DNA from: Acidobacteriaceae bacterium
GTDB lineage: Bacteria; Acidobacteriota; Terriglobia; Terriglobales; Acidobacteriaceae
Direction of reading: 5' to 3'
Length of the DNA stretch: 42,958 nt
Assembly: GCA_030838385.1 (NCBI GenBank)
Contig: JAUTWX010000405.1
Span: 1-42,958 of the forward strand
Positions 1 to 42,958 of this stretch are shown here, in pieces (positions within the stretch are counted from its first letter, which is position 1; the number at the start of each line of letters is the position of its first letter). The notes under the pieces are model-generated. The model saw only the letters and a program-made list of their open reading frames with translations. It did no database searches and had not been told where the DNA came from. The position numbers and the translations under genes are program-made.

Positions 1-186
1 TCACCGGCTGGGCTGAAGATGAAACGGCTCTTGGCCGCCGCTGGAAAGCCCGATAAACCCGGCTTGTACATATCGCGTGCATGTGAATATTGGTGGCAGA
101 CGGTGCCATATTTGACACACGATCAGAAACGGCATGAAGACTTAGATTCAACGCAGCCGGGTCACCGTGCCGACGCTTCCCGTTAG
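1..186 (+). pseudogene. C-terminal fragment of a phage terminase large subunit (partial at window start)
   Basis: Frame 1 reads SPAGLKMKRLLAAAGKPDKPGLYISRACEYWWQTVPYLTHDQKRHEDLDSTQPGHRADASR*, resembling terminase tails (GLYIS..C.YWWQTVP.L..D..R.EDLDS..PDHGADACRYG). TAG at 184-186 sits where the conserved Y of 'CRYGLL' would be, and GLLAHTLG follows in the same frame. Confidence 0.6.
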
Positions 187-247
187 GGTCTATTGGCGCA
201 CACTTTGGGGCTATGCTTACTGATGTCGTGTGGCCAATGCGGTGATC

Positions 248-1147
248 CTACGACCGCAACGGCAGTACATCGAAGAGGAACGTCTCAACATGATCGTATG
301 TGTTATAAGCGTGATAGTTCCGCGGGAATCTGATGTAGAAACGCACAGCGCGGAGCATTCCGATGTGAGCGCTAGTCAATTCGAAAGTAAATGCATTGAT
401 AGTTGACCAAATTTGTTCCGGTCCGTCTTCCATTTTGAATTGATATTCCAGCGGTAGACCTTCGGGGTCGCTACCGTGAACAACGACCTCTACACGATCA
501 CCGGGTCGCACCTCGACACGATCGCTTACGATACCTCGAAATGGATAGGTATGTCCGTGATTATCGTAGGCGCTGTCAATTCGTGGAAAGCAATCTTTTG
601 CCGTCTCCTTCTTGGATCGATAGCGCGCCACTTTCGCGCGAATCTCACCACAAATGCCGAGCGCAAGATGTTCTTGATAAGGAAGAAGACCGCGAGCATG
701 TGCGTTTGGATTGCGGAAGTCTTCGAGGTTCGATAAGAATACTTCGAATTCCTTTCGCTCGCCGAACACCGCTGAGAAGTGACCCCAATTCTTCACGATG
801 ATCGTCTTCAGATCGTAGAAATCGGCGAAATAAAGCAACCGTGTCTCAAGATTGCCGGTTGCCAGTTTCTTCTTTTCCTCTTCCCTCTTTCGTACCCATC
901 CGTCGTAGCGATCTTGGCTTACTCCCGTTTTCACGAGCCACTCTCCGCCCAGTTTGTCACTGAGGATCGACGCGATCAGATTTCTCAATACATTCTCTGT
1001 AGCCTGCAGCTGATCACCGACATTTTCACTTTCGTTCATCGTTAGCTCCGACGTGATTATAAAACGTTTATCGAAGACGGATGCGTCGCTGGCCAATTGC
1101 CTCGGAGGTACCGAACCACGAAGAATCGTATCGGGCTCAATTGGCAT
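248..1147 (-). CDS. Swt1-like HEPN-domain protein (alternative start near 1039)
   Basis: 299-aa ORF; contains FRNPNAHAR = R-x4-H HEPN signature after a helical N-terminal region; C-terminal Ig/beta-type segment (VSDRVEVRPGDRVEVVVHGSDPEG). Confidence 0.6.
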   Translation of the reverse strand: MPIEPDTILRGSVPPRQLASDASVFDKRFIITSELTMNESENVGDQLQATENVLRNLIASILSDKLGGEWLVKTGVSQDRYDGWVRKREEEKKKLATGNLETRLLYFADFYDLKTIIVKNWGHFSAVFGERKEFEVFLSNLEDFRNPNAHARGLLPYQEHLALGICGEIRAKVARYRSKKETAKDCFPRIDSAYDNHGHTYPFRGIVSDRVEVRPGDRVEVVVHGSDPEGLPLEYQFKMEDGPEQIWSTINAFTFELTSAHIGMLRAVRFYIRFPRNYHAYNTYDHVETFLFDVLPLRS

Positions 1148-1304
1148 GCACCAAGTGAAAGCCAGCTTGCCGCGCAGACAGGGTGAGGGGATTTTGGCCT
1201 AGCGGGGATGTTGGTGGGGTCTCTCCCTTATGCAGCCACAAGAGCGCGTACAGATCCATTCAAACACTGATCAGTTCACTGGCGCTCTCAGACTACACTT
1301 GCTT

Positions 1305-2004
1305 TATGTTCCATGCCTCGTATCTGCTCGACCCCTGGCTACGCGAAGCATTTACATGGTTGAGAGATGAAAAGTCGCTCGCTGCTGCGACCTGGGGACT
1401 CGTTATTGCAACTTTCCTGCTGTACCTGGATAGCCGAACACGAGGCAAGACACAGGATAAACAATGGGAGAAAGAGCGAGAACTCCGGATAAAGGAACAG
1501 GACGAACGATGGGCGCGAGAAGACCAACTCCGAATGCTCGATGCAAAGCCTAAAGCGGTAGTGGAAATTGCTGAAAAGCGGAATGCATCGGAGGTCATCT
1601 TTCAGTGCTTTAACCTCGGTAGTACCGCATTCTTCATCGACAGACTGATTGTGACTCTCAGTGCCAACACCAGCAGTGGGCCTCGTGTATTGATCTTCAC
1701 TTATCTCTTCTATGCCGCTTTCTGCTTCGCCCAACGCTTGCGCTGTGCCTCTGCGATCCTCTTCCTTCCAGCGGCGGACATTGTTCTCTTCTTTGGAGCG
1801 GCAGGGGAGTCGGAGGTACGTGGCCGTCCTCTACGTTTGGTGGAGGATGCACCAGCAAGGAAAGAACGAGCGGACTGCAAGCGTGCAATCTGGGCATCAA
1901 TGGCTGAAAGAATGTCCTGTGTATTCATCCACGTAAGGTATCAGAGGTCAGGTTCCAGCGCGAGTTACGGATTCGGAAGAGCAGGAAGATCAGGGCCCTT
2001 TTAA
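1305..2004 (+). pseudogene. Hypothetical membrane-anchored protein, probably 3'-truncated near 1710
   Basis: ATG at 1305: MFHASYLLDPWLREAFTWLRDEKSLAAATWGLVIATFLLYLDSRTRGKTQDKQWEKERELRIKEQDERW...; the 3' part of the frame is merely antisense to the 1710..1928 gene. Confidence 0.45.
1710..1928 (-). CDS. Small basic 'RKRWAKQK' family protein with AT-hook-like KRRGRPR
   Basis: MNTQDILSAIDAQIARLQSARSFLAGASSTKRRGRPRTSDSPAAPKKRTMSAAGRKRIAEAQRKRWAKQKAA; paralogs at 7021..7359 and 35600..35833. Confidence 0.8.
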   Translation of the reverse strand: MNTQDILSAIDAQIARLQSARSFLAGASSTKRRGRPRTSDSPAAPKKRTMSAAGRKRIAEAQRKRWAKQKAA

Positions 2005-2047
2005 TAGGCGTAGAACGCTTGTCACAGTCTGTAAGCTATAATTAACT

Positions 2048-2308
2048 ATGCCTGAAACTAAAAGTGTGAAGTTACTAAGTTGGACAGATGGCGATGATGG
2101 AAGGCACTTCGGTTGGACGACCGTCACGGTGGTAGAAGCGCTAAGGAGTAGTGAGAAGTATTTTCGCTGCGCTGCGTGCGATGAACCGGTCAAACTTATT
2201 CGGAAGAAAAGTGAAGATTCAGGTGGCTATCCGGAGCATTTGAAGATTGGTCTCAAGTGTGGAACGCCCCTAGTACGTCGCAAGGCTTCAATTAAGAAAA
2301 GGGCTTAA
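2048..2308 (+). CDS. Small zinc-finger-like hypothetical protein
   Basis: 86 aa with YFRCAACDEPVKLI...GYPEHLKIGLKC (CxxC...H...C arrangement). Confidence 0.55.
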   Translation: MPETKSVKLLSWTDGDDGRHFGWTTVTVVEALRSSEKYFRCAACDEPVKLIRKKSEDSGGYPEHLKIGLKCGTPLVRRKASIKKRA

Positions 2309-2806
2309 AGGTCCTGCCTCCTCAACACTCGCGTTCATCGTGGTATGACTTTTCCGGGAACGCATGGTTAACGCTTCTGTACAGGATGAGGGGAATTGAG
2401 CCTAGAGCGTAATTTCCACGGGCCGGGACATTAGGTATCTGAGAAACTGCTCTCACCTTCGGGAGGCGAAATCCGCTAACCGATTGAATCTTCGCAGCCC
2501 CACGCTACATAGGAGGGCTCGCCTGAGAGAAGGCCGCTTGTCAGGGCAAAAATTTGGCCACCCAAACTAGAGGGGTGACCGAGCTTCGTAATGTGTCCTG
2601 TCGTTATTGATAAGGTAACCGTCATTTACTACAAAATAAATCACATTAAGATGTGACGCCAGGTTGTCAAAGAGAGATTGTCAACTCCCGCCAAATCAAC
2701 CACCCCCGACGATTTCCTCAATGCTTATGTCGCCTACATGACATAAGCGTATAGTCGTAACCGTGTGGGTCCACTTTCGTCGCGTTGGCGGCGCTTAGGG
2801 GGTTCT

Positions 2807-3637
2807 ATGGCGAGTACGAAACTTCTGCTTGTGGACGACGATGAAGCTCTGCGTTATATGTTGGCTACCGTGCTGGAGGAACATGGCTACGATGTAACAA
2901 CCGCAGCCAGCGTTCCTGAAGCGCTCAAACTGATCACTGCGGGAAGCTACGACGTACTGCTCAGCGATCTCCATATGCCGGGAAGAGGGGATGGTCTCAC
3001 GGTCGTAAGCGCAATGCGCCACGCGAATCCTAAAGCCGTCACCATCTTATTGAGCGCCTTTCCGGAGATGGATGCAGCGGCTCATGCCATTCTGCTGCAG
3101 GCCGATCAGATTCTGGTAAAGCCGATGAATATTCCTGCCCTGATCGAAGCGATCGAGCAGAGGCTTGCAACTGGACCGCCTCCCTCTCGCGTGATCGAGA
3201 GCGTGGCTACGATTCTCGAATACTCGATAGAGAGCACAATCGACGCATGGTATGAGCGTGTCAAGAGGGACAAAAAGCTGACCGCTGTTTCTATGAGTCG
3301 CGAGCAGCGTGTAGGTCATATTCCCAAGATTCTCATCGACCTGGTGCATCGTCTCCGCTCTTTCAAATCTTTAGGCAGTAGCGAACTGGTATCGGGTGCA
3401 GCAGAAGACCATGGGCGGTCTCGCCGCCAACAGGGCTATTCGGCTGCCATGCTGGTCGAAGAATCGCGGATGTTGCAGGTCAGCATCTTTGAAACTTTGC
3501 AGAAGAGTCTGGCGAGCATCGATTTCAGCATTCTTTTGAATTCGGTCATGACAATCGCGGATGAAGTGGACGCACAACTCAGTCAGGCGATAGACAGCTA
3601 TACAGATGAATCTCTTCTCGAAGCTGCGCCTAATTAG
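2807..3637 (+). CDS. Response regulator: N-terminal receiver domain plus helical C-terminal domain (possible RsbRD-N-like)
   Basis: STKLLLVDDDEALRYMLATVLEEHGYDVTTAASVPEALKLITAGSYDVLLSDLHMPG...LVKPMN; C-terminal half helical, no recognisable HTH. Confidence 0.8.
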   Translation: MASTKLLLVDDDEALRYMLATVLEEHGYDVTTAASVPEALKLITAGSYDVLLSDLHMPGRGDGLTVVSAMRHANPKAVTILLSAFPEMDAAAHAILLQADQILVKPMNIPALIEAIEQRLATGPPPSRVIESVATILEYSIESTIDAWYERVKRDKKLTAVSMSREQRVGHIPKILIDLVHRLRSFKSLGSSELVSGAAEDHGRSRRQQGYSAAMLVEESRMLQVSIFETLQKSLASIDFSILLNSVMTIADEVDAQLSQAIDSYTDESLLEAAPN

Positions 3638-3708
3638 CGAGAGTGCTGCTTGAAAGTTATGCATCGCGGTACGGTTAAAGATTCGGCCCCGTTTTAGAAA
3701 AGCCATCC

Positions 3709-3843
3709 GTGCCAAAGCGCATTCTCGTAATTGCTGATGATCGCCCCTTGAGAACGACCCGAGTCTTCCTGCTAGCGCCGACAGCTAGTTCGCGCTCGGC
3801 CTATCCAGCACAAACTCGTCTCGAAGAAAGTCAGATCGCTTGA
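3709..3843 (+). pseudogene. Receiver-domain N-terminal stub (truncated response regulator)
   Basis: GTG-initiated frame: MPKRILVIADDRPLRTTRVFLLAPTASSRSAYPAQTRLEESQIA*; 'KRILVIADDRPLRTTRVFLL' matches receiver beta1/alpha1, then stops. Absent from the ORF track because it is short. Confidence 0.5.
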
Positions 3844-4000
3844 GAGTCACACTCACGTGTTCATCCAGCAGGACACCGACCGCATCGTCCATTGGGTCGC
3901 CGTTTCGGAACCAAGCCATGATGCGGCCTTTTTTCCATGCTTTGTTACGGATGGTGAAGCGGCTGCCACAGTCGAGAGAACGTACCTGGTCTGGTGTCAT
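3785..4000 (-). CDS. Hypothetical protein
   Basis: 71-aa ORF MTPDQVRSLDCGSRFTIRNKAWKKGRIMAWFRNGDPMDDAVGVLLDEHVSVTLKRSDFLRDEFVLDRPSAN; coherent composition. Confidence 0.4.
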   Translation of the reverse strand: MTPDQVRSLDCGSRFTIRNKAWKKGRIMAWFRNGDPMDDAVGVLLDEHVSVTLKRSDFLRDEFVLDRPSAN

Positions 4001-4040
4001 GGGCCCGTGATACGAAATCCTAATCCAGCAGATGATCTAC

Positions 4041-4235
4041 TCAAGACTGAGAAGACGACATGAAACGGTCCTCGCAGATGTGCTCGCGTTCCAACTCCGC
4101 GAGTTGCGATTCCATTACCCCGGACACGACGGTTCTAAAGCAAACGGGACAGATAGAGTCGAAGGTTCCGTCCTTGTTTTTTCTGTGCGGGAAGGCGGAA
4201 GGTTCATGATCGGGCAGGTTCATCATAGCCTGCAC
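4041..4235 (-). CDS. Small Cys/His-motif hypothetical protein
   Basis: HRKNKDGTFDSICPVCFRTVVSGVMESQLAELEREHICED; CPVC...HxC arrangement. Confidence 0.6.
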   Translation of the reverse strand: MQAMMNLPDHEPSAFPHRKNKDGTFDSICPVCFRTVVSGVMESQLAELEREHICEDRFMSSSQS

Positions 4236-4308
4236 CCTCTAGCAGCTAGCTAACGCCGCCTAGAGTCTTACACCTCAAAGAGCTTGGCAGGTCGCCAAAC
4301 CTGTCGAG

Positions 4309-4527
4309 TCACCTGACCACACTTCGAACGCAGTAGATACCGCGCCGCACGGCCTCACGCATGGCCTCGCGGACAATCGCATTGTGATCACGCATCGTCA
4401 TGCCAGCCGGATGGTCGGCACGGTAGCGCGCTTTGTTCTGGTACTCGGTCAGCTCCAGGTCCGATTTTCGCTGAGCGACCTCATCCACGATGCGCAACGC
4501 TTCCGTCCTTACCTGCTTCCAGGTCAT
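4309..4527 (-). CDS. Hypothetical protein
   Basis: 72-aa ORF, charged helical composition. Confidence 0.4.
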   Translation of the reverse strand: MTWKQVRTEALRIVDEVAQRKSDLELTEYQNKARYRADHPAGMTMRDHNAIVREAMREAVRRGIYCVRSVVR

Positions 4528-4666
4528 TTCCTCGCTTTAGTCTCCTCGATCACCATGCGAGCAATCGTAACGGGCTGCGAGATGATGGACCGCACCCGAG
4601 GACTCCTGTTCTGAATCTCTCGGGGGGATTCCACGCGAGCCAGTTTCACCGCCCACAATCAAGCCA

Positions 4667-4736
4667 GTGACGATGGTTGCAGGCGCGCGTCGCTAAGGTG
4701 CTATACGCAGGAGCGCGGTCGGCGAGCTATCATTCA
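4667..4736 (+). repeat. Diverged direct repeat, copy 1
   Basis: gtgacgatggttgcaggcgcgcgtcgctaaggtgctatacgcagg...ctatcatt; compare 5211..5280. Confidence 0.6.
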
Positions 4737-4764
4737 TCCCTGGGCCAGAGGGAACGGATTTCCA

Positions 4765-5202
4765 ATGAAGGGTACAACCGGTTACAAACGGACGGGCGAA
4801 CGGATAGCCTGCTTTATACTCGTCGCAGTCGTGGTTATCGGCGGCATAGCCAGCCAGCATCAGGTCGCATGCCACGCCAATGACGTGCCGACATGGAAGA
4901 TGCAAGTGCCGCAACTACTGTCCGACATCCAGCTCGGGAAAATGGGCCCTCACCGATTCCAAGATCTCTGCGGTCAGCCCTCCATGCGGGTGAATCACCA
5001 GGACTATTTCGGACTCTTCTATACGGACCGGAACGTTGTCGTGCTGTTCCGCCACCGCGCGCCGGGCACTGAAAGAGTCGAAGCAGCACGGCAGTACCCC
5101 TATGCCCCGTTCGATCAGGCGAGCTTCTGGGAGATCAGCCCGAGACACATGCTCGCACCCGAAGCGGCGCTCGAATCGCTCCGCTGCAACTGGGCTGAAT
5201 AG
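4765..5202 (+). CDS. Hypothetical protein with N-terminal signal/TM segment
   Basis: 145 aa, MKGTTGYKRTGERIACFILVAVVVIGGIAS then soluble region; purine-rich upstream sequence. Confidence 0.6.
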   Translation: MKGTTGYKRTGERIACFILVAVVVIGGIASQHQVACHANDVPTWKMQVPQLLSDIQLGKMGPHRFQDLCGQPSMRVNHQDYFGLFYTDRNVVVLFRHRAPGTERVEAARQYPYAPFDQASFWEISPRHMLAPEAALESLRCNWAE

Positions 5203-5210
5203 TCGCACGA

Positions 5211-5280
5211 GTGACCATGGTTGCAGGCGGGCCGCTGCGAAGGTGCCATACGCAGAGCACGATCCTCGCACTAGCATTGA
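5211..5280 (+). repeat. Diverged direct repeat, copy 2
   Basis: gtgaccatggttgcaggcgggccgctgcgaaggtgccatacgcag...ctagcatt; compare 4667..4736. Confidence 0.6.
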
Positions 5281-5360
5281 CCGACCTCTTCCAGATTAGG
5301 CCTGGTCCGTAAGAACAATTGAGTGATTTCCTGACGATTTGTCCGCAGCTATGTCCTCCA

Positions 5361-5568
5361 TCACCCTCTCCCCAGAAGCGCCCGCATAACTTCCCAACTC
5401 GGCTGACCAAGGAACTCCTCCGTAGAGACGATGTAGGACCGCCGCTCCAAGCAGACAAGGGCATCGGACAGCAACCGAGCCAATCACGACCTCACCTGAG
5501 ATCGGAACGCATCGCTTGCATCCTTTGCACCGCACCACTTGGACATGATTCCGTTCGGGAGCTGGCAT
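5361..5568 (-). pseudogene. Frameshifted Cys-motif hypothetical protein
   Basis: First frame MPAPERNHVQVVRCKGCKRCVPISGEVVIGSVAVRCP; near 5460 another minus frame continues the expected protein LVCLERRSYIVSTEEFLGQPSWEVMRALLGRG*. Confidence 0.5.
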
Positions 5569-5641
5569 AGCGGCAGGGTATCGCGGTTACTGTGAACCTT
5601 TGAGGTGTGAAGAAGCGGTCTGAACTAGCATTTCCCAGGAT

Positions 5642-5770
5642 TTATGGAAAGCAAATTGGCAACTCCCTTACTTCATAGCCGCGTCTGGCAAATATCGCGC
5701 CTAACGTTGCGCAAATGGTTTTTTCGTCGTCAACGATGAGAACTTTGTACTTCGCGCCAAGGCCCGGCAT
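5642..5770 (-). pseudogene. Receiver-domain N-terminal stub (truncated response regulator)
   Basis: MPGLGAKYKVLIVDDEKTICATLGAIFARRGYEVRELPICFP*; clear receiver start (VLIVDDE...ARRGYEV) ending after 42 aa. Not in the ORF track. Confidence 0.65.
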
Positions 5771-6103
5771 AATTGCTCCCGATACAAAAGCCTGCCCCGT
5801 CAGTAGCGTCAGAGACCAAGAGACGAATGGTCTGGACGCGTCCTGTGATCGTCTCTTCTAAAACGGGCGATTCATCGGGTCGTCTGTCTAGTCGTGTTGC
5901 CGCTTTCCTGTGGACAAGTGTGTCACATCATCCGAGTTTTGCACCAAGTACGATGCGCGAACCTGCTGAAAGGGTACGCCTGCGACACCGGATGAGGCGC
6001 AAGCCTCCGAGGCGAATTTCACCCGATGGAATGCGACCTTGCGGAGCGGTTTTCCGTCTCACCCGCCAGCGGGTCACTTGATAGAAGAACCTTGTGCGCC
6101 AGC

Positions 6104-6376
6104 CTAGCTTGCCGCTTGTGCTAGCAACTCTCTCAGCCCCGCAATCGCCTCGTGCAGCGTCCGGTATGCGGAACCGGCACCGACACGAACGATGGAAGTC
6201 CGCCCGCAGACGTACTCTGTACCGTCAGAGAGCGTGACCAATCGGCCCGTCACGCGGGAAATGTGGTTAGGGTCGAACGTGTCCTTGATGCAGAAGACGG
6301 AGACAGTTTCGAAAGGAGCGGCAACGAACGGAGCCGGAGCAAAGCGCTGACCAGTGATATCGCGGGGAATGAGCAT
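6104..6376 (-). CDS. Hypothetical protein
   Basis: ATG at 6376: MLIPRDITGQRFAPAPFVAAPFETVSVFCIKDTFDPNHISRVTGRLVTLSDGTEYVCGRTSIVRVGAGSAYRTLHEAIAGLRELLAQAAS. Confidence 0.5.
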   Translation of the reverse strand: MLIPRDITGQRFAPAPFVAAPFETVSVFCIKDTFDPNHISRVTGRLVTLSDGTEYVCGRTSIVRVGAGSAYRTLHEAIAGLRELLAQAAS

Positions 6377-6793
6377 GAAATTCCTCCCGCACTCGGATGG
6401 TTTCAACCTGCCACGTGTTGTATGCCGGGTGCGTCCCGCCTTCTGATGGTGTCCGCCTTCGCGTTGATCGTGAGGCGAAAACAGAAGGCACGTAACAATG
6501 CTCAAAACAGAATGAGGGGATCTGCGCCTAGTGGTTGTTCACGCTCGCAATGCTGCTCCCCATGCATAATGTAACCGGTAAAGCGGGTGGTTCCTCGGAG
6601 AGCGCTGTAACTAGCTCATTCTAAGGCGATAATAGCAAAGGATTGTAAAACAGTTGCGGCAGACGCCTGGGTTGGGAGCGCACAAGATCAACCCCACATT
6701 AGCCCCACAATATAGATGCCTTTCGATTCCCTTCACTGCCGTTAGAGTGCCAACCCCACGACTTAAATCCTTTAGATTGTTTAGTTAATGGCT

Positions 6794-6838
6794 CTCATAA
6801 CCCAAAGGTCGTAGGTTCAAATCCTACCCCCGCAACCA
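6794..6838 (+). other. 3' half of initiator tRNA-fMet(CAT): putative att site of an integrated element
   Basis: CTCATAA anticodon loop, CCCAA, T-arm GTAGG-TTCAAAT-CCTAC, acceptor 3' strand CCCCGCA, A, CCA. No matching 5' half (acceptor or D-arm) lies upstream. Confidence 0.85.
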
Positions 6839-6882
6839 TTTAGCGGATTTTGACCCTAAGCACCCAAGGGATCGGAGTCACG

Positions 6883-6916
6883 AGGCCATCGCTTGTTGAG
6901 CATGGCCTTTGCTTTT
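6883..6916 (+). terminator. Putative rho-independent terminator downstream of the tRNA 3' end
   Basis: aggccat-cgcttgttgagc-atggcct hairpin followed by ttgcttttt. Confidence 0.5.
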
Positions 6917-7020
6917 TGCCTGAAATTGACCAGGTCAATCAGCCATAATCGGTGGCAGCTCCAGACAGCCCTCTTGTTGAGCTCCCGCCTGCTTGCACCA
7001 ATAATCCAATAATTTACGAA

Positions 7021-7359
7021 CTAGTTCTTCGCAGGCACTGCGACGGGACCATCGGGAATGTTGGCCGTGAGCGGAGTTTCGGATTTTACAACTGGCTTCG
7101 GTGCGCGGCGCCTGGGAGCTTCCCTCGCGGGCACGCGAGTGATGGTGACCACAGCCGGCTTCTTCTGCTCTGCCCAACGCTTCCGCTGCGCGGCTGCGAT
7201 CCGTTCGCGGGAGGCGGCTGGGAGCTTACGCCTCTTCGCCTCGCCAGTATTGGAGTTGAAGACCTTGGGCTGACCGGACGCCTGCGGTGTAGCCGATTGT
7301 GCAATCAGAGTTCGAGCAAGCTGAAGACGCGCAATTTCGGCGTCGATAGCCACAACCAT
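7021..7359 (-). CDS. Small basic 'RKRWAEQK' family protein (start uncertain, up to 7392)
   Basis: AIDAEIARLQLARTLIAQ...KRRKLPAASRERIAAAQRKRWAEQKKPAVV...; same pattern as 1710..1928. Confidence 0.7.
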   Translation of the reverse strand: MVVAIDAEIARLQLARTLIAQSATPQASGQPKVFNSNTGEAKRRKLPAASRERIAAAQRKRWAEQKKPAVVTITRVPAREAPRRRAPKPVVKSETPLTANIPDGPVAVPAKN

Positions 7360-7533
7360 CCATTCAATATTCACGCATAGTAAACATACCATTAGGCGAG
7401 CGATGAACTACCGATGAAATCCACAACACGCAGCCGGGGGAGTCTGGCATTCGCAAGCGGCGGCGAGCTTCTGAACGCCTCGCAAAACGGCGTAATATGG
7501 CGGTGCATTGATTTCGCAATTCGAGGACTTCTC

Positions 7534-8193
7534 ATGTCCGACGTAAAGCAGACGAATTTCTCGCGGCGCGGTTTTCTCAAGGGCGCTGGACTTACCGCAG
7601 CCGGAACTCTCCTGGAGCAAGCACAGTCCCTGACAGCAGAGGTCAAAAGTGCAGTGCACGAGCCTGCCACGCTTGGACCCGATGCGGTTGCTGTCCGGTT
7701 GCACGTCAACGGACATCTGCATGCCGCAACGGTCGAGCCACGAGACACGCTCGCCACCACTCTGCGCGACAAGCTGGGGCTCACCGGGACCAAGGTGGTG
7801 TGCGATCGCGGCTCTTGCTCCGCGTGCACAGTGTGGATCGACGAGACGCCGCAGCTTGCGTGCATGACTTTGACGCTCGATGTGGGCGGCAAGAAGGTCA
7901 CGACGATCGAAGGTCTGGCAGAAGGCGAAATACTTCACCCGGTGCAAGCGGCCTTCGTGAAGCACGATGCCATGCAGTGCGGATTCTGCACCCCGGGCAT
8001 GGTGATGGCATGCGCTTCTCTGCTGAAGCACAATCCGCACCCCACCCGGCCGGAAGTCGCGCACGCGATCAGTGGCAATCTGTGCCGGTGCGGCACGTAC
8101 CCGAGAATTTTTGATGCCATGGATGACCTTTCGAAAAACGGATCAACCAACAGCGCGGGACTGGTTATGCCGCGCGCGATGCAGGAGGTCTAG
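7534..8193 (+). CDS. Xanthine dehydrogenase/aldehyde oxidoreductase family (2Fe-2S) small subunit with Tat signal
   Basis: MSDVKQTNFSRRGFLKGAG Tat motif; CDRGSCSACTVWIDE and CGFCTPGM...GNLCRCGTYPRI cluster motifs. Confidence 0.92.
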   Translation: MSDVKQTNFSRRGFLKGAGLTAAGTLLEQAQSLTAEVKSAVHEPATLGPDAVAVRLHVNGHLHAATVEPRDTLATTLRDKLGLTGTKVVCDRGSCSACTVWIDETPQLACMTLTLDVGGKKVTTIEGLAEGEILHPVQAAFVKHDAMQCGFCTPGMVMACASLLKHNPHPTRPEVAHAISGNLCRCGTYPRIFDAMDDLSKNGSTNSAGLVMPRAMQEV

Positions 8194-10665
8194 ATGGCAG
8201 ACGACGCGATCTTGTTGGATGCGCAGGCGCAGCAGGAAAAGCAGCGCAAAGAGGGTGTGAAGGGCGAGGCCAAGCCTACGCGCGACGCCGAATCTGGCGA
8301 TACCAAAAAACCGCCGGCGAAGGAAGCGAGCCAGACGAGGACGGCTAGCGTCCTGTTCGGCATCCCGCAGCTTGGTCTGACGCACGTGGACCGGCAGGTT
8401 CCGGTAGACGAGCCGCCGCCGCTTGCTGAGAACTCCGCATTGAAATATGTCGGCCATCCGACGGTGCGGTATGACGGCGCGGCAAAGGCGAGCGGCCGCG
8501 GCAAATACACCGCCGACATTCATCTGCCAGGCATGCTTTATGCCTACATGCTTGGCGCAGAGATCCCTCACGGCCGCATTCTGTCGGTGGACACCTCCGC
8601 TGCCGAGCGCTATCCGGGCGTCAAGGCAGTGTATGTCATCGAGCACGACTACGGGGGTTCCGCCGCGCTGCGCGATCCCAAGCAGGAGATACCCTCGCGT
8701 TATCCCATCGTCCGCTATGCCGGCCAGCCCATCGCGGCGGTGGCGGCGACCTCACAAGCCATTGCGGAAGATGCCGCGAAGCTCGTTGAGGTGAAGTACG
8801 ATGCGAAGCCGTTCGTTGTGGACCGCGCGGATGCGCGGCAGCCGGATGCGCCGCTAGTCTTTCCCGGTCCAGCCGATGCTGAGGCCAGCGCGGGCGGCGG
8901 CGGCGGCCCCGCGGACGTGCCGCAAACAGGCAACGTGCATGGTCCTGAAAAGAAGACCAAGGGCGATTCCGAGGCTGGCTTCAAGGAAGCAGATGTCGTC
9001 GTGGAGAGCGAATACTTCACGCAGGTCCAGACGCATTCGGCGCTGGAAACGCATGGCGTAGTCGCCGACTGGAAGCCGGACGAGCTCACGGTCTACGCGT
9101 CGACGCAGGGCACCGCGAGCGTGCGCGATGAGTTCGCCGAGGTTTTTAAGCTGCCTAAGAGCAAGGTACGCGTCATCACCGAGTTCATGGGTGGCGGCTT
9201 TGGCGCGAAGTTCGGCGCGGGCAATGAGGGTGTCGTGGCGGCAAAGCTTTCGCGCAAGGCCGGCGCACCGGTGCGGCTGATGCTCGACCGCCGGCAGGAA
9301 CACATCGTCTCCAACCGTCCGGACTCTCACCAGAAGCTACGCATTGGCGCCAAGCGCGACGGCACGCTGACAGCGATTGAGTTGATCAGCTACGGCACCG
9401 CCGGAGTGGGTACGGGAGCGGGCACAGCCGGTCCGGCGACCAATCTCTACAAGTGCGCCAACATCCACACGGAAGAGAACGACGTCTTCATCAACGCCGG
9501 CCCCGGCGCAGCTTTTCGCGCGCCCGGTCATCCGCAGGGATGCTTCGCGCTGGAGCAGGCCATCGATGAACTTGCGGTCAAGCTCAACATGGATCCGCTG
9601 GAGTTGCGCGAAAAGATCGACGAGAGCCCCGCGCGCAAGGTCGAGCGGCAGATCATCCGGGAGAAGACGAACTGGCGCGACCGCAAGGCTGCCGGCGCCG
9701 ATACCGGACCGGTGAAGCGCGGCATGGGCATTGCGCAATCGGTGTGGTATCGCTTTGTCGATATGAACTCGTCCTGCGAGGTGCGCGTATCGAAGGACGG
9801 CTCGGTGGAGGTGCTCTCTGCCGTACAGGACATCGGCGGCGGCACCAAGACCATTCTTGCGCAGGTGGTCGCGGAGGAGTTCGGGATCCCACCACACAGT
9901 GTGCAGGTGCGCGTCGGAGACACTCGCTACCCCATCGGGCCGAACTCCGGCGGCAGTGTCACCGCGGGATCGATTACGCCCGCCATCCGCAATACTGCGT
10001 GGCAGGCAAAGCAGAAATTTTTGCAGGCTGTGGCGCCGGGTCTTGGCACAACAGCAGACAACCTCGACCTGCACGATGGAAATGTCGCGTGGAAGGATAG
10101 TTCCCGGTCCGTGTCGCTGCGCAGCGCCGCGGGGAAGATGCCGACCAGCGAAATTGCGGCGCGGACCACGCGCGTGCCGGACTACGAAAAGGCGCGGCTG
10201 CTGTACGGGGGCGTCGATTACGTGGAGCTTGCGGTCGATACCGAGACCGGCCGCGTGCACATCGAGCGCGTCTTCGGTGCGCACGATTGCGGCCGGCCGA
10301 TCAATCCAACCGGCGTCATCAGTCAGATCCACGGCGGCATTCTGCAGGGCATCTCCTACGCACTGTTTGAGCAGCGCGTGATGGACCGGCAGAAAGGATA
10401 CATTCTGAACACGAATCTGGAGAGCTACAAGATCATCGGAGCACGCGAAGTACCGAAGATTCAGATCGAGCTGATTGAGAACTACATTGGCCAGAGCTCG
10501 ACCGATGCGGCCGGCATTGGTGAATCGGCCGGCATCATTACGCTGGCCGCTGCCATCGGCAATGCGTTCTACAACGCAACAGGCGTGCGCATGCGCTCCA
10601 TTCCAATGACCCCGGCGCACGTGCTGGCGGCGCTGGGCAAGACCTCAGGAGAGATGACCGTATGA
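8194..10665 (+). CDS. Xanthine dehydrogenase family molybdopterin-binding subunit
   Basis: VGHPTVRYDGAAKASGRGKYTADIHLPGMLYAYM; GGGFGAKFG; GPGAAFRAPGHPQG; GIGESAGI near C-terminus. Confidence 0.93.
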   Translation: MADDAILLDAQAQQEKQRKEGVKGEAKPTRDAESGDTKKPPAKEASQTRTASVLFGIPQLGLTHVDRQVPVDEPPPLAENSALKYVGHPTVRYDGAAKASGRGKYTADIHLPGMLYAYMLGAEIPHGRILSVDTSAAERYPGVKAVYVIEHDYGGSAALRDPKQEIPSRYPIVRYAGQPIAAVAATSQAIAEDAAKLVEVKYDAKPFVVDRADARQPDAPLVFPGPADAEASAGGGGGPADVPQTGNVHGPEKKTKGDSEAGFKEADVVVESEYFTQVQTHSALETHGVVADWKPDELTVYASTQGTASVRDEFAEVFKLPKSKVRVITEFMGGGFGAKFGAGNEGVVAAKLSRKAGAPVRLMLDRRQEHIVSNRPDSHQKLRIGAKRDGTLTAIELISYGTAGVGTGAGTAGPATNLYKCANIHTEENDVFINAGPGAAFRAPGHPQGCFALEQAIDELAVKLNMDPLELREKIDESPARKVERQIIREKTNWRDRKAAGADTGPVKRGMGIAQSVWYRFVDMNSSCEVRVSKDGSVEVLSAVQDIGGGTKTILAQVVAEEFGIPPHSVQVRVGDTRYPIGPNSGGSVTAGSITPAIRNTAWQAKQKFLQAVAPGLGTTADNLDLHDGNVAWKDSSRSVSLRSAAGKMPTSEIAARTTRVPDYEKARLLYGGVDYVELAVDTETGRVHIERVFGAHDCGRPINPTGVISQIHGGILQGISYALFEQRVMDRQKGYILNTNLESYKIIGAREVPKIQIELIENYIGQSSTDAAGIGESAGIITLAAAIGNAFYNATGVRMRSIPMTPAHVLAALGKTSGEMTV

Positions 10666-11663
10666 ACCGCTTTACTTTCGTCGATTGCGCAACTGTAGAT
10701 GAGGCGCTCTCCCAGATGAAGGGCGACGCCGTGGTGAAGGCCGGCGGCATCGACCTGCTCGACCTGATGAAGGACGGCATCGTCTCTCCGCCGAGGCTTG
10801 TCAGCATCCGGAACGTGCAGTCACTGCACCGCATCGAGTCGTCTGACCGCGGTCTGCACCTTGGCCCGCTGACGACGCTGAGCGAGATCGCCGATCATCC
10901 GGAGATACGGCGGCGCTACGCGGCATTGTCGGATGCGGCAGGTCATGCAGCCACGCCGCAGGTGCGCAACATGGCGACGCTTGGCGGCAACCTGATGCAG
11001 CGGCCACGGTGCTGGTATTTCCGCTCCACCGATTTCGACTGCCGCAAGAAGGGCACCTCGGATGAGTGTCACGCGCTGCAGGGGGAGAATCAGTATCACG
11101 CGATCGTAAATAACAAAACCTGCGCGATGGTGCATCCTTCCTCCACCGCGGTTCCGCTGCTGGCCATGGGTGCGGAAGTTGAGCTGACCTCGAAAGCAGG
11201 CAAGCGCACGGTGGCAATGCGCGACTTTTACATTGCGCCGGAAGAGGACCTGCAGCGGGAAACAGCGGTGAAGCCGGGCGAGCTGATCACCGCTATACGC
11301 GTTCCCGTCCCTGCTGCCGGAACCCGCTCGGCGTATCAAAAGTATGGCGAGAAGGAGAGCTTCGACTGGCCTCTGGCTGATGCAGGCGTTGTTTTGGAGA
11401 TGGATGGAAAGAGCTGCCGCAATGCAGCCATCGTGCTTGGCGTGGCAGCTCCAACGCCGATCCACGCGACGCAGGCTGAAGCCGCCTTGCGCGGCAAGGT
11501 GATCGATGAGCGCACCGCGCGCGAAGCGGGAAAGCTGGCGGTAGCCAACGCGACGCCACTCTCACAGAATGGCTACAAAGTGCAGCTTTTCCAGACCGCG
11601 GTGTACCGCACGATCCTGCTGGCTGCCGGCCAGATGGACCGCGACCCCAGCGCTATTGGATAG
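10662..11663 (+). CDS. Xanthine dehydrogenase family FAD-binding subunit
   Basis: KAGGIDLLDLMKDGI; PQVRNMATLGGNLMQRPRCWYFR...; overlaps the preceding stop. Confidence 0.93.
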   Translation: MNRFTFVDCATVDEALSQMKGDAVVKAGGIDLLDLMKDGIVSPPRLVSIRNVQSLHRIESSDRGLHLGPLTTLSEIADHPEIRRRYAALSDAAGHAATPQVRNMATLGGNLMQRPRCWYFRSTDFDCRKKGTSDECHALQGENQYHAIVNNKTCAMVHPSSTAVPLLAMGAEVELTSKAGKRTVAMRDFYIAPEEDLQRETAVKPGELITAIRVPVPAAGTRSAYQKYGEKESFDWPLADAGVVLEMDGKSCRNAAIVLGVAAPTPIHATQAEAALRGKVIDERTAREAGKLAVANATPLSQNGYKVQLFQTAVYRTILLAAGQMDRDPSAIG

Positions 11664-11686
11664 GAACGGAAGGGATAGGAGAAATC

Positions 11687-11905
11687 ATGCCGGAATTGCA
11701 AGAAAAGACGAAGTGCCGATGCCTCCGCAGCAAGTCCTCTTACTCCGCCTTCGGCGAGTACAGCAAGGACCACGAGGCGCTCATGGGCACGACGAGCACG
11801 TTCTGGTGCCTGAAGACCATGAGCAAAGCCGGTCCGGATGAACATTACGTGCATGCCTCGACCTGCCAGCAAGGCCGGCGCTGCTGGGAAGCGGCGGAAG
11901 AATAG
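11687..11905 (+). CDS. Small Cys-containing hypothetical protein
   Basis: 72 aa, CRCLRSKSSYSAFGEYSKDHEALMGTTSTFWCLKTMSKAGPDEHYVHASTCQQGRRCWE; 24 bp downstream of the molybdoenzyme operon. Confidence 0.65.
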   Translation: MPELQEKTKCRCLRSKSSYSAFGEYSKDHEALMGTTSTFWCLKTMSKAGPDEHYVHASTCQQGRRCWEAAEE

Positions 11906-11911
11906 CTGCCG

Positions 11912-14170
11912 CTAGAGCCGGAATTGTGCCGCCAGGGACGCCTCCGATGAGCCGCCCGCCCACACGGTGAACTGGCCCGGCTCGACCACCCACTTCCCTT
12001 CTGTGTTCCAGACAGCGAGCTGGGTCTGTGGGATTCTAAAGGTAACCGTCTTTGTTTCCTGCGGCTGCAGGTGGATGCGCGAGAAGCCGGCCAGAGAGCG
12101 GCTGGGCGTCTCGACACTGGTGACGTTCTCACGGAAATAGAGCTGAGCCACCTCGTCTCCTTCGCGATCTCCTGTATTTGTCACATCCACGGATACCTTA
12201 ACGGCGGCGCTACTGCCGGCCACCGCTGGCTGCACGATGAGATGGTCATAGTGGAACGTCGTGTAACTGAGACCGAAGCCAAAGGGAAAGAGCGGCTTGC
12301 CGTCGTCGTCGACATATTTGTGAATGCGTGATGGGTCGCTATTGTAGAAATCCGGAAGCTGACCAACGCTGCGCGGGAAGGTGATGGTGAGGCGGCCGGC
12401 TGGATTGTTGTCTCCAAAGAGCGTTTCAGCGATGGCCTGGCCGCCAAACTCGCCCGGATACCATGCTTCGAGAATGGCGGGAACGTGCTGCTTGGCCCAG
12501 CCAATGGTGAGCGGCCTGCCGTTTTCAAGCACGAGGATTATGGGCTTGCCGGTGGCGGCGATGGCCTCCAGAAGCTGCTCCTGATTGCCGGGCAGATCGA
12601 GATTCGAGCGATCGAAGCCCTCGCCCGAAATGCCCTGCCATTCGCCTAGGCCGAGGATGACCATGTCTGCCTGCTTTGCGGCTGCGACAGCCGCGGGGAT
12701 CTCCTTGCCTGGATCAATGGTGACGGTTGCCTGGGGCACGATGGCGCGAATGCCATCGAGCAGGCTGATGCGTTTGCCATTCGATTCGCGCTCATAGTCG
12801 CCATAACGCGCCACATCTGCATTGGGTCCAATCACCGCGATGTGGCGAAGCGATTTCGAAAGAGGCAGAAGATGCCCATCGTTCTTGAGCAGCGTCATAG
12901 ACTGGCGCGCTGACTCGAGGGACAAGGCGAGATGCTGCTGCGAGCGGTGTGCGCGCGCGTTGAGCGTGGGATTGACGAAGGGATGGTCGAAGAGGCCGAG
13001 TGCAAATTTGACGCGAAGGACGGAACGTACGGCTCGGTCGAGATCCGATTGCGGCAGTGAGCCTTCGCGCACGCAATCGACGAGCGCCTTCTGAAAGACG
13101 TCGTGAGGAAAATCGTAGAACTGCATGTCAACGCCGGAGCGGATGGCGAGGCAGGAGGCGTCCTTCGGCGACGCGGCTACATGATGCACGGTATAAAGCC
13201 GCTCGATGGCGCCGAGGTCGGAGAGAACGAAACCCCGGAAGCCCCATTCCTGGCGGAGGATGGTCTTGAGCAGGAGCGGGTCCGCGGTGATGGGAATGCC
13301 ATCAATTTCGTGATACGCAGCCATGGTGGCCATGGCATGACCTTCGCGAAATGCCGGCTCGAAGGACTTCAGCATGACCGTGCGCAGCTCGCGCTCGCCG
13401 ATGTGCACGGGTGAGGTGTTGGTGCCGCCTTCGGGCGAGCCATGGCCGGCAAAGTGCTTGGGTTCGCTGACCACGGTGTGGTCGGTATCGAGACTGTCCC
13501 CTTGCGCGCCGCGCACGTATGCAAGGCCGAGCTGCCCAGTGAGATAGGGGTCTTCCCCGAAGTCCTCTTCGACGCGCCCCCAGCGCGGCTCGCGCGCTAC
13601 ATCGAGCACGGGCCCGAGGATCATGTCGACGCCGGTGGCGCGCGCCTCCGCAGCGATGGCGGCACCTGTCTGCTCGGCAATCTGCGGACTCCACGTCGCG
13701 GCGAGATTGATAGGCGCAGGAAAAACTGTTCCGGTATCAAACCCGTGCAGACCCTCCTCGATAAACAGCGCAGGAATGCCGAGCCGATTGTGTGCGATAA
13801 CCCAGCGCTGAATGGTGTTGACCTGCTCCGGTGTGGGGTTGAGATCGTGGATGCTGCCCACGCCGAGGTCGCCCCAAAGGCTCTGCGCCTTCTCCGGCAA
13901 GAAGACCGCTTCGATTGCCGCGTGTGTGTCGTCCATGTGCTTGTCGACGATATAGCGGGCGGCGGAGTACATATCCAACTGGCGCGCCTTTTCTTCCACA
14001 GTCATGCGCTGCAGCAGGTCCGTAATGCGGGCCTCTATAGGGGCATTCGCTTGCGTGTAGATCAGCGACTCTTGCGCTGACTGTGCGCCAGCACCAGCGG
14101 TATGCGTCGGCAGGAGGCACGCCAGACAGAAGAAGGCGCAGCGCGAGAGAGACGAGTATATCGGGCCCAT
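11912..14170 (-). CDS. Glycoside hydrolase family 3 beta-glucosidase
   Basis: MTVEEKARQLD; KHFAGHGSPEGGTN; GFVLSDLGAIERL; fibronectin-III-like C-terminus. Start chosen at 14170 after the 14181 stop of the upstream gene. Confidence 0.93.
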   Translation of the reverse strand: MGPIYSSLSRCAFFCLACLLPTHTAGAGAQSAQESLIYTQANAPIEARITDLLQRMTVEEKARQLDMYSAARYIVDKHMDDTHAAIEAVFLPEKAQSLWGDLGVGSIHDLNPTPEQVNTIQRWVIAHNRLGIPALFIEEGLHGFDTGTVFPAPINLAATWSPQIAEQTGAAIAAEARATGVDMILGPVLDVAREPRWGRVEEDFGEDPYLTGQLGLAYVRGAQGDSLDTDHTVVSEPKHFAGHGSPEGGTNTSPVHIGERELRTVMLKSFEPAFREGHAMATMAAYHEIDGIPITADPLLLKTILRQEWGFRGFVLSDLGAIERLYTVHHVAASPKDASCLAIRSGVDMQFYDFPHDVFQKALVDCVREGSLPQSDLDRAVRSVLRVKFALGLFDHPFVNPTLNARAHRSQQHLALSLESARQSMTLLKNDGHLLPLSKSLRHIAVIGPNADVARYGDYERESNGKRISLLDGIRAIVPQATVTIDPGKEIPAAVAAAKQADMVILGLGEWQGISGEGFDRSNLDLPGNQEQLLEAIAATGKPIILVLENGRPLTIGWAKQHVPAILEAWYPGEFGGQAIAETLFGDNNPAGRLTITFPRSVGQLPDFYNSDPSRIHKYVDDDGKPLFPFGFGLSYTTFHYDHLIVQPAVAGSSAAVKVSVDVTNTGDREGDEVAQLYFRENVTSVETPSRSLAGFSRIHLQPQETKTVTFRIPQTQLAVWNTEGKWVVEPGQFTVWAGGSSEASLAAQFRL

Positions 14171-14180
14171 CACGGCATTC

Positions 14181-15638
14181 TTACAGAATGAGTGTGGTGA
14201 TGGTGTTGGCCGGCAGTTGAAGTTCGAGCGTCTTGTCCTGAAGGACGCACTGGACATGCCGGTCGTGACTCTGCTCCTGGCTACGGTTGGTGAGGACGAG
14301 CACACGCGAGCCGTCTGGATTCTGCACGGCTATGTGATCGATCTCTGGAAGATCGCCTGTTGTAGCGAAGACCTGGGCGCCGCGCTGCATGAACTTCGAA
14401 TAGTGGGCAAGGGCCCAGTACATCCCGCTGCGCGTGAGCTGGTGGGTCTGGGAGTGGAGCGTCAGGAGACCGCCGCAGGAGAAAGGTCCGATGTTGGGCT
14501 TGCCATGCTCGTCGAGCACCAGGTTCCAACTGACGATGCAACGGGCGCAGTTGGTCAGGATGCCGGCGAAGGTGCTGGACCACTTCGCCCAGTCGGTGGT
14601 GTAGTCAGGCGCGGTGACGTCCGATCCGCCCTCCGTCCAATACGCATTCTTCAGCGGAAACATATTGTGGACGCGCGTCATCGCCGCGGGCGATCCGTAA
14701 TAGCCATGCCAGGCCACGCCGTCGACGTATTTCGAGAGGCCGGGGTCCTCGAACTCGTCTGCCACGCGGCCCCACAAGTTGTAATTGTGGTCGAGGATCC
14801 AGATCTTGGTGTCGAGTGAATTTTTCTGCAGCACCGGTCCGAGAAACTCCTTCACGAACTGGATCTCATACTCCTGTCCCCACATGCACTGCGGCATGCG
14901 CCCGCCCTGGTCGGTGTCGATTTCGTTCTGAATGGTGACGGCGCGAATGTGGACTCCGTCTGCGGCGTAGCCCTGAAGGAACTTGACGAAGTATTCCGCA
15001 TACGGCGCGAAGTAACGGCTGCGCATGGAGCCGCCGAGCAGTGAGTCGCCCGCCTTCATCCACGCCGGCGGGCTCCAGGGTGAGGAGAAGTAAAACACCT
15101 CCGGGTTGACCTGCTGGGTCTCGCGAAGCACCGGCAGGATGTATTGCCGGTCGTGCTCGATGCTGAAGTGGGTGAGATCGGGATCGGGCTGTGCGGTGTC
15201 GTCGTAGGTGTAGGGGTCGCGCGAGTAGTCGCTGGAGCCGATGGTGGTGCGCGCTATCGACATGCGCAGGCCATCGGCTCCGAAACATTCCTTGAGCAGT
15301 GCTCCGCGGGCGGGCGCCGGCATCTGCTGGAGCAGATAGCAGGAGGCATCCGTGAGGGCGGCTCCAAACCCCAGCAGTTCCTGACACGGTTGTTCGGGAT
15401 GGAGCTGGATGGCCCCAGAGCGGGCCCCAGAGCCGGCCGAAGCCCCGCTGCGCCATGTGGGCACATCGATTGGCTCACAACGCGCCTTGTCTGAGGTGCG
15501 CCAGGCCCTGACCGGTATGGTCGCCTTACCGGGATCGGTGTCCGACGTGATGCCCCAGGCCGCGAGGGAACCGAAAGACGTAGCAGGGGCAATCATGGCT
15601 GCCAATTTCAGGAAGGTACGCCGGCTGGTCATATCCAT
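14181..15638 (-). CDS. Glycoside hydrolase family 30 (glucosylceramidase-like / beta-1,6-glucanase-like)
   Basis: QELLGFGAALTDASCYLL; RTTIGSSDYSRDPYTYDD; SPWSPPAWMK; IQNEID; YWTEGG. Confidence 0.92.
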   Translation of the reverse strand: MDMTSRRTFLKLAAMIAPATSFGSLAAWGITSDTDPGKATIPVRAWRTSDKARCEPIDVPTWRSGASAGSGARSGAIQLHPEQPCQELLGFGAALTDASCYLLQQMPAPARGALLKECFGADGLRMSIARTTIGSSDYSRDPYTYDDTAQPDPDLTHFSIEHDRQYILPVLRETQQVNPEVFYFSSPWSPPAWMKAGDSLLGGSMRSRYFAPYAEYFVKFLQGYAADGVHIRAVTIQNEIDTDQGGRMPQCMWGQEYEIQFVKEFLGPVLQKNSLDTKIWILDHNYNLWGRVADEFEDPGLSKYVDGVAWHGYYGSPAAMTRVHNMFPLKNAYWTEGGSDVTAPDYTTDWAKWSSTFAGILTNCARCIVSWNLVLDEHGKPNIGPFSCGGLLTLHSQTHQLTRSGMYWALAHYSKFMQRGAQVFATTGDLPEIDHIAVQNPDGSRVLVLTNRSQEQSHDRHVQCVLQDKTLELQLPANTITTLIL

Positions 15639-15680
15639 GAACTTTATCGATCTCTCCGGGGGTAGCTAGTTACTTACGTG

Positions 15681-15698
15681 AAGACAAAGGATTGTCTT
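15681..15698. promoter_or_regulatory. Operator-like inverted repeat AAGACAA-N4-TTGTCTT
   Basis: Perfect 7+4+7 palindrome in the intergenic region upstream of GH30; second near-identical site at 15789. Confidence 0.6.
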
Positions 15699-15788
15699 AG
15701 CATACGCAGCAAAGATTTCGCTTGACAATCATCTTCTTGAATTGTTTTCATCTGCAACGATCACCGGGGACCCAACTTTCCTGACGCG

Positions 15789-15806
15789 AAGGCAAACCGT
15801 TGTCTT
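15789..15806. promoter_or_regulatory. Operator-like inverted repeat AAGGCAA-N4-TTGTCTT
   Basis: Same geometry as 15681..15698, one arm position differs. Confidence 0.55.
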
Positions 15807-16032
15807 GTCCTTGAGGCCGGGATCGCGGGGGTGGAATGTTTCGCCCTTTGTCAGGAAGATTCCCGGTGACCAACGGAACGGTTGAGACGATCTGCGGTCC
15901 TTCCTTTCCGTAACAGGGGAGTCGTGGGCCTCACTGCCGGATTTCCGGCGGCGGCCCGATGCAACAAAGAACAAGCGCGCATCCGCAGTAAGGGGTGTAG
16001 CGCAGGCAGATGGTACTTCTCCAGGAGGCAAC

Positions 16033-19000
16033 ATGAAGCAGTGGATTCGCGCCAGCCTTGGCCTAGCCATGTTATGGCCGGCCCTCACGGCCATCGCACA
16101 AAACACAAACTCTGGCGACATTCGAGGGGTCGTCACGGATTCCGCCGGAGCCGTCATCCCCGGCGCTAGCGTAAAGGTCGATGACGTCGACAAGGGCATT
16201 ACCCACACCTACACGACGGACGGAGCTGGCCTCTACGACACTGGTTCCATCGTTCCAGATCATTACCTCATCACGATAACCGCGCCGGGCTTCCAGAGTT
16301 ATGTCCGCGGTCCGATCACTCTGCAGGTGGCCACCGTCGCCATCGACGCGTCCCTCACTGTAGGCGCGGCACAACAACAGGTCGTCGTCAAGACGGACGT
16401 GCCACTGCTGCAGACCGAGACCGGCGCACAGACACAGACACTGGAGTCGAAGCAGCTCTTGCAAATGCCGCAGGTTGGGGCGGACTGGCAGAACTTCATC
16501 ACTCTCCTGCCGGGCGCGACCAGCCACATCTACAACAATCGCCCTGGCGCGCAGACATCCATCAATGGCAACCTGCCCTTCAACACAGTGCTGGCCGATG
16601 GCGCAACAACCACGCTGCCGATGAGCCAGAACTCGGACGTGATGGTGCTGGAGACGGTTGCAGAGGTAAAGATTGACGATTCGGCCTTCTCGGCGCAGTA
16701 CGGCATCGGCGGCGCGACCTTCAACCAGATCAGCAAGGGGGGCACGAACCGGTTCCACGGGTCGGCATACGAGTACTTCCAAAACGACGCGCTCAACGCC
16801 GCGGATTATGCCTTCGGCCAGGGCGCTGTTCCGTTCCAGCGCTACAACAACTTCGGTTTTGCGGTTGGCGGTCCGATCCTGAAGGACAAGGTGTTCTTCT
16901 ACTTCAACTACGACAAGATCATCAACCCGGGAAGCAGTTCGAGCGGCTTCAAGAACGTGCCTACAGCAGGGATGCGGAACGGTGACTTCACCGGTTTTCA
17001 AACCCTCTATGATCCGACAACGCAGACCATAGACAGCGCCGGCGTCTTTCATCGCAGAACATTCGCAGACGAGTATGGGAACGGCAACAAGATCCCCGCA
17101 GGCCTGATCGATCCCGTCGCCGCCGCGATTACGCAATACTATCCGGCTTCGAATGTGGCGGGCGCTTCCGGGTTCAGCAACAACTTCTTCTTCAACGTGC
17201 CCAACTCGCAGCCGTTCACCAAGTTCTTCGGCCGGCTTGATTGGCAGATCAATCCAAACAATCATCTCATCGCCTCGGAAACAGAGAGCGATAACCCGGC
17301 GCAGTATCACAATGAGGGAATATGTCCGATCAACTGCCAAAGCGGTGACGTCAGCCGCGACAATGCGCAAGTCTCGTGGGTATGGACGATCAGCCCGAAC
17401 ACCATCAACGAAGCGCGCATGGGTTTCACAGACCAGCTGAACTTCTTCGTGCCTGAATCCCTCAACCAGGGTTTTCCCGCGAAATTGGGCATGCAATTTG
17501 CCAAGGCCGACCTGTTCCCAGATATCCAAGTTGAAGGGAACGGCGGCGACATGTACCGATTGCAGCCAAATACGAACGCTGTCTACAAGGAGTTCGTATT
17601 CGATCCTTCCGACGTGGTCACTCTGATCCGTGGCCGGCACGTTCTGCACTTTGGCGGCGAGTTCCTCATCAGCCGTGCAGATTCAACTACATGGGGCAAC
17701 CAGGTCGCCGGGCACTTCAATTTCAACGGCGCTTACACGGCAGCCAAAGCGGGAGACACCTCCACCGGTATGGCATTCGCCGACTTCCTGCTGGGGTATG
17801 CGAACGAATGGGATGCCAAGCAGTCACCGGAGTGGGGTGGACGGCTGAAGAGTCCACAGTTCTTTGCCCAGGATGACATCAAGCTTCGTCCAAACCTGAC
17901 CGTCAATCTCGGCCTTCGCTGGCAGGGCATGACTGGCTGGCATGAGGTGAAGGGGAACATCCTCTCCTTCGATCCCACGGTGACGAATCCTGCCGATGGT
18001 TCCAAAGGTGCCATGTGGTATGGCACTACAAAAGCGAACGGGCGTGACAGCCTGCAGGCGCCAAGTTGGAACACTTGGCTGCCTCGAGTCGGATTCGCTT
18101 ACGGTCACGGTCCCAAGACTGTCGTCCGAGGCGGCATCGGGCTCTATGGTTACACCTGGAGCGACGACACCTACGGACCGGGCATAGGAGGTGCACTCCA
18201 ATTTAATGGCCAGCTCAATGACACCACAACCGGTACTTCTCCGGTTGCCCTTCTCGGCTCCAACGGAAATGGCGTGTATCAGGGCAGTCTGAGTGCTAAT
18301 TCAGCCTTTATCCGACCCGTAGGCCCAGCCGCTCTGAACGGTCAGGGTGTTTCGTATCAGGAGTATCACTCGCCTGTGCCGAAGATCCTGGAATGGAACT
18401 TTGAGGTACAGCAGCAAATCGGCACCGATATGGTCGCGAAGGTCGCTTATGTGGCGAGCCACGGCTATAATCTGCTCTTCCCTGCGGATATCAACGCAGT
18501 GCCGGAAGCAAAGCTTGCGCCAAACGACCAAAACCTGAGACCTTATCCGCTGTTCCAGGGTATTAACGACGGCAACGGCGCCGGCGGCACAAACAACGGT
18601 GTATCCAACTACAACTCGCTGCAGACCAGCATCAACAAACGTTACTCGAATGGTCTGTCATTCTTCGGCAATTACACCTGGTCTCACATGTTGACCAGCA
18701 TCGATTCGTCGGGCTGGGGCACCGGCTCCGGAAACGACTATTACCAGCGGCCATATGATGTGGCAGCTAACTATGGTGCATCGAATTTCGATCAGCGAAA
18801 CTCTTTCAAGACCGCTGTCACCTATGACCTACCGTTCGGCAAAGGACGTCAATTCCTGAACAGCAACTGGCTGGCGGACGAGACGATCGGAGGGTGGCAG
18901 ATAGCACCCTCAGTCATCTGGAGCTCTGGCGTTCCGTATTCACTCATTACGAGCGCAGATAACTCGTTCGATCTGAAGGGCAACGGGAAGCAGTACCCCA

Positions 19001-19335
19001 ATCAGATTGGGAATCCAAACCCCTCCCACCGCAGCATTCAGGAGTGGTTTGATCCAAGTGCCTTCGCTCAACCCACTCCCGGTACTTACGGGAACGCTCA
19101 ACGCAATAACCTATATGGGCCGAGTTATTTACTCGTAAATGCCGGCGTCGGCAAAACCTTCCATATACCGTGGGAAAACATCGGCCTAGAAATTCGCGCT
19201 TCAGCGAATAACGTCATCAACCATCCCAGCTTCGACGCTCCCGACTCCACGATCGGCGACCCGAACGTTGGTGTGATCAATAGCCTGACCGTAAAGGGCC
19301 GCACCATGCAGCTTTACGGACGTATCTCCTTCTAA
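16033..19335 (+). CDS. TonB-dependent receptor with N-terminal carboxypeptidase-regulatory-like domain
   Basis: Signal peptide then GDIRGVVTDSAGAVIPGASVKV...; plug PQVGADWQNFITLLPG; GGTNRFHGSAYEYFQNDALNA; 1100 aa. Confidence 0.93.
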   Translation: MKQWIRASLGLAMLWPALTAIAQNTNSGDIRGVVTDSAGAVIPGASVKVDDVDKGITHTYTTDGAGLYDTGSIVPDHYLITITAPGFQSYVRGPITLQVATVAIDASLTVGAAQQQVVVKTDVPLLQTETGAQTQTLESKQLLQMPQVGADWQNFITLLPGATSHIYNNRPGAQTSINGNLPFNTVLADGATTTLPMSQNSDVMVLETVAEVKIDDSAFSAQYGIGGATFNQISKGGTNRFHGSAYEYFQNDALNAADYAFGQGAVPFQRYNNFGFAVGGPILKDKVFFYFNYDKIINPGSSSSGFKNVPTAGMRNGDFTGFQTLYDPTTQTIDSAGVFHRRTFADEYGNGNKIPAGLIDPVAAAITQYYPASNVAGASGFSNNFFFNVPNSQPFTKFFGRLDWQINPNNHLIASETESDNPAQYHNEGICPINCQSGDVSRDNAQVSWVWTISPNTINEARMGFTDQLNFFVPESLNQGFPAKLGMQFAKADLFPDIQVEGNGGDMYRLQPNTNAVYKEFVFDPSDVVTLIRGRHVLHFGGEFLISRADSTTWGNQVAGHFNFNGAYTAAKAGDTSTGMAFADFLLGYANEWDAKQSPEWGGRLKSPQFFAQDDIKLRPNLTVNLGLRWQGMTGWHEVKGNILSFDPTVTNPADGSKGAMWYGTTKANGRDSLQAPSWNTWLPRVGFAYGHGPKTVVRGGIGLYGYTWSDDTYGPGIGGALQFNGQLNDTTTGTSPVALLGSNGNGVYQGSLSANSAFIRPVGPAALNGQGVSYQEYHSPVPKILEWNFEVQQQIGTDMVAKVAYVASHGYNLLFPADINAVPEAKLAPNDQNLRPYPLFQGINDGNGAGGTNNGVSNYNSLQTSINKRYSNGLSFFGNYTWSHMLTSIDSSGWGTGSGNDYYQRPYDVAANYGASNFDQRNSFKTAVTYDLPFGKGRQFLNSNWLADETIGGWQIAPSVIWSSGVPYSLITSADNSFDLKGNGKQYPNQIGNPNPSHRSIQEWFDPSAFAQPTPGTYGNAQRNNLYGPSYLLVNAGVGKTFHIPWENIGLEIRASANNVINHPSFDAPDSTIGDPNVGVINSLTVKGRTMQLYGRISF

Positions 19336-19352
19336 CCACTCACCCGCTTCAG

Positions 19353-19389
19353 AAAGAAGAGAACGGCAATCGCCGTTCTCTTCTTTTTT
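19353..19389 (+). terminator. Strong rho-independent terminator
   Basis: aaagaagagaacggc-aatc-gccgttctcttcttt: 15-bp stem with T tract, just after the TonB receptor stop. Confidence 0.9.
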
Positions 19390-19441
19390 CGTCTCGCCAT
19401 ATCCGCACTTAGCGATATCCGCACTTTATGATGAGTCAGTC

Positions 19442-20638
19442 ATGACCTGCCGCGTTGTCCTCTGTGTCCTGCTGCTCCTGCCTCTCGCTACACTCTCCTC
19501 CGCGGGCCAGACTGCCTCGGTGAAGAAGCAGCAAGCGACCGAGCACATTCGGGCGTCGCAACAATATCTGCAGCAGCAGCGGCCGGACCTCGCCATTCCC
19601 GAGCTGCAGAAAGCCGTCGCTCTGGAACCGCAGAACGTCGATGCGCGCGGGAACCTCGGCGTGCTGCTGTACTTCCGCGGCGACTATGCCGGCGCGATTC
19701 CTGAGCTTCGCGTAGCCGTGAAGCTGAAGCCCGATCTGTGGAAGCTGCAGGGACTGCTTGGACTGGCGCAAGAACATAGTGGAGATGCTCCGTCTGCGCA
19801 GGCCGATCTGGAGGCCGCGTTTCCCCACCTGACGGAGCAGAAGTTCAAGACCGAAGTGGGCGACGCACTGATATCGAGTTACAACTCGGCAGGCGATACG
19901 GAGAAGGCCGCGTCGGTTGCATCGCAACTGCTGGCCGATCAGCCCACGAATACGGCGCTGCTCTACTCCTCATACCGGCTTTACTCCGATCTGGCCGACA
20001 AGGCGCTGCTGACCATGGCGCTCACCGATCCTGATGGCGCGCTGATGCACGAGATGATGGCGCGCGAGCTGGCGCGGCACGGGGATGAGGCGCAGGCTAT
20101 CGTGAATTATCGCGAAGCGCTCAAGCTCGATCCGCATCTGCCGGGAGCACATTTTGAGCTCGGCGAGCTGCTCTATAACTCCTCCAATACAGAGTTGCAG
20201 GCTCAGGCGGACGCGGAGTTCCGAGCCGCGGTGGCTGATAATCCAACTGATGAGAAGACACACCTCGTACTGGGTGAAGTCGCCGCCAGGCGGGGAGATA
20301 CGAAGACCGCATACAGCGAATATTCGCGCGCGGTGGAGCTGCAGCCCAGCGACCCGGACGCGCTGGTCGAGCTGGGCAAGATTCAGATGACCATGAACGA
20401 GAATGACAAGGCGCAGGAGACATTTGCGCGTGCGGTGCAGGCTGATCCGTCGAATACCGTGGCACGCTACAGGTTGAGCATGCTCTACCGTCGCCAGGGC
20501 AAGACGAGGGAGGCCGATCAGCAGATGGTCGAGTACAAGAAGTACAAAGAGATGAAGACCAAGCTCGAGAAGATCTTCCACGACATGCGTGTGGGCTCCC
20601 TGCAAAAGAACGCCGATGATGCGGATGAGCAGCGCTGA
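19442..20638 (+). CDS. Secreted TPR-repeat protein
   Basis: Signal peptide; repeated TPR-like units (LAIPELQKAVALEPQNVDARGNLGVLLY, ALVELGKIQMTMNENDKAQETFARAVQADPSNTVARYRLSMLYRRQGK). Confidence 0.88.
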   Translation: MTCRVVLCVLLLLPLATLSSAGQTASVKKQQATEHIRASQQYLQQQRPDLAIPELQKAVALEPQNVDARGNLGVLLYFRGDYAGAIPELRVAVKLKPDLWKLQGLLGLAQEHSGDAPSAQADLEAAFPHLTEQKFKTEVGDALISSYNSAGDTEKAASVASQLLADQPTNTALLYSSYRLYSDLADKALLTMALTDPDGALMHEMMARELARHGDEAQAIVNYREALKLDPHLPGAHFELGELLYNSSNTELQAQADAEFRAAVADNPTDEKTHLVLGEVAARRGDTKTAYSEYSRAVELQPSDPDALVELGKIQMTMNENDKAQETFARAVQADPSNTVARYRLSMLYRRQGKTREADQQMVEYKKYKEMKTKLEKIFHDMRVGSLQKNADDADEQR

Positions 20639-22421
20639 CCCGCGGCACACCCGTGGGCGCCTGTGCGGGCAAGTGCTGTTGCTGCTCGTTTGGCTATCGA
20701 CGCCGTCGATGCTCTTCGCGCAACCGGCCCACGCAGTGCAAGAGAATTCGAAGGCAGCCGCACCTCCATCCACCGCCGCGACACAGTTGCTGGACATCAC
20801 GACCCGCACCGGCATTCACTTCGACCATATGTCGACACCGGATGCGCGCTACATTGTCGAATCGATGAGCGGCGGCCTTGCGCTGATCGATTACGACCGG
20901 GACGGCTACCCGGACATCTATTTTACGAATGCCGCGAGCGTGGAGATGGGGCTGGCCGGGAAGAAGGCGAAGGGCGCGCTCTATCACAACAATCACGATG
21001 GCACGTTCACCGACGTCACCGATAAAGCCGGCGTTGGCTATCCATGCTGGGCCATGGGAGCTTCCGTGGGCGACTACAACAACGATGGACGTCCCGATCT
21101 GCTGGTGACGTGCTTTGGCGGAGTCGTTCTCTATCGCAACAATGGCGATGGCACGTTTACCGATGTCACCAAGCAAGCTGGACTGAGCGGAGACAATCGC
21201 TGGGCGACCGGCGCTTCCTTCGGTGACTACGACGGTGACGGATGGCCAGACCTGTTTGTCGCGCACTACGTCGACTTTCATCTAAACGATCTGCCGACCT
21301 TCGGATCGAAAAAGACCTGCCAATATCACGATGTGCCGGTGCAATGCGGACCGCGCGGGCTCAAGGGGACGAGCGACAATCTCTATCACAACCGCGGTGA
21401 CGGCACCTTCGAGGATGTCTCCAAGCAGGCGGGTGTGGACGATCCGCATGGCTTCTTCGGGCTAACTGCGGTGTGGGCGCATCTTGGCGGAGATGGACCG
21501 CCCAACCTCTTCGTAGCGAATGACGGCGAACCGAACTTCCTATACGTAAACGATGGGCACGGGCACTTCTCCGACGTAGCCTATCCGTCCGGCGTGGCGG
21601 TCAACCAGGATGGCACGGAGCAGGCCAACATGGGCGTGGCGCTGGGCGACTACATGCACGCCGGCCGCTTCTCCATTGCGATTTCACACTTCAGCGAGGA
21701 GTACGCAACGCTCTATCGCAACGACGGCGCCATGAATTTCACCGATGTCTCGTATCCCTCCGGCATAGCGCGCAGCACCACGCCCTATGTCGGATGGGGC
21801 GATGCGTTCCTCGACCTCAACAACAGCGGCTGGGTCGATTTCATCCTGGTAAACGGCCACGTCTATCCGCAGGTGGGCGCGTCCGGAACAGGCACGGTCT
21901 ATCGCGAACCCAAGCTGGTGTATGCCAACCAACACGATGGAACGTTTCGCGATGTCAGCAAGATGAGCGGGCCGGCAGTCGAGATACCGCAGGTGAGTCG
22001 AGGACTCGCTCTGGGTGATCTGTTCAACGACGGACGTCTTGAGATCGTCATCGAGAACCTGGAAGGTGGCCCGATGATTCTGCGCGCAGAAGCCGATGCA
22101 CAGAACCACTGGATCAGTTTTGAGCTGCACGGCGCGAAGGGCAACCTGCTGGCATTGAATGCGCGCGTCAAAGTCACTGCGGGTGACCTTGCCCAGGAAG
22201 ACGAGGTGCGCAGCGGCGGCAGCTACTTATCGCAGAGTGATCTGCGGCTGCACTTCGGCTTGGGAAATCGTCCGCGTGCGGACAAGGTTGAGGTGACGTG
22301 GTCCTCTGGCGTGAAGGAAGCGCTCAGCAATCTTGCGACCGACCGTTTCTATGTCGTGCAGGAGGGCAAGGGCGTCGTCTCAACGCATGCTGCGACGGCC
22401 TCGTCCGCATTCGCACATTGA
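20616..22421 (+). CDS. CRTAC1 family protein (FG-GAP/VCBS repeats, C-terminal ASPIC/UnbV domain)
   Basis: Repeated DYNNDGRPDLLVT...NNGDGTFTDVT; terminal GGSYLSQSDLRLHFGLGNRPRADKVEVTWSSG. Start overlaps the TPR gene stop; exact ATG uncertain (20616/20619/20625). Confidence 0.9.
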   Translation: MMRMSSADPRHTRGRLCGQVLLLLVWLSTPSMLFAQPAHAVQENSKAAAPPSTAATQLLDITTRTGIHFDHMSTPDARYIVESMSGGLALIDYDRDGYPDIYFTNAASVEMGLAGKKAKGALYHNNHDGTFTDVTDKAGVGYPCWAMGASVGDYNNDGRPDLLVTCFGGVVLYRNNGDGTFTDVTKQAGLSGDNRWATGASFGDYDGDGWPDLFVAHYVDFHLNDLPTFGSKKTCQYHDVPVQCGPRGLKGTSDNLYHNRGDGTFEDVSKQAGVDDPHGFFGLTAVWAHLGGDGPPNLFVANDGEPNFLYVNDGHGHFSDVAYPSGVAVNQDGTEQANMGVALGDYMHAGRFSIAISHFSEEYATLYRNDGAMNFTDVSYPSGIARSTTPYVGWGDAFLDLNNSGWVDFILVNGHVYPQVGASGTGTVYREPKLVYANQHDGTFRDVSKMSGPAVEIPQVSRGLALGDLFNDGRLEIVIENLEGGPMILRAEADAQNHWISFELHGAKGNLLALNARVKVTAGDLAQEDEVRSGGSYLSQSDLRLHFGLGNRPRADKVEVTWSSGVKEALSNLATDRFYVVQEGKGVVSTHAATASSAFAH

Positions 22422-22473
22422 GGAGTGTTGTGCGCGTTCGCGCGAGTGGTCAGGTGAGCGACTCCAGATAGTC

Positions 22474-22768
22474 CTAGCGAGAAGCGGCTGACCCCTTTTG
22501 ATCAAGCGCCTCCAACGCTACGTTGAGCTCGAGCACGTTGACCCGCGGCTCACCGAGAAGGCCAAGCTCTCGCTCGGTGGATGTGTTGCGACCAGCGCGC
22601 GCAATGCCGGGAACCGATCACTACACCGTTCTGCCGCACCAACTCCCCGGACGCCTGCGCGGGAAAGGCGAGATATGCAATGCCAGTGATCACGAGTGGA
22701 TAGACGATGCCAAGGAGTACTGCCGTGATTGCGGTGTAGAGGCATGCGGTGACGAGATGACGTTTCAT
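22474..22768 (-). pseudogene. kdpC: kdpC remnant: N-terminus joined to C-terminus by internal deletion
   Basis: MKRHLVTACLYTAITAVLLGIVYPLVITGIAYLAF...NGVVIGS, then in another frame TERELGLLGEPRVNVLELNVALEALDQKGSAASR*. Confidence 0.8.
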
Positions 22769-22781
22769 AGAGAGCGCTCCT

Positions 22782-23230
22782 CTAGGCAAGACCGACCGCA
22801 GTGATGACCATATCGATGAGCTTGATGACGATGAATGGAACGACAACCCCGCCGAGCCCATAGACCAGCAGATTGCGCTGCAGCATGGCCGCAGCAGACG
22901 ACGGGCGGTATTTCACCCCGCGCAGGGCGAGCGGGATCAGCAGAATGATGATGAGCGCATTGAAAATGATGGCTGAGAGCATGGCGGACTGCGGCGTGCG
23001 CAGCTGCATGATGTTCAACGCATTCAGCACAGGGAATGCGCCGGCAAACATCGCCGGGACGATCGCCAAATTTTTCGCGACATCATTGGCAATTGAAAAG
23101 GTGGTCAAGGCGCCGCGCGTCATCAGAAGCTGCTTGCCGATGGCCACGATCTCGATGAGCTTGGTCGGATTGGAATCGAGATCGACCATATTGCCGGCTT
23201 CTGTGGCGGCTTGTGTGCCGCTGTTCATGG
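22782..23230 (-). pseudogene. kdpB: kdpB remnant, C-terminal segment
   Basis: [105 protein letters not shown]... Confidence 0.85.
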
Positions 23231-23239
23231 GGTCGGGCG

Positions 23240-23562
23240 TGGTGGAAGAGGTGCCGAGTTCCATGCTTCGCGCGCAGGATCTGGTGCGTGTATCCGCCGG
23301 CCAAATGATTCCCGGCGACGGCGAGGTGGTCGAAGGCGTGGCGTCCGTCGACGAGTCAGGCATTCCCGGTGAATCGGCCCCGGTCATTCGGGAGGCGGGC
23401 GGCGATCGGTCCGCGGTGACCGGAGGCACGCGCGTATTGAGCGATGAGATCACCGTACACATCACGTCGAATCCGGGCGAGACCTTCCTCGATCGCATGA
23501 TTGCTCTGGTCGAGGGGGCAGAGCGTCGCAAGACGCCGAATGAGATTGCGCTGACATTCTGC
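23240..23562 (+). pseudogene. kdpB: kdpB remnant, internal segment in inverted orientation
   Basis: Plus strand reads [106 protein letters not shown], a KdpB actuator-domain segment. Confidence 0.85.
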
Positions 23563-23564
23563 TC

Positions 23565-23756
23565 GCCGGCGCCAAAGACCACTTCTCCCAACAGGATGTT
23601 CACCATCGGCACCATGCCGCCCAACGGCGTAAAGGAATCGTGCATGGAATTCACGGCGCCGCAGCTCGCGTCCGTGGTCACGGTGGCGAAGAGCGCCGGG
23701 TTCGCAATGCCGAAGCGAACCTCCTTGCCCTCCATGTTGCCTCCCGCCTGATTCAC
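23565..23756 (-). pseudogene. kdpA: kdpA remnant
   Basis: [61 protein letters not shown], a highly characteristic KdpA segment. Confidence 0.85.
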
Positions 23757-23789
23757 GGAAGCACGTTGATCGATCTCGTGAAGCAGCGG

Positions 23790-23835
23790 GCTCGGCTACG
23801 ATTCGGCCCAGTAGCATGAAGACGCCGGCGACCAC
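23790..23835 (-). pseudogene. Possible second kdpA scrap
   Basis: MVAGVFMLLGRIV resembles the KdpA 'MLIGRFLVIVPVLA' region, which in an intact protein lies C-terminal to the GKEVRF segment. Confidence 0.3.
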
Positions 23836-23874
23836 AAGACTGCCATCGCACCGCCGGTTCGTGTTCGGGCAGGC

Positions 23875-23904
23875 TTGACACTCATTTCATCCCAATGTCA
23901 TCAT
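23875..23904 (+). promoter_or_regulatory. Possible sigma70-type promoter
   Basis: TTGACA (23875-23880), 18-bp spacer, CATCAT (23899-23904); the operator-like word starts at 23904. Confidence 0.35.
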
Positions 23905-23920
23905 CGTGTACGTTACCGAT
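23904..23920 (+). promoter_or_regulatory. Operator-like word tcgtgtacgttaccgat, copy 1
   Basis: Exact 17-bp match to 30022..30038; upstream of the DUF5107-like/TPR gene. Confidence 0.65.
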
Positions 23921-23984
23921 GAGGCGAACTTCTCTCCACTTCCGGCTTCTGCCCGCGTCGGTTGCGGGATCGCAAGAGCGTTGA

Positions 23985-26900
23985 GTGACAGGCATGCCTG
24001 CAGAGTCTGCTCCCCTTCCATTTCGCTTGGAGCTTCCGTCAGCCCCTCCTGAAGAGACCGGCGCCGTCAAGGCATGGCGTCGACCGGTCATGATCCGGAG
24101 CTACCTGCCACATCTTCCGGATCGCAATCCGATGTTTCTTGAGACACGTGTGTACCAGGGCAGCAGCGGGCGCGTCTATCCCCTCCCATTCATAGACCGC
24201 ATTTCCGATACACCAGTCGAGCGTTCGTGGGATGCCGTGCACATTGAGAACGCTTGGCTCCGCCTTATGGTGTTGCCGCAGATCGGTGGCCGCATTCACG
24301 TTGGGCTCGACAAGACAAATGGCTATGACTTCTTTTACCGGCAGAATGTGATTAAGCCGGCGCTGGTCGGACTGGCCGGCCCGTGGATCTCCGGCGGCGT
24401 TGAGTTCAACTGGCCGCAGCACCATCGACCCGCAACCTTCATGTCGGTCGAGATCGAGATCGAGCGTCATCCCGATGGCTCCATCACGGTGTGGTGCAGC
24501 GATCACGATCCGATGCAGCGCATGAAAGGGATGCACGGCGTGTGCCTGCATCCGGATCGCGCCATCGTTGAGCTGAAGGTGCGCCTCTATAACCGCACCC
24601 CTTACCAGCAGACGTTTCTATGGTGGGCAAACGTCGCGGCGCGCGTTCATGAGAAGTATCAGTCCTTCTTTCCGCCCGATGTCCGCTATGTCGCGGACCA
24701 CGCGAAGCGGGCGATCACCGCATTCCCGCACAGCGATCGACCGTACTACGGTGTCGATTATCCAGCGCGCGCTCGCGACGGCGTTCCTGAAGAGGAGCAG
24801 CCGCGCCAGTTTCAGCCGGATGGTTCCTACTCGCCCGACGATCTGAGCTGGTATGCGAACATCCCCGTGCCAACCAGTTACATGATCACTTCCACCAAAG
24901 GGGATTTTTTTTGTGGCTACGATCATCGCGCGCAAGCCGGCGTGCTGCACATTGCGGACCATCACATCGCGCCGGGCAAGAAGCAGTGGACATGGGGAAA
25001 CCACGAGTTCGGTTACTCCTGGGACCGCAGCCTGACGGATAGCGACGGCCCGTATATCGAATTGATGGCCGGAGTCTACACGGACAATCAGCCGGACTTC
25101 TCCTTTCTCGCACCGGGAGAGACGAAGCACTTCTCGCAATTCTGGTATCCGCTGCAGCGCATCGGTCCGCCTCAGGCAGCCAGCCTGCTGTGCGCACTCA
25201 GTCTCACAACGCGGGAGCACCGGGTCACGATCGGCGTGCAGGCAACGGAGCACCTGAGCGACACGACAGTGACACTGCTGTGTCGTGGCGGCATAGCCGC
25301 TGACTGGACGCAGGACATCCACATCGGCAAGCCGATACTGCTTGAACACACATTTGAGAATGCGGTGCCGGAAAGCGATCTTGCTGTCACCGTCGAAGCC
25401 AACGGATTGCTGCTGCTCCGTTACGCGCCGGGCGAGATCGTCCCCGCGCCTGTGCCTACTGTTGCAATGGAGCCACCGGCGCCCTCTGCGATCGCGTCGA
25501 ACGAAGAGCTCTACCTCACCGGCCTCCATCTGGCGCAGTATCGTCACGCGACGCGGCGGCCAGAGTTCTATTGGCAGGAAGCGTTGCGCCGCGATCCCTA
25601 CGACGCGCGCGCAAACGCCGCGCTCGGCGAATGGCACATGCAGCGCGGCGAGTTCACCGTTGCCGAAGCGCTGCTGCGCAAGGGGATTCAGCGGCTCACA
25701 GCCCTCAATCCCAATCCAGCCGATGGGCGGCCTTACTATCTGCTTGGCCTGGTGCTGCGCTTCATGGATCGGCATTCGGAGAGCTACGATGCATTTTCGA
25801 AGGCGACGTGGAACGCAGCGTGGAAGGCTCCGGCACACTATGCACTGGCTCAGGCGGACGCAGCGGCCGGCCGCTGGGATGCGGCGCTCCAGCACGCGCG
25901 ACGGAGCTTGGCATGCGACGCCGATTACCTGAATGTCCGCAACCTGATCGTGCTCGCTCTCCGCGCGCTCGGCCGTAAGGACGAAGCCGCCGCCATGTTA
26001 GCTGAAACACGCGCCCTGGACCCGCTCGATCGCTGGAGCCGCCACCTCGCCCTCGGCGATGTGCCCAGGGATAATCGCGCGCTGCTCGATCTGGTCTGGG
26101 ATTACGTTGCCTGCGGACAGTACGATACTGCGATCCCGCTGCTTGATGCAGCGGATGCAAGTGCCACGGATGGCAGCACACCGCTTGTGCACTACACGTT
26201 CGGCTATCTCAAGCATCGTCTGGGTCGCATCAGCGAAGCCGACGAGGCATGGCAGCGCGCCGCCGCGGCACCGCCGGACTACTGCTTCCCGCATCGCCTG
26301 GAAGAGATGCTGGTGTTGCAGGCCGTGGTGGAAGCGGTGCGGAGCGACGCGCGTGCACCCTACTATCTCGGCAATCTGCTCTACGATCGCCGGCGCTACG
26401 ATGAGGCGATCGAACTTTGGCAGCGCGCTGCGAGCTTTGATGCCGCGTTCCCCACAGTCCACCGCAACCTCGGTATCGCACTCTTCAATGTGCGTGGCGA
26501 CGCCGATGCTGCCGTTGCCGCATTCGATCGCGCCCAGGCTGCTGACCCGAGCGATGGCCGCATTCTCTATGAGCGCGACCAGCTATGTAAGCGCGCAGGT
26601 GTCGCGCCTCAGCAGCGTCTCGCCGAGCTGCTGCATCATCGCGATCTCGTCGCCATGCGCGATGATCTCTCCGTGGAAGTGGCGACGCTCTACAACCAGA
26701 CCGGCAAGCCAGAGCAGGCGCTGTCCGGTTTACTCTCGCGCAACTTTCAACCGTGGGAGGGCGGCGAAGGACTGGTGCTGGGGCAGTTCGTACGCGCTTC
26801 TCTATTGTTAGCTCGGCACGCGATCGCCGCTGGCAAGCCCGCGGACGCGATCGCACACCTGGAGGCAGCGCTCCATCCGCCGCAGTCGCTGGGAGAGGCT

Positions 26901-27437
26901 CGACACCTCCTCGCGAACAAGAGCGATATCGAGTACGCGCTGGGCATTGCGCATGCGGCTGCCGGCAATCGACAGGAAGCAGAGCGCTGGTGGCAGCGCG
27001 CATCCCAGCAGACAGGCGACTTCCAGCAGATGAACGTGCTTACCATCTCCGACATGACGTATTGGAGAGGCGCCGCGCTCGAAAAGCTGCAGCAGCGCAC
27101 CCAGGCGGAGCAGGTCTTCCGCAGTATCGCTGTATACGCGGATGAGCTCGACGTGCAGGAGCCGAAAATCGACTACTTCGCCACTTCGCTGCCCGCCATG
27201 CTGCTCTTCCATGAGGATTTGCATCTTCGCAATCGCGTGCTCGCAGCCTTCCTCCGTGCGCAGGCTACTTATGGTCTCGACGGAGCGGAAGCCGCCATTC
27301 CAATGCTGCGTGCAGTGCTCACGCTCGACGGCAATCACGCCGGAGCATCCGACCTGCTGCAAAAAGCTGAGCTCACCGTACGCGCAACGAATACGCAGGG
27401 CGGATCCGAATCGCATATCTCAGCCAGGACCACATAA
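23985..27437 (+). CDS. DUF5107-like (mutarotase-like) N-terminal domain plus TPR repeats
   Basis: 1150 aa: ENAWLRLMVLPQIGGRIHVGLDKTNGYDFFYRQNVIKPALVGLAGPWISGGVEFNWPQHHRP..., then many TPR units. GTG start at 23985 or ATG at 23994. Confidence 0.85.
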   Translation: MTGMPAESAPLPFRLELPSAPPEETGAVKAWRRPVMIRSYLPHLPDRNPMFLETRVYQGSSGRVYPLPFIDRISDTPVERSWDAVHIENAWLRLMVLPQIGGRIHVGLDKTNGYDFFYRQNVIKPALVGLAGPWISGGVEFNWPQHHRPATFMSVEIEIERHPDGSITVWCSDHDPMQRMKGMHGVCLHPDRAIVELKVRLYNRTPYQQTFLWWANVAARVHEKYQSFFPPDVRYVADHAKRAITAFPHSDRPYYGVDYPARARDGVPEEEQPRQFQPDGSYSPDDLSWYANIPVPTSYMITSTKGDFFCGYDHRAQAGVLHIADHHIAPGKKQWTWGNHEFGYSWDRSLTDSDGPYIELMAGVYTDNQPDFSFLAPGETKHFSQFWYPLQRIGPPQAASLLCALSLTTREHRVTIGVQATEHLSDTTVTLLCRGGIAADWTQDIHIGKPILLEHTFENAVPESDLAVTVEANGLLLLRYAPGEIVPAPVPTVAMEPPAPSAIASNEELYLTGLHLAQYRHATRRPEFYWQEALRRDPYDARANAALGEWHMQRGEFTVAEALLRKGIQRLTALNPNPADGRPYYLLGLVLRFMDRHSESYDAFSKATWNAAWKAPAHYALAQADAAAGRWDAALQHARRSLACDADYLNVRNLIVLALRALGRKDEAAAMLAETRALDPLDRWSRHLALGDVPRDNRALLDLVWDYVACGQYDTAIPLLDAADASATDGSTPLVHYTFGYLKHRLGRISEADEAWQRAAAAPPDYCFPHRLEEMLVLQAVVEAVRSDARAPYYLGNLLYDRRRYDEAIELWQRAASFDAAFPTVHRNLGIALFNVRGDADAAVAAFDRAQAADPSDGRILYERDQLCKRAGVAPQQRLAELLHHRDLVAMRDDLSVEVATLYNQTGKPEQALSGLLSRNFQPWEGGEGLVLGQFVRASLLLARHAIAAGKPADAIAHLEAALHPPQSLGEARHLLANKSDIEYALGIAHAAAGNRQEAERWWQRASQQTGDFQQMNVLTISDMTYWRGAALEKLQQRTQAEQVFRSIAVYADELDVQEPKIDYFATSLPAMLLFHEDLHLRNRVLAAFLRAQATYGLDGAEAAIPMLRAVLTLDGNHAGASDLLQKAELTVRATNTQGGSESHISARTT

Positions 27438-27439
27438 GC

Positions 27440-28873
27440 GTGCACTCCGCGCCATCTGCTGCATCGCCGATCGAGCCGCACGCAGAGAAACTTCGTCTCG
27501 GATATCTGCTCTGGATCGCCGCCGTCGCCGCGCTCGGCGGCTTCCTCTTCGGCTATGACTGGGTGGTCATCGGTGGCGCAAAACCTTTCTATGAAGCGTA
27601 CTTTCACCTGACCACAGATACGCTCATCGGCTGGGCCAACAGTTGTGCACTGGTGGGCTGCCTCGCTGGATCGCTCCTCTCCGGCGTCCTCGGCGACAGA
27701 CTGGGCCGTAAGCGTTCTCTGCTGCTGGCCGGCGCTCTTTTCGCTATCTCCTCCGTGCTCACCGGCTGGGCCTTCTCCTTCGCCGCATTCATCGCATGGC
27801 GCATGGTGGGCGGCCTCGCTATCGGACTCGCCTCCAACATCTCTCCCTTGTACATCGCGGAGATCAGTCCCGCGCAGTGGCGCGGGCGCCTGGTGAGTCT
27901 CAACCAACTGGCCATCGTCTGCGGCATCCTCGGCGCGCAAATCTTTGACTGGCAGATCGGCACGCGCGGCGCACACCTCTTCCGTGGCTCGCTTTCCGCG
28001 GTCGCCTGGAATGCTCAGTATGGATGGCGCTGGATGTTCACCGCGGTCGCCGTCCCGGCGGTGCTGCTGTTTCTTCTGGCGGGCATCATTCCGGAGAGCC
28101 CCCGCTGGCTCATGTCTCGTCACCGCACGGCGGATGCGGAAACAGTCCTTACCCGCATGGGCGGCCACAACTATGCCAGCAGCATGATTGATACCATCGC
28201 ACAGCATCTGCAGCACGATCGCGCTCAGGCAACGGGCTGGCGTGAGCTTGCGTCACCGGGCATGCGGCGGCTGGTGTTCATCGGCATCGGCCTTGCCGTC
28301 TTGCAGCAGTGGAGCGGCATCAACATCCTCTTCAACTATGCAGAAGAGGTCTATCGCAGCGCCGGCTATGCCGTGAACGACATCCTGTTCAACATCGTGA
28401 TCACCGGCGCGATCAACCTGGTCTTCACGCTGCTGGCCATGCTCTTCGTCGACCGTATCGGGCGCCGCTTTCTCATGCTGCTCGGCTGCGCCAGCGTCGG
28501 CGTGGTCCATGTCGCGTTAGCGATTGTCTATCACCTTCACCTGCGCGGCCTGCCCATTCTGCTGCTCACGCTCTGCGCCATCGGCTGTTACGCCATGACG
28601 CTCGCGCCAGTCACCTGGGTGCTGATCACGGAGATCTTTCCCAACCGAATCCGCGCGCGAGGCGTCTCGCTCGCCGTCTCTGCGTTGTGGGCTTCCTCCT
28701 TCCTGCTCACCTTTTCCTTCCCTGCGCTCACCGCCGCCTTTGGCCAGTCGGGAGCCTTCGTGGTCTACGGCGTGACCTGTCTTGCGGGCTGGATTTGCGT
28801 AAGGGCTTTCGTGCGGGAAACCAAGGGGCGCAGTCTCGAACAAATTGAAGATGCCACTGCACACGGACGCTGA
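27440..28873 (+). CDS. Sugar-porter-type MFS transporter
   Basis: GGFLFGYDWVVIGGAKPF; DRLGRKRSLLLAG; PESPRWLMSRHR; VDRIGRRFLMLLGC; ITEIFPNRIRARG; ETKGRSLEQIE. Confidence 0.92.
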   Translation: MHSAPSAASPIEPHAEKLRLGYLLWIAAVAALGGFLFGYDWVVIGGAKPFYEAYFHLTTDTLIGWANSCALVGCLAGSLLSGVLGDRLGRKRSLLLAGALFAISSVLTGWAFSFAAFIAWRMVGGLAIGLASNISPLYIAEISPAQWRGRLVSLNQLAIVCGILGAQIFDWQIGTRGAHLFRGSLSAVAWNAQYGWRWMFTAVAVPAVLLFLLAGIIPESPRWLMSRHRTADAETVLTRMGGHNYASSMIDTIAQHLQHDRAQATGWRELASPGMRRLVFIGIGLAVLQQWSGINILFNYAEEVYRSAGYAVNDILFNIVITGAINLVFTLLAMLFVDRIGRRFLMLLGCASVGVVHVALAIVYHLHLRGLPILLLTLCAIGCYAMTLAPVTWVLITEIFPNRIRARGVSLAVSALWASSFLLTFSFPALTAAFGQSGAFVVYGVTCLAGWICVRAFVRETKGRSLEQIEDATAHGR

Positions 28874-28876
28874 CCG

Positions 28877-29968
28877 TCAGACGCCTCGTGCTTCCGCCGC
28901 CGCACGCGCTTTACTGCGAACGCGGTCGGCAAAGAGCGGCAGATTGCTGCGGAAGACGGTGTGTGGCGCGAGCCGCGTTGCGTGCTCCGGGCGCACCCGC
29001 TCTACCAAGTAGCGCAACAGAATCTCGAAGGCGGTCTTCCCCTGCGCGAATGGCCGCTGGTAAAGCGTTGCCAGGATGCGGCCGCCTTCGAGCAGAGGAA
29101 TCAGCTCAGCGAAGAGATCCGTACACAGCACCTGCACCTTGCCGAGGAGCTGCTGCTCTTCCAGAACGCGCAGCACCGGCAGGCTGTTCGCCGTGCTCAC
29201 GTAGATGCCGGCAACCTCTGGGTTGCGCTTGAGCAGGTTGCGCGTCTGTCGCAAAGCCTCCTGCGCGCTCTCGTGTGATTCCACCACCGGCAGCAGAGAA
29301 AGGTGTGGCGCAAGCAGTGCAAGATTGGCGGCAAAGCCACGCAGCTTCTCCGCATGGTCCAGGACGTGGAGCTCACCCGTAATCATGGCGACGGTGCCAT
29401 TGCGTTGAATGGTGCGTCCCAGCAGCTCCGCAGCCAATGCACCGCTTACGTATGCGTCGACGGAGACGGCGGCGATGCGCTCGCTGTGAGGCGCATCACT
29501 GGCAACGCATACCATCGCGGTGCCCGAGCGGCTTAACCGATTGATTGCCGGCTCGGATTTCGCGGGATCGCCGGGCGTGAAGATGACACCATCGAACCGG
29601 CCATCGGGAATCGACTCCAGTAACGCCAGATCGCCCTCCCCGATCCGCGGATAAGTGCGGTATTCGACATCGATCTCGACGCCGAAGACGCCGCCTGCGG
29701 CAGAGCGCACGCCTTCGAGCAGCGGCGCAAAGAACGAGTGGATCTGCTCCGGTAGATACACGGCGATGCTCAAACGGCGATTCAGTTTCAGGCTGCGCGC
29801 TGCGAGGTTCGGCCGGTAGTTCAGCTTCTGCGCCATCGCCAGCACGCGTGCACGCGTCTTCGGGTTCACTCCCGGTCGATCGTGAAAGGCACGATCGACC
29901 GTGGCGATGGAAATCCCGAGGGCGCGAGCCACATCTTTGATACCTGCGGGCTTCTTTCCTTTTTCCAT
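28877..29968 (-). CDS. LacI-family transcriptional regulator
   Basis: GIKDVARALGISIATVDRAFHDRPGVNPKTRARVLAMAQKLNYRPNLAARSL plus periplasmic-binding-like domain. Confidence 0.93.
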   Translation of the reverse strand: MEKGKKPAGIKDVARALGISIATVDRAFHDRPGVNPKTRARVLAMAQKLNYRPNLAARSLKLNRRLSIAVYLPEQIHSFFAPLLEGVRSAAGGVFGVEIDVEYRTYPRIGEGDLALLESIPDGRFDGVIFTPGDPAKSEPAINRLSRSGTAMVCVASDAPHSERIAAVSVDAYVSGALAAELLGRTIQRNGTVAMITGELHVLDHAEKLRGFAANLALLAPHLSLLPVVESHESAQEALRQTRNLLKRNPEVAGIYVSTANSLPVLRVLEEQQLLGKVQVLCTDLFAELIPLLEGGRILATLYQRPFAQGKTAFEILLRYLVERVRPEHATRLAPHTVFRSNLPLFADRVRSKARAAAEARGV

Positions 29969-30021
29969 GCAACTGCATCCTAGCGCAGCTCTGCGACTTT
30001 GCCGATATGCTTCACTCATGC

Positions 30022-30041
30022 TCGTGTACGTTACCGATAAC
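30022..30041 (+). promoter_or_regulatory. Operator-like word tcgtgtacgttaccgataac, copy 2
   Basis: 54 bp upstream of the LacI-family start; contains imperfect palindrome GTTACCGATAAC; 17 bp identical to 23904..23920. Confidence 0.65.
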
Positions 30042-30139
30042 GGCTTTGAAATTGACCGCGAACGCCCTGCCGTCCCGCGCCGATGCTTTCAACCCACGGA
30101 ACGGGCAGCCAATCCACCGCGCTGGGAATCACAGCGTGC

Positions 30140-30994
30140 ATGGCGCGACCTACATGGCAAGGGCAGATTCAGATCTCGCTCGTCTCTTTTGGAGTTAGCA
30201 TTGTGCCGGCGAGCACGTCGGCGCGGCAGGTGGCCTTCCACGAGGTCGACCGCAAGACCGGCGAGCGGATTCATCATCGCAAGACCGCCCGGGACGATGA
30301 AGCTGTGGAGGCAGAGGACGTTGCCAAAGGATTTGAATACGAGAAGGGCAAATACCTCGTCATCGAGCCGGAGGATCTCAAGCGCGTTCGCCTCCCGGGG
30401 CAAAAGACTGTGACCCTGGAGCACTTCGTTCCGCGCAATGAGATCGACCCGGCTTATTTCGAGCGCCCTTACTTCCTCATACCCAAAGATGAATTGCAGG
30501 CGCGCACCATGGCGACGATGAGCCGCGCACTGCGCGAAAGTGAGCGCGTCGGACTCGCCGAGATCACCTTCAGCGGACGCGAGCATTTTGTCGCCATTGC
30601 GCCGCCCACTGACGCAGATTCCCCGTGGCTCAACATGTATCTGCTGCGCTACGAAGAGGAGTTGCGCGATCCAGCCGCTTACTATGGCGATCTCAAGAAG
30701 CCGTCCATTGATAAGAAGCAGCTTGCCATGGCGGAGCAGTTGATCGAATCCTACAGCGAAGCTTTCGAACCTGCCGCATTCAAGGACGACTTCGAAGCCG
30801 CCCTGCGCGAATTCGTGCAAGCCAAGCTCCACAACCGTAAACTGCCGAAGCCTGAAGCTGTGCCAAAGCCGGGCAAGGTGATCGACCTGATGGATGCGCT
30901 GAAGCGCAGCCTGGCCGAGCGGAAACCCGGTCACGCTGAGCATGCCGCCGGCGAACATGCGAGGGCCAAGACCCGCCGCCGCAAGGCCGCCTGA
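30140..30994 (+). CDS. ku: Non-homologous end-joining protein Ku
   Basis: MARPTWQGQIQISLVSFGVSIVPA...FHEVDRKTGERIHHRK...KGFEYEKGKYLVIEPEDL...; basic C-terminal tail. Confidence 0.95.
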   Translation: MARPTWQGQIQISLVSFGVSIVPASTSARQVAFHEVDRKTGERIHHRKTARDDEAVEAEDVAKGFEYEKGKYLVIEPEDLKRVRLPGQKTVTLEHFVPRNEIDPAYFERPYFLIPKDELQARTMATMSRALRESERVGLAEITFSGREHFVAIAPPTDADSPWLNMYLLRYEEELRDPAAYYGDLKKPSIDKKQLAMAEQLIESYSEAFEPAAFKDDFEAALREFVQAKLHNRKLPKPEAVPKPGKVIDLMDALKRSLAERKPGHAEHAAGEHARAKTRRRKAA

Positions 30995-33660
30995 TGCCCG
31001 CACGCACGAAGAAGACCACGAAGCAGGCAAAGAGCCCCGCGGCCGCCGTGGATGCACAACTCGCTCGCTATCGCGAGATGCGCGACTTCTCCACCACAGC
31101 CGAGCCACGGGGCGTCCCCAAGGCAAAGACGCCATCCGACGGCCTGCCCTTCGTCATCCAAAAGCACGCGGCTACACGGCTGCACTACGACTTCCGCCTC
31201 GGCTGGAATGGCGTACTCAAAAGCTGGGCTGTTGCTAAAGGGCCGAGCTACGTCGTTGCGGACAAGCGCCTCGCCGTCCAGGTCGAAGATCACCCGATGG
31301 AATACGGCGGCTTTGAGGGCACCATCCCCAAGGGACAGTACGGCGGGGGCACCGTCATGCTGTGGGACACCGGGACCTGGGAGCCGGTGGGCGACGCGAA
31401 CGAAGGTTTCCGCACCGGGCGTCTCAAGTTCATCCTGCACGGACACAAGCTCAAAGGCCACTGGACTTTGATACGGATGGGCGGCAAAGCCGCGCAGGAG
31501 TCCAAACCGAACTGGCTGCTCATCAAGGAACACGACGAATACGAGCGACCCGCCGATGCACCGGCGATCGTCGAGGAAGCACCCAACAGCGTGATCACGC
31601 ACCGCGATCTCGACGCCATCGGCAGCGCCGCAGACCACGTGTGGGACTCGCGCACTGGCCTTGCTGCTGACGAGCGAGCTAAGTCGGCGCCACAGAAGAA
31701 ATCAGCAAAGAAGCGCAGCAGCATCGCCATTCCAAAAAACGCAAAGGCAGAGGCGCTGCCCAAATTCTTTCCACCGCAACTCGCCTCCGCTTCGGAGCGG
31801 CCACCCACCGGCAAAGACTGGCTGCACGAACTGAAGCTCGATGGCTATCGCATGCAGGCACGTCTTGAGAGCGGCAAGGTGCAGCTACTGACGCGCAGCG
31901 GCCTCGACTGGACGCATCGTATGCGCTCCCTCGCTACATCGCTCGAGGCGTTATCCGCCAAGACCGCGCTGCTGGACGGCGAGGTCATCGTGCTCGATGA
32001 GCGAGGCATCAGCAGCTTCGCCGCTCTGCAGGCTGCCTTTCAGGAAGGCGCAAAACACGCACTGCACTATTACGTCTTCGATGTCCTGCACCTCGATGGG
32101 CACTCCTTGCGCAACCTGCCGCTCAGTGAGCGAAAATCCCTGCTCGCTGACTTGGTCGAAGGATTGGGTGACGAAGCAATCCGGCTTAGCGAGCATGTCC
32201 GCGATGAGAAGGCCGCCATCTTCGATGATGCCTGCCGCCATGGCGCCGAGGGTATCGTTTCGAAGCGCGCCGACAGCGTGTATCTCTCCGGCCGCAGTGC
32301 AAGCTGGGTGAAAGTAAAGTGCGGCCTGCGGCAGGAGTTTGTTATCGGCGGTTTCACCTTGCCCTCGAAAGGCGGTAAGGGAATCGGCGCTCTCCTGCTT
32401 GGCTATTATCAGGATGGAAAGCTCATCTACGCGGGCCGCACCGGCACTGGCTTTACACAAAAGTCACAAGCACAGATACGTGAGCGGCTGGAATCCATTC
32501 GCTCCGACACGAACCCGTTTGTCTCGGTCAACACCGCCGAACGGCGCGGCGCTCAATGGGTAAAGCCGCAGCTCGTCGCGGAGGTCGCATTCAGTACCTG
32601 GACCGCAGACAATCTCGTGCGTCAGGCTTCTTTCAAGGGTCTGCGCGAAGATAAGCCGGCGGACGAAGTGGTTCGCGAGAAGCCTACCGGCATACCCAAT
32701 GCGCGCAGCGTACGAGCGGCAACCAAAGGCCATGCTGATGCCGCACCCGCCGCAACAATGCACACCTCTCCGGCGCTGCCGCGCATGACGCATCCGGATA
32801 AGGTGATTGACCGTGAGAGCGGCTTGACCAAGCAGCAGCTCGTCACCTACTACGCCGAAGCCGCCAGCCACATACTGCCGCACATTGCGGACCGCCCGCT
32901 CAGCATCGTGCGCTGCCCTTCCGGAACAGCGGCGAAATGCTTCTTTCAGAAGCATGTCAAGCCCGGCCTGCCCAAGGGCATCCGCTCGGTCGAGATCGTC
33001 GATCGCAAAAGCGGCAAGCCAGAGCCCTACATCACACTTTCCGATGCGGCCGTCATTCCAGAGCTCGGCCAGCTCAACGTTCTTGAGCTGCACCCCTGGG
33101 GGGCGCCTTCGAGCGACTTCGAGCATCCCGACCGCATCATCTTCGATCTCGACCCCGACACAAGCATCGAGTGGAAGACCCTTGCCGCCACCGCGTCAGA
33201 GGTGCGCGCGCGGTTGCAAAAGCTGGGCCTGGAATCCTTCCTGAAAAGCACCGGCGGCAAGGGCCTGCACATCGTTGCGCCTATGCAATGCGAACACGAC
33301 TGGCCTACCGTTAAGGAATTCGCGCACCGCTTCGTGCTCGCTATGGAAGCGGAGAACCCCTCGCTCTACATCACCAAGATGACCAAGGCTGCGCGCGCTG
33401 GCCGCATCTATCTCGACTTTCTCCGCAACGAGCGCGGCGCAACAGCGGTGGCGCCGTACTCGCCGCGCAGCCGCGGTGGCGTTCCAGTCTCTGTGCCCAT
33501 GGCCTGGAGTGAGCTCAAGGCAGAGGCTCCGCCACGCTGCCTGGTCGCGAAGTTCGACGAGTGGCGCAAACGCCTCGCACACGATCCGTGGGCGGAGTTG
33601 CCGAAGACCAAGCAGCGGCTCACCCAGAAAGCCATTGCGGCAGTCAGCGGAAAGAAATAG
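30994..33660 (+). CDS. ligD: Multidomain ATP-dependent DNA ligase LigD (phosphoesterase-ligase-polymerase)
   Basis: FVIQKHAATRLHYDFRL; ELKLDGYRMQARL ligase motif; DRPLSIVRCPSG...FDLDPD polymerase motifs; start overlaps the ku stop (ATGA-type). Confidence 0.95.
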   Translation: MPARTKKTTKQAKSPAAAVDAQLARYREMRDFSTTAEPRGVPKAKTPSDGLPFVIQKHAATRLHYDFRLGWNGVLKSWAVAKGPSYVVADKRLAVQVEDHPMEYGGFEGTIPKGQYGGGTVMLWDTGTWEPVGDANEGFRTGRLKFILHGHKLKGHWTLIRMGGKAAQESKPNWLLIKEHDEYERPADAPAIVEEAPNSVITHRDLDAIGSAADHVWDSRTGLAADERAKSAPQKKSAKKRSSIAIPKNAKAEALPKFFPPQLASASERPPTGKDWLHELKLDGYRMQARLESGKVQLLTRSGLDWTHRMRSLATSLEALSAKTALLDGEVIVLDERGISSFAALQAAFQEGAKHALHYYVFDVLHLDGHSLRNLPLSERKSLLADLVEGLGDEAIRLSEHVRDEKAAIFDDACRHGAEGIVSKRADSVYLSGRSASWVKVKCGLRQEFVIGGFTLPSKGGKGIGALLLGYYQDGKLIYAGRTGTGFTQKSQAQIRERLESIRSDTNPFVSVNTAERRGAQWVKPQLVAEVAFSTWTADNLVRQASFKGLREDKPADEVVREKPTGIPNARSVRAATKGHADAAPAATMHTSPALPRMTHPDKVIDRESGLTKQQLVTYYAEAASHILPHIADRPLSIVRCPSGTAAKCFFQKHVKPGLPKGIRSVEIVDRKSGKPEPYITLSDAAVIPELGQLNVLELHPWGAPSSDFEHPDRIIFDLDPDTSIEWKTLAATASEVRARLQKLGLESFLKSTGGKGLHIVAPMQCEHDWPTVKEFAHRFVLAMEAENPSLYITKMTKAARAGRIYLDFLRNERGATAVAPYSPRSRGGVPVSVPMAWSELKAEAPPRCLVAKFDEWRKRLAHDPWAELPKTKQRLTQKAIAAVSGKK

Positions 33661-33676
33661 CCTTAGCGGCGCGTGC

Positions 33677-35023
33677 TCAGCAGCGCACGATTTTCGGCGA
33701 ATCAATTCCTCGTGTCGCGTTGCGCGTGTCCACCACCAGTTGCGCGTCGCGCACGATCGCTGCGACGTCGTAGCTGGAGTGATCGGTGACGATGAGCACG
33801 CAATCGTACTCGCCGATCTTGTCCAGCGGCGTGCTGCGCATGTGCAGGTCATAGTGACGGCCGCGCCCAACGGTCGGGAAGAACGGATCGTTGTAGTCCA
33901 CCAGCGCGCCGCGCCGCTGCAGCAGCTCGATGATGGTGAGCGATGGCGACTCGCGCAGGTCGTCAATGTCTCGCTTGTAGGCCATCCCCAGCACCAGCAC
34001 GCGCGAGCCCTTCAGCGGCTTGCGATGCTCGTTCAACGCGGCGGCGGTCTCATCCACCACGTAATACGGCATCCGGCCGTTGATCTCCCCCGCCAGCTCA
34101 ATGAAGCGCGTCTGAAAGTCATACTGCTTCGCCTTCCATGAGAGATAGAACGGATCGATGGGAATGCAGTGGCCGCCCAGCCCCGGTCCCGGATAAAAAG
34201 GCTGGAAGCCGAACGGCTTGGTCTTCGCCGCGTCAATTACTTCGAAGATATCGATGCCCATGCGTGCGCAAAGCTGCTTCAATTCATTCACCAGCGCGAT
34301 ATTCACCGAGCGATAGATGTTTTCGAGCAGCTTGGTCATCTCCGCCACGGCCGGCTTGCTCACCGGAACAGTCCGGTTGAAGATGCAACCGTAGAGTGAG
34401 CAGCCAAGCTCGGTCGCCATGGGGTCCACGCCGCCCACCACCTTGGGGATGTCCCGGCGCGCCACAGTATCGTTGCCGGGGTCTTCCCGCTCGGGCGAAA
34501 AGGCAACATGAACATCGCCCTTGCCGTCGTCGCTGCCCACGACGTGCAGCCCTGTGCCATTGCCCTGCTCAAGCAGCGGGACCACCACCTCTTCCGTAGT
34601 ACCCGGATAGGTCGTGCTCTCCAGCACAATCAGTTGTCCCGCGCGCAAACGCGGAGCCAGCGCCTTGACGGTATCGGTGATATAGCTCAGGTCGGGCTCG
34701 TGGTACTCATTCAGCGGGGTGGGCACGCAGATCAGCACCACGTCCATATCGCGCAGGCGGTCGTAATCGCTGGTTGCTTCAAAGCCAGTCGTCCGCGCGC
34801 GTGCAATCTCTGTCGGCGGAATGCGGACGATATAGGAGCCGCCGCCGTTCAGCGTCTTCACCTTGGATTCGTCGATATCGAAGCCGGTCACGCGAAAGCG
34901 CTCTTCGCTGAACAGCAGAGTCAGCGGCAGCCCCACGTATCCCAGCCCGATGATGCCCACGCGTGCTGTGCGGTTCTCGATGCGCTGTTTCAGCTCCTGC
35001 GCCTGAGTTTCTGCCACCGCCAT
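33677..35023 (-). CDS. Nucleotide-sugar dehydrogenase (UDP-N-acetyl-hexosamine dehydrogenase-like)
   Basis: VGIIGLGYVGLPLTLLFSE; ESTTYPGTTEEV; GLGGHCIPIDPFYLSWKAK; VLVLGMAYKRDIDDLRESPSL. Confidence 0.93.
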   Translation of the reverse strand: MAVAETQAQELKQRIENRTARVGIIGLGYVGLPLTLLFSEERFRVTGFDIDESKVKTLNGGGSYIVRIPPTEIARARTTGFEATSDYDRLRDMDVVLICVPTPLNEYHEPDLSYITDTVKALAPRLRAGQLIVLESTTYPGTTEEVVVPLLEQGNGTGLHVVGSDDGKGDVHVAFSPEREDPGNDTVARRDIPKVVGGVDPMATELGCSLYGCIFNRTVPVSKPAVAEMTKLLENIYRSVNIALVNELKQLCARMGIDIFEVIDAAKTKPFGFQPFYPGPGLGGHCIPIDPFYLSWKAKQYDFQTRFIELAGEINGRMPYYVVDETAAALNEHRKPLKGSRVLVLGMAYKRDIDDLRESPSLTIIELLQRRGALVDYNDPFFPTVGRGRHYDLHMRSTPLDKIGEYDCVLIVTDHSSYDVAAIVRDAQLVVDTRNATRGIDSPKIVRC

Positions 35024-35051
35024 CGTTCTCTCCCTTAGCGACCCGAGACTC

Positions 35052-35558
35052 TCAACGCCCGCTCGATCCAAAGCCGCGCTCTCCGCGCCGGGTTTCTGCC
35101 AGGCTCTCCACCACGGCCACCGGCCATTGCGTGGAGGCGCGCAGCGGCGTCATCTGCACGATCTTATCTCCCTTGTGCAGGTGCACGGTCACATCGCTCT
35201 TTACCAAGGTCACACCGCGCAGCGCGCCTGAGGCGTCGCGGTCCTCCGCCACCGTGTACCCAGGTTGATTGACGTTCACCAGGCAAACCAGGATTTCGCC
35301 GCGGTAACCGGCATCGATGCGGCCGCCCGCATAGGTGACGCCGCGCGCCGCCATCGACGAGCGGTCGCCCAGCACGAAGCCGTAGCCTTCCGGTCCCTCG
35401 ACCGCGATGCCAGTGCGCACTCGCGTCATTACGCCCGGCTCCAGCACCACGTCTTCCAACGCATACAGGTCGAAGCCCAGATCGCTGCCCGGATGGGCCA
35501 CGGTCGGAGCCTTCGCTTCAGGTTCCAGCAGCTTGACGCGCAGCACGGCGTCTGTCAT
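35052..35558 (-). CDS. dut: dUTP diphosphatase-like protein
   Basis: HPGSDLGFDLYALEDVVLEPG; GDRSSMAARGV; GRIDAGYRGEI; RGERGFGSSGR. Confidence 0.85.
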   Translation of the reverse strand: MTDAVLRVKLLEPEAKAPTVAHPGSDLGFDLYALEDVVLEPGVMTRVRTGIAVEGPEGYGFVLGDRSSMAARGVTYAGGRIDAGYRGEILVCLVNVNQPGYTVAEDRDASGALRGVTLVKSDVTVHLHKGDKIVQMTPLRASTQWPVAVVESLAETRRGERGFGSSGR

Positions 35559-35599
35559 CGATCGTTCCACTGACTCAAGCGCACGATAAGTCCGCCGGG

Positions 35600-35833
35600 C
35601 TATCTGCCCTTCGCGCCGTCCTCTTTCTTCTGTTTCGCCCACCGGCGGCGTTGCGCCTCAATTATCCGTCTGCGTCCTTCCGGACTGATCTGCCGCTTGC
35701 CGGTCCGCTGCGGCTGGCCATTTCTGACTGCGAGCCCGGCAGTTACATCGTGTGAGCTGCGTATCAGTGTGCGAGCTGTTTCCAGCCGCTGAATCTCCTG
35801 GTCCAGCGCGACAATTATCTCGTGTCGTGTCAT
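35600..35833 (-). CDS. Small basic 'RRRWAKQK' family protein (ORF open to 35851)
   Basis: MTRHEIIVALDQEIQRLETARTLIRSS...GKRQISPEGRRRIIEAQRRRWAKQKKEDGAKGR. Confidence 0.75.
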   Translation of the reverse strand: MTRHEIIVALDQEIQRLETARTLIRSSHDVTAGLAVRNGQPQRTGKRQISPEGRRRIIEAQRRRWAKQKKEDGAKGR

Positions 35834-36115
35834 TTCGGGGGCCTCTAGCACCGGGTATTTGTAACTGCGGGGAGAGTGGAGCAGAATCTCCCCAGAAGTA
35901 TCTTAGCAATAGCTCTCTCTTTTATGTTCGAGTGAAGGCTACGTTCTTGCTATTTCGAGCTTGCGGCGAATGTGCAACACGCGCATCCAATGCAAAAGCA
36001 CAGACGGTATAAGTAAGACGCAACTGCGAATGCAACCGCTCTTCAGGAACGGCTGCACAGAACCGATCTTTCCACATCACAGTATCTGCCTTTGATTGAA
36101 TGCAGGTGAAACGTC

Positions 36116-36910
36116 ATGCTCGTTGCTCCTCCTCACTGGAACTCCGCTTCGGAGTCGCTGGCTCAGGTCGGCCGCGGGCCTTCGCTGCTGATGCTCGATT
36201 ACGACGGCACCCTCGCTCCATTTCACGAGGATCGTATGCAGGCTTTGCCGTGGCCCGGCATCGCCGAGCGCCTGGACCGCCTCAGCACTCTGCCCTCGGT
36301 CCACCTCTCGCTGGTTACCGGCCGTTCTGCCCGCGAGCTCGCGTCACTCGTTCCCGTGCAGCATCCGGTTGAGATATGGGGCTCTCACGGACGCGAGCAT
36401 CTCACCGCCGGCGGCGTCTACACCTGTGCCAATCTCGCGCCGGCGCAACAGGCCGTTCTCGACCAGTTGGACAAGGCTCTGCAGCAAGCTGGACTCGACG
36501 CCCAGATCGAGCGAAAGCCCGCCAGCCTCGCAGCGCATTGGCGGGGCCTGCCGCCCGATGGAGCCGAAAAAGTGGAGCAGGTGGCCCGCGATATCTATCG
36601 CGCAACCGGCCAGCGTGCCGGATTGCAATTGCTCATCTTCGATGGCGGCGTCGAGATGCGCTCGGATACTCTGAACAAAGGCCATGCTGCCCTGCACATG
36701 TTGACGCGATTTCCTACAGCCACCGCTGCGTACCTCGGCGACGACACGACCGACGAGGACGCCTTCGCCGTTCTGCGCGGACGCGCGCTCACTCTACTCG
36801 TCCGGCCCCAGCCGCGCCCCAGCCAGGCCGCATACTGGCTCCAGCCGCCCCAGGACCTGCTTGCCTTTCTCGATGCCTGGATCCGCGCCGCGGAGAGAGT
36901 GATCGCATGA
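36116..36910 (+). CDS. otsB: Trehalose-6-phosphate phosphatase
   Basis: LLMLDYDGTLAPF; VTGRSARELASL; YLGDDTTDEDAF. Confidence 0.93.
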   Translation: MLVAPPHWNSASESLAQVGRGPSLLMLDYDGTLAPFHEDRMQALPWPGIAERLDRLSTLPSVHLSLVTGRSARELASLVPVQHPVEIWGSHGREHLTAGGVYTCANLAPAQQAVLDQLDKALQQAGLDAQIERKPASLAAHWRGLPPDGAEKVEQVARDIYRATGQRAGLQLLIFDGGVEMRSDTLNKGHAALHMLTRFPTATAAYLGDDTTDEDAFAVLRGRALTLLVRPQPRPSQAAYWLQPPQDLLAFLDAWIRAAERVIA

Positions 36911-38394
36911 TGCCGCAGCCCAGAGGCCGTACACCGGCCATCACGCCACGGCAACGGCTCCTCGTACTCTCCAACCGCCTGCCCGTTTCCATCAAGAAGG
37001 ACGACGCTGGGAACCTCACGGCCGCCCCGTCGAGCGGAGGGCTGGTCAGCGCGCTGAACCCCATCCTCTCCGAATACGGCGGCACATGGGTGGGCAGCAC
37101 AGGCGTCGCCAGCACCTGCGAAAGGGACGACGCCGAGGTGCGCAAGGTGCTGGCCACCGCGACCCGCGGCACTTCGGTGCGATACCTTCCCGTCTTCCTC
37201 TCCGCGGAAGAGCAGACCAACTTCTACGAAGGCTTCTCCAACGAAATCCTGTGGCCGCTCTTCCACGATCTTCAGTCCCGCTGCAACTTCGCCCCCCGCT
37301 ACTGGGAGTTTTATCGCCGGGTCAATCAGCGCTTCGCCGCCGCCGCGCTCAAAGCCTCGCAGCCCAATGACGTGATCTGGATTCAGGACTATCAATTGAT
37401 GGATGTGGGCAGGCAGATTCGCCAGAAGCGGCCCGACTGCGTGCTCGCCTTCTTCATGCACATCCCGTTTCCTGCGCCCGACATCTTCGAGAAGCTGCCT
37501 TGGCGACGTCACATCCTCGAAGCGCTGCTGGAGCATGATCTGCTGGGTGTGCAGACCCCGCGCGATGAACGCAACCTGGTTGCCTGCATCCGCACCTTTC
37601 TTCCCGGCGTAGAAGTTGAGCGCGAGCACGACTATCGCCGCGTTACCTATCGCGGGCGTCAATCGCGCATCCAGGCGTTTCCCATCAGCATCGATTTCGA
37701 GCAGTTCGCCCAGGGAGCGGCCAGCCCGGAAGTCGGCCGGCGCGCCTTCGAGATACGCCGCCAGCTCAATGGCGTTCGCATCGCCATTGGTGTGGACCGG
37801 CTGGACTACACCAAGGGCATCCCGGAGCGGCTGCGCGCCTTCGCCCGCTTCCTTCGCGATTACCCGGCCACGCGCGGCCATGTCTCGCTCTACCAGGTGG
37901 TCGTGCCCAGCCGGGAAAGCATCACGGGCTACCGCCGACTCATGCACGAGATCGAGCAGCTCGTCGCCCACATCAACGGCGAGCACAGCCAGCCCGGCTG
38001 GGTCCCCATCCACTATGTCCATCGCTCATTGCCACGCAAGGAGCTGCTGGCCCTCTATCGCGCGGCGAGCCTCGCCCTCATCACGCCGCTCAAGGACGGC
38101 ATGAACCTGGTCTCCAAGGAATACTGTGCCGCCCGCTCGGAGAACGATGGCGTGCTCATCCTGAGCGAGTTCGCAGGCGCCGCTCCGGAGCTGCTGCGCG
38201 GGGCGTTGCTGGTGAATCCCTATGACGAGATGGGCATCGCAGAGGCAATCCATCGCGCCCTGGCCATGGAGCCAACCGAACAGCGACGGCGCATGATGCG
38301 AATGCGCGCCTGGATACGCCGTCACGACATCCTCCATTGGCGCGACAGCTTCTTCGCGGCACTCGATGGCCATATGGAAGTCACTCCGCTCTAA
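36907..38394 (+). CDS. otsA: Trehalose-6-phosphate synthase
   Basis: [59 protein letters not shown] overlap with otsB. Confidence 0.94.
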
Positions 38395-38432
38395 CGAATT
38401 GCTATTGGCGCGGCTGTTCCGTTGAGAGAAGC

Positions 38433-38476
38433 CGTCATCCTGAACGTAACCGAAGGTGGAGTGAAGGATCTGCTGT
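38433..38476 (+). repeat. Possible REP-like dispersed repeat (GTCATCCTGA...GAAGGATCTGC type)
   Basis: gtcatcctgaacgtaaccgaaggtggagtgaaggatctgc in the convergent intergenic between otsA and the histidine kinase; only one copy in window. Confidence 0.4.
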
Positions 38477-38546
38477 ACCTTCCGTTCATATCGGCGCGAA
38501 GCGCCGCTCAACCAATGCGGCGCATTTCTGATTCGCTACACCAGCT

Positions 38547-40088
38547 CTAAGCGGATCGACGCAACGCCGTCTGCCGCGGCAGCGTCATGACAAAGACGGT
38601 GCCGTGGTCCTCGTCCTTCTGGCTGCTCGCCACGTCGAGCCGTCCCTGGTGCTTCTCCACGATTCCCTTCGACACCCATAGCCCCAGCCCGGTGCCAACA
38701 TCCTTCTTCGTCGTGAAGAACGGCTCGAAGATATGGCTCAGCAATGGGGTAGCTATGCCATGCCCTGTATCGGAGATGGTAAGCCGCACCTCGTCGTTCT
38801 GCGGCCGCACCTCGATCGCGAGCACTCCGTTGGGCTCCATCGCATCCAGCGCGTTGGACATCAGGTTGGCTATGACCTGGCGAAGCTCGCCCGCGATGCC
38901 CTCCACCGTGACGCTCTCCATACTGCGCACCACCCGTATCTGCCGCACATCCAGCTTGCTCTGGTAGAGCGTCAGCACGTCATTCACCAGCGCGCACAGG
39001 TCGATCGACTGCGGCACGTTGGACTCCCTGTAAAAGCCCAGAGTCTGACTCACGATATGGCTCACGCGGCGCAGCTCTTCGTTGGCCATCCGCAGATAGC
39101 GCTTGGAGACGACCGGCAATCCCTGCTCCTGCAGCGCCAGATAGAGCAGATTGCCCACCGCTTCCAGCGGGTTATTGATCTCGTGCGCTACGGTGGCGGC
39201 CAGCCGTCCTGCGGCGGCCAGCTTCTCAGTCCGCTGCAGCAGCCCCTCAGCGCTCTTCCGCTCCTGGATATCCGTGGACGCGCCAAACCAGTGCGCCACC
39301 TTGCCCAACGCATCGATCAGCGGCTGCGCCCGCGCCAGCACCCAGCGGTAGCTGCCATCGGCGCGCCGCATGCGATGCTCTACCTCGTACGGGCGCTTGC
39401 TGCGCAGGGCATCGACGAACACCTCCGCGGTCCGCTCGCGGTCCTCGGGGTGAATCAGATCCAGCCCCCCAAAGGGCTCCTTGCCCGGCCCGGCGCCGGT
39501 AAAGACACGCCAGCGTTCGTTCACGTACTCCGGTTCTCCAGCAGGCCCGGCCACCCACACCATCTCCGGGATCGCCTCCATCAACTGCAACTGCTCCGCG
39601 CGGGCTTCCTCCAGGGCGTCTTCCGTCCTGTGCTGCGGAGTCAGATCTTCGACCACCGCAATCGCCGCATGTGGATCTCCCTGTGCATCGCGCAGCAGAG
39701 AGGTGCTGATGTGCACCCATAACTCGTGCCCGCCCTTCCGAAAATGACGCCCTTCCAGACGCAGGCTCTCGAGCTCACCCCGCAGCAGGCGGAAAAGCTG
39801 CGCGCTCACATCGGCCAGTTCCTCCGGATGTTCCAGCGAAACAAAGCTCCGGTTCAGCAGCTCCGGAAGCGCATAACCGGAGATCTCGCAGTATGCGGTA
39901 TTTGCGTACTGGATCCTGCCCTCGAGATCGAGCATGACCATTCCGGAGGTCACCGTCTCGATCGCGCCGTGCAGGACGGTGGCCGGGGACACTCCCCCAG
40001 CCACCATCTCATCCAGTATTGCCGGCAGCTTTCGCAAACAATTCCCCCTCCCGGCCAATCCCCTGAAAGCGCACTGCAGGGGGGACAT
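38547..40088 (-). CDS. PAS-domain sensor histidine kinase
   Basis: Two PAS segments; AATVAHEINNPLEAVGNLLYLAL; NLMSNALDAMEP; ISDTGHGIATPLLSHIFEPFFTTKKDVGTGLGL. Start uncertain. Confidence 0.92.
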   Translation of the reverse strand: MSPLQCAFRGLAGRGNCLRKLPAILDEMVAGGVSPATVLHGAIETVTSGMVMLDLEGRIQYANTAYCEISGYALPELLNRSFVSLEHPEELADVSAQLFRLLRGELESLRLEGRHFRKGGHELWVHISTSLLRDAQGDPHAAIAVVEDLTPQHRTEDALEEARAEQLQLMEAIPEMVWVAGPAGEPEYVNERWRVFTGAGPGKEPFGGLDLIHPEDRERTAEVFVDALRSKRPYEVEHRMRRADGSYRWVLARAQPLIDALGKVAHWFGASTDIQERKSAEGLLQRTEKLAAAGRLAATVAHEINNPLEAVGNLLYLALQEQGLPVVSKRYLRMANEELRRVSHIVSQTLGFYRESNVPQSIDLCALVNDVLTLYQSKLDVRQIRVVRSMESVTVEGIAGELRQVIANLMSNALDAMEPNGVLAIEVRPQNDEVRLTISDTGHGIATPLLSHIFEPFFTTKKDVGTGLGLWVSKGIVEKHQGRLDVASSQKDEDHGTVFVMTLPRQTALRRSA

Positions 40089-40169
40089 AGTTAGGAATGC
40101 ACAACCGCCTGCATAAGATGGCCCGCGAAACCAGATCGATTGGCTCCGGTTACTATTTCTGGTACGCGG

Positions 40170-41927
40170 TTAGGTTAACGTCAACATATCCAGATCGCGT
40201 AAAACCGCCACGCTACCCGCCGGCAGCAGCAAACAATTCCCCTCGCAAACAACCCCGGGCACCGAGGCCAATAAGACCCTGTCACGGCGTGCCACCGGCA
40301 GACTTACCCGGGATGTGCCTGCGTTGAAGACCACTTCGATCGACCCGCGGGTCATCCACAACCACTTCTGCTTCTCGTCGAAGCGCACCCGCACCTCCCC
40401 TAAGTCGGCGCAGGTCAACGCGCTTTCCTCGCGGCGCAACCGGATCAGACGCCGATACCAGTCCAGCATCTCGGCATGGACTCCTTCGTCCCGCTCCTCC
40501 CAGCGCAGCTTCGATCGCAGAAACGTCTCCTCCGCCTGTGGATCGGGGACCTCTTCCGGCGACCAGCCGAAGGCCACGAACTCCTTCCGCCGCCCTTCGG
40601 AGACCAGACGTCCCAGCTCCTTGTCCTGGAAATCGGTGAAGTACTGGAATGGCGTGGATGCCGCGAACTCCTCCCCGGCGAACAGCATGGGCACAAACGG
40701 GCCAAGCAGCACCATCGCCACCGCGATCTTCGCGCGCCCGAGATCGACCACCTGGCTCAGCCGCTCGCCCTGCGCACGGTTGCCCACCTGGTCATGGTTC
40801 TGGATGTATCCCAGAAACCGATCTGCGGGCAGTGCGCCGACCGGTCGGCCGTGATCGCGTTTGCGATACGGAGAATACTGTCCCTGGTAGACGAAAACCT
40901 GTTGGATGCTCTTCGCCAGATCGGCCATGCTGCCGAAATCCTGGTAGTAGCCCGTGGTCTCGCCGGTCAGGACCGTCCACAGCGCGTGGTGAAAGTCATC
41001 GCTCCATTGCGCATCCAGGCCATAGCCGCCCGCTTCACGTGCCATTACCAACCGCGGATCGTTCAGGTCGCTCTCCGCAATCACCGCATAGTGCTTGCCT
41101 GTGTGGTTGCCTAGCGCGAGCACCGCGTCTTCAAGCTGTCGCAGGAAATGTGTCGCCGAGCGATCGATAAAGGCATGCACTGCATCGATGCGCAGCCCGT
41201 CCAAGTGATAGTCACGCAGCCACATCAGCGCGTTCTCGATGAAGAACTCACGCACCTCGGCCGAGCCGGCATCTTCAAAGTTCACCGCACCGCCCCAGGG
41301 CGTCGTGTGATGATCCGTGATGTATCCGCCGAATTTTCCGGTGTAATTTCCGCTCGGCCCGAAGTGGTTGTAGACCACGTCGATCAGCACCGCGAGCCCA
41401 CGTCCATGCGCCGCATCTACGAAGCGCTTCACCGCATCGGGGCCGCCATACGCCTCCAGTGGAGCGTACAGCGCGACGCCGTCATAGCCCCATCCCCGCG
41501 CGCCCTCTGCAGCCGCCAGCGGCATCAGCTCCACATGCGTGATGCCCAGCTCGGCCAGGTAGTCCAGCCGCTCGATCGCCGCATCCAGCGTTCCCCCAAG
41601 CGTAAACGTCCCGACGTGCAGCTCGTAGATCACGCTGCTGCCCAGCGTCGGCGGCCGCCACCCCGCATCGCTCCACGCGAAGGCCGAGTGATCCACCACT
41701 TCCGACAGGCCGTGCACGCCATCCGTCTGCCGCGCTGACCGTGGGTCGGGCACCGGCGTCTCGTCGTCGTCCAGCAGAAAGCCATATCGCGAGGCGGCTT
41801 GCGCCTTGTCCACCGTCGTTGCCCACCAGCCGCGCGGCTCACTCTCCATCTCATACCGCTCGCCATCCACCACCACGGAAACGCGCTTCGCCCGCGGCGC
41901 CCACACTCGAAACCTATGCATGCCCAC
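40170..41927 (-). CDS. treZ: Malto-oligosyltrehalose trehalohydrolase
   Basis: FRVWAPRAKRVSVVVDG; YELHVGTFTLGGTLDAAIERLDYLAELGITHVELMPLA; GWGYDGVALYAP; LRIDAVHAFID; NHDQVGNRAQGERL. Confidence 0.94.
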   Translation of the reverse strand: MGMHRFRVWAPRAKRVSVVVDGERYEMESEPRGWWATTVDKAQAASRYGFLLDDDETPVPDPRSARQTDGVHGLSEVVDHSAFAWSDAGWRPPTLGSSVIYELHVGTFTLGGTLDAAIERLDYLAELGITHVELMPLAAAEGARGWGYDGVALYAPLEAYGGPDAVKRFVDAAHGRGLAVLIDVVYNHFGPSGNYTGKFGGYITDHHTTPWGGAVNFEDAGSAEVREFFIENALMWLRDYHLDGLRIDAVHAFIDRSATHFLRQLEDAVLALGNHTGKHYAVIAESDLNDPRLVMAREAGGYGLDAQWSDDFHHALWTVLTGETTGYYQDFGSMADLAKSIQQVFVYQGQYSPYRKRDHGRPVGALPADRFLGYIQNHDQVGNRAQGERLSQVVDLGRAKIAVAMVLLGPFVPMLFAGEEFAASTPFQYFTDFQDKELGRLVSEGRRKEFVAFGWSPEEVPDPQAEETFLRSKLRWEERDEGVHAEMLDWYRRLIRLRREESALTCADLGEVRVRFDEKQKWLWMTRGSIEVVFNAGTSRVSLPVARRDRVLLASVPGVVCEGNCLLLPAGSVAVLRDLDMLTLT

Positions 41928-42048
41928 TCTTTCTTAGCAGGATCCGGTCAACACATCCGGTTGTTCGTTCTTCCTTAGGATGCAGCGTCGCGCATCATTT
42001 CTTCTCCGCCGATCCACCCGCTGCGCGGCATTCACTATCTCAACCAGC

Positions 42049-42958
42049 ATGGCAGCAGCCAATGGCAACCGCGGCTCCATCCGCGTCGGCATCTCCGGCT
42101 GGACTTATGCGCCCTGGCGCGGCGTCTTCTATCCGGAGCGCCTGCCGCATACGCGCGAGCTCGCCTACGCCGCCGAGCGCTTCTCCACCATCGAGATCAA
42201 CGGCACCTTCTATTCCCTGCAGCGTCCTTCGAGCTTCGCCTCGTGGGCCGCCGCGACCCCGGATGACTTTGTCTTCAGCGTGAAGGGCTCGCGGTTCATC
42301 ACCCACATGCTGCGCCTGCGCAATGTCGAGCAGGCGCTCGCCAACTTCTTTGCCTCTGGCCTGCTGCTCCTCGGACCAAAGCTTGGCCCCATCCTGTGGC
42401 AGTTCTCGCCGGACTTCGCCTTCGACCCATCCCGGCTCGAGGAATTCTTTCAACTCCTGCCGCGCACCACAACGGAAGCTGCAGAGCTCGGCCGCCGACA
42501 CGATCACCGCGTCGAGGGTCGCGCTCACACGGAAACCGCGGACGTCCGACCGATACGCCACGCCATCGAGATTCGTAACGACAGCTTTCTCACCGACGAC
42601 TTCAGCCGGCTGCTGCGCCGGTATCGGATAGCTCTCGTCTGCGCGGATACGGTGAGCTGGCCGCGCCCGGTCGATGCCACTACGGACTTCGTCTACTGCC
42701 GCCTTCATGGTTCGCGTGTGCTCTATGCCAGCGGCTACGGCCGCCAGGCCATCGCCACCTGGGCCGACCGCATCGCGGCCTGGGCCAGCGGGAATCCACC
42801 CAGCGGCAAACGCATCTCCGAATTCAGCGATAGAGAAGCGCGCCCGCACGACGTCTACGTCTACTTCGACAATGATGCAAAGGTGCGCGCACCCGGGGAC
42901 GCCCTCAGCCTCGAACGGCGTCTCGCGAGGCTGGGGCTTCTCCAGCCTTTTCAAAAAC
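42049..42958 (+). CDS. DUF72-domain protein, incomplete at window end
   Basis: Open frame from ATG 42049: MAAANGNRGSIRVGISGWTYAPWRGVFYPERLPHTRELAYAAERFSTIEINGTFYSLQRPSSFASWAAATPDDFVFSVKGSRFITHM...; no stop before the window end, hence absent from the ORF track. Confidence 0.9.
   Translation, partial: MAAANGNRGSIRVGISGWTYAPWRGVFYPERLPHTRELAYAAERFSTIEINGTFYSLQRPSSFASWAAATPDDFVFSVKGSRFITHMLRLRNVEQALANFFASGLLLLGPKLGPILWQFSPDFAFDPSRLEEFFQLLPRTTTEAAELGRRHDHRVEGRAHTETADVRPIRHAIEIRNDSFLTDDFSRLLRRYRIALVCADTVSWPRPVDATTDFVYCRLHGSRVLYASGYGRQAIATWADRIAAWASGNPPSGKRISEFSDREARPHDVYVYFDNDAKVRAPGDALSLERRLARLGLLQPFQK

What the first reader, a model, noticed from the sequence alone, without database searches (positions are those of the whole stretch)
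6794..6838. Initiator tRNA-fMet 3' half as an island attachment scar
The 45 bp run from the anticodon loop to an encoded CCA matches an fMet 3' half, including the 'CCCCGCA-A-CCA' end that fits the C1-A72 mismatch of initiators. No 5' half precedes it. In tRNA-targeted integration the displaced 3' fragment marks the distal end of the element, so on this orientation the element should lie to the left and an intact plus-strand tRNA-fMet should sit beyond position 1. Initiator tRNA appears to be a less usual target, which makes it worth following.
Basis: partly seen in the sequence, partly recalled or inferred. Interest (0 to 1): 0.75.

Follow-up and report, generated by a model that had tools for sequence, protein, structure and literature searches.

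The report
Island scar in initiator tRNA gene
The 45 bases are the cut-off back half of the gene for the translation-starting tRNA, left behind when a mobile DNA island inserted there; the process is well known, but in this family of soil Acidobacteria the starter tRNA gene turns out to be hit again and again, often by islands in a row.

Summary
Observation confirmed. Window 6794-6838 is an exact initiator tRNA-fMet 3' half (anticodon loop to CCA) with no 5' half. The same 45 bp occurs in intact tRNA-fMet genes across Acidobacteriota. Interpretation supported, though not completed in this genome. Four things place it at the native fMet locus with the element on the left: (1) window 11915-36384 is collinear with the DNA 3' of fMet in a same-genus genome; (2) the DNA 5' of fMet there matches own contig C501, which stops about 1.2 kb short of the gene; (3) GC drops from about 62% to 50-57% left of the scar; (4) paired 11-bp repeats (6690-6711), matched at other fMet scars, lie 104 nt left of it. 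The intact fMet and integrase fall in an assembly gap left of base 1. In relatives a tyrosine integrase lies 80-200 bp beyond tRNA-fMet. About 49 of 201 family genomes carry extra lone 3' halves, with tandem arrays up to about 265 kb, so fMet is a recurrent target there. Identity starts sharply at the anticodon loop. In some genomes the functional gene and its displaced half differ in T-stem, so integration can change the initiator's T-stem. A new member of a known kind.

The parts
6794..6838 (+). Displaced 3' half of tRNA-fMet (anticodon loop to encoded CCA), the attR core
   Evidence: Exact match to the 3' half of intact tRNA-fMet genes in Acidobacteriota; no tRNA called
6794..6800 (+). Anticodon-loop heptamer CTCATAA, inferred strand-exchange region
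   Evidence: Identity between 40 lone halves and 121 intact genes drops to background exactly at the base before it
6690..6711 (+). Pair of direct repeats AACCCCACATT / AGCCCCACAAT, inferred integrase arm-type site
   Evidence: 23/24 identical to the attR arm of G229 (L369, L243), 21/24 to L136. Period-10-12 repeats at this distance from the core in 17/36 lone halves vs 4/468 control windows
1..6793 (.). Right end of the inserted element (cargo); its left end, integrase and the restored fMet lie off the contig
   Evidence: GC 50-57% vs 59-64% for most of the right; absent from the fMet locus of same-genus G001; few homologues in 90 relatives
248..1147 (-). HEPN-domain protein, candidate defence gene carried by the element
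   Evidence: PF18731 HEPN_Swt1 5.9e-5, below its curated cut-off; PADLOC PDC-M34B 2.8e-15
2765..3637 (+). Response regulator with RsbRD_N-like domain, element cargo with a paralogue on own contig C349
   Evidence: PF00072 5.7e-23; 81% DNA identity to G000:C349 and G001:C3:142879
6882..6917 (+). GC hairpin followed by T run: likely native fMet terminator, displaced together with the 3' half
   Evidence: -17.6 kcal/mol, z -2.4; a comparable hairpin follows fMet in G001 (-22 kcal/mol)
7414..11663 (+). Aldehyde-oxidoreductase-type operon between the scar and the conserved fMet 3' neighbourhood; elsewhere (C1) in G001
   Evidence: Pfam Fer2_2, FAD_binding_5, CO_deh_flav_C; 7520-11904 matches G001:C1:387636-391939 at 79-84%
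11915..36384 (.). Native chromosome: conserved neighbourhood 3' of tRNA-fMet
   Evidence: Collinear with G001:C3:420463-462399 at 77-82%

Best explanation
A tyrosine-recombinase-driven integrative element inserted into the tRNA-fMet gene by exchange in the anticodon loop. It brought its own copy of the 3' half, which rebuilds a working fMet at the left end, next to the integrase and now in an assembly gap. The chromosome's original 3' half, with its terminator, was pushed to the right end and is what we see at 6794-6838. Bases 1-6793 are the right end of that element. Shown: the fragment, its native right flank, the matching left contig, the arm repeats, and the same architecture with integrases in relatives. 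Inferred: the integrase, the restored tRNA and the mobility of this particular copy.
For: Exact fMet 3' half with no 5' half. Native fMet 3' synteny to the right and native 5' synteny on own contig C501, ending 1.2 kb before the gene. Low-GC left side absent from the G001 locus. Arm-type repeats 104 nt from the core, shared with other fMet scars. In G032: intact fMet + integrase, 98 kb, fragment + integrase, 30 kb, fragment without integrase. In G031: intact fMet + integrase, 42 kb, fragment without integrase. Such integrases are PF00589. Identity boundary exactly at the anticodon loop.
Against: The intact fMet and the integrase are not in the assembly. The window has no integrase remnant on either side. 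About 5 kb next to the scar (6839-11914) is not at this place in G001, so the locus has a more complex history than a single insertion. The MAG is 6.3% contaminated and in 551 contigs.
Confidence: 0.9

Rival explanations
1. The scar is an internal junction of a tandem array: the right side (6839 to about 11914) is also a remnant of an older element inserted at the same fMet, and the true chromosome starts near 11915.
For: 6839-11914 is absent from G001's fMet 3' side, where about 6 kb of other genes sits, and its operon is on another contig there. Tandem arrays are common at fMet in relatives. The flank 6852-6865 (GACCCTAAGCACCC) loosely resembles attL arms.
Against: No integrase remnant (best E 0.14), no second fMet fragment to the right, no significant arm match. 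The terminator after the scar looks native, and GC is host-like.
Confidence: 0.2
2. Chance or degenerate duplicate of a tRNA piece (for example carried by an IS, or misassembled), unrelated to integration at this locus.
For: The MAG is fragmented and contaminated, and no intact fMet is found in it.
Against: The fragment sits at the native fMet locus by synteny, starts exactly at the anticodon loop like the other lone halves, and has arm repeats at the expected distance.
Confidence: 0.04
3. A functional split, trans-spliced or otherwise expressed half-tRNA.
For: The 3' half keeps full T-arm complementarity and CCA.
Against: No 5' half in the window. Island-flanking halves next to intact fMet genes in relatives explain it. 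Split tRNAs are known from archaea, not from these bacteria (own knowledge).
Confidence: 0.01

Closest known systems
tRNA-targeted genomic islands as defined by Islander (PMC4383910), anticodon-centred (A) subsite
   Same: Displaced 3' tDNA fragment in the same orientation, island between the regenerated gene and the fragment, tyrosine integrase by the regenerated gene in relatives, tandem arrays, crossover in the anticodon loop
   Different: Target is initiator tRNA; integrase and regenerated gene not recovered in this genome; fMet repeatedly used within one bacterial family
Phage integration in the 3' half of a tRNA gene with about 43-45 bp common core (e.g. Boilgate, Omega, described in PMC10865867)
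   Same: attP spans the tRNA 3' half and rebuilds a functional tRNA at attL
   Different: tRNA-Lys/Leu in mycobacteria versus tRNA-fMet in Acidobacteriota; no phage structural genes seen in the 6.8 kb available
tRNA-dependent lysogeny (PMC10865867)
   Same: Tyrosine integrase acting at an essential tRNA gene
   Different: There the core is about 10 bp and the tRNA is not rebuilt; here the shared core is 45 bp and rebuilds it in relatives

Membership tests
tRNA-targeted integrative element / genomic island | Displaced fragment of a tRNA gene, correct (3') half and orientation | tested here: met
tRNA-targeted integrative element / genomic island | Intact cognate tRNA gene upstream on the same replicon, sharing the block | tested here: inconclusive
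   Absent from the MAG; present in relatives; synteny puts it in the gap between C501 and C395
tRNA-targeted integrative element / genomic island | Tyrosine integrase gene between tRNA and fragment | tested here: inconclusive
   Not in window or recovered in own contigs; present in relatives at the same site
tRNA-targeted integrative element / genomic island | Inserted DNA absent from the same site in a relative | tested here: met
   G001: intact fMet and 3' neighbourhood, none of 1-6793 there
tRNA-targeted integrative element / genomic island | Arm-type integrase sites beside the core | tested here: met
   6690-6711 repeats, similar to G229 and L136 arms; by sequence only, binding not tested
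tRNA-targeted integrative element / genomic island | Excision and circular form / mobility | not testable with these tools
   Needs reads or PCR across attP
tRNA-dependent lysogeny | Short (~10 bp) core that does not rebuild the tRNA, plus a phage-borne tRNA | tested here: not met
   45-bp core extending to CCA; no tRNA in window
Prophage | Virion or terminase genes | tested here: inconclusive
   None among the main ORFs of 1-6793 scanned with Pfam, but only the right end is available

The most novel reading that the evidence does not exclude
In this Acidobacteria family the initiator tRNA gene is a main docking site for islands, and because each island carries its own 3' half, the T-stem of the cell's usually single initiator tRNA is set by the most recently arrived element. 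Initiator tRNA diversity would then be partly written by mobile DNA. Direct signs: G073 has intact T-stem TAGG with two displaced halves CTGG; G032 has intact TAGG with an outer displaced half CAGG; also G258 and G170.
Probability: 0.4. Interest if true: 0.6.

Novelty: new member of a known kind. Interest (0 to 1): 0.38.

Why it matters
It gives a precise, searchable end-point for islands in Acidobacteriota, a soil group whose mobile elements are poorly mapped, and points to one hotspot where strain-variable genes, here including a HEPN-type candidate defence gene, can be collected. It also offers a natural system to ask whether swapping part of an essential initiator tRNA by mobile DNA has a cost.

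Tried and rejected
Intact fMet in own genome by block, 5'-half pattern and Rfam: none; the CAT tRNAs are elongator Met and Ile2. Own integrases as partner of this element: best match (C350, 31%) sits at tRNA-Glu, so rejected. Integrase remnant beside the scar in the window: none. Second fMet fragment to the right: none. Right flank as an attL arm: loose resemblance only. G229, whose arm best matches the window, has only a short integrase remnant by its fMet, so the integrase subtype for this arm stays open. mir-1677 hit in Rfam: chance, 23 bits against a cut-off of 84. One Pfam call failed on wrong coordinates. Paper searches for initiator-tRNA islands or Acidobacteria tRNA hotspots gave no direct description.

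Full report
OBSERVATION. Window 6794-6838 is CTCATAACCCAAAGGTCGTAGGTTCAAATCCTACCCCCGCAACCA. ARAGORN finds no tRNA in the window. In most of them the block is the 3' half of an intact tRNA-fMet (GCGGGGTGGAGCAG..GGTAGCTCGTTGGG|CTCATAACCC...); in roughly a quarter it is a lone 3' half after unrelated DNA. The C1xA72 remark does not carry the weight: position 1 in 121 intact genes of the sample is T in 75, A in 31 and C in 15.

WHERE IT SITS. The window is the whole of contig C395 of a 551-contig MAG, 85% complete and 6.3% contaminated. The MAG has no tRNA-fMet: two CAT tRNAs are present, elongator Met (C423) and Ile2 (C326), and a 5'-half pattern finds nothing. The same-genus genome G001 has an intact fMet at C3:414361-414436. 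Window 11915-36384 is collinear with G001:C3:420463-462399, the DNA that follows fMet there. The DNA before fMet in G001 matches own contig C501, whose end is about 1.2 kb short of the gene.

THE LEFT SIDE. Bases 1-6793 have GC 50-57% against 59-64% for most of the right, are not at G001's fMet locus and have few homologues in 90 relatives. Content: a HEPN protein (248-1147) matching a PADLOC candidate defence family, PDC-M34B, at 2.8e-15 (Pfam HEPN_Swt1 below cut-off), a response regulator with a paralogue on C349, and small ORFs without matches. Next to the scar, 104 nt before the core, is a pair of 11-bp repeats, AACCCCACATT AGCCCCACAAT (6690-6711). It is 23/24 identical to the arm at the same place in G229 and 21/24 in L136. 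In 36 non-redundant lone halves, period-10-12 repeats at 85-125 nt reach 8 of 9 matches in 17, versus 4 of 468 control windows from the same DNA. This is the expected look of integrase arm-type sites; binding is inferred.

THE RIGHT SIDE. The scar is followed by TTTAGC and then a GC hairpin with a T run (-17.6 kcal/mol), comparable to the hairpin after fMet in G001 (-22 kcal/mol). This is best read as the native terminator displaced with the 3' half. Between it and the conserved block at 11915 lies an aldehyde-oxidoreductase-type operon that G001 keeps on another contig (C1:387636-391939). The interval is thus variable in both genomes; an older decayed insertion is possible, but no integrase remnant or second fragment was found.

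RELATIVES SHOW THE WHOLE MECHANISM. In G032, on one contig and one strand: intact fMet with a tyrosine integrase about 80 bp beyond it, 98 kb, a fragment with another integrase, 30 kb, and a fragment with none. In G031: intact fMet with integrase, 42 kb, fragment without integrase. In G073: intact with integrase, 90 kb, fragment with integrase, 175 kb, fragment without integrase. The two integrases tested by Pfam are PF00589 and are encoded towards the tRNA. Among loci with at least 1.5 kb of downstream DNA, 28 of 61 intact genes and 16 of 26 lone halves have such an integrase directly beyond them (the locus set is partly redundant and only three query integrases were used). Counting by hand, 49 of 201 family genomes hold more 3' halves than intact genes, 37 of these with at least one intact gene; a few may be contig-edge artefacts. 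In IMG/VR, 73 contig stretches carry the block, 65 as a lone half.

CROSSOVER POINT. Across 40 lone halves, conservation drops to background at the base before CTCATAA, while 121 intact genes are nearly invariant there. Exchange therefore most likely occurs in the anticodon loop, Islander's 'A' subsite (PMC4383910).

ALLELE SWAP. The chromosome-end fragment is the original 3' half; the functional gene carries the element's. In G073 the functional gene has T-stem TAGG/CCTA while both displaced halves have CTGG/CCAG; in G032 the intact gene and inner fragment are TAGG and the outermost CAGG; G258 and G170 also differ. The base pairs are kept. This was seen, not tested for effect.

COMPARISON AND NOVELTY. 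The mechanism is the textbook one described by Islander (PMC4383910). It is not tRNA-dependent lysogeny (PMC10865867), because the 45-bp core rebuilds the tRNA in relatives. I found no paper describing initiator tRNA as an island hotspot in Acidobacteria, but the library is partial, and Islander does sort initiator tDNAs as a class. Verdict: new member of a known kind; the fMet hotspot and the T-stem swap are the parts worth following.

Noticed in passing
window 248-1147 (-): HEPN-domain protein matching PADLOC candidate defence family PDC-M34B (2.8e-15), carried in the island's right-end segment; possible abortive-infection-type gene.
   Followed up: partly
window 1178-1205, 2381-2408, 6507-6534 (+): Three copies of a 28-nt motif (ACAGGGTGAGGGGATTTTGGCCTAGCGG-like, 79% alike), all left of the scar; a stricter 17-nt form is found in none of the other loci fetched. 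Meaning unknown.
   Followed up: partly
window 7021-7392 (-) and 1720-1759: Small basic protein (...ERIAAAQRKRWAEQKK...) right of the scar, and an 85%-identical 40-nt remnant of it inside the island; further relatives in G001 C10 and C3, so it looks like a multi-copy family.
   Followed up: no
window 7520-11904: Aldehyde-oxidoreductase-type operon sits by the fMet scar here but on another contig (C1) in same-genus G001, with sharp junctions: a rearrangement or insertion of about 5 kb.
   Followed up: partly
L041, L044, L036, L045 (own contigs C350, C89, C102, C122): Four other tRNA-integrase neighbours in the same genome: tRNA-Glu, tRNA-Ala, tRNA-Leu and tRNA-Pro, suggesting several tRNA-targeted islands.
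   Followed up: no
L295-L367 (IMG/VR contigs): 65 viral contig stretches carry a lone fMet 3' half, 34 with T-stem CGGG; most lack the integrase type seen in Acidobacteriaceae, hinting at other fMet-targeting integrases in other hosts.
   Followed up: partly
L060, L087, L134, L154: A set of lone halves, mostly from Bryobacterales/Solibacter-type genomes, shares a different 5' flank (...GTGAATCAGTA..ACGTGGCGTAGGT), a separate element family at the same site.
   Followed up: no

Follow-up and report, generated by a model that had tools for sequence, protein, structure and literature searches.

A repeated 14-bp sequence at both ends of a DUF5107-MFS/lacI locus in an Acidobacteriaceae bacterium is probably the operator of the adjacent LacI-family regulator

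The window, by which we mean the whole 42,958-nucleotide stretch of Acidobacteriaceae DNA that was analysed, contains a locus of three genes. Two of them, for a DUF5107 protein and a major facilitator (MFS) transporter, form an operon on the plus strand, and the third encodes a LacI-family regulator on the minus strand. The features of the locus are:

23875..23904, plus strand: predicted sigma-70-type promoter of the DUF5107-MFS operon (TTGACA 23875-23880, 18 nt, CATCAT 23899-23904; 10/12 in a consensus scan)
23905..23918, plus strand: putative operator 1, CGTGTACGTTACCG, an exact repeat directly after the -10 and over the expected transcription start
23985..27437, plus strand: DUF5107 and TPR protein, 1150 aa (GTG 23985 or ATG 23994; Pfam DUF5107, E 1.6e-49)
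27440..28873, plus strand: MFS sugar transporter, 477 aa (Pfam Sugar_tr, E 2.6e-105)
28877..29968, minus strand: LacI-family regulator, 363 aa (ATG 29968; PF00356 LacI, E 3.5e-12; PF13407 Peripla_BP_4, E 2.1e-38)
30023..30036, plus strand: putative operator 2, CGTGTACGTTACCG, an exact repeat that precedes the lacI start by about 55 bp
30067..30102, plus strand: 36-bp stretch that may be left from the 3' end of a TonB-dependent-receptor gene, now lost (a weak match, 78% to L021 at about 13024-13059 within the KBS 83 receptor gene, E 0.002)

The DUF5107 domain occupies residues 63-389 of the 1150-aa protein (Pfam) and is followed by TPR repeats. Among solved chains, the transporter is nearest to XylE, a D-xylose/H+ symporter (E about 2e-78), and to GlcP. 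The regulator has the architecture of the LacI family, with an N-terminal helix-turn-helix and a C-terminal periplasmic-binding-protein-like domain. It reached the cut-off of none of the named LacI-type models in NCBIfam; the best, UriR, scored 74.8 bits where 550 are required, and GalR scored 35.6 bits where 557 are required. A 380-aa reading of the regulator, starting at 30019, is probably too long, because in the sister species Acidobacteriaceae bacterium KBS 83 a stop interrupts it between the upstream ATG and ATGGATAGGGG. We prefer the 363-aa form. Beyond operator 2 lie a gene for Ku (Pfam) and then a LigD-like gene (named from sequence). On the other side of the locus, at 22553-23756, is a scrambled kdp operon in which a minus-strand KdpA piece (model positions 319-379) comes first and is followed by an inverted KdpB piece (112-221, plus-strand reading), the KdpB end (533-675) and the KdpC start. 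Either the operon has decayed or the assembly is at fault here.

We found that the 17-bp word TCGTGTACGTTACCGAT occurs at 23904-23920 and again at 30022-30038. Both copies are exact, as the sequence-only reading had reported, and its remark that the first copy directly follows a possible -10 is borne out by the TTGACA/CATCAT pair listed above. With up to three mismatches allowed, these were still the only two matches in the window (0.08 expected), and two matches were found in 0 of 100 shuffles. The genome scan that the same reading proposed was run on the assembly behind the window (G000; 4.45 Mb, 551 contigs, 85% complete), where TGTACGTTACCGAT was present only at the two window sites. The 14-bp core CGTGTACGTTACCG had two exact matches in the assembly, both at the DUF5107-MFS/lacI locus, none with one mismatch, and 21 with two mismatches. 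Reversed-pattern controls for the core gave 17 and 23 matches, indicating that the two-mismatch matches are background. A wider regulon within the assembly was also considered; it is ruled out by the lack of one-mismatch sites and the background level of two-mismatch sites.

We found that the site is kept at orthologous promoters. The neighbourhood set comprised 47 loci (904 kb), and a sequence was counted as a version of the site if it matched the best half-sites at 12 positions or more out of 14. Among the orthologous loci, 36 extended far enough to include the DUF5107 start, and such a version lay upstream of the DUF5107 gene in 34 of them. In the two exceptions (L026 and L178), the site was before the upstream neighbour or beside lacI. 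Most of the orthologous sites follow a TTGACA, spaced so that the site falls on the -10 or the start point; in KBS 83, TTGACA is also 24 nt before the operator, as it is in the window. At operator 1 and at most of its orthologues, then, the site overlies a predicted promoter, which is the position of a repressor. This repeated arrangement is the strongest sign that the regulator is a repressor.

A degenerate form of the motif occurred 68 times in the 904 kb. None of these occurrences was inside a modelled regulon gene and 66 were close to where such a gene starts, a figure that is descriptive since the regulon genes were modelled from those same neighbourhoods. The genes preceded by sites in relatives (Pfam-supported names) are those for DUF5107 proteins, TonB-dependent receptors, LacI, galactokinase, GH36, GH95, GH2 and GH59, and the site on the lacI side is often shared with a divergent GH36, GH59, GH95 or receptor gene. 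The DUF5107-TPR, MFS and LacI genes travel together through the Acidobacteriaceae (L023, L026, L142-L181), with GH36, GH95, GH59 and GalK.

The distribution of the site across the family tracks that of the regulator. In a sample of 300 genomes of Acidobacteriaceae, the pattern CGTGYACGTTACCG gave 48 sites in 40 genomes, and a LacI orthologue (E at most 1e-85) was present in 64 genomes. We estimate that about 0.1 sites would be expected within 21 kb of an orthologue; 38 of the 48 were. An orthologue was present in 33 of the 40 site-bearing genomes compared with 31 of the 260 site-free genomes (Fisher p = 1.4e-19, which overstates independence, as the 300 genomes share kinship). The reversed pattern had about 31 matches in the same genomes, compared with the 48 core sites. 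Because this control is nearly as frequent, the evidence is the location of the sites and not their number; the count of sites per genome was dropped and proximity was used. Confinement beside the regulator, characteristic of a local LacI sugar regulon, was found for 2/2 sites in the assembly and 38/48 in the family. About half of the genomes with an orthologue have variant sites only. Ten of the 48 sites were not near an orthologue. The sites of L134 and L130 adjoin receptor genes, and no regulon gene was found within the short flanking stretches of remote sites (L123, L133, L136, L139, L141 and others). Distant LacI paralogues (36-42% identity; L028, L032, L033, L034, L036) have CGTGTACGTTAACG or CGTGTACGTTCACG sites nearby.

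We found that the two halves of the site are unequal. The extension of copy 2, GTTACCGATAAC, had been described as an imperfect LacI-type palindrome, but that reading is in the wrong register: the conserved dyad is CGTGTAC joined to GTTACCG, and the extension is not conserved beyond copy 2, KBS 83 having GTTACCGCTAAA at that position. In 68 aligned sites, information was confined to the 14-bp core plus a weak A three bases beyond. The outer CG, the inner AC/GT and the centre are symmetric, and the central CG is present in all sites, though the search pattern required it. Half-site positions 3-5 are not symmetric; one half is CGTGTAC, its partner CGGTAAC or CGTTAAC. The site is in this respect not the palindrome of conserved inverted repeats by which LacI-family operators are recognized.

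Mixed sites, with one pyrimidine half and one A half, accounted for 62 of the 68 (p = 4e-13 versus independent halves), a count that overstates independence since many of the sites are orthologous. Among equally degenerate sites elsewhere in 24 genomes, 23 of the 46 matches listed were mixed (p = 1.4e-6 versus 62/68), and the exact CGTGTAC/CGGTAAC pair was absent from those 46. The mixing bias is therefore specific to sites of the regulon near the gene. The asymmetry is not imposed by the promoter, since one and the same gene can be preceded by the site in either orientation. On the protein side, the recognition helix SI(A/G)TVDRA is near-invariant in 47 orthologues, and the hinge-helix Leu60 is present in 47/47. 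One tentative explanation, which we hold to be possible if somewhat doubtful, is that this TVDR LacI-type regulator evolved a genuinely asymmetric operator. Its subunits would read CGTGTAC and CGGTAAC or CGTTAAC, respectively, through an asymmetric homodimer or a heterodimer of paralogues, and palindromes would be selected against, perhaps excluding LacI paralogues. Given the sites beside the distant paralogues, the TVDR group more widely may share the trait of unequal half-sites. If the natural mixed site were stronger than CGTGTACGTACACG and CGGTAACGTTACCG, recognition of the asymmetry would be real; a stronger palindrome would indicate a tuned weak site.

The comparison with KBS 83 (L020/L021), the sole match in a contig search for relatives, bears on the history of operator 2. 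The KBS 83 regulator is 93% identical to that of the window, and its three-gene locus has CGTGTACGTTACCG and CGTGCACGTTACCG at the two corresponding places, CGTGCACGTTACCG (L021 9470-9483, 56 bp from lacI) being the counterpart of operator 2. Between this site and Ku, KBS 83 has receptor and GH59 genes (5.7 kb; L021 9487-15235). The window has 62 bp there (30040-30103); homology between the two ends just past operator 2 and then resumes. Because relatives in the family commonly retain receptor and GH59 genes at the locus, their loss in the window lineage is the simpler reading, an assembly fault being also possible. No GH59 match was found elsewhere in the 85% complete assembly, in a search run without a positive control. 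The regulon in the window appears to have shrunk to DUF5107-MFS plus lacI.

Our results are best explained, and very likely so, if the word serves as operator for the LacI-family protein encoded next to it, which would repress DUF5107-MFS until an inducer is present. A LacI dimer would bind CGTGTACGTTACCG with the CG at its centre. Bound at 23905-23918, the dimer would cover the expected start point and block transcription of DUF5107-MFS; the DNA would be freed of repressor by an inducer, for which galactose or a galactoside is the likeliest candidate; and a dimer at 30023-30036 would probably set the level of the regulator itself. We infer binding, repression, autoregulation and the inducer from sequence. 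The self-contained LacI regulon of the sequence-only reading is supported as far as control of the DUF5107 and MFS genes is concerned, by the two sites in the assembly, by the same core at orthologous promoters and by a distribution that tracks the LacI orthologue. Its other part, autoregulation, is the weakest step of the model and is plausible, given a site about 55 bp upstream of lacI that is kept in KBS 83.

Other readings of the repeat account for less of the evidence. Duplication could in principle make a 17-bp word recur within 43 kb, but the shuffles and the preservation of the core across many genera, at orthologous promoters, reduce a functionless chance repeat to a negligible probability. 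It is also improbable that the word binds another regulator, either a LacI paralogue or a global one, with the adjacent LacI gene a bystander. There are several LacI-family genes per genome, with more distant ones in relatives, sites like CGTGTACGTTAACG lie close to the distant paralogues, and ten family sites lie away from an orthologue. However, a global regulator would show scattered sites, and the exact core is limited to the locus in the assembly and tracks the LacI orthologue (p = 1e-19). A more serious alternative, though still an unlikely one, concerns operator 2, which might be left over from a lost divergent receptor-GH59 operon and have no control of lacI. This would fit the receptor and GH59 genes between lacI and Ku in KBS 83, the end of interspecies homology just after the site, the possible 36-bp receptor relic that follows it, and the many relatives that share the lacI-side site with a divergent gene. 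Yet in KBS 83 a separate site (L021 9639) lies closer to the receptor, the lacI-side site is 56 bp from lacI, and the window retains an intact site despite the loss of the receptor. The lacI-side site may have served the divergent neighbour first.

Most likely, the role of the regulator is to control the use of galactosides. This assignment comes from relatives, in which the sites precede GH36, GH2, GH59, GH95, galactokinase and receptor genes, since neither a galactosidase nor a galactokinase was found at the window locus. The regulation could be as described with an inducer that is not derived from galactose, the window operon serving some other sugar. We regard this as rather unlikely, but it deserves some weight: XylE is the solved chain nearest to the transporter, there is no galactose gene at the window locus, DUF5107 is a domain of no known function, and the GH95 and GH2 families act on non-galactosides too. 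Against it, sites in relatives directly precede the genes for galactokinase, the GH36 melibiase, GH2, GH59 and GH95, and several independent galactoside-type functions are thereby placed under a common operator.

Based on these results, we suggest that this is an ordinary kind of switch, newly mapped. The word is almost certainly the binding site of the adjacent repressor, and its two copies would form an operator pair controlling a small regulon that probably responds to galactosides. For the Acidobacteriaceae, which are soil bacteria, the locus offers a specific operator, a regulator and a set of targets for the use of galactosides, and the common switch would tie DUF5107-TPR proteins to a galactoside pathway. 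In the literature searched, we found no mapped LacI regulon for the Acidobacteriaceae, and DUF5107 had a passing mention in one paper.

Local sugar regulators of the LacI family have a CG-centred site 30-140 bp upstream, with autoregulation in 72%, and their motifs are described as palindromes (PMC4052901). The locus resembles the regulons of that RegPrecise-type survey (GalR, BgaR, GanR, LacI) in having the regulator beside its targets, a CG-centred site near the promoter, sugar enzyme and transport targets, and probable autoregulation. It differs from them in a site that is non-palindromic at positions 3-5 and in its TVDR helix, and it comes from a group, the Acidobacteriaceae, that the survey does not mention. 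The published LacI recognition code analysed the TVSR group (PMC2978694). The central CG and the conserved hinge-helix leucine are shared with that set, whereas the protein here has SI(A/G)TVDRA and its sites as a rule mix two half-sites. These conserved, unequal half-sites depart from the usual symmetric picture of LacI-family operators in a way that can be tested. The halves of a natural operator are unequal in Escherichia coli lac O1 too. There, however, an additional base pair sits at the centre, whereas the site described here is evenly spaced around a central CG and is unequal within its halves, a feature that persists from one promoter and genus to another.
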